NCBI GenBank assembly: GCA_017416765.1
Contig: JAFQBE010000020.1
Location: 19,570 to 83,569 of the forward strand
DNA from: Clostridia bacterium
GTDB taxonomy: Bacteria; Bacillota; Clostridia; Oscillospirales; Acutalibacteraceae
Direction: 5' to 3'
Length of the DNA stretch: 64,000 bases
Position numbers and translations under genes: made by a program. The notes beneath the pieces are model-generated. The model was not told the DNA's origin and searched no databases. It was given only the letters and a program-made list of their open reading frames with translations. Shown piece after piece: positions 1 to 64,000 of this stretch. How positions within the stretch are numbered: the stretch's first letter is position 1; every line of letters starts with the position of its first letter.

Positions 1-17
1 ATTGCAAGGAGAAAAAT

Positions 18-1151
18 ATGCTTTTAATTTCAAACGGTCTTTTACACACAATGGAAAGCGATAAACCGTTGAAGGCGGATATTCTGATAGATAACGGTAA
101 AATAATAAAAATAAAAGAGCAAATTCTTCCGTCAGCTGAAACAGAAATTTTTGACGCTGAAAACCTTAATGTTTATCCCGGATTTATAGATGCACACAGC
201 CATATCGGAATTGCAGAAGACAGAATTTCATCACAAAATGATACAAGTAACGAGAACACAAACCCCGTAACGCCCGCATTAAGAGGAATAGACAGCATAA
301 ACCCTATGGACAGCGCTTTTCACAATGCAATTGCTGCAGGAATTACAGGTGTTATGGTAGGTCCCGGAAGTGCCAATGCTGTTGGCGGACAATTTGCATT
401 TATAAAAACCTACGGCAGATGTATTGACGATATGGTTATTCTTGCCCCTGCTGCAATTAAAATAGCTTTCGGTGAAAATCCGATGAACTGTTACGGTCTT
501 AACGGTAATATGCCGTCAAGCCGTATGGGAATTGCTTCACTGATTCGAGAAGAATTGTTCCGCGCAAAACAATATTTTTCACAAAACCAATCGGGTAACA
601 AGGATTTTACGCTGGAATGCTACAAAGAGCTTTTTGAAAAGAAAATTCCGCTTAAAGCTCACGCCCATCGAACCGATGACATTTTCACAGCAATAAGAAT
701 TGCCAAGGAATTTGACCTTGAGCTTACAATTGACCACTGCACGGAGGGCCACCTGATTGCGCAGGAAATTGCAGACAGCGGTTATCCTGCCATTGTAGGA
801 CCTTCTCTGGCTTCCCGCAACAAAGACGAAGTAAGTCTGTCAGATTTTAAAACCGTCGGTATTCTTCATAAAGCCGGAGTAAAGGTTGCAATAACCACCG
901 ACCATCCTGTTTCCAGAATACAGTATTTGCCATTATGTGCAGGTATTGCAGCAAAAGAAGGCTTAGGTCAAACAGCTGCCCTGCGTGCAATTACCATTGA
1001 TGCGGCACGAATATGCAGGGTTGACCACAGATTAGGCAGCCTGAAAGAAGGCAAAGATGCCGATATTGTTATTTATGAAGGTAATCCTTTAGAAATAAAT
1101 TCCGAAGTTAAAGCAACAGTTATAAACGGTGAAATCGTGTGGCGAAACTAA
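18..1151 (+). CDS. Metal-dependent amidohydrolase, imidazolonepropionase-like
   Basis: This 377-residue protein belongs to the amidohydrolase superfamily, which hydrolyses cyclic amides or related C-N bonds in a TIM barrel. The metal ligands are visible: H-x-H in GFIDAHSH (H60, H62), a second H-x-H in KAHAH (H215, H217), IDH (H240) and the late barrel Asp in TTDHP (D295). The N- and C-terminal strands form the small beta-sandwich typical of the family, ending in a DADIVIYEG stretch. The start is ATG with AAGGAG six bases upstream. There is no signal peptide, so it is cytoplasmic. The gene is followed by a hairpin terminator shared with the convergent tRNA-Ala. The exact substrate cannot be named; proteins of this kind are usually annotated only as amidohydrolase. 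Confidence 0.85.
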   Translation: MLLISNGLLHTMESDKPLKADILIDNGKIIKIKEQILPSAETEIFDAENLNVYPGFIDAHSHIGIAEDRISSQNDTSNENTNPVTPALRGIDSINPMDSAFHNAIAAGITGVMVGPGSANAVGGQFAFIKTYGRCIDDMVILAPAAIKIAFGENPMNCYGLNGNMPSSRMGIASLIREELFRAKQYFSQNQSGNKDFTLECYKELFEKKIPLKAHAHRTDDIFTAIRIAKEFDLELTIDHCTEGHLIAQEIADSGYPAIVGPSLASRNKDEVSLSDFKTVGILHKAGVKVAITTDHPVSRIQYLPLCAGIAAKEGLGQTAALRAITIDAARICRVDHRLGSLKEGKDADIVIYEGNPLEINSEVKATVINGEIVWRN

Positions 1152-1163
1152 AAAGCAAAAAAA

Positions 1164-1186
1164 AGACAGTCCGCAGACTGTCTTTT

Positions 1187-1187
<1 letters not shown>
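1164..1187. terminator. Bidirectional hairpin terminator
   Basis: An 8-bp stem (agacagtc/gactgtct) with a cgca loop is flanked by A-run on the left and T-run on the right. It can stop the amidohydrolase transcript on the plus strand and the tRNA-Ala transcript on the minus strand. Confidence 0.8.
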
Positions 1188-1262
<75 letters not shown>

Positions 1263-1274
1263 GAGTGCTTGAAT

Positions 1275-1303
1275 ATAATATCACATTAAAGAAAATAAAT
1301 CAA
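1275..1303 (-). promoter_or_regulatory. Sigma-A promoter for tRNA-Ala
   Basis: On the minus strand TTGATT is followed by a 17-nt spacer and TATTAT with an upstream TGa (extended -10). It lies just 12 bases before the tRNA 5' end. Confidence 0.65.
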
Positions 1304-1311
1304 GAGAAAAA

Positions 1312-2145
1312 TTAAATTATTTTTTGCAAGCCTAAAAAGTAGATAAGAACCAACGCGCCGAGGACTATACGGTAAATACCGAAAAGCTTGAAATCCTTTT
1401 TCTTGATATAGCTCATAAGGAACTTTACAACACCGAGCGAAACCGCAAACGCTGTTACGCAGCCGACAAGCAGAACAATAATCTCATCAGTTGAAAAGCT
1501 GAAACCAAAATCAAGCAGCTTGAGTGCGCTAAGGCCGAACATTACCGGTACGGCAAGGAAAAACGTAAACTCTGCTGCCGCAACGCGCGATACGCCGATA
1601 ATCAGCGCGCCGATAATTGTGGAACCCGAACGCGAAGTACCGGGAATTATTGAAAGCACCTGAAACAAACCGATTAACAAAGCCTCTTTATAGCTTATCA
1701 TTTCAAGCTGATTTGTTTTCGGTGTTTTATTTTTTGCCATATTTTCTATGACTATGAATGCCACACCGTAGATAATAAGAGTCAGCGCAATTACAACGGG
1801 TGTATGTAGCCGCGATTCGATAAAATCATCAAAAAGCAGGGTTACAACAGCACCGGGAATACAGGCGATTACAACCTTAACCCACAGAGAAAAGGTATCC
1901 TTTTTTATTTTCATGCCGTTATTGATTTCAAACGGTATCATGCGCTTGAAGAACACGCTTACAACCGCAAGAATTGCACCAAGCTGAATTACAACAAAGA
2001 ACATTTCTTTAAATGCGTCGCTCATTTCAAGCTGTAAAAACTCATCGACGAGCAGCATATGCCCCGTACTGCTGATAGGCAGCCATTCGGTTATACCTTC
2101 GACAATGCCGAGAAAAACAGCTTTTAAAATTTCGGTTATATTCAT
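1312..2145 (-). CDS. uppP: Undecaprenyl-diphosphatase UppP (BacA family)
   Basis: This integral membrane enzyme dephosphorylates undecaprenyl diphosphate to recycle the lipid carrier for peptidoglycan and other wall polymers; high levels give bacitracin resistance. The 277-residue product has the two family signatures: GIVEGITEWLPISSTGHM near residues 13-30 (E16, E20, H29) and PGTSRSGST near 168-176 (R172), plus about eight hydrophobic segments. The start chosen is the ATG at 2145, preceded by AAAGGAG with normal spacing; an upstream in-frame TTG would place the ribosome site inside the gene. It stands alone and divergent from the TIR gene. Confidence 0.95.
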   Translation of the reverse strand: MNITEILKAVFLGIVEGITEWLPISSTGHMLLVDEFLQLEMSDAFKEMFFVVIQLGAILAVVSVFFKRMIPFEINNGMKIKKDTFSLWVKVVIACIPGAVVTLLFDDFIESRLHTPVVIALTLIIYGVAFIVIENMAKNKTPKTNQLEMISYKEALLIGLFQVLSIIPGTSRSGSTIIGALIIGVSRVAAAEFTFFLAVPVMFGLSALKLLDFGFSFSTDEIIVLLVGCVTAFAVSLGVVKFLMSYIKKKDFKLFGIYRIVLGALVLIYFLGLQKII

Positions 2146-2170
2146 AAGAAAATTCTCCTTTATCAACTGA

Positions 2171-2199
2171 TTGACTTAAACAAGTATAAATGATATACT
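2171..2199 (+). promoter_or_regulatory. Sigma-A promoter for the TIR gene
   Basis: TTGACT, 17-nt spacer, TATACT, with TGa directly before the -10 (extended -10). The expected transcript start is near 2206, giving a leader of about 48 nt. Confidence 0.7.
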
Positions 2200-2253
2200 T
2201 TATTATGTATATATGTAATCTTGCACAAATTTTTAACTGTGGGGGATATTTTT

Positions 2254-4401
2254 ATGGCTGTATTCAAATGTAAAATGTGCGGAGCAAGTCTTGACGTACG
2301 CTCAGGTTCAACCATAATAACCTGTGAATACTGTGGTTCAACGCAGACCTTACCACACCTGAACGATGAACTTATTGCAAACCTTTTTAACCGTGCCAAT
2401 AACCTGAGATTAAAATGTGAATTTGACAAAGCTGCTCAGGTTTACGAAAAAATACTCAACGAAAACAACAGTATGGCAGAAGCACACTGGGGATTGTTGC
2501 TTTGCAAATACGGCATTGAATATGTTGAAGACCCCAAAACCTACAAACGCATCCCCACCTGCCACAGAACACAGTATGAATCCATACTGTCCGATGTTGA
2601 TTACCTTGCTGCGCTTGCAAATTCAGACGGTGAAGCAAAAGAAATATATAAAAACCAGGCACAGGAAATAGCAAACCTACAGAAAGATATACTTACAATA
2701 GTCAAAAATGAAAAACCGTTTGATGTTTTTATTTGTTACAAAGAAACCGATGAAAACGGAAAAAGAACGGTTGACAGCACCCTCGCCAACGATATTTATT
2801 ACCAGCTTACGCGTGAGGGCTTAAAAGTATTCTATGCCGCTATAACACTCGAGGATAAACTCGGCATAGAATATGAACCGTACATATTTGCCGCCCTCAA
2901 TTCAGCAAAAGCTATGCTTGTCATCGGCACAAAACCCGAACACTTTGATTCCGTCTGGGTCAAAAACGAATGGTCGCGATACTTGAAAATAATTAAAACT
3001 GACCGTTCAAAAATGCTTATCCCCTGCTACCGCGATATGGATGCATATGATTTACCCGAAGAATTTTCTCACCTTCAGGCACAGGATATGAGCAAAATAG
3101 GCTTTGTAAACGATATTGTACGCGGAATCCAAAAAATTGCAGGCAGCTCCCCTGACAAAGAACCGGTTATTGTAAATTCAGCGGCAGGCAATTCCGCCGC
3201 ATTGTTAAAGCGAGCATTCCTTATGCTTGAAGACGGCGATTTTGCACGCGCTGACGAATTCTGCGAGCAAGTGCTTAACATCGACGCTGAAAATGCACAG
3301 GCATACCTCGGCAAGCTAATGGTTGAATATAAAGCCAGAACTACAGACGATTTAAAAAAATGCTTTAAACCCATTTTTGACAGCGGAAACTTTCAGAAAG
3401 CCCAACGCTTCGGCGACGCTGCGTTCAATGAAAAGCTTGAAGAAATTGTAAAACCGGTCAGACAGTATTTTGAAGAACTGCGTATTGCCGCAGAAAAAGC
3501 AGCAAAAGAAGCAGAACAGAAGCGACTGAAAAAAGCAAAAATAGCTAAAATATTTTTAACAGTTTTATTATTCGCAATACTTGCAGCTATAGCAGGCTTC
3601 ATATTGAATCTTACGGTATTTATTCCGCAGGGGCAGTATAACGATGCGCTGAAACTGGCCGACGAAGGAAAATACGAAGAAGCTATTTCTATGATGGAAG
3701 GAATACCGGATTATAAGGATTCTGCAGAACAAATAAAATTAATTGAAGAAAAACAAATCGAATCTGCCATGCCTGATTATGATTTCGGTAAAGTTATTGA
3801 AAATCCAAAAAAATCTGATTTTAATGTTTTTTATAATATGATTAAAACCAGTGCACCGGTATGGCAATCTATGACCTCTTTTGTTTCGGAAAGCACTGAA
3901 ACAAAAGAAATTATAGAAAACATAATTCTTAGCGGAAGTACTCCCATTGGCATTTTTTACCATTTTGATTTTGAAAAAGAATATGTATTGGATCCTCATT
4001 TCGTACCTACCGAAGAAGAAAAATATGCAACTGAATACTGCAGATATAACGCCGGTGATATCGACTGGTTATTAAAAGCAATATTTGACAAAAACCCGAT
4101 TCGTTATAGACGCAGCACAGTTGATTGGACCTCATTGTATTTTGAAGATAAATATTTTTATAGATTTTCGTTGGAAGCCGGTGCCGGAATAGGTATAACA
4201 GATGTTGTCAAATTCACTCCTAAATACAAAGAAATTGAAGATAATGTTTACAAATTTACCATCAATGCTACTACTGAATGGGAATATGATTATGGCGAAA
4301 CCCAGGATTACAAATGGGAGTTCGTAGCAACACCGATGAAAAGTAAGGATTTCGGCACATACTGGAAGATTATTTCTTTCACACAGTTAAATACAAAGTA
4401 A
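2254..4401 (+). CDS. Zinc-ribbon, TPR-like, TIR and transmembrane protein
   Basis: This 715-residue protein has several parts. An N-terminal zinc ribbon carries C6xxC9 and C24xxC27. A TPR-like helical stretch covers about 40-90. A TIR domain spans about 155-290 (starts FDVFICYKET). A second TPR-like stretch covers about 313-365. A Lys/Glu/Ala-rich helix runs 400-430, followed by one membrane segment (432-456) and a 260-residue C-terminal region that begins with a GKYEEAISMM-type repeat. In the TIR domain, WVKNEW (E239) sits where SARM1-type NADase TIRs have their catalytic Glu (WVHKE), so NAD cleavage is possible but unproven. The start is the ATG after GTGGGGGAT. The gene is single, with its own promoter and terminator; no defence genes flank it. 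It could be a stress or phage sensor, or a scaffold. Confidence 0.75.
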   Translation: MAVFKCKMCGASLDVRSGSTIITCEYCGSTQTLPHLNDELIANLFNRANNLRLKCEFDKAAQVYEKILNENNSMAEAHWGLLLCKYGIEYVEDPKTYKRIPTCHRTQYESILSDVDYLAALANSDGEAKEIYKNQAQEIANLQKDILTIVKNEKPFDVFICYKETDENGKRTVDSTLANDIYYQLTREGLKVFYAAITLEDKLGIEYEPYIFAALNSAKAMLVIGTKPEHFDSVWVKNEWSRYLKIIKTDRSKMLIPCYRDMDAYDLPEEFSHLQAQDMSKIGFVNDIVRGIQKIAGSSPDKEPVIVNSAAGNSAALLKRAFLMLEDGDFARADEFCEQVLNIDAENAQAYLGKLMVEYKARTTDDLKKCFKPIFDSGNFQKAQRFGDAAFNEKLEEIVKPVRQYFEELRIAAEKAAKEAEQKRLKKAKIAKIFLTVLLFAILAAIAGFILNLTVFIPQGQYNDALKLADEGKYEEAISMMEGIPDYKDSAEQIKLIEEKQIESAMPDYDFGKVIENPKKSDFNVFYNMIKTSAPVWQSMTSFVSESTETKEIIENIILSGSTPIGIFYHFDFEKEYVLDPHFVPTEEEKYATEYCRYNAGDIDWLLKAIFDKNPIRYRRSTVDWTSLYFEDKYFYRFSLEAGAGIGITDVVKFTPKYKEIEDNVYKFTINATTEWEYDYGETQDYKWEFVATPMKSKDFGTYWKIISFTQLNTK

Positions 4402-4408
4402 AATGCAC

Positions 4409-4446
4409 AACAACCTGCCGCTCAAATCAAGAGGCAGGTTGTTTTA
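4409..4446. terminator. Convergent terminator hairpin
   Basis: An 11-bp stem (aacaacctgcc/ggcaggttgtt) closes on a loop that can pair further (ctc/gag) and is followed by TTTTA on the plus strand. It lies between the convergent TIR and phosphoesterase genes and probably serves both. Confidence 0.75.
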
Positions 4447-4460
4447 TACTTTTTTAACCG

Positions 4461-5663
4461 TTAAACGGTAAATTCTGCGGCAAGGCTGTTTGATGATTTG
4501 TTATTCCAAAAGCCCCTTGCTGTAATATTGAGTGTATACTCGCCGCCTGCAAGGTTTTCAATTTTGCAGCCGATTGTTTCGGGCATATTTTTGATATAGT
4601 ACCTTGACCAGAAGCAAAGCTGACGGACAATAGCGTTATCGCTCTTGCGGCGGACTGTTACCTTATAGTCATTTACGCGGTCCTCATCAATTTTTGCCTG
4701 AGTAAACTCAACGGACACATCGTTGCCTTCTGTTTTAATTTCAACCTTTGCATCATCGGCAAAATAAGGCTTTACACTTGTGTTATAGCGTTCGTCGGTA
4801 TAGGTGAATGTATCAGGCTCCCACGGAGTTTCGATAAGCCATTCGTAGCCGAAAAAGCTTTCGGTAAGCACATCGTAGGGCTTTAATAACACCCTGCCGT
4901 TTGCATCTGCTTCAACGATAACGAACTGCGCCGCTTCAGCTTCATTGGGCGGAACGGTACCGTATATTTTATCAAACTCATCAAGCTCAAAATACTTAAA
5001 GCTGCCTGTACCTACGCTTGTGAAATGCTGCTGGTGGATTGAACGAGGGTCATTTGCAGGCGCATGGGAGTGACCGGAAAAGTCAATAATCTGCGGGTAA
5101 TTCATAAGGATATCAGTGATTTCGTCTTCACCCCAGTAAATATTGCCGTAAACAGTACCCTGAATATGCGGATGCTGGAAGAAGAAAACGGGCTTGAACG
5201 GATTATCTGATACAGCTTTATCAAGTTCAGCCCTTATCCATTCGCGCTTTTCATCGCTGAAATGGCAGCCCTTTGTTGTTGTAACGGATACGAAATGAAA
5301 GCCGTTGATAACAATGTGATTGTCTGCAGGAATATTAAAGATGCGGTCAAACTTTTCAAGTGCCGCTTCTTCGCCGCCGTCACAGAAAAATTCGTGGCTT
5401 GCCATAGTGAGCAGCCATTTTGTTCCGGGCTTTAAGCATTCGTCAAATGCATCCTTGACATCCTGCATCTGTTCATCTCTGCCGCCGTCGGCAAAGTCAC
5501 CGTTGATACAGACAAGATCGAGGTTTTTGTATTCACAGCTTTCTGCGTATTTATATGCAAGCGCCAGACCCTTGCGGAAGTTTTCAACCCTCTGCGGATG
5601 TTCGCGGTTGGCATGCAAATCGCTTGAAGCAATAAATCTTATAACAGGTGTAAAATTTTCCAT
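4461..5663 (-). CDS. Calcineurin-like metallophosphoesterase (cytoplasmic)
   Basis: This 400-residue protein is a calcineurin-type dimetal phosphoesterase. Visible motifs are D-x-H in SSDLHANREH, NGDFADGG (metal-bridging Asp), FFQHPH and FSGHSHAP. The usual GNHE is replaced by MASHEF, so one metal site or the catalytic His position may differ. A C-terminal beta-rich region of about 100 residues (after about 290) follows the catalytic core. The start is the ATG at 5663 behind AAAGGAG; no signal peptide is present. It is divergent from two further phosphoesterases, suggesting a shared theme of phosphate ester or cyclic phosphodiester cleavage. The substrate is unknown. Confidence 0.8.
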   Translation of the reverse strand: MENFTPVIRFIASSDLHANREHPQRVENFRKGLALAYKYAESCEYKNLDLVCINGDFADGGRDEQMQDVKDAFDECLKPGTKWLLTMASHEFFCDGGEEAALEKFDRIFNIPADNHIVINGFHFVSVTTTKGCHFSDEKREWIRAELDKAVSDNPFKPVFFFQHPHIQGTVYGNIYWGEDEITDILMNYPQIIDFSGHSHAPANDPRSIHQQHFTSVGTGSFKYFELDEFDKIYGTVPPNEAEAAQFVIVEADANGRVLLKPYDVLTESFFGYEWLIETPWEPDTFTYTDERYNTSVKPYFADDAKVEIKTEGNDVSVEFTQAKIDEDRVNDYKVTVRRKSDNAIVRQLCFWSRYYIKNMPETIGCKIENLAGGEYTLNITARGFWNNKSSNSLAAEFTV

Positions 5664-5700
5664 TATTATGTAAATCTCCTTTGAGCTTGATTTCTTTTTG

Positions 5701-5729
5701 ATTTTACCACAACTGAAGATATATGGCAA
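5701..5729 (-). promoter_or_regulatory. Sigma-A promoter for the minus-strand phosphoesterase
   Basis: On the minus strand TTGCCA, 17-nt spacer, TAAAAT, about 38 bases before the chosen start. Confidence 0.6.
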
Positions 5730-5764
5730 CCAAAACATAAAATAAAAAATTAACTTTTATTTAA

Positions 5765-5794
5765 TTGACATATGGGAAAATAAGGTTGTATAAT
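5765..5794 (+). promoter_or_regulatory. Sigma-A promoter for the phosphoesterase pair
   Basis: Consensus TTGACA, 18-nt spacer, consensus TATAAT, followed by an A/T-rich leader and the GAAAGGAAA ribosome site of the gene at 5833. Confidence 0.75.
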
Positions 5795-5832
5795 TATTTT
5801 ATAAAAATTTTTTAACGAAAGGAAATATAAAA

Positions 5833-7272
5833 ATGAAAACATTCCGCAATTCATTTGCCGCCGTTTTAGCGGTTATAATGCTGTTTACCTGCACTTTTGC
5901 AGCTAACGCTGTAAGTAAGGAAGTATGGGACAGCAACTGGACAGCAAAACAAGAAGATATCAACGCCGCAGTTGTAATGACACCCGGTGCTGACGAAACA
6001 CAGCGCGTTATATCATGGTATTCTGACAGCGACAACGGCAAGGTTGTGCTTTACGACATACTCGGAGCTGACCACATTTTCAATGCAGGCGCTACTGCAA
6101 CACCCGACGGTGACTACAGACTTTCCGCTACGGTTACCGACCTTCTCCCCGGCAGAGAATATTCATACATCTGCAAATCAGGAGACTGGGAAAGCGACAC
6201 ATATACTTTTACAACTATTGACGATGCCGCATTTACCGCAGTTTACATGACAGACATTCATGTTTCATTTGACAAAACACCCGAAAACTCCGTACGCGAT
6301 ACAGCATACAACCTTGACCTTGTGCTTGAAACTGCCGTAAACAAGGCTGCAAGCAAAGGCAGCACACTTGACCTTGTTCTTTCCGCAGGTGACCAGGCAT
6401 CCGACGGTCTGCGTGAAGAATATGTCGGTGTAACAGCAAATAAATACCTCAAAGAAATTCCCATGGCTTTCTGCATAGGCAACCACGACCGTAAGAGTGC
6501 CGACTACAACTATTTCCATGTTGCAAAGCCCAACACAATTGATATGGGCTTAAAATCCTACACAGGTACAGACTATGCTTTCGTCAAGGGTAATGTACTT
6601 TTCCTTATGATTGACACAAACAACACCAGCATGGCTGGTCACCGCGAATTCATTCAGAACGCGGTAAACACATATCCCGACACCAAGTGGAGAGTTGCTG
6701 TTTTCCATCACGACCTTTACAGCGGCAGAATTGAAAGCAGAGAAAGTGAAAACGCATTTCTCCGCCTCATGTGGGCACCCGTTGCCGACGAATTCGGTTT
6801 TGACCTTTGCCTTACAGGTCACAGCCACTACTACACAATTTCCAACGTAATGTACAACAACAAAACCGTTGCACCCGTTGAAAACGGCGGTAAAATAACC
6901 GACCCCGCCGGTACGGTTTACATGGTTTCCGGCTCAATTAACAACCCCAGAACAGATGCTGACGGTCTGAGCAAAAATATCGGTCACGCCGTACTTACGG
7001 AAGAAAAGATTTACAACCTTATTGATTTTTCCGCAAACAGCATTGTTATCAACTCCTACACGGTTGAAAGCGATGAATGCATCGGTTCACTCACAATTGA
7101 AAAAACAAGCAACGCAGGCGGACACAGCTATTCTTCCCCCATGTCATGGCTTAACAAGGTTATTGATGTTATCAGCGCAATTGCCTGCATAGTAAACAAC
7201 ATCGGCAGATATTATGACTATACACAGCTTGGTTTCGATATTCCGCTGTTTGACGGACTTCTTGGTAAATAA
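5833..7272 (+). CDS. Secreted purple-acid-phosphatase-like metallophosphoesterase
   Basis: This 479-residue exported phosphoesterase has a signal peptide (about 1-26, ending CTFAANA). An N-terminal fibronectin-like domain of about 100 residues follows, like that of purple acid phosphatases. The calcineurin core then shows YMTDIHVSFD, SAGDQASDG, CIGNHDRKS, FHHDLYSG and LTGHSHYY. All five metal motifs look intact. The C-terminal 60 residues are mildly hydrophobic and may contact the membrane. The ribosome site GAAAGGAAA precedes the ATG. The next gene, another phosphoesterase, starts two bases after this stop, so they are co-transcribed. It probably releases phosphate from extracellular organic phosphates; the substrate is not determined. 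Confidence 0.85.
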   Translation: MKTFRNSFAAVLAVIMLFTCTFAANAVSKEVWDSNWTAKQEDINAAVVMTPGADETQRVISWYSDSDNGKVVLYDILGADHIFNAGATATPDGDYRLSATVTDLLPGREYSYICKSGDWESDTYTFTTIDDAAFTAVYMTDIHVSFDKTPENSVRDTAYNLDLVLETAVNKAASKGSTLDLVLSAGDQASDGLREEYVGVTANKYLKEIPMAFCIGNHDRKSADYNYFHVAKPNTIDMGLKSYTGTDYAFVKGNVLFLMIDTNNTSMAGHREFIQNAVNTYPDTKWRVAVFHHDLYSGRIESRESENAFLRLMWAPVADEFGFDLCLTGHSHYYTISNVMYNNKTVAPVENGGKITDPAGTVYMVSGSINNPRTDADGLSKNIGHAVLTEEKIYNLIDFSANSIVINSYTVESDECIGSLTIEKTSNAGGHSYSSPMSWLNKVIDVISAIACIVNNIGRYYDYTQLGFDIPLFDGLLGK

Positions 7273-7274
7273 TT

Positions 7275-8408
7275 ATGAAAAAACAACTTAAATTCGATAA
7301 CAACGGTAAATTCAGAATGTTACTTTTCGGTGATTTGCATGAGCCCTGTGTATTTGACACCGAAAACGACAGAGCAAGATTTCACGATATGCAGCTGCTT
7401 ATGCAAACAGCTGTAAAGCAGTTAAAGCCCGACCTTTGCATTTTAATGGGCGATACATATACCGACGGTATCCGTAACCCAAGGGAAAATATTGCGCTTA
7501 TAACAAAGCCGATTACGGATGCGGGTGTACCCTTTGCTGCAGTTCTCGGCAACCATGAACACGACCAGGGCACGGAAGATAAAATTGTCGATGCATATGT
7601 AAGCAATCCCAACTGCCTTTGCTTCAATGATGACCCCGACATTACGGGCGACATGAATTTCAACCTTACAATCAAGGCAAGTGACAGCGATAAGGATGCA
7701 TTCAACCTTTGGTTTATCGATTCAAACAACTGCTGTGACGACCGCAATATTTCAATTTATGATTGGGTACACAAAGACCAGATTGCTTGGTACGAAAAGA
7801 AAGCCAACAAATTGAAAGAAGAAAACGGCGGACAAACCGTACCGGCAATTGTTTTCCAGCACACACCCGTTTATGAAGAACGACTTGCTTACCGCGAGTG
7901 CAAGCCCTGGGAGCTTTACCAATCTGTAAAGGGTCACGGTAAGCGTTCAAGCAAAAGATATGTCGGCAACGAAAAAGTGATTGATGGCTATGTTGGCGAG
8001 GACCCCTGCGCACCCGAATACAATCCCGGTCAGTTTGAAAGCTGGAAAAAGACGGGTGATGTAATAGGCGCATTTTTCGGTCATGACCATCTTAATGACT
8101 TCACCTGCGTTATAGACGGCATTACAATGGGACAGTGTAAAACAGCAGGCTTCCGCTGCTTTACTGACGGCTGTCAGAGCTGTGTTCGTATAGTTGACCT
8201 TGATGAAAGGGATTTGCGCAAGCTTGAAACAAAGGTTATTCATTACAAGGAATTCGGGCTTAAATGCACCTGCCTCGGTCCCCTGCTCCGTACTTTCAAC
8301 GACAAGCAGTATATTACCTTTGTAACAACAGCACACATTGCAGCAGCTGCCGCCGCAATAGGCACAACAGCTTTTGCAATTAAGAAATTCAAAAAAAGAA
8401 AGAAATAA
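7275..8408 (+). CDS. Metallophosphoesterase with C-terminal membrane anchor
   Basis: This 377-residue calcineurin-type phosphoesterase has complete motifs: LFGDLHEP, LMGDTYTDG, VLGNHEHDQ, FQHTPVYEE and FFGHDHLND. There is no N-terminal signal peptide, but the last 35 residues form an alanine-rich hydrophobic helix (TAHIAAAAAAIGTT) followed by a KKFKKRKK tail, which looks like a C-terminal anchor with the basic end in the cytoplasm. The family resembles the size2/Dcr2-like phosphatases. It begins two bases after the secreted phosphoesterase and is followed by a strong terminator. The pair may work in sequence on one substrate, one outside and one at the membrane; that is inference. Confidence 0.8.
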   Translation: MKKQLKFDNNGKFRMLLFGDLHEPCVFDTENDRARFHDMQLLMQTAVKQLKPDLCILMGDTYTDGIRNPRENIALITKPITDAGVPFAAVLGNHEHDQGTEDKIVDAYVSNPNCLCFNDDPDITGDMNFNLTIKASDSDKDAFNLWFIDSNNCCDDRNISIYDWVHKDQIAWYEKKANKLKEENGGQTVPAIVFQHTPVYEERLAYRECKPWELYQSVKGHGKRSSKRYVGNEKVIDGYVGEDPCAPEYNPGQFESWKKTGDVIGAFFGHDHLNDFTCVIDGITMGQCKTAGFRCFTDGCQSCVRIVDLDERDLRKLETKVIHYKEFGLKCTCLGPLLRTFNDKQYITFVTTAHIAAAAAAIGTTAFAIKKFKKRKK

Positions 8409-8416
8409 TACAGAAC

Positions 8417-8452
8417 AACGGATATCTGTTTATGGCGGATATCCGTTATTTA
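8417..8452 (+). terminator. Hairpin terminator after the phosphoesterase pair
   Basis: A 9-bp stem (aacggatat/atatccgtt) with a 13-nt loop and a following T-rich run. It is directly followed by the -35 of the next promoter. Confidence 0.75.
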
Positions 8453-8481
8453 TTGACAAGTAAATATATTTGAAATATAAT
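8453..8481 (+). promoter_or_regulatory. Consensus sigma-A promoter for the fucosidase operon
   Basis: Perfect TTGACA, exactly 17 nt, perfect TATAAT. It sits immediately after the upstream terminator, so the fucosidase and hydrolase are independently transcribed. Confidence 0.85.
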
Positions 8482-8510
8482 TTCAGTATACTGTTTTTTG
8501 GAGTCATATT

Positions 8511-9521
8511 ATGGATAACAGAACCTGGTTTAAAAAAGCTGAATACGGCATGATGGCACATTGGGGCTTATATTCAATGCTCGGCGGTGAATGGCAGGGC
8601 AAGCGCGTGCGCGACTATGCCGAATGGATACAGAGCAACATGGCTATACCAAATGCCGAATATGAAAAGCTCGGTAAAATATTCAACCCCATTTATTTCA
8701 ACGCAGAAGAATGGATAAAGCTTGCCAAGGATTGCGGCATGAAATACTTTGTTTTCACTTCAAAGCATCATGACGGTTTTGCAATGTTCAAATCCTTCGC
8801 TGACCCATACAACGTTGTAGACTATTCACCTTTCGGCAGGGATATTGTTGCCGAGCTTGGCGAAGCCTGTTACAAGCACGGACTAAAATTCGGGCTTTAC
8901 TATTCGCAGGAGCTTGACTGGCATCACCCCCACGGCGGCGGATACGACAATTTTGCAGGCTGTTCGGGTGTATCGTGGGATAACAGCTGGGATTTTGCAG
9001 ACAGAAGCAAGAAGAATTTTTCAATCTGCTTTGAAGAAAAAATAAAACCGCAGGTAAAGGAAATACTTACAAATTACGGCGATTTATGCCTTATATGGTT
9101 TGATGTACCGCATACAATAACCAAAGAACAGAGCCTTGAGCTTAACCGCCTTGTAAAAGAACATCAGCCCGACTGCCTTATAAACTCCCGCATAGGTAAC
9201 GGTGCATACGATTATGTATCGTTAGGTGACAACGAATATCCCACCGAATTCAAGGAAGAAGCCGATTCTGACCCAAATTCACTCAACGGCATGAAATATT
9301 CACCCTACGGACTGTATGAAACAGCAGGAACGCTCAACAGCTCATGGGGCTACAAATATTACGACCAGAACTGGATTGCACCTGAAGAAATTGCAAAACG
9401 CAGAAAACAGCTCAATGAACTCGGCATAAATTATCTGCTGAACATAGGTCCTGATGCACTTGGCAGAATCCCCTCATTTTCCGCCGAAGCGTTAAGAAAA
9501 GCAAGTGAGCTGATGAAATGA
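8511..9521 (+). CDS. GH29 alpha-L-fucosidase, cytoplasmic
   Basis: This enzyme removes alpha-linked L-fucose from glycans. The 336-residue product is a bare GH29 TIM barrel: WGLYSMLGGEW near the N-terminus, the KHHDGF substrate-binding motif (85-90) and the nucleophile Asp in LIWFDVP (D198). It lacks the C-terminal beta-sandwich of longer GH29 enzymes and has no signal peptide, so it should act on imported fucosides. It starts at ATG after TTGGAG and its stop overlaps the start region of a secreted alpha/beta hydrolase, forming a two-gene operon. No fucose isomerase or kinase is in the window. Confidence 0.9.
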   Translation: MDNRTWFKKAEYGMMAHWGLYSMLGGEWQGKRVRDYAEWIQSNMAIPNAEYEKLGKIFNPIYFNAEEWIKLAKDCGMKYFVFTSKHHDGFAMFKSFADPYNVVDYSPFGRDIVAELGEACYKHGLKFGLYYSQELDWHHPHGGGYDNFAGCSGVSWDNSWDFADRSKKNFSICFEEKIKPQVKEILTNYGDLCLIWFDVPHTITKEQSLELNRLVKEHQPDCLINSRIGNGAYDYVSLGDNEYPTEFKEEADSDPNSLNGMKYSPYGLYETAGTLNSSWGYKYYDQNWIAPEEIAKRRKQLNELGINYLLNIGPDALGRIPSFSAEALRKASELMK

Positions 9522-9538
9522 AAAGGAGAAACAGAGAT

Positions 9539-10993
9539 ATGAAAAGAATTATAGCTTTTATTGTTACTGCTGCTATAGTATTATGCTGTATACCCATGCT
9601 TAACGCAAGTGCTGCCGACAGACCTGAACTTAAAGAATACGGCTTTGTTGACTGCGGCGGTGCAAATATTGAATACGGCATTTACGGCGATATGAACGCA
9701 GAGGCATTATTGCTTCTGCCCCCAAATAACGGCGATATGCACTGCTTTGATTGGAGTGTACTTCCCGAGCTTGCAAATCACTACAAAGTTATCACTGTTT
9801 CCCCCAGAGGAACGGGCAAATCCGACTATATCGCCGAGGACGGACTCAGCTTTGAGCTGATGAGTGATGACCTTATATATCTGCTTGATTACCTCGGTGT
9901 TGAAAAGACACGCATTTTCGGTTTCAGCGACGGCGGTAATTTAGGTCTTGTATTTACAGTAAACCACCAGGAGCGTGTACATTCGCTTGCAATTATGGGT
10001 TCAAACATAAATCCCTTCGGCACTAAGTTTTTCGACCAGGTAAGCATAATCTGGCGATACCTCGGCTTTTATCTTACTGCCGCATTTTCACAAAACACAT
10101 CTGACCTGATACGCAGGGATATTCAGGGGCTTATGGTTTTCCATCCTACCCTCACCTTCGACGACCTGAAAACAATCAAGGTTCCCGTTCTCAACATCTA
10201 CGGTGAGGACGATATGATGTACCGAAGCCATTCACAGAAAATCACGCAATCAATTGAAGGCGCAAAGGAAATAATGATTGAAGGTGCAGGTCACAGCTCA
10301 GGCTTTGATTTTACCGATACAATTATTAACCCTGCCCTCCTTGAATTCTTTGCAGACGAAAACAGCGTTGCACCCGAAACACCCGATTCAGCTTACGTTA
10401 CAACCGATATTGCTGAGGTTGTTGAAATGTATAACAATGCAGTTATTAACTCTCGGACTAATCCGCCAACAGGATTTAACAGAATAAGCCTTGGCAGTGA
10501 TATTGATATAGAAGATATTCCCGAATTTATTACCGATACATTTGCTTCACCCGTAAAAAGAATGCTTAAAGAAAATTCATTAAAAACCAATGCTATACCC
10601 GGTAACGGTGCACTTAATGCGGAGGACGTAACGCTTGCAAAGGCTGTGACCAAAAACGGAATAACAACAATTGATTTAATGCTCAAAAGCCAGACTGACC
10701 CTGCGGATTCATCGCACGGAGCTGTAAGCAGAGGTATAGGAACTTTCGGCAGCATAGACAGTGCGCTTAAATTGATTGATTCTTCTGTTGTATCCGGCAG
10801 AGAAGACATAAGCCTTAACTATTCGGATGCGGTTATTCACTGCAAGGTTGACAGCAATACAGGCGCTATAATAAACGGCAAATGGAACTACAGGCTTGAA
10901 ATGAATTTTGGCGATGCCGATTTAAAATTTGCTTTCCTTCCCTTCACTTTAAGTAATGTACGCTTTGTATTCAATTTTGACATAACAATATAA
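9539..10993 (+). CDS. Secreted alpha/beta hydrolase with an extra C-terminal domain
   Basis: This 484-residue exported protein has a signal peptide (about 1-25, LNASA cleavage region). An alpha/beta hydrolase domain (about 30-275) carries the nucleophile elbow GFSDGG (S130), an acid in YGEDD (D224 or D225) and the base in GAGHS (H252). The remaining 200 residues show no motif I recognise. The start chosen is the ATG at 9539, with AAAGGAG ten bases upstream; an earlier ATG at 9518 overlaps the fucosidase stop but has no ribosome site. The gene is co-transcribed with the GH29 fucosidase and followed by a strong terminator. It may be an esterase acting on acylated glycans or lipids; the substrate is unknown. 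Confidence 0.75.
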   Translation: MKRIIAFIVTAAIVLCCIPMLNASAADRPELKEYGFVDCGGANIEYGIYGDMNAEALLLLPPNNGDMHCFDWSVLPELANHYKVITVSPRGTGKSDYIAEDGLSFELMSDDLIYLLDYLGVEKTRIFGFSDGGNLGLVFTVNHQERVHSLAIMGSNINPFGTKFFDQVSIIWRYLGFYLTAAFSQNTSDLIRRDIQGLMVFHPTLTFDDLKTIKVPVLNIYGEDDMMYRSHSQKITQSIEGAKEIMIEGAGHSSGFDFTDTIINPALLEFFADENSVAPETPDSAYVTTDIAEVVEMYNNAVINSRTNPPTGFNRISLGSDIDIEDIPEFITDTFASPVKRMLKENSLKTNAIPGNGALNAEDVTLAKAVTKNGITTIDLMLKSQTDPADSSHGAVSRGIGTFGSIDSALKLIDSSVVSGREDISLNYSDAVIHCKVDSNTGAIINGKWNYRLEMNFGDADLKFAFLPFTLSNVRFVFNFDITI

Positions 10994-11006
10994 GTACAAA
11001 AAACAT

Positions 11007-11046
11007 GGCTGCAACACCTTGAAAGGTGTTGCAGCCTGTTATATTT
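11007..11046. terminator. Strong convergent terminator
   Basis: A near-perfect 14-bp dyad (ggctgcaacacctt/aaggtgttgcagcc) with a small loop, T-rich on the plus side, between the hydrolase gene and the convergent OadG-like gene. Confidence 0.8.
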
Positions 11047-11058
11047 TATCAGTGATGT

Positions 11059-11340
11059 TTATTTGGATTCTTTATCCTTTTTCTTGAGCTTTGATGCTTT
11101 ATCAAGAATAACAACCGTAGCAACAATAATTGAAGTTACGATAAAGATACCGAGCATACCCTTACCCATAATCGGGAGTGACCATGAAAGGTTTTCGGGG
11201 GTAAAGCCAATCTCACCGCGTTCAACGGTTTCGAGCGTTGTTTCTTCTTCGGCACCGATTGTTTCTAATGCGCCGTCAGCAGCTGCAAGGAGTTCAGCTT
11301 CGTAAATTTCTTCTTTGATAACACTTGTGTTTTCGTTCAT
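11059..11340 (-). CDS. OadG-like small subunit of a sodium-pump decarboxylase
   Basis: This 93-residue protein has an acidic N-terminal half, a single membrane segment (KGMLGIFIVTSIIVATVVIL) and a Lys-rich tail. That is the size and layout of gamma subunits of sodium-translocating decarboxylases, though in those the helix is usually nearer the N-terminus. The assignment rests mainly on its position 18 bases downstream of the beta subunit gene with a good AGGAGGGT ribosome site. In the family, gamma holds the alpha and beta subunits together. No alpha subunit is nearby. Confidence 0.6.
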   Translation of the reverse strand: MNENTSVIKEEIYEAELLAAADGALETIGAEEETTLETVERGEIGFTPENLSWSLPIMGKGMLGIFIVTSIIVATVVILDKASKLKKKDKESK

Positions 11341-11358
11341 TTCTGTACCCTCCTTTTA

Positions 11359-12477
11359 TTACTGCTGTGCGAATGTGAGAATCAGACCGCCGGCGATAAC
11401 GGAAGCAACCTGACCGGAAACATTAACACCGATTGAGTGCATGAGAAGGAAGTTCTGAGGATCTTCTGCAAGACCCATTTTGTGAACAACGCGTGCAGAC
11501 ATCGGGAAAGCGGAAATACCGGATGCACCAATCATCGGGTTAATCTTTTTATCCTTCTTGAGGAAGATGTTCATAAGCTTTGCGAGCATTACACCGCCGA
11601 AGGTATCAAATACGAATGCAACAAGACCGAGACCCATGATAAGGAATGTTTCAAGACGAAGGAAATCTTCGGCAACCATTCTTGATGCAATTGTGATACC
11701 GAGGAAGATTGTAATAAGGTTTGCAAGAACATTCTGTGCCGTATCGGAAAGAGAGTTGAGAACACCGCATTCACGAATAAGGTTACCGAACATAAGGAAA
11801 CCGATAAGAGCAACAGCATCGGGTGCGAAAAGACCTACTATAATTGTAACAATAATCGGGAAGAGAATCTTTGTGCGCTTGGAAACCTTTTTGCCTGCGT
11901 ACTTCATACGAATCATACGCTCTTTTTTTGTTGTGCAGAGCTTGATAATGGGCGGCTGAACAATGGGAACAAGAGCCATATACGAATAAGCCGCAACCAT
12001 GATAGCTGCTGTATAGCTTGAGCCGAGCTGCTGTGCAACGAAAATAGAGGTCGGACCATCTGCCGCACCGATAATAGCAACGGAAGCAGCATCGAAAATG
12101 TTGAAGCCTAAAAGTGATGCCATTGTGAGTGTGAAGAAAATACCGAACTGTGCCGCCGCACCGAAGAACATAAGCTTCGGGTTGGTAAGCAGGGGTTCAA
12201 AGTCAATCATCGCACCGATGCCGATAAATAGAATAAGCGGCATAAGCTCGTGTGCTTCGTTACTGATACCGATATCGAAAAGGTGGTCGATAACAGCCTT
12301 TGCACCCGATTCGGGCAGGTTAACGAGAATTGCGCCAAAGCCCATGGGAAGAAGCAGGGTCGGTTCCATTTCCTTTTTGATTGCAAGGAAAATAAGGACA
12401 CCGCCGATAACCCACATAATGAGCTGTTTGGGGTCAAGGTTGGCAAAATTGCCAAAAATGTCCATAAAGACTTCCAT
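11359..12477 (-). CDS. Sodium ion-translocating decarboxylase beta subunit (OadB/GcdB type)
   Basis: This 372-residue membrane protein is the part of oxaloacetate, methylmalonyl-CoA or glutaconyl-CoA decarboxylases that couples carboxybiotin decarboxylation to sodium export. The family's conserved intramembrane motif GAADGPTS (137-144, with key Asp D140) is present, as are PIVQPP and a final GASGISAFPMSARVVHK stretch. Around ten hydrophobic segments are seen. The start is ATG at 12477 behind GAAAGGATG; an upstream in-frame codon would enclose this site. The promoter is at 12516-12544. The biotin carboxyltransferase (alpha) and biotin carrier genes are absent from the window, so the substrate cannot be told. 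Confidence 0.9.
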   Translation of the reverse strand: MEVFMDIFGNFANLDPKQLIMWVIGGVLIFLAIKKEMEPTLLLPMGFGAILVNLPESGAKAVIDHLFDIGISNEAHELMPLILFIGIGAMIDFEPLLTNPKLMFFGAAAQFGIFFTLTMASLLGFNIFDAASVAIIGAADGPTSIFVAQQLGSSYTAAIMVAAYSYMALVPIVQPPIIKLCTTKKERMIRMKYAGKKVSKRTKILFPIIVTIIVGLFAPDAVALIGFLMFGNLIRECGVLNSLSDTAQNVLANLITIFLGITIASRMVAEDFLRLETFLIMGLGLVAFVFDTFGGVMLAKLMNIFLKKDKKINPMIGASGISAFPMSARVVHKMGLAEDPQNFLLMHSIGVNVSGQVASVIAGGLILTFAQQ

Positions 12478-12515
12478 TGAACAAACATCCTTTCTTAAAT
12501 GCAAAATCGATAAAA

Positions 12516-12544
12516 ATTATATCAGTTTTTATATCATTTTTCAA
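12516..12544 (-). promoter_or_regulatory. Sigma-A promoter for the OadB/OadG pair
   Basis: On the minus strand TTGAAA, 17-nt spacer, TATAAT with an extended TGa. The leader to the start is about 30 nt. Confidence 0.75.
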
Positions 12545-12691
12545 CATAAAATTTAAATATCCGTAAATTTATGAAATTTAAATAAACTTTTTTGAAAAAA
12601 GATGTTTTTTTCGGCTTGTTTTGTGGCTTTTAACTATAAAATGTGTATATTCAGAATTACACTTGCTATATATTGGTGATAAAAATAAAAT

Positions 12692-12731
12692 TGACCGCCT
12701 GAGATTTTTGTTTCTCAAGCGGTCTATTAAA
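12692..12731 (-). terminator. Terminator of the GNAT gene
   Basis: On the minus strand a stem of gaccgc-t-tgaga with tctca-g-gcggtc closes an A-rich loop and is followed by a T-containing AT run. It lies directly downstream of the acetyltransferase stop. Confidence 0.65.
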
Positions 12732-12742
12732 TTAAATATCAA

Positions 12743-13294
12743 TCAGAGCTTCATACCGTAGGCAACATCTGTACCCAAAATTTCAAGCTGTTCAAAGCCG
12801 TATTTCTGATAAAAGCTGCCTCCAACGGTGTTACCTGTGCCTGCGGTAAGCATAACGCCCTTTATGCCCTTTGAACGCAGGTGTTCAAAAAGCGTATTAA
12901 TCAGCTTACCTCCCCAGCCCATGCGCTGATATTGAGGAAGTAAATCAATATGAAGGTGTGCCGGGTATGTATCGCGGTATTTTGCGTGCAAATCATAAGC
13001 CTCTGCAGCCCATTTTATATTGTCTTCGCCCAAGTGAGCAATCAGCGGAGCATACTGAGCATCGTATACGGGCTTGAATTTATCAAAATTCTCCGCACAG
13101 AAGATGTAGCCTACAGCTTTGCCGTCATCATCAAGCACAAAGGTATTTTCGGGTTCCTGTTCAACATAGTAATCGCAGAAAATGTGCAGAATAAACTCGC
13201 AAAGCTCTGCAGGCATTCCTCCGCCCTCGCTGTTCAGGCAGGCAAAACGGACATTTTCTTTATCCTTGGGTTCATATTTTCTGATACTTAACAT
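12743..13294 (-). CDS. GNAT-family N-acetyltransferase
   Basis: This 183-residue acetyltransferase transfers an acetyl group from acetyl-CoA to an amine. The acetyl-CoA binding motif A is visible as LPQYQRMGWGGKLINTL, with the downstream YQKYGFEQ motif B. An internal segment of about 40 residues (around 60-100) is longer than in minimal GNATs; proteins of this layout resemble GNATs found beside glycoside hydrolases such as O-GlcNAcases. That is of interest because a GH84 gene lies in the divergent operon. The start is the ATG at 13294 after CAGGAG. The substrate is unknown. Confidence 0.8.
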   Translation of the reverse strand: MLSIRKYEPKDKENVRFACLNSEGGGMPAELCEFILHIFCDYYVEQEPENTFVLDDDGKAVGYIFCAENFDKFKPVYDAQYAPLIAHLGEDNIKWAAEAYDLHAKYRDTYPAHLHIDLLPQYQRMGWGGKLINTLFEHLRSKGIKGVMLTAGTGNTVGGSFYQKYGFEQLEILGTDVAYGMKL

Positions 13295-13328
13295 AATTTT
13301 CTCCTGAAACATAATAAATTATGTTAAT

Positions 13329-13358
13329 ATAATATTACAATCGGACAAATAAAGTCAA
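13329..13358 (-). promoter_or_regulatory. Sigma-A promoter for the GNAT gene
   Basis: On the minus strand TTGACT, 18-nt spacer, TATTAT. Its -35 lies only 22 bases from the -35 of the divergent ceramidase-family operon. Confidence 0.6.
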
Positions 13359-13379
13359 TAAAAATTCACAAAAAAATCA

Positions 13380-13407
13380 TTGAAAAGCGCGTAATATAGT
13401 GTATAAT
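13380..13407 (+). promoter_or_regulatory. Sigma-A promoter for the ceramidase-like/GH84 operon
   Basis: TTGAAA, 16-nt spacer, consensus TATAAT. The divergent GNAT promoter is close by, so one regulator could control both. The leader is about 40 nt. Confidence 0.7.
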
Positions 13408-13452
13408 GCTAATTATAATATATTAATTATATTGCGGAGGTGCTTTTAAAAT

Positions 13453-14937
13453 ATGGACAAGAACAAAATAACGCGAAAAGGTATCGAGCTTTTATCAAAG
13501 GCTATTATCCATGCAATGCCCAAAAACTACTTTACAGCCGAAAATGAAGCAAAAAAATATATGCTGTCGGGTGATGACAAATTCACATCAGTTCCCGGTG
13601 ACAACTGCTTCTGGTGCGGATTTGGTAAAAGAGTGCTTACTCCGGACAATATAAATGCAGAAAAATACTACATAGCAGGCTACGATTCAAACAACCCCGC
13701 AACAGGTGTTCTTGACGATATGTATGCAAGAGCCGTTTACCTTGCAGACGGCACAGGAAGAGGCGGCGTTATAATGTGCGCCATTGACGCAGTAGGCATA
13801 AGCCGTAAGGATATAAACGAAATTAGAAGGCTTGTTCTTGAAAATGAAGATTATCCTACACTTCGCTCGGAGCTGCGTTCAATAAACATCTGCGCAACAC
13901 ACAGCCACTCCGCAATTGATACACAGGGCTTATGGGGCGAAAAGCTTTACAAAAGCGGCAGAAATGAAAAGTTCATGAAAAGGCTTCACCAAAAGGCTGC
14001 CGAGGCAATAATTGAAGCCTATGAAACAAGCGTAATCGGCAAGCTGTACTACGCAGTGAAGGAAACCGAAGATTTACAGTTTGACTGCCGTACACCCAAC
14101 ACCTTCGATTCCAACCTTACACGAATCCGTTTTGAAGCTGAAAATTCCGACCATCAGATTTATATTGTAAACTTTGCTTCGCACGCAGAATTGCTCGGCG
14201 ACGAAACAAAGAATGTCAGCGCAGACTTCCCCGCATACATGATTAAGGAAATTGAAGACCTTAAATACAACACCGATGCCGTATTTTTCAACGGCGCAAT
14301 CGGCGGCATGATTTCGGCAAAGGAAATCAAAAAGGTTTACCGCAACGAAATTGACTGCGAAGCATATACAAAAGAGTTCGGCAAAACGCTTGGTGAACTC
14401 GTAACATCAATGGAAGATGAAAAGCCGCTCAAGCCCATAATTAACATTAAATCCAAACAGGTTAAAATTGCTGCGGATAACTTTGTACTGATTCTGGCAA
14501 GAGTACTCAAGGTACTCAACAACGATATTGCAAGAAGCAGCAAGCGCGACACCGCTTACATCTGGTCCGAAGTCGGCTACCTTGAACTCGGCGATGGCGA
14601 AATAGGTATGTTCCTTATCCCCGGCGAGCTTTTCCCCGAACTTTACAACGGCGAATTCCTTACCGCTGACGAATCGGCAAACGCAGTTGATGCACACTAC
14701 AGGGTACTAAAAGACCTTGGCGGGGCAAAGCATAACTTTGTTGTAGGGCTATGCAACGATGAACTCGGATATATCATTCCCGATAACGACTTTATACTCA
14801 ACGAAGGCATGCCCTATATAAACTCCGCAAAGGACAGATTTGACAGAAACCATTACGAAGAAACCAATTCAACAGGCAGAAACACCGCAAGAACTCTGCT
14901 TGAAGAAATGGATAAGCTTATAGCTTCAACAAAATAA
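13453..14937 (+). CDS. Neutral/alkaline ceramidase-family protein, no signal peptide
   Basis: This 494-residue protein matches the layout of the neutral/alkaline non-lysosomal ceramidase N-terminal family, zinc amidases that cut N-acyl bonds. Family landmarks in order are FGKRVLTP near 57, GVLDDMYARA near 85, the zinc-binding THSHS (H150, H152), FASHAE (H244), PGELFPEL (E392), GLCNDELGY (Y440) and HYEETNS near 467. The loop NGAIGGMIS (280-288), where the family carries a catalytic Ser in a D/Q-x-SPN-like context, lacks a clear equivalent. No signal peptide is present, unusual for this family. The start follows GGAGGTG. It is the first gene of a five-gene operon with a secreted paralogue next to it. 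The true substrate is probably not ceramide but another N-acyl compound. Confidence 0.75.
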   Translation: MDKNKITRKGIELLSKAIIHAMPKNYFTAENEAKKYMLSGDDKFTSVPGDNCFWCGFGKRVLTPDNINAEKYYIAGYDSNNPATGVLDDMYARAVYLADGTGRGGVIMCAIDAVGISRKDINEIRRLVLENEDYPTLRSELRSINICATHSHSAIDTQGLWGEKLYKSGRNEKFMKRLHQKAAEAIIEAYETSVIGKLYYAVKETEDLQFDCRTPNTFDSNLTRIRFEAENSDHQIYIVNFASHAELLGDETKNVSADFPAYMIKEIEDLKYNTDAVFFNGAIGGMISAKEIKKVYRNEIDCEAYTKEFGKTLGELVTSMEDEKPLKPIINIKSKQVKIAADNFVLILARVLKVLNNDIARSSKRDTAYIWSEVGYLELGDGEIGMFLIPGELFPELYNGEFLTADESANAVDAHYRVLKDLGGAKHNFVVGLCNDELGYIIPDNDFILNEGMPYINSAKDRFDRNHYEETNSTGRNTARTLLEEMDKLIASTK

Positions 14938-14952
14938 AGGAGATTGAACAAT

Positions 14953-16704
14953 ATGAAAAACTCTTTTAAACGCGTTATTTCCGTCATTCTTTCAGTTTTT
15001 ATGATGTTCTCTGCCTCCACCTTTGCATTTGCTGCATACGGTGAAGCAGCCGACAACAGCGCAATTATAGCTGTAGCAGGTGCAATAAACAGCCTGCTTG
15101 AAGCTGTATTTGACGGCTTCGGTTCACTTTTTCCCAACAACTTCAAAACAGTTGATGAGTATTACGCAGGCGAAAGCGAAAACTTTTATGAGGGCACAGC
15201 TGAATTTATCGACTCCCCTGCCGAAGGTGCAAGATGGCAGCTCGGCTTCGGTGAAGCAAGCATAGTACCCGAAAACCTCAAAAGCGGTGCAAAGAAATAT
15301 TACACCGGCGGTTATTTCACACAGCAGATAAGCGGTGTATACGATGACCAGGGCGTAAATGCCATTGCTTTGAGTGACAACTCAAACAGAGGTACGGTTA
15401 TTATGGCAAGCATTGACGGTATAGGTGTAAACAATGCCGATATACGCGCTATCCGTGCAGAGGTTGAACGCAAGCTGTTACAGCACGGCATATTCAGCGA
15501 CATCGTTGCAATAAACATAAACAGCACACATTGTCACACAGTTATTGATACACAGGGTTTCAGCCTTGAGCTTATCGGTAAAGTTTTCCAGAATCTGTTT
15601 TCATTTCTCCCCTTCATTGAAGCAACAAGAAGCATCAATAAAGATTTCCTTGAAATTATGATTGACGGTGCAAGCGATGCAATTGTTGAAGCATACCTCA
15701 ACATGGAATTCGGCGAGCTTTACTATTACGAAACGGCAAAAATCGGCAAGAGCGAGCAGAACGGCGTTTATCTTGACGATGAGTACGCTTACCTGCACAA
15801 CAAGCGCTACAAGACGGAAGGTTTCCAGAATTTCTTTGCCTGCTTCAAATTTGTTCCGGACAACGCTGAATCAAAGCCCACAGTTTTCACTAACATTGGC
15901 GCACACCCCACAACAATTGACAGAGCAACCTCCCTGCTTTCAGCCGACTTTCCCGCATACATGGAAGAAAAAATCAATGCAGCAGGCATGAATTTTGTAT
16001 TTGTTCAGGGTGCACAGTCCCCCATTTCAGTCCAGAAAAGTGCTGTTCAGACAGAAGAAATAGTAGCGGAAATTGAAGCACAGATTGCCGCTGACCCGAA
16101 GGTTGCGGATTACAGAGCTGCAAAATCGCTCGGCTACGAATTTGCAAGGCTCATACTTGAAGCAGAAGAAAGCGCAGCAAAAGTTGCACCCGTTATAAAT
16201 GTACGCATGGCTGAATGCACCGTACCGCTTGACAACGGCTTATTACAGCTTGGTGCAACAGCACAGCTGCTCGGCACAACAACAGTTTATGACGATAAAT
16301 CTGCCAGCGGATATTCAATCATTACAGAAGTAGGCTATGTTGAACTTGGCACAGATATAGTTATGCTTACTGTGCCAGGTGAGCTTATTCCCCAGCTTGT
16401 TTACGGCAATGTTGTAGACAAAACCGAAGCTTACCTCGGCACAGACTGGGAAATTGATTGCACAGCAAAGCTGCTTAAAGATAAAAAGGTGCTTGTAATG
16501 GGTCTTTGCAACGATGCCATAGGCTACATAATTCCCGATAACGATTACGCACCCTTTATTGCCGATTCACTTTGGGATTCCGATTTAGGCGAAAAGCTTT
16601 TCGGCACACCGCACAGACATTATGAAGAAACCCTTACAACCGGCAGTAAGGCAGCTTCATCGGTAATGACTGCACTTAACGCAGTTGTAAACGAAGTAAA
16701 ATAA
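14953..16704 (+). CDS. Secreted neutral/alkaline ceramidase-family protein
   Basis: This 583-residue exported paralogue of the preceding gene has a signal peptide (about 1-27, ending STFAFA). It also has an extra N-terminal stretch of about 65 residues before the catalytic fold. Family landmarks are LGFGEASIVP, GVYDDQGVNA, STHCHT (H193, H195), GAHPTTID, QGAQSPIS (with a Ser in the expected nucleophile loop), VPGELIPQL, GLCNDAIGYIIP and HYEETLT. Zinc ligands and the putative nucleophile therefore look complete. The start is the ATG at 14953 behind AAAGGAG; an in-frame TTG nine bases earlier has no spacing. It is expected to cut an N-acyl or related bond outside the cell; the substrate is not known. 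Confidence 0.78.
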   Translation: MKNSFKRVISVILSVFMMFSASTFAFAAYGEAADNSAIIAVAGAINSLLEAVFDGFGSLFPNNFKTVDEYYAGESENFYEGTAEFIDSPAEGARWQLGFGEASIVPENLKSGAKKYYTGGYFTQQISGVYDDQGVNAIALSDNSNRGTVIMASIDGIGVNNADIRAIRAEVERKLLQHGIFSDIVAININSTHCHTVIDTQGFSLELIGKVFQNLFSFLPFIEATRSINKDFLEIMIDGASDAIVEAYLNMEFGELYYYETAKIGKSEQNGVYLDDEYAYLHNKRYKTEGFQNFFACFKFVPDNAESKPTVFTNIGAHPTTIDRATSLLSADFPAYMEEKINAAGMNFVFVQGAQSPISVQKSAVQTEEIVAEIEAQIAADPKVADYRAAKSLGYEFARLILEAEESAAKVAPVINVRMAECTVPLDNGLLQLGATAQLLGTTTVYDDKSASGYSIITEVGYVELGTDIVMLTVPGELIPQLVYGNVVDKTEAYLGTDWEIDCTAKLLKDKKVLVMGLCNDAIGYIIPDNDYAPFIADSLWDSDLGEKLFGTPHRHYEETLTTGSKAASSVMTALNAVVNEVK

Positions 16705-16723
16705 AAGATACGGTGATATTCAG

Positions 16724-17620
16724 ATGAAATATTATCTTGGTATAGACGGCGGCGGCACCCGCACTACAGCCGCCGTTGCCGACGAAAACGGCATACTGTT
16801 CAAGGTTACGGGTAAAACAATCAATTTTTATTCCGTTGGCTATAATGCAGTACGCGAAAACCTGCGCGAAATAATTTACGATATCAATGACAGACTCGGT
16901 AAAATCACTTTTGAAGGTGTATTTATAGGCTGTTCCGCACTTGACGGAAAGGCTGACGATATGCTGATACAAAAAATCTGCGGCGATATAATTACAGCCA
17001 ATCACATCGGCATGGACAGCGATGTTTACATTGCACTTAAAGCGGTGAATACCGAGCATTGTCCTTGCGTTGCAATATGCGGCACAGGCTCGATGGCTGC
17101 GGGAGAAGATAAAAACGGAAACCTGCACATTTCGGGTGGCTGGGGCCACATCGTCGGCGATGAAGGCTCGGGCTATGCAATAGCTGTAAATGCGCTGAAA
17201 AAATGCTGTATTATGTGCGATAATGGCGAGAGTACTCCCCTGCTTGAAAGCGCAGAAAAATTTTTCGGTGTTGATGATTTCAGAAAAGCCATTGATATTA
17301 TCTATTCCGCAGAAACATCAAAGGACAGGCTTGCAGGCTTTGCCGCAAATGTAGGCCGGCTTGCTACAGGCGGCGATGAAGCTGCCAAGAAAATAGTTGC
17401 AGATGAAGCTGTAAAATTTGCAAAAACTGTTTCAATACTGTTAAAAAAAGTACAAGAGTGTACCGTGCTCGGACTTTACGGCGGAATTTTCCAGAACAAC
17501 GCACTTTTTACGGCAACCTTCATGCACGAAATCAAATCAGCTTACCCTGAAATAAAAACAGAATTACTTGATACACCGCCTGAAGAAAGTGCGGTAAACA
17601 TAGCGAGGACATTGAAGTGA
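16724..17620 (+). CDS. BadF/BadG-family kinase, N-acetylglucosamine kinase-like
   Basis: This 298-residue protein has the ASKHA ATPase fold of the BadF/BadG/BcrA/BcrD family that includes eukaryotic-type NAGK. Phosphate 1 motif GIDGGGTRT is at the N-terminus, phosphate 2 motif CGTGSMA is near 125, and SGGWGHIVGDEGSGY follows, the sugar-binding signature of GlcNAc kinases. The likely reaction is ATP plus GlcNAc (or a related amino sugar) to the 6-phosphate. It is third in the operon and overlaps the SIS gene by four bases, and the GH84 gene downstream would supply GlcNAc. It is cytoplasmic. Confidence 0.85.
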   Translation: MKYYLGIDGGGTRTTAAVADENGILFKVTGKTINFYSVGYNAVRENLREIIYDINDRLGKITFEGVFIGCSALDGKADDMLIQKICGDIITANHIGMDSDVYIALKAVNTEHCPCVAICGTGSMAAGEDKNGNLHISGGWGHIVGDEGSGYAIAVNALKKCCIMCDNGESTPLLESAEKFFGVDDFRKAIDIIYSAETSKDRLAGFAANVGRLATGGDEAAKKIVADEAVKFAKTVSILLKKVQECTVLGLYGGIFQNNALFTATFMHEIKSAYPEIKTELLDTPPEESAVNIARTLK

Positions 17621-18354
17621 AAAAATATATTGACTACATAAACAAAACAAAAGTAATTATAGACCGTATTGAAAAAGACGGCGGCGAAGCAATAGAAAAA
17701 GCCGCAGAGGTTTTAAGCAATACGCTGATAAACGGAAAGCGCCTTTACCTTTTCGGTACTGGACATTCGCATATGCTTGCCGAAGAGCTTTTTTACCGCG
17801 CCGGCGGACTTGTAAATGTTCAGCCCATACTTGTTGAACCGCTCATGCTTCACATTTCCGCTTCCGAAAGTACGGTTGCAGAGCGTGAAGAAGGCATAGC
17901 CGAAAGAATATTCAACGAATACGGCATGAGCAAAAACGATGCGGTTATAATCATTTCAAATTCAGGCAGAAACGGCGTAATTGTTGATATGGCTCTGCTT
18001 TGCAAGGAAAAGGGATTAACCGTAATTGCACTTACAAACCTTGAACACACCTATGCCGGTGCTTCACGCCATGCGAGCGGAAAGCGCCTTTGCGAAATTG
18101 CTGATATAGTGCTCGATAATTTCGGATGTGTCGGCGATGCCTGCGTTGAAGTAGAAAATGTCAAGGGCAAAATCTGTCCGACCTCTACTGTTACGGGCGC
18201 ACTTATTCTCAATGCAATTGTGGCACAGGCTGTTGAAAAATGCGCAGAGCAAGGCTTTGAACCCGAGCATTTTGCAAGCTCAAACATTGACGGCGGCGAC
18301 GATATAAACAACCTGCTCGTTGAAAAATACAAAAAGGAGATTAAACACCTTTGA
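17617..18354 (+). CDS. SIS-domain phosphosugar-binding protein (UPF0309-like)
   Basis: This 245-residue protein has one SIS domain. The phosphosugar-binding loop is seen as LFGTGHSHMLAEE (about 46-58), a second Ser-rich loop is IISNSGRNG (about 112-120), and it ends with a SSNIDGGDD motif. It resembles the UPF0309 group rather than MurQ etherase or GlmS. The likely role is binding, isomerising or cleaving a phosphorylated amino sugar made by the kinase encoded upstream. The GTG start overlaps the kinase stop by four bases, and its own stop overlaps the GH84 start, so translation is coupled. The exact reaction is unknown. Confidence 0.75.
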   Translation: MKKYIDYINKTKVIIDRIEKDGGEAIEKAAEVLSNTLINGKRLYLFGTGHSHMLAEELFYRAGGLVNVQPILVEPLMLHISASESTVAEREEGIAERIFNEYGMSKNDAVIIISNSGRNGVIVDMALLCKEKGLTVIALTNLEHTYAGASRHASGKRLCEIADIVLDNFGCVGDACVEVENVKGKICPTSTVTGALILNAIVAQAVEKCAEQGFEPEHFASSNIDGGDDINNLLVEKYKKEIKHL

Positions 18355-19991
18355 TTTACCCTAAACCTCAAAAAATGAACCTGAACGGCAAAGCCGTAAA
18401 AATTAACGGAGTAAATATATACGGCAATTTTCAGAATACTGCTGAAAAGGTTTTTGAAAGCTACGGTATTGCAGTCAACGGCGAATACGAAATTAAAACA
18501 GTTATAACTGACAGTAAAAAAACTACATATATTGACTCCCTTTCAAGACTTTGCAATGAAAAATACTATATAACCGTTAAAGAAAATACGGCTGTAATTG
18601 AAGCGGCAACTCGCCGCGGTGTATTCCGCGCGGTAAACACACTTGCAAAGCTTATTACAAAAAACGAACTTTGCGAAGGCGAAATTGAAGACTATCCTCT
18701 GTTTGAAAAGCGCGGATATATTGAAGGATTTTACGGACCCACATGGGAACACGAAAAGCGCATAAGCGTAATGAAGCTCATGGCAAAATACGGCATGAAC
18801 ACCTACCACTACGCACCAAAGGATGACCTTTACCACCGCGAAAAATGGCGTGACCCATACCCCGAAAAAGAATTAAATGAGCTTAAAATGCTTTTTGACA
18901 CGGCAAGTGAAAACGAGCTCGATTTCAGCTGGTCTGTCGGTCCCGGACTCACCTACTGCTACACAAGTGAAAGCAATTTTGAGCAGCTGATAAACAAAAT
19001 TAAAAATGTTTACTCAATCGGTGTGCGCAATTTCGGCTTACTGCTTGACGATATTTCGTGGGAATTCCAATACGAAGAAGATGCAAAAAAATACGACAGC
19101 ATTGTAAATGCACATATAGACCTGATAAACAAAGCCTATAACACACTGAAAGCTTTTGATCCGTCAATCACTCTTACCGTTTGTCCAACGGAATACTTTG
19201 GCGATGAAAACGGATATTATATATCAAAGCTTGGTCAGAACATACCGAGCGATGTTAATTTGTTCTGGACAGGTGCGGAAATATGCTCACGCGTACTCAC
19301 CTGCCGCGAAGCAGACGAATTCAAGCGTTCAACGGCGCACAGACCCCTTTACTGGGATAACTACCCCGTGAACGATGCAGAAATGTTCCAGGAAATGCAT
19401 TTAGGTCCTGTACTCGGCAGAGATAAACAGCTTTACAAATCCTGCGAAGGGCTTATTTCAAATGTAATGGAATATGCCGAATGTTCCAAGCTGCCGCTTA
19501 TAACGGTTGCAGATTATCTCTGGAATCCCGAAAGCTACGACCCCGATGAATCCATTTTTAATGCACAGCGTGAAATTCTCGGCGATAAGGCTGAAATATT
19601 CGGCTATATTGCTGACCATCTGCAGGTTTCATGTGTACGCAGACATGCAAGCCAAATGATGAGCGACAAGCTGATGCACATAAATTTCCTTGCCGCAACA
19701 AACAGAAAAGCCGAAGCCTTGCAGGAATTCAGCGAGTACAACGGCAAAATGCGCGAATGCCTTGAAGTTATCAGCAACACAAGCGTACCGATGTTTGCAG
19801 AAATGCAGAAATGGGTAAGAAAATTTGCGATGTGCTGCGATGTACTTGAAGCAATTTACGCAGTGTGGGAAACCCCCGATGAAAAGAATAAAGCAGAGCT
19901 TGAAGCCCTGCTTGAAAAATACAACTCCGATGCCGTCGTTATGACAGGCTTCTGCCTGCGTGAACAGGCAGAAAAGGCATTGAAGATGTGA
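18351..19991 (+). CDS. GH84 beta-N-acetylglucosaminidase (O-GlcNAcase-like), cytoplasmic
   Basis: This 546-residue GH84 enzyme hydrolyses terminal beta-linked GlcNAc by substrate-assisted catalysis. An N-terminal GH20b-like alpha/beta domain (1-115) leads into the barrel with RGYIEGFYGPTW (121-132), YHYAPKDDLYHREKW (152-166) and the catalytic Asp pair in LLLDDI (D233, D234). A helical C-terminal region follows. There is no signal peptide, unlike secreted clostridial NagI/NagJ, so it should act on imported substrate. The start is TTG at 18351 with AAGGAGA nine bases upstream, overlapping the SIS stop (TTGA). It is last in the operon. Confidence 0.9.
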   Translation: MIYPKPQKMNLNGKAVKINGVNIYGNFQNTAEKVFESYGIAVNGEYEIKTVITDSKKTTYIDSLSRLCNEKYYITVKENTAVIEAATRRGVFRAVNTLAKLITKNELCEGEIEDYPLFEKRGYIEGFYGPTWEHEKRISVMKLMAKYGMNTYHYAPKDDLYHREKWRDPYPEKELNELKMLFDTASENELDFSWSVGPGLTYCYTSESNFEQLINKIKNVYSIGVRNFGLLLDDISWEFQYEEDAKKYDSIVNAHIDLINKAYNTLKAFDPSITLTVCPTEYFGDENGYYISKLGQNIPSDVNLFWTGAEICSRVLTCREADEFKRSTAHRPLYWDNYPVNDAEMFQEMHLGPVLGRDKQLYKSCEGLISNVMEYAECSKLPLITVADYLWNPESYDPDESIFNAQREILGDKAEIFGYIADHLQVSCVRRHASQMMSDKLMHINFLAATNRKAEALQEFSEYNGKMRECLEVISNTSVPMFAEMQKWVRKFAMCCDVLEAIYAVWETPDEKNKAELEALLEKYNSDAVVMTGFCLREQAEKALKM

Positions 19992-20006
19992 ATACCGTTT
20001 AATAAT

Positions 20007-20036
20007 GAAGCACCCCTCAATTGAAGGGTGCTTCGT
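20007..20036. terminator. Hairpin between convergent genes
   Basis: A 9-bp stem (gaagcaccc/gggtgcttc) with an additional inner tcaa/ttga pairing. The flanks are only weakly T-rich, so terminator strength is uncertain, but the position between the GH84 gene and a convergent gene fits. Confidence 0.55.
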
Positions 20037-20050
20037 CTACTTATAAAAGA

Positions 20051-20998
20051 TTATTTATTAGTTACTATAAATACTATTCTTTCCTGCATGGATGGACCGC
20101 CATGATCTGTTCCGTATCCGCCATGGTCGGATGTAATGATTATAAGCCAGTCTTCTGTAGCGTATGTATCTCTGCTTTCAACAGCTTCAAGAGTCATATA
20201 AGCAAGAACATCGTTAAGCTTAAAGCCCGATTCATAAATCGGGTTATTGGTTGAGAAACCGAAAGTATGACCTGCATGGTCGGTTCCTTCATAAATTGCA
20301 AAGATAAAATCGGAGCAGTCGTCCTGTCTGATATCTTTAATTGCTGTCAGGGCTGAAGCAACATCTTCATTGCAGCAATTGAAAGCAACATTGAGTTTAT
20401 TATCCTCGCAATACTGCTTTTCAAGCTTGTATGTAGAATCATCATTTACAAAATGGCCCTTCCATGATGTAATAAAGTTTGCAGAATCAATAACTTTATT
20501 CTCAACAAGTGTAGTAAACAAAGTTTTATATTCAAGAGTTTTATTGACACCGTTAGAGTAAATACCGTTTTGATCAGCCCATACACCGGTAAGCACAGCG
20601 CACCAACCGGGTGCAGTTGAAGTATCCTGTGTGTTTTCAGCGGGAAGGTTAACGCCGCCGCAATATGCAAGCTTAACAAAAGCACCTGCATCAACCATTT
20701 TGCCGATACCGCTGTAGGAATCGCCAACAAGGGTAAGCGCATCCGCACGGCAACCGTCATAGCCGATAACAATAGCTTTTTTCTCTGTTTTTCCCTCGGG
20801 AAGCGGAGAAGCAAAATGCTCGTTAATCATATTGTAAATTTCTGTTTGGGGAACAGCGGATTCAATTGTGTTTTCAATACCGATTGAACCGACTCTGCTG
20901 ACATATGCATCAACCGTATCGTCAGCATCTTGTTTGTAAAGACCTAAAAGCGCAGGGATCATCATAAAAATGCTGATTATTTTTGTAAAAATGCTCAT
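20051..20998 (-). CDS. Alkaline-phosphatase-superfamily (nucleotide pyrophosphatase/PDE-like) protein
   Basis: This 315-residue protein belongs to the alkaline phosphatase/sulfatase superfamily. The metal motif GYDGCRADAL (about 79-88), a T/S-rich nucleophile region TSTAPGWCAVLTG, the metal ligands EGTDHAGH and the late SDHGGYGTDHGG are all present, as in phosphodiesterase/NPP proteins. A short N-terminal hydrophobic segment (SIFMMIPALLGL) suggests a signal anchor, so it probably acts outside the cell. The start follows AAAGGAG. It is a single gene with its own promoter, adding a fourth phosphoesterase to the region. The substrate is unknown. Confidence 0.75.
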   Translation of the reverse strand: MSIFTKIISIFMMIPALLGLYKQDADDTVDAYVSRVGSIGIENTIESAVPQTEIYNMINEHFASPLPEGKTEKKAIVIGYDGCRADALTLVGDSYSGIGKMVDAGAFVKLAYCGGVNLPAENTQDTSTAPGWCAVLTGVWADQNGIYSNGVNKTLEYKTLFTTLVENKVIDSANFITSWKGHFVNDDSTYKLEKQYCEDNKLNVAFNCCNEDVASALTAIKDIRQDDCSDFIFAIYEGTDHAGHTFGFSTNNPIYESGFKLNDVLAYMTLEAVESRDTYATEDWLIIITSDHGGYGTDHGGPSMQERIVFIVTNK

Positions 20999-21033
20999 AC
21001 CTAAAAGCTCCTTTTACTTTAGTAATTTAATAA

Positions 21034-21062
21034 ATTATATATTTTCCACACAAAAAAAGCAA
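21034..21062 (-). promoter_or_regulatory. Sigma-A promoter for the phosphodiesterase-like gene
   Basis: On the minus strand TTGCTT, 17-nt spacer, consensus TATAAT, about 36 bases before the start codon. Confidence 0.6.
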
Positions 21063-21110
21063 GCAAAAATAAAGATTTAAGAACGATTTAATTATTTATT
21101 CATACCGCTC

Positions 21111-21139
21111 TTGTAAAAACAGAAAATATGTGATATACT
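21111..21139 (+). promoter_or_regulatory. Sigma-A promoter for tRNA-Leu
   Basis: TTGTAA, 17-nt spacer, TATACT with extended TGa, ending 17 bases before the mature tRNA. Confidence 0.7.
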
Positions 21140-21156
21140 ATGTTGAAGTTAATTAT

Positions 21157-21241
21157 GCGGGTATGGTGGAATTGGCAGACACGTAAGATTTAGGATCTTA
21201 TGCCTCTCGGCGTGCAGGTTCGACCCCTGTTACCCGCACCA
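21157..21241 (+). tRNA. tRNA-Leu (anticodon TAG)
   Basis: This 85-nt class II tRNA starts GCGGGTA and ends TACCCGC-ACCA with encoded CCA. The anticodon stem TAAGA/TCTTA frames loop TTTAGGA, giving TAG; a long variable arm (tgcctctcggcgt region) and the T arm GGTTCGACCC follow. Confidence 0.95.
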
Positions 21242-21283
21242 AAAACAGAAAAATCACACTTGTGGTTTTTCTGTTTTTTATTT
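21242..21283 (+). terminator. tRNA-Leu terminator
   Basis: An A/T-rich stem (cagaaaaatcac with gtggtttttctg) followed by TTTTTTATTTTA. Confidence 0.75.
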
Positions 21284-21291
21284 TATTTCTG

Positions 21292-21320
21292 TTGAAAAGA
21301 ATCTTTAGCGGTTGTATAAT
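21292..21320 (+). promoter_or_regulatory. Sigma-A promoter for the GH27 gene
   Basis: TTGAAA, 17-nt spacer, consensus TATAAT, about 36 bases before the ATG. Confidence 0.75.
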
Positions 21321-21356
21321 GGTATAAAACTAAAAATTTAAAGGACTGATAAATTT

Positions 21357-22664
21357 ATGCATAAAAGACTTGCGCCTACTCCGCCTATGGGCTGGAACAG
21401 CTGGGACTGTTACGGTGCTGCCGTTAATGAAGAACAGCTTCTTGCAAACGCTGATTATATGGCTGAGCATCTGAAGGATTACGGCTGGGAATATGTTGTA
21501 TGCGATATCCAGTGGTCAGAACCTACTGCGGACAGCTTTTATTATCACTATTTTGCCGACCTTTGCATGGATGAATATTCCCGTCTGATTCCGTCTGTTG
21601 AAAGGTTTCCCTCCTCTGCGGGCGGCAAAGGTTTTAAACCAATAGCCGATTATATTCATTCGCTCGGACTTAAATTCGGTATACATATCATGAGGGGTAT
21701 TCCCAGACAGGCTGCGCACAGGAACACAAAAATCAAGTGTGAAGGTATAACGGCAAGGGATATTGCAAAGCCGTCTTCCGTTTGTTTGTGGAATCCCGAT
21801 ATGTACGGACTTGAAACAGAGAAAAAGGGCGCACAGGAATATTACGATTCTATATTTGAACTGTATGCCTCATGGGGTGTTGACTACATTAAGTGCGATG
21901 ATATTGCAAACACAGAAATGTATCCCGATAATCCCTATTCGGCGAGAAAAGAAATTGAAATGCTGCGAAAAGCTATTGATAAATGCGGCAGAGATATGGT
22001 ACTCAGCCTTTCACCCGGACCTGCTCCCGTTTGGGAACACGAGCATCTTGCTTCAAATGCTAATATGTGGCGAATGACAGGTGATTTTTGGGATGAATGG
22101 AGCAAGCTTCACGCAATGTTTGAACGCTGCTATGCTTGGCAGGATTATGTTCAGCCCGGTGCATGGCCGGATTGCGATATGCTGCCGCTCGGCAGAATCC
22201 AGAAAACCGAAAAGCTTGAAAAGTACAGAAACCGTTACACACGCTTTACACACGATGAACAGATTACAATGATGACCCTTTGGGGCATTTTCCGTTCACC
22301 GCTCATGATGGGCGGCGAAATGCGCGAAAACGACAAATTCACACTTTCACTGTTACAGAACAGAGAGCTTATAGATATGCTCAAAAATTCAAGCGGTGCA
22401 AAACAGTTCAAACGCGAAGAAACTGACGGCAAGGGCGAAATTATCTGGACATCAAAGGGCGAAAACTGCAAATATGTTGCTCTTTTCAATACAGATGATA
22501 AAGAAAGAGAAATCAGCTTTGATATTTCGGATATTGCAGTTGGCGGTATCGAATACAGCGTTTGGGATATGTGGGCACACGAAGAATACACTGTAACACG
22601 CGGCAATTTTTCCGCAAAGGTTAATTCACACGGTGCAAGACTTTTCAAAATAAAAATTAAATAA
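21357..22664 (+). CDS. GH27 alpha-galactosidase, cytoplasmic
   Basis: This 435-residue clan-D glycosidase removes alpha-linked galactose (or N-acetylgalactosamine). The signature PPMGWNSWDCYG is at the N-terminus, the nucleophile Asp is in DYIKCDD (D181), and the acid/base Asp follows an Arg by four residues in WRMTGDFW (R239, D243). A short C-terminal beta domain (about 345-435) closes the fold. The inserts around 60-80 and 120-140 are like bacterial paralogues often annotated as alpha-galactosidase without tested substrate. There is no signal peptide, so it acts on imported sugars, perhaps delivered by the convergent GPH transporter. The start is ATG after AAAGGAC. Confidence 0.85.
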   Translation: MHKRLAPTPPMGWNSWDCYGAAVNEEQLLANADYMAEHLKDYGWEYVVCDIQWSEPTADSFYYHYFADLCMDEYSRLIPSVERFPSSAGGKGFKPIADYIHSLGLKFGIHIMRGIPRQAAHRNTKIKCEGITARDIAKPSSVCLWNPDMYGLETEKKGAQEYYDSIFELYASWGVDYIKCDDIANTEMYPDNPYSARKEIEMLRKAIDKCGRDMVLSLSPGPAPVWEHEHLASNANMWRMTGDFWDEWSKLHAMFERCYAWQDYVQPGAWPDCDMLPLGRIQKTEKLEKYRNRYTRFTHDEQITMMTLWGIFRSPLMMGGEMRENDKFTLSLLQNRELIDMLKNSSGAKQFKREETDGKGEIIWTSKGENCKYVALFNTDDKEREISFDISDIAVGGIEYSVWDMWAHEEYTVTRGNFSAKVNSHGARLFKIKIK

Positions 22665-22678
22665 TACTTAACTCGCAA

Positions 22679-22720
22679 AACAGCCGCAGGCATTGAACCT
22701 GCGGCTGTTGATTTTGTATG
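22679..22720. terminator. Convergent terminator hairpin
   Basis: A perfect 12-bp stem (aacagccgcagg/cctgcggctgtt) with a 7-nt loop and a T-rich tail on the plus strand, between the GH27 gene and the transporter gene. Confidence 0.8.
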
Positions 22721-22732
22721 AGGTTTTTGAAA

Positions 22733-24328
22733 TTATTTCTTCGCCTTGCGTGCTTCGATTTCTGCGACCATTTCACGCTGGCGCTTTTCTGTAATTGTGT
22801 AGAAGAACATGGGTACTGCGCAGGCAAACATGCTGATAACACCGGAAAGGATAAGTACGTTCCAGAGTGCATCGGCATTGCCGACGGTGTATGTTTTGGT
22901 ATCAATCTGTGCAATGCTCAGAGCCATAACGCCGATGAATGCACCGACAGCCATACCGATTTTGTTGATAAGGGTCTGCATAGCAAAGCAGATACCTTCA
23001 CCGCGTTCGCCTGTTTTCCATTCAAGGTAGTCAACAGTATCGCCAATCATAGCGTAAGTGATAATGTTGTTGACACCCTGCGGGATACCGAGGAGGACAA
23101 GACCGACTGCACAGATTGCAATCTTCCACGGTGCGTCGTAGCCGACGAAATACATTATAGCCATAACTACGCCGCCGAAAAGGTGAACAACGATATAGGA
23201 CCATTTCTTTGTGAATTTCTTGGACATCCACGGAACGAGAAGAGAAGCGACAAGACCGCCGGGAACAACAAGAAGTGTGATTACACCGTAAAGGCCTTCG
23301 TTCTGAAGGATGTACTTGGCAAAGTAGAGACCGCCGGTGTAGGAATAAACCATTCTTGCACCGCCGAGAACACCGGAAAGAACAATAAGAAGAAGCTCTT
23401 TGTTTCTGAAAAGGAGCTTGAGGTTGTGACCGAATGAGGGAGGATTATCGTCTGAAGTGAATCTTTCCTTTGTGTTCTTGAAACCGTAGAAGAACATAGG
23501 AACAGCGGAAAGAACAAGAACAACCGCGCAGATGAAATAAACAATTTTGAGGGTATCGGCGTTTGCAATTTCCTGACCGTTCATAACTGTGCCGACAAAA
23601 GTGTTTGCAGCTTCTTCTGCTGTAATACCCTGGTTCATAACCATATTGGAAATTGCCTCTGCCTTATCTTTCATGATAAGAGCGATATCATCAGCAGTAT
23701 ACTTGAACTTTGCTGTTACTGCACCGGTTATCATAGGAACGAAAACGGTAACAATACCTGCACCGACAGTACAGAACATACGAGCAACGGTAAGAATATT
23801 GCCGCGGACGGTTGTATCGTTTGTAAGGCAGGTTGAAAGGCCCCAATAAGGAACGTCTGCAATAGTGTAAAGAACAGACCAGACAACATAAAGAACCGCT
23901 ATTGTGACAAAGGTCTGTGTTGTTTTTGAACCGTCATAAACAGCTTCTGCGCTGAAAACGGGAAGAAAGCACAGAATTGTTGAAATTGCAATGGGAATAG
24001 CCATCCATTTAAGATAAGGGCGGCACTTACCCCACTTTGTACGGGTTTTGTCAACCACGCTGCCCATAATCGGATCATTAAAAGCATCGAAAACACGAGC
24101 AGCAAGCATAAGGATAGCAACAGCTACCGCACCGCTTATGTGACCAACCTTAACACCTTCTGCACCAAAGAGAAGGGCATCCGTCATAAATACTGTGATG
24201 TACGAGCCAATAATGGTGCAAATAAAATTCTGGCCGAAACCGGCAACGCTGTACGCAATTGCCTCTTTCGGCTGAACACCCTTACCGGGAGTTGTACCGA
24301 AAAGCTTGTGAAGAAAAGATGAATTCAC
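22733..24328 (-). CDS. GPH-family (MelB-like) sugar:cation symporter
   Basis: This 531-residue membrane protein has about twelve hydrophobic helices and the glycoside-pentoside-hexuronide signature: ARVFDAFNDPIMG with the paired Asp residues used for sodium coupling, then KTRTKWGKCRPYLKW in loop 2-3. A 70-residue hydrophilic insert between helices 6 and 7 (around 220-265) is longer than in MelB. It probably imports a di- or oligosaccharide or glycoside. The start is GTG at 24328 after GGAGG. It has its own promoter, yet lies downstream of the ADP-ribosylglycohydrolase-like gene and faces the GH27 gene, so its substrate may be a galactoside; this is inference. Confidence 0.85.
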   Translation of the reverse strand: MNSSFLHKLFGTTPGKGVQPKEAIAYSVAGFGQNFICTIIGSYITVFMTDALLFGAEGVKVGHISGAVAVAILMLAARVFDAFNDPIMGSVVDKTRTKWGKCRPYLKWMAIPIAISTILCFLPVFSAEAVYDGSKTTQTFVTIAVLYVVWSVLYTIADVPYWGLSTCLTNDTTVRGNILTVARMFCTVGAGIVTVFVPMITGAVTAKFKYTADDIALIMKDKAEAISNMVMNQGITAEEAANTFVGTVMNGQEIANADTLKIVYFICAVVLVLSAVPMFFYGFKNTKERFTSDDNPPSFGHNLKLLFRNKELLLIVLSGVLGGARMVYSYTGGLYFAKYILQNEGLYGVITLLVVPGGLVASLLVPWMSKKFTKKWSYIVVHLFGGVVMAIMYFVGYDAPWKIAICAVGLVLLGIPQGVNNIITYAMIGDTVDYLEWKTGERGEGICFAMQTLINKIGMAVGAFIGVMALSIAQIDTKTYTVGNADALWNVLILSGVISMFACAVPMFFYTITEKRQREMVAEIEARKAKK

Positions 24329-24362
24329 TTTTTTTACCTCCGCGTTAATTTATATTTTTTCA

Positions 24363-24391
24363 ATTATATCACTTTTAGAAGAATAATACAA
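24363..24391 (-). promoter_or_regulatory. Sigma-A promoter for the GPH transporter
   Basis: On the minus strand TTGTAT, 17-nt spacer, TATAAT with extended TGa, in the 94-nt gap after the upstream gene. Confidence 0.7.
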
Positions 24392-24422
24392 GTAAAGTTG
24401 AATATTTAATATATTATTTTGC

Positions 24423-25772
24423 TCACATATGTTCGAGTGTTTTATCGACTGCTTGTTCGATAGCAACTGTTTCACAGCCCATAATCGAAGTATGTATTTT
24501 GCCGTTTATCGGCTTTTTCCAGTATTCATCAATGCCGTCAATCGTGTTTCTCATACCAAGCACAGAGCCTACGGTTGCGCCGTTGCAATCGGTATCAAAA
24601 GCCATGCCTACGGCGATGCATATTGACTTGCCAAAATCACCTTCGCCGTAAAGCAGTGCAGCGGCAACAATCATAGCGTTTGAAATTGTATGACACCAGC
24701 CATGGTCGGTATGCTCATCGTAAGCCGCGTGAATAATATCAAAGCATTCGTCAACCGTAACCCCGTTTTTATATCCGTCAACAATTTTCATTACGGCTTC
24801 ATAAAGCCTTGAAGTTTCAGGAATCTGGGCAAGACCGCCGAGAATAATATCCTCAATGCTGTCTGTAACGGCGGCGCAAGCAATCATAGCGGAAGCAAAC
24901 ATTTCACCGTAAATGCCGTTTTTGGTGTGAGAAATGCAGGCATCGTTAAATGCCATTTCTGCCGCTTTTTCAGGTTTACCGGGGTTGATATAGCCGAAAT
25001 AATCGCCGCGTATTTGTGCCCCTATCCATTCACGGGCTACATTTTTATACACAGCAGACGAAGGCGGTACAATTCCGTTTGTAAAGTTGATATATGCAGT
25101 TCTTTCAGCAGTAAAATAAGAAGTTACAGGCTGATATTTAAGCCAGACCGAAGCAACATCTTCAGGTTCAAAGTCGCGATCAAATTCTTCTACCAGCCTT
25201 TGCGCAAGGACAACATAGTTTGTATCGTCATCAACCGGCATACCGTCAACAGTATCGGCATAGCATTTGTTTCTCAGCCAGAATTTATAATGTGAACAAA
25301 CCTCCTCGGTAATATCTGAAGACAGAATATATCTGTGCATGGGATAATTTCCAGTTTCTTTAAGCAACGGAATCAGCTCATCGCTTCTGATACATTCTAT
25401 AGGTTTACCGAGCAAACAACCGCAGGCTCTTCCCGTCCATGCACCGAGAAGCTTTTTACGAAGTGTTTCTTTATCGGGCATGGCACACTCAAACTCATGC
25501 GGCTTACGTAGTGCTTTAATTGCTTTTAGCTCGGAAGGTTCCTCGTATGCATAGCCTTTTTTTATGTCTGCATGGAGCACAATATCAAAAAGCACGTCAC
25601 TTAGCCTTGCTTTATATTCGCTGTTTTTAAGCGAAGAAACAGCTTCGAAAACAGCTTTGTACTTTTCAATATCAAGCCCTTCTTCAACAGACTGAACATA
25701 TTCCTTCATTAAATCTGAAGAGTAACCGTTAAAGCCGTCAGCGTTGTTATAATCAATTTTGATTTTTTCCAT
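24423..25772 (-). CDS. ADP-ribosylglycohydrolase-family protein
   Basis: This 449-residue protein has an N-terminal region of about 105 residues without a motif I know, then an ADP-ribosylglycohydrolase domain. The domain begins KKLLGAWTGRACGCLLGKP, has the metal-binding VDDDTNY (in place of the GDDT motif) and the late FDTDCNGATVGSVLG motif that gives the second pair of metal Asp residues. The family removes ADP-ribose from proteins or small molecules, but many gut members sit with sugar transporters and may cleave other ribosides or glycosides. Here the next gene downstream is a GPH transporter, which favours a nutrient role. The start is ATG after GAGGTGA. Confidence 0.8.
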   Translation of the reverse strand: MEKIKIDYNNADGFNGYSSDLMKEYVQSVEEGLDIEKYKAVFEAVSSLKNSEYKARLSDVLFDIVLHADIKKGYAYEEPSELKAIKALRKPHEFECAMPDKETLRKKLLGAWTGRACGCLLGKPIECIRSDELIPLLKETGNYPMHRYILSSDITEEVCSHYKFWLRNKCYADTVDGMPVDDDTNYVVLAQRLVEEFDRDFEPEDVASVWLKYQPVTSYFTAERTAYINFTNGIVPPSSAVYKNVAREWIGAQIRGDYFGYINPGKPEKAAEMAFNDACISHTKNGIYGEMFASAMIACAAVTDSIEDIILGGLAQIPETSRLYEAVMKIVDGYKNGVTVDECFDIIHAAYDEHTDHGWCHTISNAMIVAAALLYGEGDFGKSICIAVGMAFDTDCNGATVGSVLGMRNTIDGIDEYWKKPINGKIHTSIMGCETVAIEQAVDKTLEHM

Positions 25773-25793
25773 ATTATATCACCTCTGAATTTT

Positions 25794-25822
25794 ATAATAT
25801 CACAACTAATCCATTTTGAAAA
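25794..25822 (-). promoter_or_regulatory. Putative promoter for the ADP-ribosylglycohydrolase-like gene
   Basis: On the minus strand TTTTCA, 17-nt spacer, TATTAT with extended TGa. The -35 is weak. Confidence 0.5.
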
Positions 25823-25897
25823 GAGCAACAATCAATACTTTGAGCAAATTACCTATTTATGTAAATATAATTTTCAAGTCTTTATTTTAAGTGTACA

Positions 25898-25926
25898 TTG
25901 ACTTTTTTTAATTATAGTATTAAAAT
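25898..25926 (+). promoter_or_regulatory. Sigma-A promoter for proS
   Basis: TTGACT, 17-nt spacer, TAAAAT, about 30 bases before the start codon. I see no T-box leader between it and the gene. Confidence 0.65.
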
Positions 25927-25955
25927 AAATCCATATGTATTGGAGGTAAAGAACT

Positions 25956-27671
25956 ATGAAACTTGATAAGCTCGTCGGCGAGCGATTTAAAGAAAGACCG
26001 TCCGACTGTGTTATTGACAGCCATGCGCTCACAGTCAGAGGCGGCTACATAAAGAATGTTGCGAACGGAATTTATTCTTCCTTCCCTCCCCTTCGCAGAA
26101 TTACAAAGAAAATTGAACAGATAATAAGAGAAGAAATGGATGCTATCGACGGTCAGGAGGTTCAGTTCCCTGTTGTTATGCCCGCTTCACTTTGGGAGGA
26201 ATCCGGCAGATATTCATCCATTGGCAGTGAGCTTGTACGCTTTACGGACAGAAACAAGGCTCCCCTTGTTCTCGGCATGACACATGAAGAGGCTGCCGTA
26301 CAGCTTGTACGCGAATATGCAAACAGCTACCAGAAGTACCCCTTCATGATTTACCAGATTCAGACAAAATTCCGCGACGAAGGCAGACCAAGAGCAGGTC
26401 TTATCCGCGTACGCGAATTTACAATGAAGGACGCATATTCCTTCCACACCTCACAGGAGGATTTGGAAGAATACTACCAGAAGTGTTACGATGCTTACAA
26501 CCGCATTTTTGCACGCTGCGGCATTCCCGAGGTTGTAACCGTTAAATCTGACTCAGGTATGATGGGCGGCAGCGTAAGCCACGAATACATGCTTCTCACC
26601 CCGGTTGGTGAAGACAGCATTGCTGTTTGCTCCGAGTGCGATTTCAGAGCTAACATTGAGGCTGCGACCTGCATCGTTGAAAACGAAGCAGATGCTGTAC
26701 TTGAAGAACTGACAAAGGTTCACACACCCGATATCCACACAATTGAAGATATATGCAATTTCCTTAATTCTCCGCTTGAAAAATCCTGCAAGGCGGTTGT
26801 ATACCAGAGAAATGCAGACGATACTTATATTGTTGCCTTTGTACGCGGCGACCTTGAAGTAAACGAAACAAAGCTGCGCAACACAGTTGGCTGCGACATT
26901 CACCCGGCAGAAATCGTTGACGGCTGCGGTCTTTTTGCAGGCTTTATCGGTCCGTACAATATGGACGAAAGAATTACCGTAATTATCGACGGCTCACTCA
27001 AGGGTGCAACCAACCTTTCCTGCGGCGCAAACGAGATTGACTACCACTACACAGGTCTTAACATTGAACGCGACCTTGGCGAAGTTACCTACTGCGATGT
27101 TGCCGCAATCAAGAACGGCGGCATCTGCCCGCAGTGCGGCAAGCACAGCGTAAATATTTCCCGCGGTATTGAGGTTGGTAACATATTCCAGCTCGGCACA
27201 AAATACACAAAGGCTATGGATATGCAGTACCTCGACAGCAACGGCAAGGCACAGTACCCGATTATGGGCTGCTACGGCATTGGTGTAGGCAGACTTGCCG
27301 CAAGCGTATGCGAAGCATACCACGACGAATATGGTCCCATCTGGCCGATGGCTATTGCCCCGTGGCAGGTTCACCTTTGCTGTATGAGAGCGGACAACGC
27401 AGAAGCTAAGGCTTGCGCAGATAAGCTCTACAACGAAATGCAGGCAAACGGCATTGAGGTTATTTATGATGACAGAAGCGTCAGCGCAGGTGTCATGTTC
27501 TCGGATGCTGACCTTATCGGTGTACCGCTTCGCGTAATTGCAAGCCCGAGAAACCTTAAAGACGGCGTTTGCGAAATCGTTTCAAGAGATAAGAGCATAT
27601 CAATGAAAACACCCATTGAAGATGTATTAAGCACTGTAAAAGAGCTTATTGCAAAGATGATGAAAAACTGA
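25956..27671 (+). CDS. proS: Prolyl-tRNA synthetase, bacterial type
   Basis: This cytoplasmic enzyme charges tRNA-Pro with proline. The 571-residue length and layout fit bacterial class II ProRS: N-terminal catalytic core with the TKFRDEGRPRAGLIRVREF motif 2 region (about 130-150), an inserted editing domain (about 225-400) of the kind that clears Ala-tRNA-Pro, motif 3 GCYGIGVGRL (about 435-444), and a C-terminal anticodon-binding domain. A CPQCGKHS pair of cysteines precedes motif 3. The start follows GGAGG. The K+ uptake genes follow 24 bases downstream, probably in the same transcript. Confidence 0.97.
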   Translation: MKLDKLVGERFKERPSDCVIDSHALTVRGGYIKNVANGIYSSFPPLRRITKKIEQIIREEMDAIDGQEVQFPVVMPASLWEESGRYSSIGSELVRFTDRNKAPLVLGMTHEEAAVQLVREYANSYQKYPFMIYQIQTKFRDEGRPRAGLIRVREFTMKDAYSFHTSQEDLEEYYQKCYDAYNRIFARCGIPEVVTVKSDSGMMGGSVSHEYMLLTPVGEDSIAVCSECDFRANIEAATCIVENEADAVLEELTKVHTPDIHTIEDICNFLNSPLEKSCKAVVYQRNADDTYIVAFVRGDLEVNETKLRNTVGCDIHPAEIVDGCGLFAGFIGPYNMDERITVIIDGSLKGATNLSCGANEIDYHYTGLNIERDLGEVTYCDVAAIKNGGICPQCGKHSVNISRGIEVGNIFQLGTKYTKAMDMQYLDSNGKAQYPIMGCYGIGVGRLAASVCEAYHDEYGPIWPMAIAPWQVHLCCMRADNAEAKACADKLYNEMQANGIEVIYDDRSVSAGVMFSDADLIGVPLRVIASPRNLKDGVCEIVSRDKSISMKTPIEDVLSTVKELIAKMMKN

Positions 27672-27695
27672 ATTTAATATTAAGGAGAGCGCATT

Positions 27696-29045
27696 TTGAG
27701 AAAGCTGTCGGGTAAAAAGAAAAAATTAACCTACACGCAGATAATTGCGCTCTTTTTTGCTGCCGCAATTGTGCTTGGAACAATACTTTTGAGCTTGCCC
27801 ATAGCATCAAAATCACGCGAATGTACTCCCCTGCTTGACTGTATGTTCACCGCAACAAGCGCAACCTGCGTTACGGGACTGATTGTTTATGACACCTTTA
27901 CGCATTGGTCGCTGTTCGGTCAGAGTGTTATAATCGCGCTGATTCAGATAGGCGGTCTTGGCATAATGACGGTTATAACAATGTTCTCCGTATTTTTAAA
28001 GCGAAAAATAAGCCAGTACGAACGAAAGCTGTTAATGCAATCCGCAGGTACGATACGGACAAACGGTGTAATAAAGCTGCTCAAACGAATTGTAACCGGT
28101 ACATTTATTTTTGAGGGAATCGGTGCGGCAGTGCTTGCAACAAGGTTCTGCCCAGAATTCGGACTTATAAAGGGTATTTATTATTCGGTTTTTCATGCCG
28201 TTTCGGCGTTTTGCAACGCAGGCTTTGACCTTATGGGTTGTTACGGAGAATTTTCTTCGCTGACACCGTTTTACAACGATGCGGTAGTAAGTATAACAAT
28301 CACTTTGCTTATAATAATCGGCGGCATAGGCTTCCTTGTATGGGAAGATATGCTTGAACACAAATTTAAACTGAAAAACTATTCCCTTCACTCAAAAATA
28401 GTTCTTGTTACAACTGCTGTATTACTGCTTGGCGGATGGATTATACTGTTTATTACGGAAAGAAATGACAGCATGGCAGGATTCACCCTTGGTGAAAGAT
28501 TATTAGCTTCTCTGTTTCAATCATCTTCGGCAAGAACAGCAGGTTTTAATACGGTACCGCTCAATAAACTTTCAGGTGCGGGACTGATGACAATGATTTT
28601 CCTGATGTTTATAGGCGGCAGCCCTGCTTCAACAGCAGGCGGCGTTAAAACAACAACTGTTGCCGTACTGATTATTGAGCTGATAGCCGTTGCAAAGGGT
28701 GAAAAGCACGCTACCGTTTTCAAGCGCAGACTTGAAGAAGATACGGTAAAAAAATCCGGTGCAATTATTACCGTATATGTGCTTGCAATAATATTTGCAG
28801 TTATAGCTATCTGCGCTGTTGAACATTTACCGCTCAACGATGTAACCTTTGAGGTTGTTTCGGCTGCGGCAACGGTAGGTCTGACTACCGGCATAACTTC
28901 AACGCTTTCTCCCGTTTCGCACATAATCCTGATGCTTTTAATGTACGGCGGCAGGCTTGGCGGACTAACGCTGATGATAGCCTTTGCGCAAAAGGAAGAA
29001 ATACCGAACCTTGTAAGACCGACTGAAAAAATCCAGATAGGATAA
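27696..29045 (+). CDS. Potassium uptake channel subunit, TrkH/KtrB family
   Basis: This 449-residue membrane protein forms the K+ conducting subunit of a Trk/Ktr system. Four selectivity-filter-like repeats are visible, each with a T-x-G motif: ATCVTGL, AFCNAGFD, SARTAGFN and AATVGLTTG. The helix motif GGSPASTAGGVKT, typical of TrkH/KtrB, follows repeat three. The length is that of KtrB. The start is TTG at 27696 after AAGGAGAG; the next in-frame ATG would cut into the first repeat. The RCK regulatory subunit follows nine bases later. In Firmicutes such channels are commonly inhibited by c-di-AMP through the RCK partner. Confidence 0.92.
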   Translation: MRKLSGKKKKLTYTQIIALFFAAAIVLGTILLSLPIASKSRECTPLLDCMFTATSATCVTGLIVYDTFTHWSLFGQSVIIALIQIGGLGIMTVITMFSVFLKRKISQYERKLLMQSAGTIRTNGVIKLLKRIVTGTFIFEGIGAAVLATRFCPEFGLIKGIYYSVFHAVSAFCNAGFDLMGCYGEFSSLTPFYNDAVVSITITLLIIIGGIGFLVWEDMLEHKFKLKNYSLHSKIVLVTTAVLLLGGWIILFITERNDSMAGFTLGERLLASLFQSSSARTAGFNTVPLNKLSGAGLMTMIFLMFIGGSPASTAGGVKTTTVAVLIIELIAVAKGEKHATVFKRRLEEDTVKKSGAIITVYVLAIIFAVIAICAVEHLPLNDVTFEVVSAAATVGLTTGITSTLSPVSHIILMLLMYGGRLGGLTLMIAFAQKEEIPNLVRPTEKIQIG

Positions 29046-29054
29046 GGTGACAAT

Positions 29055-29723
29055 ATGAAAAGTGTACTTGTAATAGGTATGGGCCGTTTCGGCAAACACC
29101 TTGCAGAAAAAATGCAGCAGCTTGGCAACGATGTTATGATAGTTGACCGAAATGCTTCAAAAATCGAAGAACTTGCATCAAAATTTACTGATTCATATAT
29201 CGGCGACTGTACAAACGAAGGCACAATGCGAGCACTTGGTGTAAACAACTTTGATGTGTGCTTTGTATGTATAGGTGAGAATTTCCAATCATCGCTTGAA
29301 ATTACCGCTTTACTTAACGACCTTGGTGCAAAATATATTGTTGCTAAGGGCAACCGCGACATTCAGGCACGCTTTTTAAAAAGTGCAGGTGCGGCAGAGG
29401 TTGTTTACCCCGAACGCGAAATAGCGGAAAACCTTGCAATCCGCTTTAATTCGGACAATATTTACGACTGCATAGAGCTTACTGCCGACTATTCAATATT
29501 TGAAATACCCGTGCTTGAAAGCTGGGTTGGCAAATCAATAATGGCGGTAAATGTCAGACGCGATTACCACATAAACATAATTGCAATAAAGAAAGACGAA
29601 GTGCTTAACCCTGTACCCGGCGGCGATTATGTGTTTGCGGTAGATGACCATTTAGTCGTAATCGGCAAGGCTTCGGACATATTCAGGCTTTCATCCAAGG
29701 TAAAGGATAAAAAAAGAAAATAA
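29055..29723 (+). CDS. Potassium channel regulatory subunit, TrkA/KtrA family
   Basis: This 222-residue cytoplasmic protein has an RCK_N Rossmann domain (VLVIGMGRFGKHLAEKM, with the acidic VDRN at the end of strand two for NAD/ATP ribose binding) and a C-terminal RCK_C domain (about 135-215) that in KtrA proteins binds c-di-AMP. It gates the membrane subunit encoded just upstream. A strong terminator follows. A GdpP-like c-di-AMP hydrolase is encoded 2.4 kb away on the other strand, consistent with c-di-AMP control of K+ uptake. Confidence 0.92.
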   Translation: MKSVLVIGMGRFGKHLAEKMQQLGNDVMIVDRNASKIEELASKFTDSYIGDCTNEGTMRALGVNNFDVCFVCIGENFQSSLEITALLNDLGAKYIVAKGNRDIQARFLKSAGAAEVVYPEREIAENLAIRFNSDNIYDCIELTADYSIFEIPVLESWVGKSIMAVNVRRDYHINIIAIKKDEVLNPVPGGDYVFAVDDHLVVIGKASDIFRLSSKVKDKKRK

Positions 29724-29735
29724 GGCAAAAAATTT

Positions 29736-29772
29736 CACGCATACAGCAGGACTGCTGTATGCGTGTTTTGTT
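29736..29772. terminator. Strong convergent terminator
   Basis: A perfect 14-bp dyad (cacgcatacagcag/ctgctgtatgcgtg) with TTTTG following, between the trkA-type gene and the convergent PASTA gene. Confidence 0.85.
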
Positions 29773-29778
29773 GTGCTA

Positions 29779-31602
29779 TCAGAATATCGGGAAACCGGGT
29801 ATTACGGGGTTTGTAGGTGCTTCGGTGGGTGGAACGGTAGTCTGCGGAATCAGTGGTGAAGTTGCCGTTGGCTCTTCAACACCCTGCGACGGCTGTTCTT
29901 CTGCCGTTGTGGGTTCCTGCGGTTCAAACGGGTCAATTTCCGTTGAATTCTCTTCGGTGGGAAGCTCTTCCCATACAAGAAGCGTTACAGTAGTGCCCTT
30001 GGGATAGCTTGTGCCTGCAACCAAATCCACAATGCCCTGAACTTCATTGCCGTTGTGTGTACCGTCATTCTCGACATATTCGCGCTTGACAAGGAACTTC
30101 CTTTCGTGGAGCTTCTCCTTAGCTTCTTCATAATCCATACCGATTACATTGGGAAGCTCAAAATGCTCAATACCCTTGGAAACGGTAAGAACAATTTTTG
30201 TACCCTTGTTGACCTTTGTATTTGGCTGTACGCTTTGGGCAAGAATTGTACCCTTTGTGTACTTATCGTGGTATTCTTCTATTTTCTCAAAGTTAAAGCT
30301 GCTTGTCCAATAAGGTGTTGCCATAACTTCGGAATAGTTGCGTTCGACAAACTTAGGAACATCAACCATTTCACTGCTTGTTGTAACCTCGGTTTCAGGC
30401 TCATCGACCGAAAGACCGAGCTTATCACCAGCAGCAAGCACAACAATCAGGAAAATAACAAGACCGATAATAGCCGTAATAAGTGCGGTTTTGATTACAA
30501 GAATTTTATTTTCAGCTATTATATTGCTGCTTTTTGCATTGCTTTTCGGTGCGGCTTTGGGAGCAGCAGGCTTTTTCTCTGCAGCCTTTTTTACAGGTGC
30601 GGGAACGGGTGCGGAATTAACAAAATCCGAAGCCGCCGCAACGGGAGAAGCTGAAAGCTCCGCACGCAGCTGTTCAACCGAACGTGTTCTATCCTCCGGC
30701 ATAATCTGCAATGCGTTAATAAGACCGTTTATAACATAAGCAGGCAGCTGTTCGGCAAATTTACCGGGAACCATGAGCCTGTCATTGGTAAGTCTTTCAG
30801 TAGCTTCAATCGGATCTGTGCCGATAAGTGCGCGGTAAAGCACAGCAGCAAAGGAATAAATATCGGTCCAAGCACCCTGTTCACCTTCAAAGCCGTACTG
30901 TTCAACAGCGGCATAGCCGGGGAAAAGCTGTGCAGTAAGCTCGCTGCGCGATGTGCGTGCCTGACTGATGCTGAAGCCGCCTATGCGCATTTTTCCGTCG
31001 CGTCCGATATGAAGTGTAACGGGAGAAATACCGCGGTGAACTATGCCTGCGGTGTGAAGCATACCAAGGGTTGAAAGCACGGGCATGAACAGTCCCCTTG
31101 CCCTTTCCCATGTTATATAGCCTGCCTTTGTGCGCAGAAGATAATTGCGAAGGCTTATGCTTTCAACATATTCGAGTACAGCGTATGCGGTAAGGTTTTC
31201 TTCAAAAACATCGGTAACATTTTCCAATGCGGAAAGTCCGCTCATGCGGGCAAGCTTGCGCCAAAGCTCAAGGAAATCCGCCATACAGTCGTTAAAAGCG
31301 ATTTCACAGCCCTGCATTACGCTAACCTGCTTTTCGCCCTCATTCCTGCTGCAAAGTGCATCGGGCAGGAATTCGCGAATTTTCACAGCCTTTGCATCGT
31401 TTATATCCCATGCAATATAGGTTGCACCGTCGCCGTTGTATTCAAGCAATCTGCCGATAATATATCGGCCTGCAACAACAGTACGCACGGCAAGATACGG
31501 CGCAGGCTGGTTTGTACCCTTTACAAACTTACAGTGCGGACATACTGATTCACCGCCTGTATCACGCATACAGCCCATACATAAATTTTCGCTGTTTACC
31601 AT
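29779..31602 (-). CDS. Zinc-ribbon PASTA-domain pseudokinase
   Basis: This 607-residue membrane protein has the layout of PrkC-type Ser/Thr kinases. It starts with a short zinc ribbon (C8xxC11, C21xxC24), then a kinase-like fold (about 42-315), a Pro/Ala/Lys linker, one membrane helix (about 367-391), two PASTA repeats outside (about 405-540) and a Thr/Pro/Glu-rich tail. The ATP Lys region AVKIREF (K74) and the C-lobe TDIYSFAAVLY (D247) are kept. However, the catalytic HRD is HRG (189-191), the downstream Asn is Thr (T196), and DFG is GFS (209-211). It is therefore probably catalytically dead and may act as a PASTA receptor or scaffold. The start follows GGAGTAA. It is a single gene with its own promoter. 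Confidence 0.85.
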   Translation of the reverse strand: MVNSENLCMGCMRDTGGESVCPHCKFVKGTNQPAPYLAVRTVVAGRYIIGRLLEYNGDGATYIAWDINDAKAVKIREFLPDALCSRNEGEKQVSVMQGCEIAFNDCMADFLELWRKLARMSGLSALENVTDVFEENLTAYAVLEYVESISLRNYLLRTKAGYITWERARGLFMPVLSTLGMLHTAGIVHRGISPVTLHIGRDGKMRIGGFSISQARTSRSELTAQLFPGYAAVEQYGFEGEQGAWTDIYSFAAVLYRALIGTDPIEATERLTNDRLMVPGKFAEQLPAYVINGLINALQIMPEDRTRSVEQLRAELSASPVAAASDFVNSAPVPAPVKKAAEKKPAAPKAAPKSNAKSSNIIAENKILVIKTALITAIIGLVIFLIVVLAAGDKLGLSVDEPETEVTTSSEMVDVPKFVERNYSEVMATPYWTSSFNFEKIEEYHDKYTKGTILAQSVQPNTKVNKGTKIVLTVSKGIEHFELPNVIGMDYEEAKEKLHERKFLVKREYVENDGTHNGNEVQGIVDLVAGTSYPKGTTVTLLVWEELPTEENSTEIDPFEPQEPTTAEEQPSQGVEEPTATSPLIPQTTVPPTEAPTNPVIPGFPIF

Positions 31603-31654
31603 AAAGAATTACTCCATTCTTTTCTCAAACAGAGAACAAGATTTCATAAAGTTT

Positions 31655-31683
31655 ATTTTATCACTTTTTATGTCAATAGTCAA
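31655..31683 (-). promoter_or_regulatory. Sigma-A promoter for the pseudokinase gene
   Basis: On the minus strand TTGACT, 17-nt spacer, TAAAAT with extended TGa, about 50 bases before the start. Confidence 0.65.
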
Positions 31684-32110
31684 ATAGTATATACTTTTGA
31701 AACTAAACTTGTGAAAGTTTAATAGACAATGCTTTATCTTTATGCTTGATGACCTTGAAAAGAATACGATATGTTACTTTTGTCAGGCGTTAAAAAGTAA
31801 CCAAAAAAACTTTTGATATTCGCGCACTCCGCTACGGCTGACGACAGTAAATCCGCGAAGCAGCAGAACAAAAAAAGTTTTGTTCTGCTGCCATAACGGC
31901 TATTGTACTGGTATCTGAATTTTAAAGTTTAATCTGTCGCCTACGGAACTTCGCTCGCATTAATGAGCAAGGTTTGTGTTCGTCAGCCTGCTTCGTTCAA
32001 ACTAACGGCATATTCAGGATTTACGATATTCAAAATACTTTTCATCTTAAATACAAATACTGGTTCTATAAAATACGGGCGTTATTAAAAATAATAACAC
32101 CCGAAAAAAA
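31684..32110. repeat. Non-coding region with two perfect hairpins
   Basis: No gene is supported in this interval. It holds a 9-bp hairpin (gttactttt 31773-31781 with aaaagtaac 31793-31801) and a 14-bp hairpin (gcagcagaacaaaa 31860-31873 with ttttgttctgctgc 31878-31891). Between and after them are stop-rich, GC-shifted segments that look like a decayed repetitive element. The right end (from about 32095) may include the gdpP transcript end. Confidence 0.55.
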
Positions 32111-34066
32111 TCATTTACTGTTTAAATATTCATCAATTGCTGCGCACAGCCTTGTCTGCGCTGTTTCTCTGTCACAATCGGCAAGCTGCGCCGCCGCCAT
32201 GGTAAAATGACCGCCGCCACCGAGTTTTTCCATAATAAGCTGAACATTCACTTCACCCAATGAACGAGCGGAAATATTAATTGCATTGCCTGCGGTGAAC
32301 ATTGCAAAGGACGCCGAAACAGAATCAATATTCAGCAGTTCATCAGCCGCCTGCGATGTTATTGTGCGTATATCATCCGATTCAATGGCGGCATACGCAA
32401 TTGCACAGCCCTTATAATTTTCTGCCGATGCAATAATTTCATTGCGCAGCTTGAAATTTTCCATTTTGTTCATGAACATTTTGCGCGCCTTTACCGTATC
32501 TGCACCCTTTGATTTCAGAAAAGCTGCCGCTTCAAAGGTACGAACGCCCGCTTTAAGCGCAAAATTGCGCGTATCAAGCATCACACCCGCAAGCATGGCT
32601 GTGGCATCGGTTGCCGTAATTTTGGGCTTTACGGGCATATACTGAAGCAATTCCGCCACCATTTCGCTGGCAGAGGATGCGTTGGGGTCATGCTGGAAAA
32701 CGATTGAATTGTTGATAAAATCAACATTCTTTCTGTGGTGGTCAATAACCACAACTGTTTTTGCCTCGTTATAAACTGCCGTACTTTCAAGCACTTCCGA
32801 ACGGTGGGTATCAACAATTATAAGCAGGGTCTTTTTATCAATCAGCTTTAGCGCCTGCGCTTCGGAGCAGAATACATTGCCTGCACTCTCTTCAACCGCA
32901 TCAATAAGCGGCTGCGCAAGCGACTGAGAGCGGTTTACGACAATTTTCGCGGTTTTGCCTGCGGCATTTGCCGCACACAGCATACCTACTGCCGAACCGA
33001 TGCTGTCCAAATCCGAAAAACGGTGACCCATTACAAGTACATTTGAGCTGTTTTCCATTAGCTTCTGTATGGCTGAAGCCACAATTCTTGTGCGCGCCTT
33101 ACTGCGCTTTTCAACGCCCTTTGAAGCGCCGCCGAAAAATTCATAATCGCCGTTTCGCAATATTGCAGCCTGATCGCCGCCCCTGCCTATAGCCATATCA
33201 AGCGCCTGACGCGCCTGCTGTTCGCCTTCGCGCAGGGTTGAGCTTTTGCCTATACCTATAGAAAGCGTGATACCTACCGTTTTACCTTCATATTCATAAT
33301 TTCTGATAGTATCAAGAATATCAAACTTGCGCTCAGCCATCTGAGTAAGGTCACGCTCTTCACAAACCACAACAAATCTGCCTTCACCGAGTTTGCGTAC
33401 AAGGCAAGTGTATTCTGAAAGCCATGTATCAATAAGCTTTTCCGCCTTGCTGCGCATGGCATCAAAATCGCCATCGGCATAGGACTGTTCAATTTCATCA
33501 AGGTTATCAATGCTGAAAAGCATTACATTCGGACGGGAAAGCAGATATTCATAATAGGTTTTGCGCATCTGCGTTTCATCCGAAAAGATAAGCGCATAGC
33601 AATCCTCTTCCCTAATTTTCAATGGGAAGGGATAGACCGAATACGAATTATCCTCAATATCGGTATATATTCTGTCGCTGTTGGCAATATCTTCCACGCT
33701 GTGTCCGCTCAAAAACTGTGTTACATCGTCGCTTACAATGCGCAATTCACCCGCAACGCGTGTACTGAAAAGCGCATTGAACCAGAGAATTCTGCCCGAA
33801 GCCGTGGTAACAAGCACCGGCAAGGGAAAATTCACAAGGTTATCTTTTTCGGAAAAATCGTAGGCTTTATTGAGCGATGAAATCATTTCATCGGTATGCT
33901 TCATTGACAGCAGGCTGTTCACTACAGCAAAGACCGCCAAAGCCGCAAGAATTGCAAGCTCAATAAAAGCCGCCGCTTTATTATAACGCAGAGTTACAAG
34001 CGCCGTAAAAAGTGACACAGCAAGAATTCCGAAAACGACAATGTTGTTTTTGAAAAAGCGCTTCAA
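32111..34066 (-). CDS. gdpP: GdpP-type cyclic-di-AMP phosphodiesterase
   Basis: This 651-residue membrane enzyme cleaves c-di-AMP to pApA. Two N-terminal membrane helices (about 8-52) lead to a PAS-like domain, a degenerate GGDEF-like domain (about 170-310), and the DHH/DHHA1 core. Metal motifs are MGHRFSDLDSIG, IIVDTHR, VIDHHRK and the terminal GGGGHFTMAAAQ. The TTG start lies six bases after GGAGGTG, which overlaps the end of rnjA, so the two are translationally coupled. Its product level would set c-di-AMP, which in relatives controls K+ uptake, wall stress and osmotic balance; the Trk/Ktr genes at 27.7-29.7 kb are likely targets. Confidence 0.93.
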   Translation of the reverse strand: MKRFFKNNIVVFGILAVSLFTALVTLRYNKAAAFIELAILAALAVFAVVNSLLSMKHTDEMISSLNKAYDFSEKDNLVNFPLPVLVTTASGRILWFNALFSTRVAGELRIVSDDVTQFLSGHSVEDIANSDRIYTDIEDNSYSVYPFPLKIREEDCYALIFSDETQMRKTYYEYLLSRPNVMLFSIDNLDEIEQSYADGDFDAMRSKAEKLIDTWLSEYTCLVRKLGEGRFVVVCEERDLTQMAERKFDILDTIRNYEYEGKTVGITLSIGIGKSSTLREGEQQARQALDMAIGRGGDQAAILRNGDYEFFGGASKGVEKRSKARTRIVASAIQKLMENSSNVLVMGHRFSDLDSIGSAVGMLCAANAAGKTAKIVVNRSQSLAQPLIDAVEESAGNVFCSEAQALKLIDKKTLLIIVDTHRSEVLESTAVYNEAKTVVVIDHHRKNVDFINNSIVFQHDPNASSASEMVAELLQYMPVKPKITATDATAMLAGVMLDTRNFALKAGVRTFEAAAFLKSKGADTVKARKMFMNKMENFKLRNEIIASAENYKGCAIAYAAIESDDIRTITSQAADELLNIDSVSASFAMFTAGNAINISARSLGEVNVQLIMEKLGGGGHFTMAAAQLADCDRETAQTRLCAAIDEYLNSK

Positions 34067-34069
34067 GCA

Positions 34070-35953
34070 TTACACCTCCATAATTATCGGCACTATCATC
34101 GGACTGCGCTTTGTACGCTCAAAAACAAAGGAAGAAATAACATCTCTCACCTTGGTTTTTGCCGCCATAATATCTGACGGATTTTTTCTGAGCCGTTCTT
34201 CAAGAGCATCGTAAGCCACATGCTTGGCTTCCTCAATAAGCTCTTCGGCTTCCTTTACATACACAAAGCCCCTTGTAATAATATCGGGACCGGAAACTAT
34301 ATAGCCTGTATCGGGTTCAACACTTGCGGCAATGATAATAATACCGTCCTGTGAAAGGTGCTTTCTGTCGCGCAGTACTATATTGCCTACATCACCTACG
34401 CCTGAACCGTCAACAAAAATTTTACCTGCAGGCACAGTACCCGCAACCTTCATTGTGCTGTCGCTCAGTTCAACAAGCAGACCGTTATCCGCAACTATAA
34501 TATTTTTACTGTCAAAGCCCATGGATTCGGCAAGCAGCCTGTGCTTTTGAAGGTGCTTCTGCTCACCGTGAACGGGAATAAAATATTTCGGGCGCACAAG
34601 GCTCATAATCATTTTCAGCTCTTCCTGACAGGCATGACCCGAAACATGAACATCGTACATTTTTTCGTAAATTACTTCCGCACCGAGCTTCATAAGCTCA
34701 TTTACAACCTTACTGACAGTTTTTTCGTTACCGGGAATTGGTGTGGCAGAAATTATAATATAGTCCATCGGTCCGACCTCTACCCTACGGTGGTCAGAAA
34801 AAGCCATACGGGTAAGGGCTGACATGGGTTCACCCTGACTGCCGGTGGTGATAATTACCATTTTATCTTCCGGGTAACGCTTTAGCATATCAAGGCTGAC
34901 AATGATACCCTCCGGTACATCAATATAGCCGAGTTCCTTTGCTATTGCAACAACATTTTCAAGGCTTCTGCCGGAAAGGGCAACCTTTCTGCCCAAAGCA
35001 GCAGCAGTATTTATAATCTGCTGAACGCGGTGAATGTTGGAGGCAAAGGTAGCAACAATTATCCTGCGGTTACCTGCGCTGCGGAAAAGCTTATCAAATG
35101 ATTCGCCGACCTTACTTTCGCTTTCGGTATAGCCGGGGCGTTCTGCATTGGTTGAATCGGACAGCAGAGCAAGCACACCCTCTGTACCGATTTGTGCAAG
35201 GCGGTTTAAATCAATAGGCTCGCCGTCAATAGGTGTCATATCAATTTTAAAATCGCCCATCTGCACTATTGTGCCGCCATCGCAACGGATTGCAAGGGCA
35301 ACGGCATCGGGAATTGAATGGTTTACATGAATAAGCTCTACGGCAAAATCGCCAAGCTTAACCGTATCACCGGGCTTTACAACATTGAGCTTTGCGCTTG
35401 AAAGCAGGTTATGCTCCTTGAGCTTGCCTTCAATAAGACCTATGGTAAGCTTTGTTGAATAAATCGGGATGTTTACGGTTTTTAAAAGATACGCAAGACC
35501 GCCGATATGGTCTTCATGACCGTGAGTTACAACAATACCCTTGATTTTGTCGATATTCTTTTCGACATATGAAAAATCGGGCAATACAAGGTCAACACCC
35601 AATAAATCGGGCTCCGGAAAAGCAAGACCGCAATCCACAAGGAACATACTGTCTTTATACTCATAAAGAGTCATATTCTTACCGACTTCGTTAAGACCGC
35701 CAAGGAAAGCAATGCGAACGGGCAATTTTTCCACCGCCTTTTTCTTCTGCTTTTGTTTATGGGGTTTGGGCTGTTTTGCAGGCTTTTCCTGCTTTGTGTT
35801 TTTTTCCTGCTTTGCAGGTTTTTGCGTTTTGGGCTGTTCAGCCTGCTGACGCTGTGAAATTTTGGAATAACGGGCAAACTTTTTGCCCTTGCTTTTCTTT
35901 TCGGGATTCTGCTGAAAAGCATTTTTTTCAAAAGAGTTTTCTTTTTTTGCCAT
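34070..35953 (-). CDS. rnjA: Ribonuclease J
   Basis: This 627-residue metallo-beta-lactamase/beta-CASP nuclease has 5'-to-3' exo- and endonuclease activity in mRNA decay and rRNA maturation. The core begins at VRIAFLGGLNEVGKN (about 79-93), the metal motif is THGHEDHIGG (143-152), and the beta-CASP and C-terminal domains follow. Residues 1-76 are an unusual Lys/Gln/Pro-rich tail that is probably disordered and may bind RNA. I chose the ATG at 35953; no clear Shine-Dalgarno precedes it, and an in-frame TTG at 36013 would put a 9-bp hairpin inside the coding region. It is followed by gdpP with a three-base gap. Confidence 0.93.
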   Translation of the reverse strand: MAKKENSFEKNAFQQNPEKKSKGKKFARYSKISQRQQAEQPKTQKPAKQEKNTKQEKPAKQPKPHKQKQKKKAVEKLPVRIAFLGGLNEVGKNMTLYEYKDSMFLVDCGLAFPEPDLLGVDLVLPDFSYVEKNIDKIKGIVVTHGHEDHIGGLAYLLKTVNIPIYSTKLTIGLIEGKLKEHNLLSSAKLNVVKPGDTVKLGDFAVELIHVNHSIPDAVALAIRCDGGTIVQMGDFKIDMTPIDGEPIDLNRLAQIGTEGVLALLSDSTNAERPGYTESESKVGESFDKLFRSAGNRRIIVATFASNIHRVQQIINTAAALGRKVALSGRSLENVVAIAKELGYIDVPEGIIVSLDMLKRYPEDKMVIITTGSQGEPMSALTRMAFSDHRRVEVGPMDYIIISATPIPGNEKTVSKVVNELMKLGAEVIYEKMYDVHVSGHACQEELKMIMSLVRPKYFIPVHGEQKHLQKHRLLAESMGFDSKNIIVADNGLLVELSDSTMKVAGTVPAGKIFVDGSGVGDVGNIVLRDRKHLSQDGIIIIAASVEPDTGYIVSGPDIITRGFVYVKEAEELIEEAKHVAYDALEERLRKNPSDIMAAKTKVRDVISSFVFERTKRSPMIVPIIMEV

Positions 35954-35984
35954 ACTGTTTTTAATTTTGCCAAGACAAAACCGA

Positions 35985-36064
35985 CCGTTTGAAATTTCGT
36001 ATTCAAACGGCAAGAAATATTTTTAAAGATTTGAATTCGATTTTGTCACAAAAAATCCTTTCTG
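35985..36064 (-). promoter_or_regulatory. rnjA leader with hairpin and possible 8-residue leader peptide
   Basis: On the minus strand an AGAAAGGA ribosome-site-like sequence (36063-36056) precedes GTG at 36049 opening an eight-codon frame (MTKSNSNL) that ends in TAA at 36023. Downstream a 9-bp perfect hairpin (36010-36002 with 35993-35985, 8-nt loop) precedes the weakly marked rnjA start. This could be a regulatory leader, for example for autocontrol by RNase J; it is unproven. Confidence 0.35.
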
Positions 36065-36156
36065 TTTTTATTTTGGTTGATTATATTATTATCTGTCTAA
36101 CGCCCAAGACAGATTAAAATTCATTATTATTTTTCTATTATATAACAACAGTAAAT

Positions 36157-37239
36157 TTATGTCAAGCAAACCGCTTTTGTGACTACAGCCGCCAATTCCT
36201 GCGCGGTTTCTGCATCAGCTGCCTGAACCTCAAGACAGTATTTGCCTGCGCGTGAACACGCAGTTACAAGCATATTCCCCTGCTTTGCTCTTGCAAAAAC
36301 ACCGCCGTTGATATCCGTTACCACTTCTTCACACTCAATAATATCCGCAATATCGGAAAGCGTAAACGAACTTGAAAAATTCTTACGGCTTACAGAAGCT
36401 GCAGGCAGTTTATTGCAAAGCGTTGCAAGACCGCAGCCGTATAACGCCATATAATACATAAGCCTTGCCGCAAGAAAGACGGCATCCCTTTGCCATAGTT
36501 CATTGCCGCCCGCAAAGCTGCAAATTATTTTTGCGCCGCTTTTATCCGCAATTTTTTCAAGTTCTACAGACGAAAAAAACGGCACTTCAATATCTATTCC
36601 GTTTTCAGCTTCACACGCGGCACAGGCATCATACAGCACAGAATGGGAATGAATATGACCCAATTCGTCAACCGCGCTCAGCACCAAGCCCGAGCGGCTC
36701 AAAGAAAAGGATATTTTTCCGCCTGTACTGCCGCCCAAGGCATACAGCCCCCTTTTCAGCACCGCAGCAACAGCAGAATCCGAGCATTTTATATTAACCT
36801 TTATGTTTTCAAAGCTATGTGAAAAATCCACAAGGCATTTATAATAAACATCATCAAGCGTTGCAAAAATTATCTCGCCGCCCTTTTCATCGGGCAGAGA
36901 ATTCTGTGCGGCAAGCCGTGACAGCTCATCCTCCTGCAAGGCAGTAACAGCACTTGCACTGCTGTTATAAACCGATATAAGATTATTGCTGCCGACGAAA
37001 AACATACCATCCAGATCAAAATGCCGTGCCGCAAAAGAAAGCTGAGCTTCAAAGCAGTTTTCAAAAACAACGGCACAACCGCCCGCTTTTTTAACACCTT
37101 TTGCAAGGCTTTTAATGCAAGAATTTTTTTCACGGCTGAAAACACCTATTTTTCTGCCTAACACTTTCACAGCGGCTTTACCGATACTTTCACCTGCCGC
37201 AGCACTCAACCGCGAATTCAACACACAAAACGATTTCAT
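36157..37239 (-). CDS. Degenerate phosphohexomutase-like protein
   Basis: This 360-residue protein seems to be a decayed relative of GlmM/phosphomannomutase. The order of elements matches: an N-terminal SAAAGESIGKAA helix, a VGRKIGVFSREKN strand where mutases have their GRDTR, and VGSNNLISVYN (82-92) where they have the catalytic TASHNP-x-x-YNG. FSLSRSGLVLSAVDELG (178-194) stands where they have the metal-binding GDGDR---VDE-G. The catalytic Ser and the metal Asp residues are all replaced, so it cannot be a normal mutase. It is rich in Ala and Cys. The start follows AAGGAG. It lies upstream of rnjA on the same strand. It may be a sensor of sugar phosphates or a scaffold; the family assignment is moderate. 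Confidence 0.5.
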   Translation of the reverse strand: MKSFCVLNSRLSAAAGESIGKAAVKVLGRKIGVFSREKNSCIKSLAKGVKKAGGCAVVFENCFEAQLSFAARHFDLDGMFFVGSNNLISVYNSSASAVTALQEDELSRLAAQNSLPDEKGGEIIFATLDDVYYKCLVDFSHSFENIKVNIKCSDSAVAAVLKRGLYALGGSTGGKISFSLSRSGLVLSAVDELGHIHSHSVLYDACAACEAENGIDIEVPFFSSVELEKIADKSGAKIICSFAGGNELWQRDAVFLAARLMYYMALYGCGLATLCNKLPAASVSRKNFSSSFTLSDIADIIECEEVVTDINGGVFARAKQGNMLVTACSRAGKYCLEVQAADAETAQELAAVVTKAVCLT

Positions 37240-37317
37240 TTTTGGCTCCTTAATTAATTGTAATACTTTTATGTAACGGCTTGATTATTGACAGATTTAT
37301 ATGCAAATAATCCTTAA

Positions 37318-37336
37318 ATTGTGTTGTAAACACAAT
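37318..37336. promoter_or_regulatory. 19-nt dyad, operator-like, upstream of rnhA
   Basis: Inverted repeat attgtgtt-gta-aacacaat (8-bp arms, 3-nt centre) overlaps a possible TTGTAA -35 (37324-37329), with TAATAT 17 bases downstream (37347-37352). It fits a repressor site for rnhA or for the divergent gene; no regulator is known. Confidence 0.4.
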
Positions 37337-37383
37337 AAAAAAATGTTAATATAGTTTTAGTTTTTAAATAAGGAATTTCAATT

Positions 37384-37848
37384 ATGTCAAATGAACTTAA
37401 ACAAATAGAACTCTTTGCTGACGGAGCCTGCTCCGGTAACCCCGGTCCCGGCGGCTGGGGTACAATACTGCGCTTTGGCGGCAAAGAAAAGGAGCTTTCG
37501 GGCGGCAGTGCTGACACAACAAATAACCGCATGGAAATTACTGCTGTACTTGAAGGCTTAAAAGCATTAAAATATCCCTGCCGTGTTACCGTTACAACAG
37601 ATTCACAGTATGTATATAATTCAATTACCAAGGGCTGGGCTGAGGGCTGGAGAAAAAACGGCTGGATTAAAAAAGATAAAAAGCCGGCACTCAATGCCGA
37701 CCTTTGGGAAGAACTGCTTAATGAAATTGCCAAGCACGAAGTGAATTTCGTATGGATTAAAGGTCACAACGGACACAGCGAAAATGAACGCTGCGACGCG
37801 CTCGCAGTCGCCATGTCCGAAAAGTATAAAAACAACAAAAATAATTAA
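37384..37848 (+). CDS. rnhA: Ribonuclease HI
   Basis: This 154-residue enzyme degrades the RNA strand of RNA-DNA hybrids, for example primers and R-loops. The full DEDD active site is visible: D13 ([12 protein letters not shown]), E51 (NRMEIT), D73 (TTDSQY) and D138 (ERCDALA); the handle-region basic stretch [13 protein letters not shown] (about 88-100) is present as in E. coli-type RNase HI. The start is ATG at 37384 with AAGGAA upstream. Its stop codon overlaps the convergent spoIVA stop by four bases, with no terminator between. Confidence 0.97.
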
Positions 37849-39323
37849 AGAATAATACAGATAAGTCCGCTGCAGCCCTCGTTTATTACCTTTTCAAGCG
37901 TTTCCTGCAGCTTCATTCTGGCTTCATTCGGCATTCTGCCGAGCTTATTGTGCAAGCCCTCATTCACAAGTTCATTGAGCGACTTGCCGAAGATATTTGA
38001 CTGCCATATTTTTATCGGGTCTTCTTCAAATTCTTTGAGCAGGTAATTCACAAGCTCTTCACTCTGCGATTCTGAACCGACAATGGGTGCAACCTCAGTG
38101 GTAATATTAGCGCGCATCATATGCACACTCGGTGCAGACGCACGAAGGCGCACGCCGTATTTGCCGCCCTGCTTCATTATTTCGGGTTCTTCAAGGGTAA
38201 GTTCTTCAATAGACGGCATAACAATTCCGTAACCTGTTGCTTCAACTTCATCAAGCGCATTTTTGAGCCTTTCATAGGCTCTTTTTGTTTTATTAAGGGC
38301 AAGCATTTCATTCATCAGAGCCTGTTCATCGGCTATCTGTGTACCTGTAACTTCGCTTAAAGTATTGAAGAAAAGAGCGGGGTCGGTTTTAGCATTGACT
38401 AAGGCGCTGCCAGTTGAAAGGTCCATTGACCCGACCTTTACGGCAGAAAGACAATCACATTCACCGAGCATTTTTGCAAACTGCGGAACATCACGCACGC
38501 GGTGCAGGTGCTTTGCAGCATTTGTTACTGCATCATCAACCGCAATTCGCAACGGATGCTGAGGATTAAGGCTCATCATCCAGCCCGGCAGGTTAACACC
38601 GACCTGCTTAATCGGAAATTCAAACAGCACCTGCCGCAGGATTTCTTTTATTTCGTTTTCACCTGCGGTTTTACAGTTCATGGGAATAACGGGTACACCG
38701 TAACCCTCAACCATCTCGGCGGCAAGTTCACGCGTTGCTGCTGAATCCGGCGAAACGCTGTTAAGCAGAACAACAAATGGTTTGCCGAGTGCTTTAAGCT
38801 CATCAATTACGCGCTTTTCTGCTTCAATATATTCAGAGCGGTCAATTTCGCCTATTGTACCGTCGGTTGTTATTACAATTCCGATAGTTGAATGTTCGTC
38901 AATTACCTTTTTTGTGCCGAGCTCCGCCGCCATATTGAAGGGTATTTCCTTTTCAAACCACGGTGTTTTTACCATGCGCGGCTGTTCGTTTTCGATATAT
39001 CCGAGCGCACCGGGCACAATATAGCCTACACAGTCAATCATACGAACGCGAATTTCCACTCCGCCCGAAAGCGTAACTCCTACCGCATCTTCAGGGATAA
39101 ACTTGGGCTCGGTTGTCATAATCGTTCTGCCTGCAGCAGACTGCGGAAGCTCATCAGTTGCTCTTTCACGCTTTGCAGAATCCGAAATATTCGGAATAAC
39201 CAATTCGTCCATAAACCGCTTGATAAAGGTTGATTTACCCGTACGCACAGGACCGACAACACCGATATAGATATCGCCGTTTGTTCTTGTGGCAATATCA
39301 CTGTAAATATTCTTTTGTTCCAT
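37845..39323 (-). CDS. spoIVA: Stage IV sporulation protein A (spore coat assembly ATPase)
   Basis: SpoIVA polymerises on the forespore outer membrane with ATP hydrolysis and forms the base layer of the spore coat. The 492-residue length is that of the family. The N-terminal Walker A is [17 protein letters not shown] (about 21-37), with TTEPKFIP and the DCVGY Walker B-like region, and the conserved C-terminal end used for membrane anchoring is present. It marks the host as an endospore former. The start follows AAGGAGG. It lies 16 bases downstream of a SPOCS-LysM gene, its likely operon partner. Mother-cell sigma factor control is expected, but I could not see a convincing SigE promoter. Confidence 0.97.
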
Positions 39324-39339
39324 ATTTATATATCCTCCT

Positions 39340-40863
39340 TCAAAGACGGGGTATAATCAGCATTGTGCGCTCGTTTAAGGTTGAACTGTTAAGTGAGTTG
39401 CGTGTACGCACCGCATCCTGCGTTGCACCGTACTTTTTAGCTATATCCCATAAGTTTTCGCCTTTATCGCCGAAATAAACGGTTACAGCCGGTGCATTAG
39501 CGTTACACTTTTTCTCACCCTCGCTTATGGAAGAAACTACGGTACGGTTATGCTGTGAAAATACCTGACCGCTGACATCAAACTGTACACGCGCGTGCAG
39601 AGTATCACCGTTTCCGCTCAAAGCAAGACCGCTCACCTGAACATGTGGCTGACAAGAAAGCATACCGCCATCAAGTTCAACGGGCTTTGCATGGCGATAA
39701 TCAACTCTGCGCTGTGCAAAGCACGGCTTACCTTCGGAATCGAGGTACAGCACACACACCGTTACCGCACCGCTGATTTCAAGCTTATCCCCTGCCGTTG
39801 CGCACACGCAGGTAAGGTCACAGCAATACGAATCCAGAACACGCTCAACCTTTGAACCCGAAAAATCAAGGTCTGACGGTAAAACAAAGGTTTCGTTTAG
39901 AGATGCGGCAATCCGCGGCTGTACAAGTGAATTTTTATCAATTACGGGGTCATGAGTAAGAGAATAAGCATCTTCAACTATGGGGCAGACCTTTTCCCTG
40001 TAGCCGTAAACGGTAGCACACAAGCAGGCTGAAACATCAAGCCGCTTCATTTCACCGCTTTCGTCAGCTTTAAGCTGTACATCAAGCGCTGAAACATCAA
40101 GCGCAACATCGCACACGCAGTTTTCATCAACACCGTCAAGCTCAATAATACGGCTGACAGGCATGGTATGTTCAAGCTTTGAAACTATTCCGTCCTCATT
40201 ACAAAGGCTGAAACATATTTTCAAATCGCCTTTTACTAAAATTTTATTAGATACGGTTTTGATTTCGGTTATAACAGGCCGCGCCGCAGAATACAGAACG
40301 CTTTTTATTTTTCCTTTTTCTTCGGGAATTGTTACAACCTCGCTCATTTCAAAAAGCTTTGCGGTACAGCCAACGGCATTGCAAACGGTAACATTCTGCG
40401 TTTTAAGCTGTATACCTTCACCGCCCGCATCACACACAAATTCATTTCTTTCACACACTACGACAGAAAAAAGAACTGTTACACAGGCATGAACATCTAC
40501 CCTGCGCGGACTGACTGCGCGGCAGTTGACATAGCTTGTTTTAGCCTTGACAAGAACCGTTGAATCCTGTGCAAGACCGCTCATTTCAACGTATTTACTA
40601 AGCGGTACATTCTGTTCAAAGCAGGCAATTTTATCATCATCGCCCACATACATCAGCTTTATAACCGCATTGCCAAGCGCGGTTATGCGGTTACCCGTAA
40701 TATCTACGCTTGTTATTCCCGGTTCAACGCTGCAGCAAAGCACGCTTTTTATATCACAGCAATAATCCGGCAGAGTCAGGTCACAATCCACACTTTGTTC
40801 CGCTTTCGCTTCGCGGAGTATGCGGCAGGTGCAAAGCTCTTGCTTATCTACATTCATATCCAT
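39340..40863 (-). CDS. SPOCS (DUF3794) and LysM domain spore-envelope protein
   Basis: This 507-residue protein has tandem SPOCS-type (DUF3794) beta-rich domains: one is recognisable near the N-terminus (DLTLPDYCCDIKSVLC) and others around 170-270 and 310-440. It ends with a LysM domain (about 458-507, GENLWDIAKKY). Related Clostridia proteins sit in the spore coat or exosporium. The protein is rich in cysteine, often as CC or CxC, which suggests disulphide cross-linking in the coat. The start is ATG after AAGGAGAGG. It precedes spoIVA by 16 bases, supporting a shared mother-cell operon. Confidence 0.85.
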   Translation of the reverse strand: MDMNVDKQELCTCRILREAKAEQSVDCDLTLPDYCCDIKSVLCCSVEPGITSVDITGNRITALGNAVIKLMYVGDDDKIACFEQNVPLSKYVEMSGLAQDSTVLVKAKTSYVNCRAVSPRRVDVHACVTVLFSVVVCERNEFVCDAGGEGIQLKTQNVTVCNAVGCTAKLFEMSEVVTIPEEKGKIKSVLYSAARPVITEIKTVSNKILVKGDLKICFSLCNEDGIVSKLEHTMPVSRIIELDGVDENCVCDVALDVSALDVQLKADESGEMKRLDVSACLCATVYGYREKVCPIVEDAYSLTHDPVIDKNSLVQPRIAASLNETFVLPSDLDFSGSKVERVLDSYCCDLTCVCATAGDKLEISGAVTVCVLYLDSEGKPCFAQRRVDYRHAKPVELDGGMLSCQPHVQVSGLALSGNGDTLHARVQFDVSGQVFSQHNRTVVSSISEGEKKCNANAPAVTVYFGDKGENLWDIAKKYGATQDAVRTRNSLNSSTLNERTMLIIPRL

Positions 40864-40941
40864 AAATTTTACCTCTCCTTCAAAGAATTCTTGGAATTAA
40901 ATAAGCTCACTCTAAATCTATTCAACACCTGTCCGCAATAT

Positions 40942-40988
40942 TACAAAAAGAAAAGAGTTCTCCTCAGGTTATCACCCAAAGAGAACTC
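40942..40988 (-). terminator. Terminator after the acyltransferase gene
   Basis: On the minus strand gagttctc and gagaactc (8 bp, 18-nt loop) are followed by TTTTCTTTTTG. It separates the acyltransferase from the downstream spore genes. Confidence 0.7.
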
Positions 40989-41003
40989 ATGTTCTATGTA
41001 TTA

Positions 41004-41573
41004 TCAGACAACAAAGCCTTTATTACCGTTATTTTTAAGCTCTGCTATCATTTGCTGTTTCTTTTCCTCTGTTACATTTCCGCCAACAGTATAACTGCCG
41101 TCAAAAACAGGGAGATAAGACAAATTATCCTTTTGCTTTTTATAATATTCTTCTGTTGTACAAATAAATTTTGCAGGATTACCGGCATAAACACAGCCGG
41201 CAGGAACATCGTGCGTTACTATACTGCCTGTACCTACAATACTGCCCTTACCGACAGTTACACCAGGCATTATTATGGTATTTGCACCTATAAATGTTTT
41301 ATCCTGTATAACAACTCTGCCGATTTTTGTGTAGCCAAGTTCTTTTTTTGTGCTCGCATCATGGGCGAGTAAATATACTTGCGGACCAAATGTTACATCG
41401 TTTCCTATCTCAATAAGCCAGCAATGTGAACTATCGAACCGCGTACTTCCTGCATCAAAAATAAAGTTTTCTCCTACTTTCATCCCCATTGCTTTCAGTT
41501 CCTGCAAATTAGGTCCACGGTCAACACCTAAAAAAGACTTAACTATTGATTTAATCTTTCTGATAATTTTCAT
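41004..41573 (-). CDS. Left-handed beta-helix O-acyltransferase (maltose/galactoside acetyltransferase-like)
   Basis: This 189-residue protein carries hexapeptide repeats typical of trimeric acetyl-CoA transferases: IGNDVTFGP, TKIGRVVIQDKTFIGANTIIMPGVTVGKGSIVGTGSIVTHDVPAG and the family closing motif AGNPAKFI. The His in LLAHD (about 75) is the likely catalytic base. A basic N-terminal helix (MKIIRKIKSIVKSFLG) could touch the membrane. It probably acetylates a sugar of a wall polymer or glycan. The start follows AAGGGTATG. It is a single gene with its own terminator. Confidence 0.85.
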   Translation of the reverse strand: MKIIRKIKSIVKSFLGVDRGPNLQELKAMGMKVGENFIFDAGSTRFDSSHCWLIEIGNDVTFGPQVYLLAHDASTKKELGYTKIGRVVIQDKTFIGANTIIMPGVTVGKGSIVGTGSIVTHDVPAGCVYAGNPAKFICTTEEYYKKQKDNLSYLPVFDGSYTVGGNVTEEKKQQMIAELKNNGNKGFVV

Positions 41574-41601
41574 AAGTTACATACCCTTATTCTGAATATT
41601 T

Positions 41602-41633
41602 TAAAAAATCCCCACTGATAAGCCAATGGGGAT
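41602..41633 (-). terminator. Terminator at the end of the long repair/division run
   Basis: On the minus strand ATCCCCA and TGGGGAT (7 bp, 12-nt loop) are followed by TTTTTTAAAA. It sits directly after the fumarase-like gene and closes the minus-strand gene run that starts with miaB. Confidence 0.75.
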
Positions 41634-41644
41634 AATTTTTATAT

Positions 41645-42172
41645 TTAACCGAACATTGTTCCGCCGTGGCAGTCGATACCGACGATAAGCGGAAAAGCTT
41701 TGAATTCAAGCCTTTTTACACTTTCGCAGCCCAAATCCTCAAAAGCTATTACATCGCATTTGGTTATACACTGTGCCGCCAAAGCACCTGCGCCGCCGAT
41801 TGCACAAAGGTAAACTGCACCGTTTCGTATAACAGCATCTGTAACTGCCTTACTTCTCGGACCTTTACCTATCATACAGGCAAGTCCCATATCAAGAAGC
41901 ATAGGTGCATACGGGTCCATACGCGACGAGGTTGTAGGTCCGCAGCTGCCTATAGGCAGACCTTCGGGTGCAGGAGTAGGGCCTGCATAATAAATTGACG
42001 CGCCGTTCAAATCAAACGGAAGCTCTTTTTTTTCTTCAATAAGCCCAACTATGCGCTTATGTGCCGCATCACGCGCGGTATAAACACAGCCGCTTAGCAA
42101 TACTCTGTCACCGGCTCTGAGCTTTTTTGCAAACAGAGAAAGCTCTGAAGAATCAAGTACATACTCAGCCAT
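41645..42172 (-). CDS. Fumarase/tartrate dehydratase beta-type subunit (orphan)
   Basis: This 175-residue protein is the Fe-S hydro-lyase beta domain of two-subunit class I fumarase or L(+)-tartrate dehydratase. Landmarks are the LLSGCVYTARDAAHKR start, YYAGPTPAPEG and IGSCGPTTSSRMD (substrate binding), GKGPRS and a final GGTMFG. The Fe-S cluster would be in a separate alpha subunit, which is not encoded next to it and not in this window. It overlaps the DivIVA-like gene by eight bases, with GAGGAAG as ribosome site. It can only work as an enzyme if the alpha subunit is elsewhere in the genome. Confidence 0.88.
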   Translation of the reverse strand: MAEYVLDSSELSLFAKKLRAGDRVLLSGCVYTARDAAHKRIVGLIEEKKELPFDLNGASIYYAGPTPAPEGLPIGSCGPTTSSRMDPYAPMLLDMGLACMIGKGPRSKAVTDAVIRNGAVYLCAIGGAGALAAQCITKCDVIAFEDLGCESVKRLEFKAFPLIVGIDCHGGTMFG

Positions 42173-42455
42173 CGGAATCTTCCTCTTTATTCAGGTAATT
42201 CTGAAGGATACGGTCTACCTGTGAAAGAATTTCTTCCGGGTTATCGCTGTCAATAATTCTGTTTTCCTGCATTACGGCTTCTGCGGTTTCGTATTCATCA
42301 AGCTTTCTTTCAAGCTCGGTGATGCGGGCATCCTTTCGCAGGTTTTCTTTTCGGCTTGCTTCAAGCTCTGACATGAGATTATTAATATAATCCATTACAT
42401 CGCTACGGTCAAAACCGCCGAATATTTTCTTTTTAAACAACCTTTCTTCAGCCAT
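42165..42455 (-). CDS. Small DivIVA-like coiled-coil protein
   Basis: This 96-residue protein starts with a basic patch then FGGFDRSDVMDYINNLM, which resembles the N-terminal lipid-binding and coiled-coil entry of DivIVA proteins (GY/F-D-x-x-x-V-x-x-F/Y). A coiled coil follows (about 24-60). The last 35 residues are acidic. It is short compared with DivIVA (150 or more). The start is ATG after AAGGAG. It lies between transketolase and the fumarase-like gene, in the same run as a full DivIVA. It may be a polar or septal adaptor; function unknown. Confidence 0.6.
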   Translation of the reverse strand: MAEERLFKKKIFGGFDRSDVMDYINNLMSELEASRKENLRKDARITELERKLDEYETAEAVMQENRIIDSDNPEEILSQVDRILQNYLNKEEDSDG

Positions 42456-42466
42456 AGCTTGTCTCC

Positions 42467-43411
42467 TTATTTAAGAGCAACTGCCGCCTTTGCCTTAACA
42501 GCAATGTTTTCTGCGGTCAAGCCGTAGATTTTAAGCATTTCAACAGCAGGACCGGAAGCACCGTAGGTATCTTCAACACCGACACGAAGTACGGGTACAG
42601 GGCAAGCTTCGCAGACAACATCTGCAACAGCTGAACCGAGACCGCCGATAACGCTGTGTTCTTCAGCTGTAACGATTACGCCTGTTTCCTTTGCAGCCTT
42701 GATGATAATATCCTTATCAATGGGCTTTATTGTTGCCATATTGATAACTCTCGCATCAATGCCTTCTGCCTTGAGGCTTTCTGCGGCGATAAGTGCTTCG
42801 TTTACCATAAGACCGGTTGCAATGATTGTAACATCATTACCTGCTTTGAGCTCAACACCCTTGCCGATTTCAAACTTGTAGTTTTCATCGAAAAGTCTGG
42901 GAGTTGCAAGTCTGCCGAAACGAAGATAAACAGGACCATCTGTTTCAGCTGCTGCAAGCACTGCAAGGCGGGCTTCAACATCGTCTGCAGGGTTGATAAT
43001 TGTCATACCGGGGATAGTACGCATAAGCGCAATATCTTCACAGCACTGGTGGCTTGCACCGTCTTCGCCGACAGAGATACCTGCGTGTGTAGCACCGATT
43101 TTAACATTGAGGTGTGTGTAGCCGATGGAGTTTCTGATTTGTTCAAAAGCTCTGCCTGCAGCAAACATTGCAAAGGAGCTTGCGAAAACCGTATAGCCTG
43201 TTGTTGCAAGACCTGCGGCAACACCCATCATGTTACATTCTGCAATACCTGTATCGAAAAATCTTTCAGGGAATTCCTTTTTGAAAGCGATTGTTTTTGT
43301 TGCCTTTGCAAGGTCGGCATCAAGAACAATAACCTTATCGTTTTTCTGACCGAGTTCAACGAGAGCCTTACCGTAGGCATCGCGTGTTGCGGTTTTAATT
43401 ACATCTGCCAT
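42467..43411 (-). CDS. Transketolase, C-terminal subunit
   Basis: This 314-residue chain carries the pyrimidine-binding and C-terminal domains of a split, two-gene transketolase. It shows DADLAKATKT, the catalytic Glu region FFDTGIAECNMMGVAAGLA, and SVGEDGASHQ, then the C-terminal domain starting around 190. It pairs with the thiamine-diphosphate-binding subunit encoded just upstream to interconvert pentose, heptose and triose phosphates. The start is ATG at 43411; a GTG twelve bases earlier is possible. A 49-nt gap with a small hairpin separates the subunits. Confidence 0.93.
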   Translation of the reverse strand: MADVIKTATRDAYGKALVELGQKNDKVIVLDADLAKATKTIAFKKEFPERFFDTGIAECNMMGVAAGLATTGYTVFASSFAMFAAGRAFEQIRNSIGYTHLNVKIGATHAGISVGEDGASHQCCEDIALMRTIPGMTIINPADDVEARLAVLAAAETDGPVYLRFGRLATPRLFDENYKFEIGKGVELKAGNDVTIIATGLMVNEALIAAESLKAEGIDARVINMATIKPIDKDIIIKAAKETGVIVTAEEHSVIGGLGSAVADVVCEACPVPVLRVGVEDTYGASGPAVEMLKIYGLTAENIAVKAKAAVALK

Positions 43412-43423
43412 AATATTCACCAC

Positions 43424-43442
43424 GGTACATTTAAAATGTACC
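43424..43442 (-). other. Small hairpin between transketolase subunit genes
   Basis: ggtacat and atgtacc flank a short AT-rich centre (7-8 bp stem). It is too short of T residues to be a terminator and may set the subunit ratio or RNA stability. Confidence 0.35.
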
Positions 43443-43459
43443 CTTACCCTTTCCTTAAA

Positions 43460-44299
43460 TTAGTTGAGAGCTGCAAGAGCTGCATCAAGCTCTGCCATTG
43501 CCTTGTCGTACTGTTCCTGGTTGGGGGCTGTGCCGTGCCAATCGCAATTGTTTTCCATAAAGGAAACGCCCTTGCCTTTGACTGTTTTTGCAATAATTGC
43601 TGTGGGCTTGCCCTTGAATTCTTTTGCTGCGGTGAAAGCTGAATCAATTTCATCAAAATCGTTACCGCAGATTTCAATTACATTCCAACCAAAAGCTGCA
43701 AACTTTTCGGGAATGGGATAGGGAGAGTTGACCTCTTCAACTGTACCGTCAATCTGAAGGTTGTTGTTATCAACAACAGCTACAAGGTTATCAAGACCCT
43801 TTGCAGAAGCGTACATTGCTGCTTCCCAGACCTGACCTTCCTGAATTTCACCGTCACCAAGAACGGTGAAAACTCTGTAATCAGCGCCGGAGAGCTTTGC
43901 ACCAAGAGCCATACCTACGGCTGTTGAGATACCCTGACCGAGTGAGCCTGTGCTCATATCAACACCGGGTGTACTCTTCATGCTGGGGTGACCCTGAAGC
44001 ATTGCACCGGGCTTACGGAGCTTTTTGATTTCGTCCTCAGCGAAAAAGCCCTTGAGAGCAAGCGCTGCATAGAGTGCGGGGGCTGTGTGACCCTTTGAAA
44101 GAACAAAGCGGTCGCGACCTTCCCATTTGGGATTTGCAGGGTCAACATTAAGATGTGAACAATAAAGATAAGTCATGATATCGGCTATCGAAAGTGAGCC
44201 GCCCGGATGACCCGATTTAGCGTTAAATGTACCTTCGATAATACCTTTTCTTACCTTAACGGCATTGATTTCCAACTGTTTTTTTGCTGCTGCGTCCAA
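43460..44299 (-). CDS. Transketolase, N-terminal subunit
   Basis: This 279-residue chain binds thiamine diphosphate. Visible motifs are SGHPGGSLS, the GDGE...N cofactor motif (VLGDGEIQEGQVWEA ... VDNNNLQIDG), and KGHTAPALYAALA. The start is TTG at 44299, five bases after GGAGGTGA; a TTG fifteen bases earlier would put that ribosome site inside the gene. With the following gene it forms a complete transketolase of the non-oxidative pentose phosphate pathway. It lies downstream of rluD in the long minus-strand run. Confidence 0.93.
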   Translation of the reverse strand: MDAAAKKQLEINAVKVRKGIIEGTFNAKSGHPGGSLSIADIMTYLYCSHLNVDPANPKWEGRDRFVLSKGHTAPALYAALALKGFFAEDEIKKLRKPGAMLQGHPSMKSTPGVDMSTGSLGQGISTAVGMALGAKLSGADYRVFTVLGDGEIQEGQVWEAAMYASAKGLDNLVAVVDNNNLQIDGTVEEVNSPYPIPEKFAAFGWNVIEICGNDFDEIDSAFTAAKEFKGKPTAIIAKTVKGKGVSFMENNCDWHGTAPNQEQYDKAMAELDAALAALN

Positions 44300-44344
44300 A
44301 ACAGTCACCTCCAAATTCTTAAATATTTATTTAATGTTAAAATA

Positions 44345-45268
44345 CTACTGTTTAGAAATTCTGTCCAGAAAAGCTGTAAAATAATCGGGCAATTCCGAAC
44401 TTAATTCAATATATTCCTTGGTTTTGGGATGAACAAAGCCTATTAAACCTGCGTGAAGGCACTGACCGCCCATTGAAACGCCGTTTTTTGGTCCGTAGAC
44501 ATCGTCTCCTGCCACAGGGTGACCAAGATGTGCCATATGAACGCGAATCTGATGTGTTCTGCCGGTTTCAAGCCTTACCCTGACAAAAGAAAAATTTTTA
44601 TAGGTTTCAAGCACTTCGTAATGTGTTACGGCATTGCGGGAATTAACCGCAGTAACACACATTTTTTTGCGGTCATTCGGGTTTCTGCCGATTGGGGCAT
44701 CAACCGTACCCACCGGCTCCTTCAGGTGTCCGTGAACCACAGCCCTGTATTCGCGTGTAAAGCTGTGCTGCTGAATCTGCATAGCTAAACTTACATGCGC
44801 TTCATCGGTTTTGGCAACCATGAGCAAACCGCTTGTATTTTTATCTATACGGTGGACTATACCGGGACGGATTACACCGTTTATTCCCGAAAGGCTGCCC
44901 TTGCAATGATACATAAGTGCGTTGACAAGAGTACCATCCGGATTGCCGGGTGCAGGGTGAACAACCATACCGCGGGGTTTGTTGACAACAAGCAGGCTTT
45001 CATCCTCATAGCGGATATCCAGCGGAATATTCTGCGGCACCGCTTCAATTTCTTTGAGTTCAGGCGCGACAATTTCAACGAAATCGCCGACTTCAACGGG
45101 ATAGCTTTTTTTGCGTACCCTGCCGTTTACGGTAACACCGCCATCGTCGAGCACCTTCTGAACAAAGCTGCGTGAAAGCTCGGGAGCAAAGGCACATATG
45201 GATTTATCAAGCCTTTCGCCTTCATCGCCCTGCTCGACGGTAAAGGTTAAAACACGCTTACTGTCCAT
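44345..45268 (-). CDS. RluD-type 23S rRNA pseudouridine synthase
   Basis: This 307-residue enzyme isomerises uridines in 23S rRNA. An N-terminal S4 RNA-binding domain (GERLDKSICAF ... VTVNGRVRKKSYPVEVGD) covers about 10-80. The catalytic motif GIVHRIDKNTSGLLMVAK (about 128-145, Asp in HRID) and the terminal LGHPVAGDDVYG follow. It overlaps the end of lspA by 11 bases, the lspA-rluD order common in Firmicutes. It could be RluD or a close paralogue; the modified positions cannot be read from sequence. Confidence 0.93.
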   Translation of the reverse strand: MDSKRVLTFTVEQGDEGERLDKSICAFAPELSRSFVQKVLDDGGVTVNGRVRKKSYPVEVGDFVEIVAPELKEIEAVPQNIPLDIRYEDESLLVVNKPRGMVVHPAPGNPDGTLVNALMYHCKGSLSGINGVIRPGIVHRIDKNTSGLLMVAKTDEAHVSLAMQIQQHSFTREYRAVVHGHLKEPVGTVDAPIGRNPNDRKKMCVTAVNSRNAVTHYEVLETYKNFSFVRVRLETGRTHQIRVHMAHLGHPVAGDDVYGPKNGVSMGGQCLHAGLIGFVHPKTKEYIELSSELPDYFTAFLDRISKQ

Positions 45269-45749
45269 CAGCCTTCTGCCTGCCTTTTTTGAAATCTTTT
45301 ATAATATCGTAAAGCAAATAACCTATTAATATAAACTCACCGACGGTTACAAAGCAATCCGCAAAGTTGAACACGGCAAAATCGACAAACAGCACTTCAA
45401 TATAATCTACAACAAAATGTCTGAAAACTCTGTCGATAAGGTTACCCAGACCTCCGCCCATGAGCATAACGACACTTGTAAGCACAAGCTTCGACTTGAT
45501 TTTGTTAGTAAAAATCAATACAAAGCCTGCAAGCAGTACAGCAGCGGTAAAAACGGAAAGCAATTCGGTTTTGCCGGAGAACAAGCTGAATGCCGCACCC
45601 GTATTTTCAACATAGCGAAGCTGCAATATATCGGGTATAACGGTATATATGCCGCCGCTGACGAGCGACGAAGCGAGAACAGCGAGCTTAATAAGCTGAT
45701 CAGCCGCCGCAATTGCCGCTATAGCACAGCAGCAGATAACCTGAACCAT
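45258..45749 (-). CDS. lspA: Signal peptidase II (lipoprotein signal peptidase)
   Basis: This 163-residue membrane aspartyl protease removes signal peptides from diacylated prolipoproteins. Four hydrophobic segments are seen. The catalytic motifs are GGGLGNLIDRV (about 98-108, with Asp) and VVDYIEVLF...VFNFADCFV (second catalytic Asp), together with the AADQLIKLAV and YVENTGAAF motifs. The start is ATG after GGAGG. It sits between divIVA and rluD, overlapping the latter. Confidence 0.96.
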   Translation of the reverse strand: MVQVICCCAIAAIAAADQLIKLAVLASSLVSGGIYTVIPDILQLRYVENTGAAFSLFSGKTELLSVFTAAVLLAGFVLIFTNKIKSKLVLTSVVMLMGGGLGNLIDRVFRHFVVDYIEVLFVDFAVFNFADCFVTVGEFILIGYLLYDIIKDFKKGRQKADGQ

Positions 45750-45763
45750 CAGTCAGCCTCCGT

Positions 45764-47266
45764 TTATTTTTTCTTGAAAAAGCCGCGGAAGAAGGATTCT
45801 TCTTCATCGTCTTCTTCATCAATATCGTCTACAACTTCGTAAACTGTTCCGTTTTTGGAAACATTGTTTGATTCACCAAAATCAATGTCTTCAACCTCGT
45901 AATCAACGAAATCTTCACCGTCTTCAAGTTCTTCTGCTATGCTGAAGCCCTTGTCTTCATCTTCATCATCGAAATCGGAATCAAAAAGTGACTGAATCAG
46001 ATCGTCTTCATCATCGTCAACATCGTAAGATTCATCATCATCTTCTTCATCTTCGTCATCGTATTCATCTTCGTCATCATCTTCTTCATCTTCTTCGCTG
46101 TCTTCATCTTCGTATTCGTCTTCTTCGTCATACTCTTCGTATTCTTCTGTTTCTTCTTCGTCGCTGTCTTCTTCGGGTTCTTCATCAGTTTCTTCGTATT
46201 CTTCCTCAGAAACTTCTTCATATTCTTCTTCGGCAGTTTCTTCGTATTCTTCAGCTTCTACGCTTTCAAACGCTTCCTGTGCAAGGTCTTCTTCCTCTGC
46301 TGCCTGTGTAAATTCTTCAAAGGTTTCGGGCTCATATTCTGCAGCAGCTTCAAGCTCTGCGGCAACATTCGCCTCAACTTCTTCATAAGTCAGAATGCCT
46401 TCTTCTGCAATTTCTTCAGCTGCATCTTCAGCATATTCTTCCTCGGCAGTTTCAACCTCTTCAACTGCTTCTTCTGCTGCAGTTTCTTCTTTAGTTACAA
46501 GCTCTGCAGCAAGCTCTGCGGAAGCTGTAGGAATAGCCTTGAGCATTTCCAGATGCTCTGCATAGAAAGCTGTGAGCTTGAGCTGGAAGTTTTCAGCTTC
46601 CTCCTTGAGCATTGTGATTGTTTTACCCTGCTCGTAGGCATCAATTTCACACTGTCTGTTTACAGCGGCAGCATTCTGCTCGGCATCGGCAACGAGCTTT
46701 TCAGCTGTTGCGGTAGCTTCTGAAACAAGAGCTGCGCTCTTTGCATCGGCTGCAGCAACCTTTTCTCTGTAATAGCTGTCTGCTTTAAGCATTTTATCGC
46801 GTGATGCTGCCTCGGCTGATGCAAGCTGAGCCTGAGCCTGTGCATTGGCATCTGCAAGCGTTTTTTCTGCAGCTGCGGTTGATTCTTCGATAAGTGCGGT
46901 AGATTTTGCCTGTGCATCGCTGAGCATAGCCTCAGATTTTTCGGTAGCTTCTGCTACGGCTGCGGTAGCTGCTGCTTCAGCTTCGTTTACCATTGCTTCG
47001 GCTTTCTCGGTTGCTTCTGCGGTGATTGAGGCAGACATTTTCTGTGCTGTAAGAAGTGCCGCGCTGATATTGCCTTCTTCCTTCTGGTAGCTTTCTACCT
47101 TTTCGGCAAGGGCATTTATACGGCGGATATATTCATTCTTTTCCTGATTGAGTGCTTCTATTGCCTGAGCTATTTCGCCCATGAATTCATCAACATCAAT
47201 TGAACGGTATGTACCTCTGCCGGCTGACTGGAATTCATGCGCTCTGATTTGTGCAGGTGTCAACAT
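45764..47266 (-). CDS. divIVA: DivIVA-family protein with very acidic C-terminal tail
   Basis: This 500-residue protein has an N-terminal DivIVA domain (MLTPAQIRAHEF...GRGTYRSIDVDEFM, residues 1-60). A long Ala/Glu-rich coiled coil follows (about 40-250), with repeated A-x-S/T-E-A-T-E-K-x-E-A-M units near 85-115. The last 240 residues consist largely of Glu, Asp and Tyr, with runs of E/D. Typical DivIVA proteins have 160-250 residues, so the tail doubles the length. It would bind curved membrane at septum and poles. The ATG at 47266 follows GGAGGA; a TTG fifteen bases earlier overlaps that site. sepF precedes it and lspA follows. Confidence 0.88.
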   Translation of the reverse strand: MLTPAQIRAHEFQSAGRGTYRSIDVDEFMGEIAQAIEALNQEKNEYIRRINALAEKVESYQKEEGNISAALLTAQKMSASITAEATEKAEAMVNEAEAAATAAVAEATEKSEAMLSDAQAKSTALIEESTAAAEKTLADANAQAQAQLASAEAASRDKMLKADSYYREKVAAADAKSAALVSEATATAEKLVADAEQNAAAVNRQCEIDAYEQGKTITMLKEEAENFQLKLTAFYAEHLEMLKAIPTASAELAAELVTKEETAAEEAVEEVETAEEEYAEDAAEEIAEEGILTYEEVEANVAAELEAAAEYEPETFEEFTQAAEEEDLAQEAFESVEAEEYEETAEEEYEEVSEEEYEETDEEPEEDSDEEETEEYEEYDEEDEYEDEDSEEDEEDDDEDEYDDEDEEDDDESYDVDDDEDDLIQSLFDSDFDDEDEDKGFSIAEELEDGEDFVDYEVEDIDFGESNNVSKNGTVYEVVDDIDEEDDEEESFFRGFFKKK

Positions 47267-47305
47267 ATTTTGTTCCTCCAAAAAATTTAATATTTGAACG
47301 TAATA

Positions 47306-47797
47306 TTAACCGAAGTAAATTCCGCCGTTTTCAAGGCTGTCGAGCAAATCGCCGCCAAGGTCGTAACCGTGCGGAACGATAACAAAGGTGCTGTTTGCTA
47401 CGCGGCGAATGCTGCCCTCGTTTGCATATACGACACCGCCAAGGAAATCGACAAGTCTGCGTGCAATATCTCTGCTGGTAGCTTCAAGGTTGAGAATAAC
47501 CATATGACGCTGGTTGATATGGTCTGCAATGCCTGTTGCTTCATCGAAGGTAGCGGGCTTTGCGAGAACAACCTGCGGCTTTGTGCGCTGCTGTGACTGT
47601 GCGCCGAAATCGACCACATTGTTCTTAGGCTTTTCTGCCTGACGGAAGGTAGATGCAAAGCTTGACTTTTTGGTTACGGGAACATCCTGTTCTTCCTCTT
47701 CCTCGTAATCGTCCTCAAACTCTGTATCGTCTATATCGTCATAATACTCGCTTTCATTGATATTGACAAATTTGCTGATTCTGTCTTTAAAACTCAT
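47306..47797 (-). CDS. sepF: Cell division protein SepF
   Basis: SepF anchors FtsZ to the membrane and shapes the septum. The 163-residue protein has the N-terminal amphipathic helix (MSFKDRISKFVN), an acidic linker (about 15-40), and the conserved C-terminal SepF domain (about 72-155, ATSRDIARRLVDFLGGVVYA and the FVIVPHGYDL stretch). The start follows GGAGG. It is in the usual yggS-sepF-divIVA order of Gram-positive division clusters. Confidence 0.95.
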   Translation of the reverse strand: MSFKDRISKFVNINESEYYDDIDDTEFEDDYEEEEEQDVPVTKKSSFASTFRQAEKPKNNVVDFGAQSQQRTKPQVVLAKPATFDEATGIADHINQRHMVILNLEATSRDIARRLVDFLGGVVYANEGSIRRVANSTFVIVPHGYDLGGDLLDSLENGGIYFG

Positions 47798-47839
47798 TTT
47801 GATTTCCTCCTGTAATTTATAAAAATGCCAAGAATTAAC

Positions 47840-48562
47840 TTAATAAATCCGTCTGCCGAAAATTGAAGAACCGACACGCACAAGAGTTGAACCTTCAAGC
47901 ACGGCTTCTTCATAATCGGACGACATACCCATAGATAATATACTTATATCTGTATTATCTAATTTTTTTGCACGAATGTCAACAAACAAACGGTTCATTT
48001 TTGAAAAAAACGCCCTTACTTCAGCAGAATTTTCACAAATCGGGGGTATAGCCATAAGTCCGCAGAGTTTAATGCCCTTAATTTCGGAAATTTCAGCGAT
48101 TATTTCTTCTGCAGAATCCCATTCTATACCGCTTTTTGATTCCTCGCCGCCGACATTTATTTCGGCAAGAACATCAGTTGTTATACCTGCCATAAGCGAA
48201 CGCTTACCTATTTCTGCGGCAAGTTTTACACTGTCAACAGACTGAATCATGCTGACTTCGCCTACAATCTGCCGTACCTTATTGGTTTGCAGATGTCCGA
48301 TAAGATGTGCTTCGCATTCGGTTAAAAACGGCTTTTTGCCGAGATATTCCTGAACCTTATTTTCACCGATAAGGTCAATACCGCAGGAAATAGCGTGATT
48401 GATATATTCCGGTGCTACGGTTTTTGTAACCGCCATCAAGCGGACAGCTTCGGCACTTCTGCCGCTTTGCTGTGCAGCCCTTGCTATTCTTTCGCGTATA
48501 ACGGCAAGGTTATACTCTATATCGGCAAAACGCTCTTTGTCAATTAATTGCTTTTCCGTCAT
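47840..48562 (-). CDS. YggS/YlmE-family pyridoxal-phosphate-binding protein
   Basis: This 240-residue alanine-racemase-fold protein binds PLP and keeps vitamin B6 and amino acid pools balanced (PLPBP family). The PLP Lys is in MAVTKTV (about 44-50); IGENKVQE, HLIGHLQTNK and the closing LSMGMSSDYEEAV...STLVRVGSSIFG are family signatures. It starts 23 bases inside the preceding HlyD-like gene, with AAGGA upstream. It lies upstream of sepF, as in most Gram-positive division clusters. Confidence 0.95.
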   Translation of the reverse strand: MTEKQLIDKERFADIEYNLAVIRERIARAAQQSGRSAEAVRLMAVTKTVAPEYINHAISCGIDLIGENKVQEYLGKKPFLTECEAHLIGHLQTNKVRQIVGEVSMIQSVDSVKLAAEIGKRSLMAGITTDVLAEINVGGEESKSGIEWDSAEEIIAEISEIKGIKLCGLMAIPPICENSAEVRAFFSKMNRLFVDIRAKKLDNTDISILSMGMSSDYEEAVLEGSTLVRVGSSIFGRRIY

Positions 48563-49751
48563 ACAAATCCTTACCCTTCGTTATAATTTCATCGTATAAT
48601 CTCAATTCATCATCAGCGCAGATAACATATTCTTCGCCTGACCAGATGATATTTATTTCTCTGAAGGTTACGGTATTGGAGCGCAGTATAAATACGCCCT
48701 TTACACCGTCAACTTCGCGGACTGCTTCGGTAGGAACTCTGAAACCGCTGACAGAATCAAAAATAATTTCAATATCTTCAATTCTCATATTTGCAAGCTC
48801 TTCATCCATAACATTGCAGCTGAGCACTACCGCCGCCGTATCAGCCCCGGAAACATTTACCGCCTCAACCCTTGCTTCAAGCGGCTGAGTTGAAGAATAC
48901 GGAAACTCAATTGTAACAACTGCACCCGGTTCAAGCTCGGCAATGTTTTTTATTTCAAGCTTGCAGACAATGTACCACTTAAAGCCGGTAACAAGCTTAC
49001 CCATAACATCATCGGGTACTTTGGCTTTTTCGCCTTCAAGAAGGCTGTCCACTTCTGCAGGAAGAATATTTTTAATTTCGGCATAACTGTATGCATTTTC
49101 AAAGCCATCCACATTTGCAATATAGTAACCCGAGCCGTTTGCCGTAATTGAACGGTAAGAAACATTCTTTTTTTCCAGATGCTCAAGCTCGGCATTTATG
49201 CCGTCAATAATATCCTGAAAAGCTATATTTTCGCCCATAAGGAGCTGTTTTTTGGTAATTGCATCACGCACGGAGGAATAATATGACCCGAGATTATCGA
49301 GTTCACCTGCGTTTATAGTATCGACAAGGTCGGAAATTGTACGGTCAATTGCGGTTTCCATACCTTCAAGCGCAAGACCCGATGACGGAGTAATAGAATT
49401 CAGCTTTATATAGCGTTCAAGCTCTGCTTTCAGGGTCTGGATTCGCATATAGGTGGCAACAGCATCGTCGCTGTCAAACTCTACCGCAACAGCATTGCCG
49501 CTTGAAACCTTTTTGCCGTCCTTCGCTATGGGAATAACCGTACCGCTGGCAGAATTAATTATATATTCCTCTTCCCTGACAAAAAAGCCCTTGGTGAAAA
49601 GGCTGTTATTTGCCGTTTTTTCAAGTGCGGTATAGGTTTCAACCTTGTCAAAGGAAGTAAGATAAACCTGATAAGATACATAAAAAATAAAGAAAAGGCT
49701 GAGTACGGTTATGCTTAACTTTTTGAGCATTGCTTTTTTGTTCTCATTCAT
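48540..49751 (-). CDS. HlyD-like membrane fusion protein of the division cluster
   Basis: This 403-residue protein has one N-terminal membrane helix (about 8-28) and an external region resembling HlyD/efflux adaptor proteins. It has a lipoyl/barrel-sandwich-like start (SGTVIPIAKDGKKV), a long helical part (about 90-200), and beta-rich domains to the end. Proteins of this type recur beside yggS-sepF in Clostridia with no transporter partner. The start is ATG after GGGGTACAGG, directly abutting the miaA stop. The role is unknown; a division or envelope function is inferred from position. Confidence 0.65.
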   Translation of the reverse strand: MNENKKAMLKKLSITVLSLFFIFYVSYQVYLTSFDKVETYTALEKTANNSLFTKGFFVREEEYIINSASGTVIPIAKDGKKVSSGNAVAVEFDSDDAVATYMRIQTLKAELERYIKLNSITPSSGLALEGMETAIDRTISDLVDTINAGELDNLGSYYSSVRDAITKKQLLMGENIAFQDIIDGINAELEHLEKKNVSYRSITANGSGYYIANVDGFENAYSYAEIKNILPAEVDSLLEGEKAKVPDDVMGKLVTGFKWYIVCKLEIKNIAELEPGAVVTIEFPYSSTQPLEARVEAVNVSGADTAAVVLSCNVMDEELANMRIEDIEIIFDSVSGFRVPTEAVREVDGVKGVFILRSNTVTFREINIIWSGEEYVICADDELRLYDEIITKGKDLYDGKAIN

Positions 49752-50705
49752 TTACCTGTACCCCTTTTCTTTTAAAAATTTATTGCATATTTCCTTTGCC
49801 GCATCAATAAGAGCAAAGGAATTTTCATATTCGTCAATGTAAAGCCAGTTTATGCGCTCATCACGGTTAAACCATGTAAGCTGACGCTTTGCATAGCGCC
49901 TTGTCTGCTGTTTTAACCGGTCGAGTGCTTCGGTGAGTGTTGCTTCGCCGCTGAAATAAGGCATAAGCTCTTTGTGCCCTATTGCCTGTGCCGCTGTACC
50001 GTTATTTGATTCAAGGCAGAACCTTGCCTCTTCAACAAGTCCGTTTTCCGCCATAATATCAACACGGCGGTTAATGCGCTCGTAAAGATACGCTCTGTCA
50101 TGCGCAGTAAGCCCTATCATCAGCACATCATACGGCGACGGATTCTTTTTCGAATTTTCAGCCTGCTCGGTTATTGTTATACCGTATTGCAGATAAAATT
50201 CAAGCGCGCGCAAAATACGCTTTGTATCGTTTTCGTGCAGTCGTGCCGCACTTATCGGGTCAACCAACCGCAACTGCTCAAGCAAAGGCTGTATACCTTC
50301 GGTTTCAAGACGCTGTTCAAGCGCTTTGCGTATGGCAAGGTCAGTTTCACCTTCGGTATATTCAATATTGTCAACAAGTGAATTTATATACAGCCCCGTA
50401 CCGCCCGCAACTATGGGCAAATTACCGCGTGAAGTGATATCGGCAATACATTTTTTGGCAGCGTCGCAATAAGAAGCTACGCTGTAGCGTTCATCCCGCT
50501 CAAGGAACGAAAGCATATGGTGCGGTATACCCTGCTTTTCTTCTTCTGTAGGCATTGCACTTGCAATATCCATGCCCTTATAAATCTGCATAGAATCAGC
50601 CGAAACAACTTCACCGTCAAAAAGCTTGGCAATTTCAACCGCAAGTGCGGTTTTACCCGATGCGGTAGGACCTGCAACAACTATAACAGGAATTTTATTT
50701 TCCAT
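49752..50705 (-). CDS. miaA: tRNA dimethylallyltransferase MiaA
   Basis: MiaA adds a dimethylallyl group to N6 of A37 in tRNAs reading UNN codons. The 317-residue protein has P-loop GPTASGKT (12-19), the DSMQIYKG motif, PHHM and GGTGLYINSLVDN. The usual terminal QTRRYAKRQLTWFNRD stretch is present. The start follows TTAGGAG. It lies between mutL and the HlyD-like gene, and MiaB, which modifies the same base further, is encoded at the head of the same gene run. Confidence 0.97.
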   Translation of the reverse strand: MENKIPVIVVAGPTASGKTALAVEIAKLFDGEVVSADSMQIYKGMDIASAMPTEEEKQGIPHHMLSFLERDERYSVASYCDAAKKCIADITSRGNLPIVAGGTGLYINSLVDNIEYTEGETDLAIRKALEQRLETEGIQPLLEQLRLVDPISAARLHENDTKRILRALEFYLQYGITITEQAENSKKNPSPYDVLMIGLTAHDRAYLYERINRRVDIMAENGLVEEARFCLESNNGTAAQAIGHKELMPYFSGEATLTEALDRLKQQTRRYAKRQLTWFNRDERINWLYIDEYENSFALIDAAKEICNKFLKEKGYR

Positions 50706-50713
50706 TTTTACTC

Positions 50714-52576
50714 CTAAGCCCTTCCGAAAAGGCGTTCAATATCGCGCTTTGTAAGTTTTGCCACTACAGGTCTGCCGTGCGGACAGTAGCGAATTTCGGG
50801 CATTGAAAGCACCTTTTGCGCAAACTTTTCAAGCTCATAGCTGCTTGTTATATCACCCGCTTTTACTGCGGCACGGCAGGCAGCAGAATGATAAATCCAA
50901 TCGAGCTTTTCTGTTGTGATTTCGCGTATGTTTGAAGCAAGGTAGCCTGCAATTTCTGTAAGCTGTTCGGATAAATCAACACCTTCCAGAATACATGGAT
51001 ACTCGCTCAAAAGCACCGTACCGTTGCCGAAATCATCAACGGCAAAGCCGGCATCACTAAGCAAATCAAGATTTGCAAGGACAGCGGAATATTCATCCTT
51101 GCTCAATGTTACTGCTATGGGAGAAAGCAACATCTGCGAAGCGATATTTTTATTCTCCGTTTTAAACTGTTCGTACAGTATTCTTTCGTGTGCTGCGTGT
51201 TTATCAATAAGCAGCAATTCGTTACCCGATTCAACAAGAATGTACGTAGTGAAAACTTCGCCGATAACGCGTGTTTCAACCGGCTTTTCTTCCGTCACGG
51301 TAACGGTTACGGGTTCTTCAATATTTTTTTGTACAGCGGGCTGAACTTTTGGCAGAATATCTGGGATAAGCTGCGGTTCATCTTCTTCCCTTGCACTGTA
51401 GCCCGACACCTTGGGAGATTCCACACGAACAACAGTTTCGGGCTTTTTTTCTTTGACAAATACAGGCTGTTCCGCAGGCTGATTTTCAGCAAAATGAAGC
51501 TGTGCCGTTCTGGGTTCAACCGCAGCAAAATACTGCTTTGCCACCCTTTGCTCTATTATTTTTGAAGCATCCTGAGAGGGTCTTTCATCGCCCCTTGCAA
51601 GTGCATTTTTTACTGCATAATAAACCGCATTGAAAACCTCTTTTTCGTTGGCAAAACGAACTTCTGTTTTTGCGGGATGGACATTAACATCAACAAAATT
51701 GTACGGCATGATGAGGTTCAGCACACAGCTCGGGAATTTGCCGACCATGATTGAGCCTTTGTATGCTTCTTCAAGTGCGGCGCAGGCTGTTTTGGTGCGC
51801 ACCATTCTGCCGTTGACATAGAAAAGCTGCATATTGCGGTTGGGTCTTGCGGCAAGAGGTTTTGAAATATAACCTTCCACCTTAACGGTTGAATTAGAAC
51901 CTTCTGCAGGTATTAATCCACCTGCAAAATCGCCGCCGTAAACAGCAGAAATTGCCGAAATCAGCTTGCCGTCACCCGATGAGAAAAGGGTCTGCTTACC
52001 GTCGCGTATAAAGCGTACGGAAATTTCAGGGTGCGATATTGCAAGCCTGTCCGCTACAGCGGCAACGGAATTGGCTTCCGTAACATCTTTTTTAAGAAAT
52101 TTCATTCGTGCGGGAACATTGTAAAAAATATCCCTTACTACTATTGTTGTACCTGTGGGGCAGCCCGCATCATCAACGCTGATAAACTGACCGCCTTCTA
52201 CAACGCAATGTGTGCCGATTTCTTCTTCGGCGGTTTTTGTAAACATTTCAACACGGCTTACCGCGGCAATTGATGCAAGCGCTTCACCGCGGAAACCGAG
52301 AGTTGCAACGCAGTCCAGGTCATCGGCAGAGAAAATTTTGCTTGTAGCATGCCCTGTAAAAGCGTTTTTTATATCTTCACGCGCTATGCCGCAGCCGTTA
52401 TCGGTAATACGGATATATTTGATGCCGCCCGCTTGGATTTCAACGGTAATTGAATCGGCACCTGCGTCAACAGAGTTTTCAAGTAGCTCTTTAACAGCTG
52501 AGGACGGTCTTTCAACAACCTCGCCTGCTGCGATAAGCTCATATATTTCTCTTGGCAATAAATTGATTTTAGGCAT
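50714..52576 (-). CDS. mutL: DNA mismatch repair protein MutL (endonuclease type)
   Basis: This 620-residue GHKL ATPase links mismatch recognition to strand removal. N-terminal motifs are AAGEVVERPSSAVKELLEN, DNGCGI and TLGFRGEALASI; the C-terminal half holds DKHAAHERILYE (nuclease metal motif, DQHA with Q changed to K) and the CPHGRPVV zinc motif, so it should be a nicking MutL as in non-methyl-directed bacteria. The start is ATG at 52576 (MPKINLL); a GTG nine bases earlier sits too close to AAAGGA. It follows mutS by 30 bases. Confidence 0.97.
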   Translation of the reverse strand: MPKINLLPREIYELIAAGEVVERPSSAVKELLENSVDAGADSITVEIQAGGIKYIRITDNGCGIAREDIKNAFTGHATSKIFSADDLDCVATLGFRGEALASIAAVSRVEMFTKTAEEEIGTHCVVEGGQFISVDDAGCPTGTTIVVRDIFYNVPARMKFLKKDVTEANSVAAVADRLAISHPEISVRFIRDGKQTLFSSGDGKLISAISAVYGGDFAGGLIPAEGSNSTVKVEGYISKPLAARPNRNMQLFYVNGRMVRTKTACAALEEAYKGSIMVGKFPSCVLNLIMPYNFVDVNVHPAKTEVRFANEKEVFNAVYYAVKNALARGDERPSQDASKIIEQRVAKQYFAAVEPRTAQLHFAENQPAEQPVFVKEKKPETVVRVESPKVSGYSAREEDEPQLIPDILPKVQPAVQKNIEEPVTVTVTEEKPVETRVIGEVFTTYILVESGNELLLIDKHAAHERILYEQFKTENKNIASQMLLSPIAVTLSKDEYSAVLANLDLLSDAGFAVDDFGNGTVLLSEYPCILEGVDLSEQLTEIAGYLASNIREITTEKLDWIYHSAACRAAVKAGDITSSYELEKFAQKVLSMPEIRYCPHGRPVVAKLTKRDIERLFGRA

Positions 52577-52606
52577 ACGATTCACCGTCCTTTATCTGAA
52601 ATAAAA

Positions 52607-55225
52607 TTAAACTTCTTTTGCTTTCTGCACATATTTGTACAGAAGGGTCATAGATTCAATAGGTGTAAGAGTGTTTATATCAAGATTTTTAAGCTCCGCA
52701 ACAATTTCATCGCCTCTGCTTGAAGCAAAGGACAACTGAAAATCGTCCTCCTGTGTGACATTTGCAAAGGAATTTGGTGCAGCAGTAAGCGGCTCCTGTG
52801 CTTCAAGACCTGCAAGCACGGCACGGGCACGCTTAACCACGCTGTCCGGCACACCTGCAAGCTTTGCAACATCAACGCCGTAGCTTCCGTCAGCACAGCC
52901 ACGTACAATTCTGCGAAGGAATGTAATATCGTCACCGCGTTTTTTGACGGAAATATTATAATTCTTAACACCGTCAACGGTATTTTCAAGCTCGGTCAAT
53001 TCATGGTAATGGGTTGCAAACAGCGTTTTAGCGCCGAGTTTCTTTTTATCGGCGGCAAATTCAAGCACAGCCCTTGCAATGCTCATGCCATCGTAAGTTG
53101 ATGTACCTCTGCCTATTTCATCGAAAATAATTAGGCTTTTTGAGGTAGCGTTTTTGAGAATATATGCAACCTCGCTCATTTCAACCATAAAGGTTGACCT
53201 GCCTGCAGACAAATCGTCAGACGCACCGACACGGGTAAACACGCTGTCCACAACACCTACGGTTGCACTTCTTGCAGGGACAAACGAGCCAATCTGCGCC
53301 ATAATAACGATAATAGCGGTCTGGCGCATATAGGTAGATTTACCTGCCATATTCGGACCAGTGATGATTGCACAGCGGTTATCGCCGCAATCAAGCTTTG
53401 TGTCATTAGGTACAAACGGCACACCGTCGAGCATTTTTTCCACTACGGGGTGTCTGCCGTCAACAATATCGAGAGTAGAATCGGCGGTAATCTGCGGCCT
53501 TACATAGCCGTTTTCCATTGCAACCGCCGCAAAGGAACGCAGCACATCAAGCCTTGCAACGGCATTCGCCGTGCGCTGAATACGCCCGAGCTGCTGTGAC
53601 GTTTTGTTTCTGACCTGTGAGAAAATTTCGTACTCAAGCTGGACTATGCGTCCCTGAGCGCCAAGTACTTTGGCTTCAAGTTCTTTAAGCTCCTGCGTGA
53701 TGTACCGTTCGCAGTTGGCAAGGGTCTGCTTGCGTATGTAATCTTCCGGTACAAGCTCCTTGAAAGAATTTGAAACCTCTATATAATATCCGAATACTCG
53801 GTTATAGCCTATTTTAAGTTTTTTGATGCCTGTTCTGTCCTGCTCACGCTGCTGAATTGAAGCAAGGTAACCCTTACCGTCATTCACCAGAGCACGAAGC
53901 TCATCAAGCTCTGCATTAAAGCCGTCACGCACCATTCCGCCTTCACGAACAGAAAACGGAGGCTCATCTACAACAGCGGCATCAATCAGCGCGGCAACAT
54001 CATCAAGAGTATCAATGCTTTCGCTGATTTCGCAAAGCATAGCCGAACGGCATGCGGAAATATTCTGCTTTACCTGCGGCAAACGGTGAATTGCAGCACT
54101 TAGCGAACGCAGTTCGCGCGCATTCGCCGTACCGTAGGAAATACGGGTAATAATACGCTCCAGGTCATTTATACCTGAAAGCGAAGAAGCAATATCGGCG
54201 CAAAGTCTGCCGTCGTGCGTGAGTTCCTCAACAGCATTCTGTCTGCCGATAATTTTTGCGGGATTGGTCAACGGTCGCTCAAGCCAATCGGTAATTTCGC
54301 GCTTGCCCATAGCGGTGCAGGTTTTATCAAGCACCCAGAGAAGCGAACCCTTTTTATCGTTTGAGCGCATGGTGCGGGTAAGCTCAAGACTTCTGCGTGA
54401 AGAGTAATCAAGCTTCATAAAGCCGTTTTCGCTGTAGTAATCGAGCGAACGGATATTTACAAGGTCACTGCGCTGAACCTCACGCAGATATTTTAAAGCC
54501 GTACCTGCCGCCATAACAGCTTGTGTACTGATGCCGGGAGCAATTTCATCGCAGGTGCTGCAATTAAACTGACCTGTTATATTCGCCTCCGCTTCATCAA
54601 GCAGCAGATAATCTTCATCAAAAACCTCAACAAGGGCATTGCTTTTATCGGAAATAAAAGCGCGCACTTCGTTGAGCGTTGCCGCTTCGCGGTTGAGCAG
54701 AATTTCGCTGGGCATAAATCTGCCAAGCTCATTTATTATTTTTGTCTGCGCGGTTTTGCCTTCAATTTCTGTCAGGTGCATGGCACCGGTTGAAACATCA
54801 GCAAAGCAAAGACCCGCGTGCGAATCGCGGTAGAAAAGACTGCACAGAAAATTGTTTTTTGTTTCATCGAGCATATTGCTCTCGATAACAGTACCGGGCG
54901 TGACGATGCGAACAACATCACGCCGGACTATACCTTTTGTTGTTGCGGGGTCCTCCATCTGCTCGCAGATGGCAACCTTATAGCCCTTTGCAACAAGGCG
55001 TGCAATATAAGTATCTGCACTGTGGAAGGGCACACCGCACATAGGTGCGCGTTCCTCCTGACCGCAGTCACGTCCCGTAAGGACCAACTCCAGTTCAGCA
55101 GATGCTGTCTTGGCATCTTCAAAAAACATTTCGTAGAAGTCGCCAAGCCTGAACATCAGAATAGTATCCTGATAGTTCTTTTTTATTTCAAAGTATTGCT
55201 TCATCATCGGGGATAACTCAGCCAT
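52607..55225 (-). CDS. mutS: DNA mismatch repair protein MutS
   Basis: MutS recognises mismatches and small loops. The 872-residue length is typical of MutS1. The mismatch-binding F-x-E motif is in FYEMFFEDA (about 31-39), and the ATPase has Walker A GPNMAGKSTYMRQ, SFVPA, the Walker B region IFDEIGRGTSTYDG and ATHYHEL. The start is ATG at 55225, seven bases after GGAGG; a GTG six bases earlier is too close to the site. It is followed by mutL and miaA. Confidence 0.98.
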   Translation of the reverse strand: MAELSPMMKQYFEIKKNYQDTILMFRLGDFYEMFFEDAKTASAELELVLTGRDCGQEERAPMCGVPFHSADTYIARLVAKGYKVAICEQMEDPATTKGIVRRDVVRIVTPGTVIESNMLDETKNNFLCSLFYRDSHAGLCFADVSTGAMHLTEIEGKTAQTKIINELGRFMPSEILLNREAATLNEVRAFISDKSNALVEVFDEDYLLLDEAEANITGQFNCSTCDEIAPGISTQAVMAAGTALKYLREVQRSDLVNIRSLDYYSENGFMKLDYSSRRSLELTRTMRSNDKKGSLLWVLDKTCTAMGKREITDWLERPLTNPAKIIGRQNAVEELTHDGRLCADIASSLSGINDLERIITRISYGTANARELRSLSAAIHRLPQVKQNISACRSAMLCEISESIDTLDDVAALIDAAVVDEPPFSVREGGMVRDGFNAELDELRALVNDGKGYLASIQQREQDRTGIKKLKIGYNRVFGYYIEVSNSFKELVPEDYIRKQTLANCERYITQELKELEAKVLGAQGRIVQLEYEIFSQVRNKTSQQLGRIQRTANAVARLDVLRSFAAVAMENGYVRPQITADSTLDIVDGRHPVVEKMLDGVPFVPNDTKLDCGDNRCAIITGPNMAGKSTYMRQTAIIVIMAQIGSFVPARSATVGVVDSVFTRVGASDDLSAGRSTFMVEMSEVAYILKNATSKSLIIFDEIGRGTSTYDGMSIARAVLEFAADKKKLGAKTLFATHYHELTELENTVDGVKNYNISVKKRGDDITFLRRIVRGCADGSYGVDVAKLAGVPDSVVKRARAVLAGLEAQEPLTAAPNSFANVTQEDDFQLSFASSRGDEIVAELKNLDINTLTPIESMTLLYKYVQKAKEV

Positions 55226-55263
55226 TTGCACGCCTCCGCAAAAGTGAAATATTTACTTACCAA

Positions 55264-55677
55264 TCAGTGGCAGTCGCTGCCGCAGGATGAGCAGTTACCG
55301 GAACAGCTGTGTTCCTGGGGAGGTTCACAGGTTTCGGGGTCTTCACCCTTGATGCATTCTGTAAGAAGACCGACAATGTAGTTCATCATTTCGTCGATTT
55401 CATTTCTTGCTGCTTCATAAGTTTTCATGTTTTCGTTGTTCATGATTTTTTCACGAAGACCCATGAACTCTTCTTCATAAGCCTGAAGCTTCTGCTCATT
55501 TGCATCGTCCTTTGATGCTTCGTGCTGATAGCTCATATGAACAAGCTGCATTTTGCCGACAAGCTCATTGAGTTCGTCATCCTTTTCGTTAGCTTCTCTT
55601 GCAGCAACGAACTTTGTATATCTTTCGTCCTGCTGAATAGCCTTACCGAGTTCTCTTGTAAGTTTTACGATGTCCAT
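55264..55677 (-). CDS. YlbF/YmcA-family protein with cysteine-rich tail
   Basis: This 137-residue helical protein matches the YlbF/YmcA family (about 1-115). In Bacillus, YlbF, YmcA and YaaT form a complex that steers RNase Y and carries Fe-S clusters. The last 25 residues are Cys/His-rich (ETCEPPQEHSCSGNCSSCGSDCH), with six cysteines able to bind metal or a cluster. The start follows CAGGAG. It lies between miaB and mutS. No YmcA or YaaT gene is in the window, so partners are unknown. Confidence 0.78.
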   Translation of the reverse strand: MDIVKLTRELGKAIQQDERYTKFVAAREANEKDDELNELVGKMQLVHMSYQHEASKDDANEQKLQAYEEEFMGLREKIMNNENMKTYEAARNEIDEMMNYIVGLLTECIKGEDPETCEPPQEHSCSGNCSSCGSDCH

Positions 55678-55742
55678 TTTAGATTCTCCTGTATAATAAA
55701 ATTGATTTATAAAATCCCATAGTTTGGGTTTTTAACAAATGT

Positions 55743-57158
55743 TTAAACAATTTCTCCGGAAAGAGTCCAGTTGCGGCAAGCCGTAACCTTAACATCAACA
55801 AACCTGCCTATATATGATTCATCACCGGGGAAATCAATCATAACGCTGCCGTCCGTTCTGCCCGAAAGCAGACCGCCGTTACACTCTTCACACAGCACGC
55901 GGTAGGTTTGTCCGACCATTTTTTGGCTGCGCTTTGCCGCTATTTTTTCCTGCGCCAAGGTAAGCTCCCTGAACCACTTGCCCTTATCCTCACGGCTTAT
56001 GGGGTCAGGCATTGAAGCTGCCTTTGTGCCTTCGCGCGGGGAATAGATAAAGGTAAACAGCGAAGTAAATTCAACCGCTTCAATAAGTGATACTGTATCG
56101 CGGAATTCTTCGTAGGTTTCACCGGGGAAGCCTACAATAATATCGCTTGTAAGGCTGATATCGGGCATTACTTTTTTAGCGTATTCAACAAGGGACAGAT
56201 ATTTTTCGCGGGTATATCCCCTGTTCATTTCTTTAAGCACGCGGTTATTGCCGCTTTGGAAAGGCAGGTGCAGGTGACGGCTTACCTTTTCACACCTTGC
56301 CATTGTATCGAGCAGTTCAAAGGTGCAATCCTTTGGGTGCGAGGTCATGAAACGGATTCTGAAATCTCCGTCAATATTGTTTATTTCTTCAAGCAGCTGT
56401 GCAAAGCTCATTTCGCCGCTTTCACGGTTGTAGGAATTCACATTCTGACCGAGCAGAGTTATATCCTTACATCCCGAAGCTATAAGCTCCCTGGCTTCAG
56501 CAATAACGGCTTGACTGCTGCGGCTTCTTTCCCTGCCTCTGACATAGGGAACAATACAGTAACTGCAGAAATTGTTGCAGCCGTACATTATCGGAAGCCA
56601 ACCCTTAAAGCTGCCGTCGCGCCTGACGGGAATACCTTCGGCAATATAGCCGTCGCAGTTTTCAACCTCAAACACGCGTTTGCCTGAACAAAGAACCTTA
56701 TACATCAGCTCGGGAATACGGTGGAGTGCATGAGTGCCGAAAACAAGATTTACAAACGGATAGCTCTTTTTTATTTTCTGCCAGACATGCTCCTGCTGCA
56801 TCATACAGCCGCATAGTGCAATAATCATATCGGGCTTATTCTGTTTAATCGGTTTGAGTGCGCCGACATTGCCGAAAACGCGGTCATGCGCGTGTTCACG
56901 CACGGCACAGGTATTGAAAAGCACAAAATCGGCTTCCTCAATTACATCCGTAAAACCATAGCCCATCTGCGCAAGCCAACCCTTCATACGCTCGCTGTCG
57001 GACACATTGCCCTGACAGCCGAAGGTATGCACATAGGCAAGCGGGGCTTTGCCGCCGTATCTGCTTTCAAGTACAGTACGTGCAAGGGCAGCATATTCTC
57101 TCTGCTTTTTTAGTTGTTCAAAAGGGACATCAAAAGCCCTTACATCTGACTTTGGCAA
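55743..57158 (-). CDS. miaB: tRNA-2-methylthio-N6-dimethylallyladenosine synthase MiaB
   Basis: MiaB adds a methylthio group to the i6A37 made by MiaA. The 471-residue protein has the N-terminal methylthiotransferase domain with cluster-binding Cys (THTFGCQ-like as HTFGCQGN, FNTCAVRE, CGCMMQQE). The radical SAM motif CNNFCSYCIVPYVRGRE and a C-terminal TRAM domain follow. The start is TTG at 57158, nine bases after AAGGAGG. It heads the long minus-strand run; a small hairpin (55711-55730 region) lies between it and the YlbF-like gene. Confidence 0.97.
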   Translation of the reverse strand: MPKSDVRAFDVPFEQLKKQREYAALARTVLESRYGGKAPLAYVHTFGCQGNVSDSERMKGWLAQMGYGFTDVIEEADFVLFNTCAVREHAHDRVFGNVGALKPIKQNKPDMIIALCGCMMQQEHVWQKIKKSYPFVNLVFGTHALHRIPELMYKVLCSGKRVFEVENCDGYIAEGIPVRRDGSFKGWLPIMYGCNNFCSYCIVPYVRGRERSRSSQAVIAEARELIASGCKDITLLGQNVNSYNRESGEMSFAQLLEEINNIDGDFRIRFMTSHPKDCTFELLDTMARCEKVSRHLHLPFQSGNNRVLKEMNRGYTREKYLSLVEYAKKVMPDISLTSDIIVGFPGETYEEFRDTVSLIEAVEFTSLFTFIYSPREGTKAASMPDPISREDKGKWFRELTLAQEKIAAKRSQKMVGQTYRVLCEECNGGLLSGRTDGSVMIDFPGDESYIGRFVDVKVTACRNWTLSGEIV

Positions 57159-57214
57159 ACCGTCAAGCCTCCTTCAATATGCAAACGGACATAAAACCCG
57201 ATTATAGATTTTAT

Positions 57215-57243
57215 ATTATACTACAATATTTATATTATTACAA
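57215..57243 (-). promoter_or_regulatory. Sigma-A promoter for the miaB run
   Basis: On the minus strand TTGTAA, 17-nt spacer, consensus TATAAT, about 50 bases before the miaB start. It may serve the whole mutS/division operon. Confidence 0.7.
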
Positions 57244-57317
57244 GACTAAATGCAGATAAAAAAGTTAAAATTTTATAAAAAAATTATCTATATATTGTGG
57301 ATTTTTGCTTTTGCAAG

Positions 57318-57326
57318 TGATATAAT
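57318..57326 (+). promoter_or_regulatory. Extended -10 promoter for the iol genes
   Basis: TGaTATAAT is a perfect extended -10; upstream only weak -35-like TTGTGG with a long spacer is seen, so an activator or the extended element may carry the promoter. Confidence 0.55.
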
Positions 57327-57391
57327 TGTTATGTTTAAAATCAGGTCAGTTTGGCACAACACAAGCTGACATTAACGGAGGTTATATAAAA

Positions 57392-58405
57392 ATGAAACAG
57401 CTCAACATCGGCATCATCGGCGCAGGCAGAATAGGCAAGCTTCACGCAAAGTCAATCTGCTACAATGTACCCACGGCAAAGGTTCTCGGCATCACAGATG
57501 TTTATAAGGAGCATCTCCCCGCACTTTGTGAAGAACTCGGCATTGAAAAGATTTATGATACATATGTAGATATGCTTGAAGATAAGGATATTGACGCAGT
57601 TCTTGTTTGCTCATCAACAGACACACACGCAGATATCGCAATTGCCGCAGCTAAAGCAGGCAAGCATGTTTTCTGCGAAAAGCCCGTTGACCTTACACCC
57701 GAAAAGGTTCAGGCAGTTATTGATACAGTAAAAGAAACAGGCGTTAAGCTCCAGGTTGGCTTCAACCGCCGCTTTGACCACAACTTTGCAACAATCAAGA
57801 ATATGATTAATGACGGCAAAATCGGCGATGTTGAGGTTATTAAAATCACATCACGCGACCCCGAGCCGCCCTCAGCAGAATACGCAGCTGTTTCCGGCGG
57901 TATGTTTGTTGACATGACCATTCATGATTTTGATATGGCTCGCTTCATGGCAGGCAGCCCTATTACAGAAGTTTACGCAAACGCAACCTGCCTTGTTGAC
58001 CCTGCAATCGGTGAAGCAGGCGATGTTGACACAGCAGTTATTTCACTCAAGTTTGAAAACGGTGCAATAGGTGTTATTGACAACTGCCGCCGTGCAGCCT
58101 ACGGCTATGACCAGAGAGTTGAAGTTTTCGGCAGCAAGGGTGCAGCGGTAGCATCAAACGACACACCTTCAAATGTTGTACTTATGGACGAAAACGGCTG
58201 CACAGGCGAAAAGCCGCTCTACTTCTTCCTTGAAAGATACATGCAGTCCTTCCGCGATGAAATGCTTCAGTTTGTTGATGCTGTTATCAACGATAAGGAA
58301 GTTCCCGCAAATGTTGAAGACGGTCTTGGCGCAATTGTAGTTGCTCTTGCCGCAAAGAAGAGTGTTGCAGAAGGCAGACCCGTAAAGGTTTCCGAAATCT
58401 ATTAA
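57392..58405 (+). CDS. iolG: Gfo/Idh/MocA dehydrogenase, inositol 2-dehydrogenase
   Basis: This 337-residue enzyme oxidises myo-inositol to 2-keto-myo-inositol with NAD. A Rossmann fold with GIIGAGRIGKLHAK (about 6-19) precedes the family catalytic EKPVDLTP (Lys) and the GGMFVDMTIHDFDMARF stretch, which carries the catalytic D-x-x-x-H pair. The start is ATG at 57392 after GGAGG; longer in-frame starts overlap the promoter. The iolD and iolE genes downstream support the inositol role over other sugar substrates. Confidence 0.92.
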   Translation: MKQLNIGIIGAGRIGKLHAKSICYNVPTAKVLGITDVYKEHLPALCEELGIEKIYDTYVDMLEDKDIDAVLVCSSTDTHADIAIAAAKAGKHVFCEKPVDLTPEKVQAVIDTVKETGVKLQVGFNRRFDHNFATIKNMINDGKIGDVEVIKITSRDPEPPSAEYAAVSGGMFVDMTIHDFDMARFMAGSPITEVYANATCLVDPAIGEAGDVDTAVISLKFENGAIGVIDNCRRAAYGYDQRVEVFGSKGAAVASNDTPSNVVLMDENGCTGEKPLYFFLERYMQSFRDEMLQFVDAVINDKEVPANVEDGLGAIVVALAAKKSVAEGRPVKVSEIY

Positions 58406-58424
58406 TTAAAAGGATTGATTTGTA

Positions 58425-60281
58425 ATGAAGCTTACAATGGCACAGGCTCTTGTCAAATTCCTCGACAACCAGTATGTCAGCTTTGACGGCGAAGAAACAA
58501 AGTTTGTCAAGGGCATTTTCGGTATATTCGGCCACGGCTGTGTAGTCGGCATCGGTCAGGCACTTGAACAGGGTGGTCATGACCTCACCTACTACCAGGG
58601 TCACAACGAACAGGGCATGGCACACGCCGCCATAGCTTTTGCAAAGCAGAGCGACAGAAGGCAGATTATTGCCTGCACGAGCTCAATCGGACCCGGTGCG
58701 CTCAACATGATTACTGCCTGCGGTACGGCAACAGCTAACCGCATTCCCCTGCTTGTACTCCCCGGCGACACATTCGCATGCCGCCAGCCCGACCCCGTAC
58801 TGCAGCAGATTGAACAGCCCACAAGCTATGCCACAACCGCAAACGACGCTTTCAAGGCTGTATGCAAATACTGGGACAGAATTGAGCGCCCCGAGCAGCT
58901 TATGACCGCTTGCCTAAACGCAATGCGCGTACTTACAGACTGGGCAGAAACAGGCGCAGTATGCCTTGCAATGCCGCAGGATGTTGAAGGCGAAGCATAC
59001 GATTACCCCGAATATTTCTTCCAGAAGAGAATATGGTATCTTGACCGCAGACCCGCAACACGCAGAGAAATTGATGCAGCAGCAGAAATGATAGATTCTG
59101 CAAAAAAGCCGCTCATGATAGTCGGCGGCGGTGTAACATATTCGGGTGCATGGCAGGCAGCACAGTACTTTGCCGAGCGTTTCAACATTCCGATTGGCGA
59201 AACGCAGGCAGGTAAGGGTCAAATCCCGTGGGATTGTCCGCTCAACCTCGGCGGTATAGGTGTTACAGGCGGTGCTGCCGCAAATGTAATTGCACAGCAG
59301 GCTGACCTTATTATTGCAGTCGGCACAAGACTTACAGACTTTACAACCTGCTCAAAGTGGGGCTTTAAGAATCCCGATGTTAAAATACTCAGCATAAATG
59401 TCAGCTCCTTCGACGCATTCAAGATGGACGCAACAAGCGTTATAGCAGACGCTAAAATGGCTCTGCTTGACCTTTCCTCCGCCCTTTCGCAGAAATACTA
59501 CCGCAGCGGCTGGGGCGACGAAATTGCAGAAGCGAAGAACGCATATATTGAAGAAATGGACGCTTGTTACAACCGCGAATTGCCCGACGGCGGTTTTTCA
59601 CAGACACGCGCACTCGGCATAATCAACAATCTGATTGCACCTGATTCCATAGCGCTCGGTTCTTCAGGCAGCTTACCCGGCTGTATGCAGCGCCTTTGGA
59701 GAAGCACACAGCCTAAGACCTACCACATGGAATACGGCTTCTCCTGCATGGGCTACGAAATCTGCGGCGCACTCGGTGCAAAGCTTGCTGCACCCGACAG
59801 AGAGGTTTATGCAATGGTCGGTGACGGCAGCTTCCTGATGCTCCACAGCGAGCTTTACACAGCTATACAGGAAGGTGTAAAAATCAATGTAATGCTGTTT
59901 GACAACAGCGGCTGGGGCTGCATTGAAAACCTGCAGAACAACCAGGGTACGGACACCTTCGGCACACGCTTTACAGCACGCAATCCGCTCACAGGCATGC
60001 TTGACGGACCGATTGTCCCCATAGACTTTGCAAAATGTGCAGAAGGCTACGGCTGCAAGACTTACACAGCAACAAATGCTCAGGAGCTTATTGAAGCACT
60101 TGAAGACGCAAAAAAGCAGACCATTTCAACCCTTATTGACATAAAGGTTGCACACGGCAGCATGAGCGGCGGCTACGAAAGCTGGTGGCGCGTAGGCGTT
60201 GCAGAGGTTTCTGAAAGCGAAAGAGTACATGCCTGTTATGAAGATATGCAGGCAAACATAAAGCTTGCAAGAGAATATTGA
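58425..60281 (+). CDS. iolD: 3D-trihydroxycyclohexane-1,2-dione hydrolase IolD
   Basis: IolD is a thiamine-diphosphate enzyme that opens the inositol-derived ring to 5-deoxyglucuronate. The 618-residue length and acetolactate-synthase-like layout fit: N-terminal cofactor-activating Glu in [10 protein letters not shown], central domain about 200-350, and the C-terminal [15 protein letters not shown] motif with Asn in LFDNSGWG for TPP/Mg. It lies 19 bases after iolG with AAAGGA upstream and 18 bases before iolE. Confidence 0.95.
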
Positions 60282-60299
60282 TTGAGAGGAAGATAAACA

Positions 60300-61193
60300 A
60301 TGCTTAATAAAGATAAAGTTTCACTTGCCATTGCACCAATTGCATGGACAAACGATGACCTGCCCGACCTCGGCGCAGAAAACACCTTTGAACAGTGCAT
60401 CAGCGAAATGGCACTCAGCGGCTTCAAGGGCAGCGAAATCGGCAACAAGTACCCCAAGGATGTTGAAACACTCAAGCACAAGCTTGATGTAAGAGGTTTA
60501 AGAATCTGCAACGCATGGTTCTCCTCTCTCCTGCTTTCTGACGGATATGAAGCTACAATTGAAGCCTTCATAAAGCACAGAGATTTCCTGCACGCGCTCG
60601 GCGCAAAGGTTATCGGTGCATCTGAACAGGGCAACAGCATTCAGGGCAAACCCGTCAGCATTTTCGGCGAAAAGCCCGTATATACCGACGAGCAATGGGC
60701 TCTTGTAGCAAAGGGCTTTAACGAAATGGGCAGACTGGCAAAAGAAAAAGGCATGTACTTCACCGTACACCACCATATGGGTACCGGTGTTCAGACAGAA
60801 GAAGAAATTGACAAGCTCATGGAGCTTACAGACCCTGACCTTGTTTATCTTCTTTATGATACCGGTCACCTTTCATTCTCGGGTGAAGACGCTATAGGCG
60901 TACTTAAAAAGTATGTTAACCGTGTTAAGCACGTTCACCTCAAGAGCATTCGCCAGAGCGTTATTGATGACGCTAAAGCAAAGGGCTACAGCTTCCTTGA
61001 CGCAGTACGCGCAGGCTCATTCACAGTACCCGGCGACGGTGATTTTGATTTCACACCCGTATTTGATATTCTTGCTCAGGCTGACTATGAAGGCTGGGTT
61101 GTTGTTGAAGCAGAACAAGACCCTGCAAAGGCTAATCCGTATGAGTACGCTTGCATGGCAAGAAAGTATATTTCTGAAAAGACAGGTCTTTAA
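60300..61193 (+). CDS. iolE: Inosose (2-keto-myo-inositol) dehydratase IolE
   Basis: IolE dehydrates 2-keto-myo-inositol to 3D-trihydroxycyclohexane-1,2-dione, the step between IolG and IolD. The 297-residue protein is an AP-endonuclease-2 TIM barrel with metal residues in TVHHHMGTGVQ, LLYDTGHLSFS (Asp-x-x-His), RVKHVHLKS and VVVEAEQDP (Glu). The length matches the family. The ribosome site is GAGAGGAAG. A large inverted-repeat element starts at its stop codon. iolB and iolC are not present. Confidence 0.95.
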   Translation: MLNKDKVSLAIAPIAWTNDDLPDLGAENTFEQCISEMALSGFKGSEIGNKYPKDVETLKHKLDVRGLRICNAWFSSLLLSDGYEATIEAFIKHRDFLHALGAKVIGASEQGNSIQGKPVSIFGEKPVYTDEQWALVAKGFNEMGRLAKEKGMYFTVHHHMGTGVQTEEEIDKLMELTDPDLVYLLYDTGHLSFSGEDAIGVLKKYVNRVKHVHLKSIRQSVIDDAKAKGYSFLDAVRAGSFTVPGDGDFDFTPVFDILAQADYEGWVVVEAEQDPAKANPYEYACMARKYISEKTGL

Positions 61194-61340
61194 GACTATC
61201 GACAAATCCGCGAGAACATACACAAAATAATATGGTTGAGTAATTATGTTTGTGTATTTGCTGCGTTTTTGCCCACTTTAGGTACAGTGTACATCTTCGT
61301 GGCAAACAACGCAGCATCTCATCGGATTTCTCGAAGTCTT
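61192..61340. repeat. 149-nt multi-arm inverted-repeat element
   Basis: The outer ends pair across the whole element (aagact with agtctt, tcga with tcga, aaatccg with cggattt, gaga with tctc). Inside are two further hairpins: atacacaaaataat (61218-61231) with attatgtttgtgtat (61243-61257), and tgctgcgtttttgcccac (61259-61276) with gtggcaaacaacgcagca (61299-61316), the latter with an inner gtac/gtac. The fold would be Y-shaped. It begins within the iolE stop. It may be a MITE-like repeat or a structured RNA; no coding gene is supported here. Confidence 0.6.
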
Positions 61341-61381
61341 TATTTTTAGGTTTTATTTCCCTATCACGAAAGGTTGATTTT

Positions 61382-62065
61382 ATGTTTCTTTTTGATACAC
61401 ATGTTCACACAGCTGAATCAAGCACCTGCGGTGAAATACCCGCAAAGGATATGGTTGAATACTATAGACTTAACGGCTACGACGGAATAATCATAACCGA
61501 CCATTTCAAGCCCTTCGGTGATGACAGACGCTACGGCAAGCTTGACTGGGAAGGCAGAGTAAACGGACAATGGCTCGGCTATGAAATAGCAAAAGAATGC
61601 GAAACAGAGAATTTCACCGTACTTAAAGGTGTTGAAATCCGTTTTAAGGATGCTGACAACGATTACCTTGTTTTCGGTGCAGACAAGCAATTTTACCTCG
61701 ACCATCCCGAAATTACCGAAACAAGCCTCGAACATTTCCGCAAGGTTATAAACGAATACGAAGATATTCTTATTTTCCACGCTCACCCATTCCGCAACGG
61801 TATGACGGTTGTTAACCCCTACCTGCTTGACGGTATTGAGGTTTACAACGGCAATGCAAGTCACAACTCACGAAACAGCGTTGCTTACGAATGGGCAAAG
61901 ATTCACGGCAGGCTGATGCTTTCGGGTACAGACAACCACGAGCCATTCCGCTCAACACCCGGCGGTGTTTATTTTGAAGAAAGACCCACCGACGAAAAGC
62001 AGCTTGTGCAGATGCTCAAAGCAAAGAAATACACACTCAAACTACCCGGAGGTATAATCAGATGA
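61382..62065 (+). CDS. PHP-domain phosphoesterase/metal hydrolase
   Basis: This 227-residue PHP-fold protein starts with the signature FDTHVHTAESSTCGE (H7, H9), followed by IIITDHFKPFG, KGVEIRF, FHAHPFRNG and SGTDNHE, the full trinuclear metal set of PHP enzymes. It may hydrolyse a phosphate monoester. The start is ATG at 61382 after CGAAAGG; longer in-frame versions would run through the inverted-repeat element. Its stop overlaps the ManA-type gene start by four bases, so the two are coupled. The substrate is unknown. Confidence 0.85.
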   Translation: MFLFDTHVHTAESSTCGEIPAKDMVEYYRLNGYDGIIITDHFKPFGDDRRYGKLDWEGRVNGQWLGYEIAKECETENFTVLKGVEIRFKDADNDYLVFGADKQFYLDHPEITETSLEHFRKVINEYEDILIFHAHPFRNGMTVVNPYLLDGIEVYNGNASHNSRNSVAYEWAKIHGRLMLSGTDNHEPFRSTPGGVYFEERPTDEKQLVQMLKAKKYTLKLPGGIIR

Positions 62066-63159
62066 TATTCCCCCTTAAAATGAAAGAAAACCGTGTATGG
62101 CGGCTTTACTACGGCGGCAAGCTGATAGATGAAATGAGAAAAAGTGGCAACGGACTTGACGGCAATTTTCCCGAAGATTGGCTGGCAAGCGTAGTTGTTG
62201 CAGACAACCCCGACAGAGCTGACAAGCCCGAAAAAGAAGGCTTGAGCAAAATTGAAACAAATGATGGCAGCGAGCTTTATCTCAAGGATTTGATTGATTC
62301 TGACCCCGAAACATATCTGGGCAAAGAGCATATCGAAAGATTTGGCGTAAATTTCGGCGTGCTGACAAAATTCCTTGATTCTGCGGAGCGTCTGCCCATT
62401 CAGGTACACCCCACAAAAGACGCGGCAAAGCGCCTTTTCAACTCCGACTACGGAAAAACCGAATCCTGGTATATACTCAACAGCCGTGTTATTGACGGCG
62501 AAGAGCCGTATATTCTGCTCGGCTTCAAAAAGCCCGTTACTTCCGAAAAGTGGAAAGAGCTTTTTGACAAGCAGGACATAGCCGAAATGCAGGAGTATAT
62601 GCACAAAATAACCGTAAAGCCGGGTGATGTTTTCCTTATCACAGGCGGTACACCGCACGCTATAGGTTCGGGCTGTATGCTGCTTGAAGTACAGGAGCCA
62701 ACAGACTACACCATCAGCGTTGAAAAGTGCGATATGCGCGGCAACCTCATGCCAGACCACCTCTGTCACATGGGTCTGGGCTTTGAAAAGATGTTTGAAT
62801 GCTTCACCTACGAAGCACTGACAAAAGAAGAAATAGTGGACCGCTATTATCTTAAAGCAGATACGCTTGAGGATAACGGCACAAGTAAAAAAGAAGCCCT
62901 TATCACCTATGGCGACACCGCCTGCTTTGCACTCAACAGAATTTCTGTTGAAACCACATACGAGCGCAAGGGCAGCGGCAGAGCCTGCTGTTTAGCGGTT
63001 GCAAAGGGCAGCGGCAAATTCCAAAACGGCGAAAAAGTAATAGAAATCAAAGCCGGCGACTGCCTGTTTGAGCCTGCACAAACAGCTGACTATACAGTAA
63101 TTGCAAACGACGGCGATACACTCGAAATCCTCGAATGTATGCCGCCGCAGATAAATTAA
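62062..63159 (+). CDS. manA: Class I mannose-6-phosphate isomerase family protein
   Basis: This 365-residue cupin-fold enzyme would interconvert mannose-6-phosphate and fructose-6-phosphate. Zinc ligands are seen in PIQVHPTKDAAK (Gln, His), KTESWYIL (Glu) and GGTPHAIGSG (His), and a second cupin half follows from about 270. N-terminal pattern KENRVWRLYYGGKLIDE is unusual and suggests a subfamily; the protein is longer than short Firmicutes ManA (about 310-320). It overlaps the PHP gene by four bases (ATGA). In this context it might act on a phosphorylated inositol-derived sugar; that is inference. Confidence 0.8.
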   Translation: MIFPLKMKENRVWRLYYGGKLIDEMRKSGNGLDGNFPEDWLASVVVADNPDRADKPEKEGLSKIETNDGSELYLKDLIDSDPETYLGKEHIERFGVNFGVLTKFLDSAERLPIQVHPTKDAAKRLFNSDYGKTESWYILNSRVIDGEEPYILLGFKKPVTSEKWKELFDKQDIAEMQEYMHKITVKPGDVFLITGGTPHAIGSGCMLLEVQEPTDYTISVEKCDMRGNLMPDHLCHMGLGFEKMFECFTYEALTKEEIVDRYYLKADTLEDNGTSKKEALITYGDTACFALNRISVETTYERKGSGRACCLAVAKGSGKFQNGEKVIEIKAGDCLFEPAQTADYTVIANDGDTLEILECMPPQIN

Positions 63160-63205
63160 GAATTCGAAAATTAAATTCGCAATTCGTAATTAAGGAGGTT
63201 TGGTT

Positions 63206-63847
63206 ATGCTGAAAATATTTGTAGGCTTTATATTTGCACTTTTTGATTTTAATATATCAGGTTTTGATATTCTCGCAGATTTTGTCGGATATATTCTGGT
63301 ATACCTGGGATTAAATGAATTTCCCGATATACTTTCATTTGCAAAAGCCAAAAAATTTGCAATTATTTTGCTTGCTGAAGCACTGATAGAATGCATAGCA
63401 AGCGTAATGGGATTTACAGAAGAAATGCCTTTTAATATAATATACTCTGCGCTTGGTATAGTATTTACTGTTGTGTGGCTGCATTTAATGCAACTTATAA
63501 TAAGAGGCATTGAAGAAATCGAAACAAATACAAAGCTGAACCTTGATTCAGCAAAACTTTATTCACTTTGGAAAAAACTGACAACCCTGCTTCCTGTCAC
63601 TGCTGTTCTTTCGTTAGCATCAGTTTTGACGGCTGCAGCATCAAGAGGCGTTTTAATAGAGCTGTTAGAGCTTACCTCTGCCGCTTTAGCTATAGTAGCC
63701 GCAGTAATCGCAATAATAACCTTGGTTATAGATATCAAGCTGCTTATAGGCTTAAACAATGTAAGAAAAGCGCTTGATAATTATCACCCCGAGGGAACTG
63801 TACCTGAAAGCTTTTTCAACGATGAACAGCAGAATATGAATGAGTAA
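63206..63847 (+). CDS. Small integral membrane protein of unknown function
   Basis: This 213-residue protein has about five hydrophobic segments (about 2-20, 24-38, 50-70, 78-100 and 120-185 with two helices). The N-terminal pattern LFDFNISGFDILADFVGYILVYLGL recurs in uncharacterised Clostridia membrane proteins. The soluble C-terminal tail is acidic. The start is ATG at 63206, seven bases after AAGGAGG. I cannot assign a function. It follows the ManA-type gene with a short AATTC-rich gap. Confidence 0.6.
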   Translation: MLKIFVGFIFALFDFNISGFDILADFVGYILVYLGLNEFPDILSFAKAKKFAIILLAEALIECIASVMGFTEEMPFNIIYSALGIVFTVVWLHLMQLIIRGIEEIETNTKLNLDSAKLYSLWKKLTTLLPVTAVLSLASVLTAAASRGVLIELLELTSAALAIVAAVIAIITLVIDIKLLIGLNNVRKALDNYHPEGTVPESFFNDEQQNMNE

Positions 63848-64000
63848 GCTTGCAAATTACAGTTTAGCGGCGAGTCGCCGCAGACAATGCCGCCTATTAT
63901 AAAATCGATTAACAATTAAAAATCATTAACGGCGGAAATAAAAAGCGTAAAAACAAAAGCAAAGTAAAAATGAATGATGTTGGTAGGCTGAACGGAACAG
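63848..64000. other. Window end without supported gene
   Basis: It contains a GC-rich palindrome (gcggcgagtcgccgc) without a T-run and an AT-rich stretch. An ATG at 63970 opens a frame to the window end but has no ribosome site, so it is not called. Confidence 0.4.

Follow-up and report, generated by a model that had tools for sequence, protein, structure and literature searches.

Ceramidase-like genes in an amino-sugar operon

What is broken down by an operon that joins two ceramidase-like proteins to an amino-sugar kinase, a SIS protein and a GH84 enzyme? The locus lies in a 64,000-nucleotide stretch, which we call the window, of a contig from a Clostridia gut bacterium. We refer to the two ceramidase-like genes and their relatives as cer genes. 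The features of the locus are as follows.

12743-13312, minus strand: GNAT acetyltransferase (PF00583), divergent from the operon
13313-13452, no strand: divergent intergenic region of 140 bp, likely a two-way promoter
13453-14937, plus strand: cerC, predicted metallo-amidase of the ceramidase superfamily; no signal segment, probably cytoplasmic
14944 (TTG) or 14953 (ATG) to 16704, plus strand: cerX, predicted ceramidase-superfamily metallo-amidase, predicted to be exported
16724-17620, plus strand: BadF-type amino-sugar kinase (PF01869)
17617-18354, plus strand: SIS protein of the UPF0309 family (PF13580, NF002805)
18351-19991, plus strand: GH84 beta-N-acetylglucosaminidase (PF07555), signal peptide not seen

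The five plus-strand genes are separated by 15, 19, -4 and -4 bases (the first gap is 6 if cerX starts at TTG), reproducing the layout given in an earlier note on this DNA. That note had named a lack of recurrence in related genomes as grounds for refuting its reading; recurrence was found. Seven of 250 family genomes carry a close GH84 (62% identity or more), and in all seven at least one cer gene lies directly upstream of BadF-SIS-GH84. The five-gene set is therefore more than a chance association; it is real, tight and conserved. The earlier note overlooked a sixth gene, the divergent GNAT.

Predicted relationship of cerC and cerX to neutral ceramidase

The earlier note placed both amidases in the neutral ceramidase family, a label that stands at the level of profile homology although neither protein reaches the Pfam cut-off. 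cerC (494 aa) has no Pfam match from its single sequence, and cerX (586 aa) scores 16.2 bits against PF04734, under the cut-off of 32.1. Profile A1, representing cerC, matched human neutral ceramidase (4wgk, E 1.5e-9) and the Pseudomonas enzyme (2zws, E 0.002), with the next chain at E 0.95. Profile A2, representing cerX, matched the same two structures (E 1.4e-6 and 6e-6; next chain E 0.022). These alignments to the solved ceramidases span about the first half. The window's own genome holds five PF04734 places, all outside the window. One of them passes the cut-off by itself and two more do so only with their neighbours in the frame.

The metal ligands of neutral ceramidases are His, His, Glu and Tyr. 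Residues H150, H152, H244, E392 and Y440 (cerC numbering) are invariant in a 32-row alignment. The THxH and second His regions of the profile align to 4wgk, and the PGE and Tyr regions align to it weakly, below significance. Known ceramidases also carry a C-terminal immunoglobulin-like domain, which a Pfam scan did not find in cerC or cerX. An N-terminal hydrophobic, signal-like segment is present in cerX and absent from cerC, in line with the proposal of one exported and one cytoplasmic amidase as far as hydropathy alone can indicate.

We conclude that cerC and cerX are predicted remote relatives of neutral ceramidase that keep its metal-site motifs. They share with the PF04734 ceramidases (4wgk, 2zws) a homologous catalytic domain, the THxH motif and the other metal-site motifs. 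They differ in their sub-threshold Pfam scores, in the second domain that was not found, in having one partner without a signal segment, and in their frequent arrangement as tandem pairs of two clades with amino-sugar neighbours. Among the literature matches listed, we found no characterized member of the cer sub-family, and nothing relevant that linked PF04734 or neutral ceramidase to peptidoglycan, glycoside hydrolases or N-deacylase.

Pairing and neighbours of the cer genes

A tree of cer proteins shows two deep clades, and in 21 of 22 cases adjacent cer genes bring together one member of each; the pair therefore looks functional. The recurrent partners of cer genes are GH84, sugar kinases, SIS lyases, MurQ, NamZ, GH38, NagA and a GNAT of the family linked to O-GlcNAcase. 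By tblastn-based neighbor counts, all 15 GH84 loci with cer also contain a kinase, together with either SIS or MurQ but never both; for the 16 GH84 loci without cer, the corresponding numbers are 10 for the kinase and 4 for just one of these two. No lipid or sphingolipid gene appeared among the nameable recurrent neighbor clusters, many neighbors being without annotation. The earlier suggestion of glycolipid breakdown thus gains no specific support, and the sister locus described below points to the recycling of muramic acid or amino sugars instead.

The kinase, SIS protein and GH84 enzyme

The GlcNAc-salvage part of the earlier note was borne out by clear Pfam matches for the kinase (PF01869, 90.4 bits), the SIS protein (PF13580, 148.4 bits) and GH84 (PF07555, 325.8 bits). 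The best solved relative of the kinase is an N-acetylmuramic acid/N-acetylglucosamine kinase (8zo3, E 6.6e-27). The protein has the BadF fold and scored 57.7 bits against the NagK equivalog NF046058 (cut-off 370). Its residues (GGW, no bulky Glu/His) are compatible with MurNAc, going by the positions named in the sections of PMC10465942 that we used. Human NagK is also an exception to the residue rule, so these residues are not diagnostic, and we do not assign MurNAc specificity from them.

The SIS protein scored 304.6 bits against NF002805 (cut-off 135) and matched 3cvj (E 4.8e-53) and NagS (UPF0309 protein SCO4393, 9eol; E 5.8e-42). Homology thus predicts a protein related to NagS, a GlcNAc-6-phosphate dehydratase, with a more distant link to MurQ. 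The family and most of the named active-site residues are shared with Streptomyces NagS; by eye, 9 of the 11 residues named in excerpts of PMC12680351 are kept. The relationship is nonetheless remote. That paper tested four NagS homologs on GlcNAc-6P and saw little or no activity in the three that do not come from Streptomycetaceae; its Clostridium homolog, 33% identical to NagS, had negligible activity. The GH84 protein matched 5diy (E 7.3e-76) and the BT_4395 O-GlcNAcase (E about 1e-69), and its translation contains the acid dyad (LLLDDI).

The divergent GNAT gene

The GNAT scored 42.1 bits against PF00583, and its top two solved relatives are 4bmh (E 1.1e-20) and 3zj0 (E 1.8e-8), which we take to be a Streptomyces homolog and OgpAT, respectively. 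Its segment QRMGWGG presumably fits the usual acetyl-CoA loop pattern. These matches place GNAT, as a prediction, in a bacterial family to which the C-terminal domain of human O-GlcNAcase is related. The other nearest solved relatives are mostly protein N-terminal acetyltransferases. GNAT occurs near 20 of 24 cerC relatives (within 0.2 kb in 12 and at about 3.2 kb in 8) and is absent from the other 4. It is also found without cer, with BadF-SIS-GH84 (locus L060) or with KdsB (locus L059). Because GNAT adjoins cerC in loci that lack GH84, we rejected a tie to GH84 alone. In Oceanicola, GH84 is likewise followed by a GNAT from this family, and that protein binds acetyl-CoA, according to the parts of PMC3814719 that describe it. 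The O. granulosus OgOGA-OgpAT pair and human O-GlcNAcase associate GH84 with a same-family GNAT. The window GNAT differs in being encoded by its own divergent gene and in its association, which is closer with cerC than with GH84.

The 140-bp region between GNAT and cerC is likely a two-way promoter. It contains a promoter-like TTGAAA-16-TATAAT at 13380-13407 on the plus strand with 11 of 12 consensus positions, in a scan that overall did not exceed shuffled sequence (20 found, 18.4 expected). The divergent spacer is also compact in 18 other loci, with 68-147 bp between called ORFs.

A sister locus among muramic-acid recycling genes

The same genome carries a paralogous locus (L049) with the arrangement MurK-MurQ / GNAT / GH84-cer-cer / NamZ. 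Its MurQ scored 329.8 bits (cut-off 302) and its NamZ 276.2 bits (PF07075). The arrangement MurK-MurQ / GNAT / GH84-cer-cer is found in this sister locus and seven others, with NamZ in 7 of the 8; tblastn places NamZ in locus L056. Across the 250 family genomes, NamZ occurs in 12, and in 5 of these it sits in the MurK-MurQ-GNAT-GH84-cer-cer locus. Neither MurQ nor NamZ was found near the window operon. N-terminal segments predict that the sister-locus cer pair is membrane-anchored or exported.

The recycling cluster of B. subtilis is ordered murQ-murR-murP-amiE-nagZ-ybbC in the excerpted text of PMC5061867. By comparison with this order, GH84 and the cer pair would hold the places of NagZ and AmiE in the sister locus. 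MurQ and NamZ are common to both clusters, as are a glucosaminidase and a family of amide hydrolases, and MurK of the sister locus takes the place of the PTS; the sister locus differs in having GH84 for the GH3 NagZ and a ceramidase-like pair for AmiE. The window operon differs further, being without MurQ and NamZ. In a relative without a cer match (genome G213), the set is the classical one and includes an AmiE-like PF00144 protein and a GH3.

We compared 24 genomes with an above-cut-off MurQ. Within 7 kb where the contig allows, cer lies beside MurQ in 6, an AmiE-like gene in 2 and both in none, with AmiE-like genes counted by tblastn using two references taken from both positive loci and ten chosen proteins checked by Pfam. 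An obligatory amidase slot in MurQ loci is unsupported, because 16 of the 24 have neither gene. Genes of 583-714 aa beside MurQ elsewhere were considered as hidden cer relatives and matched neither cer profile. Two beta-lactamase-fold proteins occur in the window's own genome, neither on the sister-locus contig, and are uninformative.

A proposed salvage route and its alternatives

What we observed are the genes present, their homology and motifs, the recurrence of the set, the pairing rule and the sister locus. From these we propose that the operon salvages an amino sugar bearing an amide-linked peptide or acyl part, which the cer amidases would remove. We give this reading a probability of a little under 40%. 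Within it, we infer which metal is used, which bond is cut, in what order the steps run, what GNAT does and what the substrate is. Exported cerX and cytoplasmic cerC would act as zinc amidases that strip the amide-linked part, and GH84 would then free terminal beta-GlcNAc in the cytoplasm. The BadF kinase would phosphorylate position 6 of the sugar, and the resulting 6-phosphate would undergo a MurQ- or NagS-like elimination by the SIS protein. GNAT would perhaps restore the N-acetyl group or cap a freed amine. The most likely natural substrate class would be a muropeptide-like sugar-peptide, because the sister-locus pair sits with MurK, MurQ and NamZ. Against a muropeptide, the peptidoglycan link of the window operon rests on a paralogous locus, and the tree places cerX nearest to copies in a GH38 mannosidase locus.

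It is possible, if doubtful, that cer instead deacylates an amino sugar, taking off its acetyl, glycolyl or fatty N-acyl group, and that GNAT restores an acetyl before GH84 cuts. GH84 catalysis needs a 2-acetamido group, and N-deacylation is the natural reaction of neutral ceramidase. The nearness of GNAT to most cerC relatives and the acetyl-CoA-binding Oceanicola protein fit this exchange. The protein N-terminal acetyltransferases among the nearest other GNAT relatives do not, nor do the GNAT loci without cer. Moreover, the sister cer pair is predicted to be anchored or exported and the window GNAT shows no signal segment; in the sister locus, the pair and GNAT would therefore have no direct access to one shared molecule.

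The GH38 neighbors raise a glycoprotein route, in which the amidases would split the amide between GlcNAc and Asn in N-glycans or glycopeptides, with the glycan being dismantled by GH38, GH84 and the kinase. In the same genome, a cerX copy (73% identical) and cerM flank a signal-less GH38, and two GH92 proteins are encoded; in genome G190, the GH38 locus is joined to the window-type operon in an uninterrupted run. We consider this route unlikely, since we know of no N-glycan amidase with a ceramidase fold, the five window genes carry nothing N-glycan-specific, and the MurK/MurQ/NamZ sister locus does not fit it.

That the cer proteins are true ceramidases degrading host glycosphingolipids or other N-acyl lipids, the narrow sense of the earlier note, seems improbable. 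Homology to the human and Pseudomonas enzymes and the conserved metal-site motifs would agree with it, as would an exported 603-aa protein in the G190 run (serine-hydrolase-like motif by eye, no Pfam match). However, the named neighbor clusters contain no glycosylceramidase or sphingoid gene, the named neighbors are amino-sugar or glycan genes, and one partner looks cytoplasmic.

A route in which cerC replaces NagA as GlcNAc-6-phosphate deacetylase would explain a probably cytoplasmic amidase sharing an operon with the kinase, SIS and GH84, but is very improbable and was dropped as a main reading because a normal NagA is encoded in the genome (270.7 bits, cut-off 225.65) and likewise in the other three same-genus genomes searched; a cer relative is divergent from an above-cut-off NagA gene in G080 and G190, and a phosphorylated sugar would be out of reach of the exported partner.

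Returning to the salvage of an amide-bearing amino sugar, the position of the sister operon among peptidoglycan-recycling genes suggests that amides linked to sugars, and not ceramide, are what these "ceramidases" cut. More tentatively still, this neutral-ceramidase branch may be a paired amidase for sugar-linked amides that works with GH84, a MurNAc/GlcNAc-type kinase and a MurQ/UPF0309-type lyase, and a new peptidoglycan or amino-sugar amidase family that, with GH84, replaces AmiE and NagZ functions in some Clostridia. If so, the name ceramidase would be wrong for the proteins that carry this annotation in gut Clostridia. The recycling of cell walls or amino sugars, which is linked to the sensing of peptidoglycan fragments by the host, would also gain a new amidase family. 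The loci also provide a context for the role of UPF0309 SIS proteins beyond Streptomyces, and for the acetylation targets of the bacterial GNATs related to the tail of human O-GlcNAcase.

Operon content and family assignment

The five open reading frames described in the earlier note were found as stated, with the same spacings (15 nt, counted from the cerX ATG, then 19, -4 and -4). A divergent GNAT gene, absent from that note, precedes them. Here cer denotes ceramidase-like genes, and cerC, cerX, cerM, cerP and cerB1 are our own labels.

12743-13312, minus strand: GNAT, divergent from cerC over 140 bp
13453-14937, plus strand: cerC
14944/14953-16704, plus strand: cerX
16724-17620, plus strand: BadF kinase
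17617-18354, plus strand: SIS protein
18351-19991, plus strand: GH84

In single-sequence Pfam scans, the kinase (PF01869), SIS protein (PF13580) and GH84 (PF07555) scored far over the cut-offs, cerX reached 16.2 bits for the ceramidase family (cut-off 32.1), and cerC had no match. The N-terminus of cerX carries a signal-like hydrophobic segment; that of cerC does not. Elsewhere in the window, an exported purple-acid-phosphatase-like protein, a metallophosphatase, a GH29 fucosidase-like protein and an exported alpha/beta hydrolase are encoded in a row at 5833-10993. Positions 20051-25772, 3' of the operon, hold a Type I phosphodiesterase (-), a GH27-like gene (+), an MFS_2 transporter (-), an ADP-ribosylglycohydrolase (-) and a tRNA (21157-21238, +).

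Profiles were run against PDB sequences. A profile of 32 cerC relatives, run against all of them, matched two ceramidases, the human neutral enzyme (4wgk, E 1.5e-9) and that of Pseudomonas (2zws, E 0.002), with a single additional chain at E 0.95. A second profile, built from 21 rows that were cerX-type or mixed, matched 4wgk (E 1.4e-6) and 2zws (E 6e-6); the next chain, unrelated, scored E 0.022. Between the cer family and the solved ceramidases, alignment holds at the THxH motif and in the region of the second His. The PGE and NDxxGY regions, invariant or nearly so within the family, align weakly to them. The metal-site residues in these regions are the presumed ligands. Given the profile matches and the kept motifs, cerC and cerX are remote superfamily members whose metal site appears intact.

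The best match of the kinase is 8zo3, a MurNAc/GlcNAc kinase (E 6.6e-27); human NAGK comes behind it (E 6e-14). The SIS protein belongs to UPF0309, and its closest matches are 3cvj and NagS. PMC12680351 describes NagS as converting GlcNAc-6P to 6P-chromogen I and a Clostridium amylolyticum homologue as having negligible activity. Nine of the 11 NagS residues named in that paper are identical in the window SIS protein by our own reading; Ser91 is replaced by Thr (by eye) and Gly227 by Ser. Genomes G090 and G195 (loci L156 and L157) carry a UPF0309 SIS gene one gene away from MurQ-MurK, together with a 930-aa protein (DUF6259 in L156). Because both occur together there, UPF0309 SIS is not simply a substitute for MurQ.

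Recurrence of the operon and its modules

A cerC relative is present in 53 of 250 genomes of the family, and in the genome that holds the window at least nine cer genes are spread over five places. GH84 genes at least 62% identical to that of the window occur in seven genomes, each time as BadF-SIS-GH84. Recurrence of the neighbourhood, the check proposed earlier, was borne out: a cer gene lies immediately 5' in all seven.

cer genes upstream of BadF-SIS-GH84
cerC-cerX: window, G148
cerC alone: G230, G190
cerX alone: G222, G133
different cer pair: G175

Since G222 and G133 carry cerC and its GNAT at a separate place (L041, L042), the window operon is a union of two modules, each also found separately. 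Across the family, ceramidase-like genes also form a second, large clade (L078-L117), mostly 36-41% identical to cerC, around which no constant neighbours were seen.

The closest solved relatives of the GNAT are 4bmh and 3zj0, the latter of which we take to be OgpAT. In Oceanicola, a member of this GNAT family is encoded after GH84 and binds acetyl-CoA (PMC3814719). Among 24 cerC relatives of at least 49% identity in the fetched loci, window included, the GNAT lies within 0.2 kb of 12 and about 3.2 kb from eight, all in sister locus B; it is absent from the fetched stretch in four. An ORF-based version of this count gave 20/23.

GH84 was found in 31 places at 38% identity or more, excluding long multi-domain frames. 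The count covers 29 of these (all except G245:C242 and G144:C62) and a further two named loci, giving 31, of which several end at a contig edge and two copies from one genome are non-independent. A cer gene lies within 6 kb in 15, all with a sugar kinase and exactly one lyase candidate (seven UPF0309 SIS, eight MurQ). Without cer, a kinase is present in 10/16 and SIS in 4/16.

A quick-method, midpoint-rooted tree of 92 cer proteins, with several long branches, has two sides, cerC versus cerX/cerM/cerB1. Adjacent same-strand cer neighbours come one from each side in 21 of 22 pairs, which are non-independent, many loci being orthologous; L094 is X-X. Sides were set by nearest reference and agree with the tree. 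Gene order differs between locus B and the window-type and C loci, so the pair is not one inherited block. These observations suggest that the two sides cooperate, or act on two sides of one step.

Sister loci

Locus B (MurK-MurQ, GNAT and GH84-cer-cer) is found on the window genome's contig C8 (L049, G000:C8:60000-76568, 4535-12782, with NamZ) and at seven other loci. NamZ, which we take to be YbbC, is present in 7/8 (own genome and six of the seven others), and in L061 the GNAT is not divergent. MurQ scored 329.8 bits (cut-off 302) and NamZ 276.2 bits. The N-termini indicate an anchored or exported cer pair and show no signal in GH84 or NamZ.

Locus C combines cerC-cerX with a GNAT, a KdsB-type cytidylyltransferase (TIGR00466, 227.7 bits, cut-off 155.2), a BNR_2 protein and two unknowns. 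In the own-genome copy (L048, G000:C36, 6927-15509), cerC-cerX is divergent from the GNAT, the BNR_2 protein is sialidase-like, and the unknowns are a 403-aa protein and a 480-aa membrane-like protein. Similar loci occur in G187, G145, G148 and G230.

Besides cerM-GH38-cerX, locus M holds genes for an MFS transporter, a DUF4838 protein and another type of GNAT. G190 has this locus (cerM-GH38-cerX-GNAT9-DUF4838) and the window-type operon joined in a single same-strand run (L038/L039, G190:C13:79000-106000). Also in that run is a 603-aa exported protein, an unknown in which a serine-hydrolase-like motif was read by eye. A cerP-type gene is divergent from a NagA gene in L086, L089 and L125; in G080 and G190 this NagA scores over the cut-off, and the amidohydrolase domain was found.

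Comparison with MurNAc recycling

The Bacillus subtilis recycling cluster is given as murQ-murR-murP-amiE-nagZ-ybbC in PMC5061867. Locus B holds MurK, MurQ, NamZ, GH84 and cer-cer. In G213, which has no cer match, an AmiE-like PF00144 protein, MurK, NlpC/P60, NamZ, RpiR, MurQ and GH3 are grouped. MurQ is over the cut-off in 24/250 genomes: cer adjoins it in six, an AmiE-like gene in two (G213, G170), both in none, and neither lies within 7 kb in 16. NamZ occurs in 12/250 genomes, five of them within locus B; in most of the other seven, no amidase was identified alongside it. These neighbour counts support, but do not prove, the idea that cer occupies the amidase place of a recycling locus.

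Proposed role

Our best reading, at a probability of roughly 0.4, is that the cer pair strips an amide-linked peptide or acyl part off an amino-sugar conjugate. GH84, the kinase and the SIS protein would then handle the sugar, and the GNAT may acetylate an amine left free by the amidase or by prior modification. Acyl exchange is a serious rival, with perhaps a quarter of our credence, and action on glycoprotein glycans is a further serious but more doubtful one. A ceramide or glycosphingolipid substrate seems improbable, and replacement of NagA slightly more so.

Literature searches, covering few subscription journals, paired the neutral ceramidase family (PF04734) with peptidoglycan, gut bacteria, glycoside hydrolases or N-deacylase; among the papers listed, none describes such loci in its title and abstract. 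The system would be a form of amino-sugar or muropeptide salvage, a known kind of pathway, with a possible new amidase family within it.
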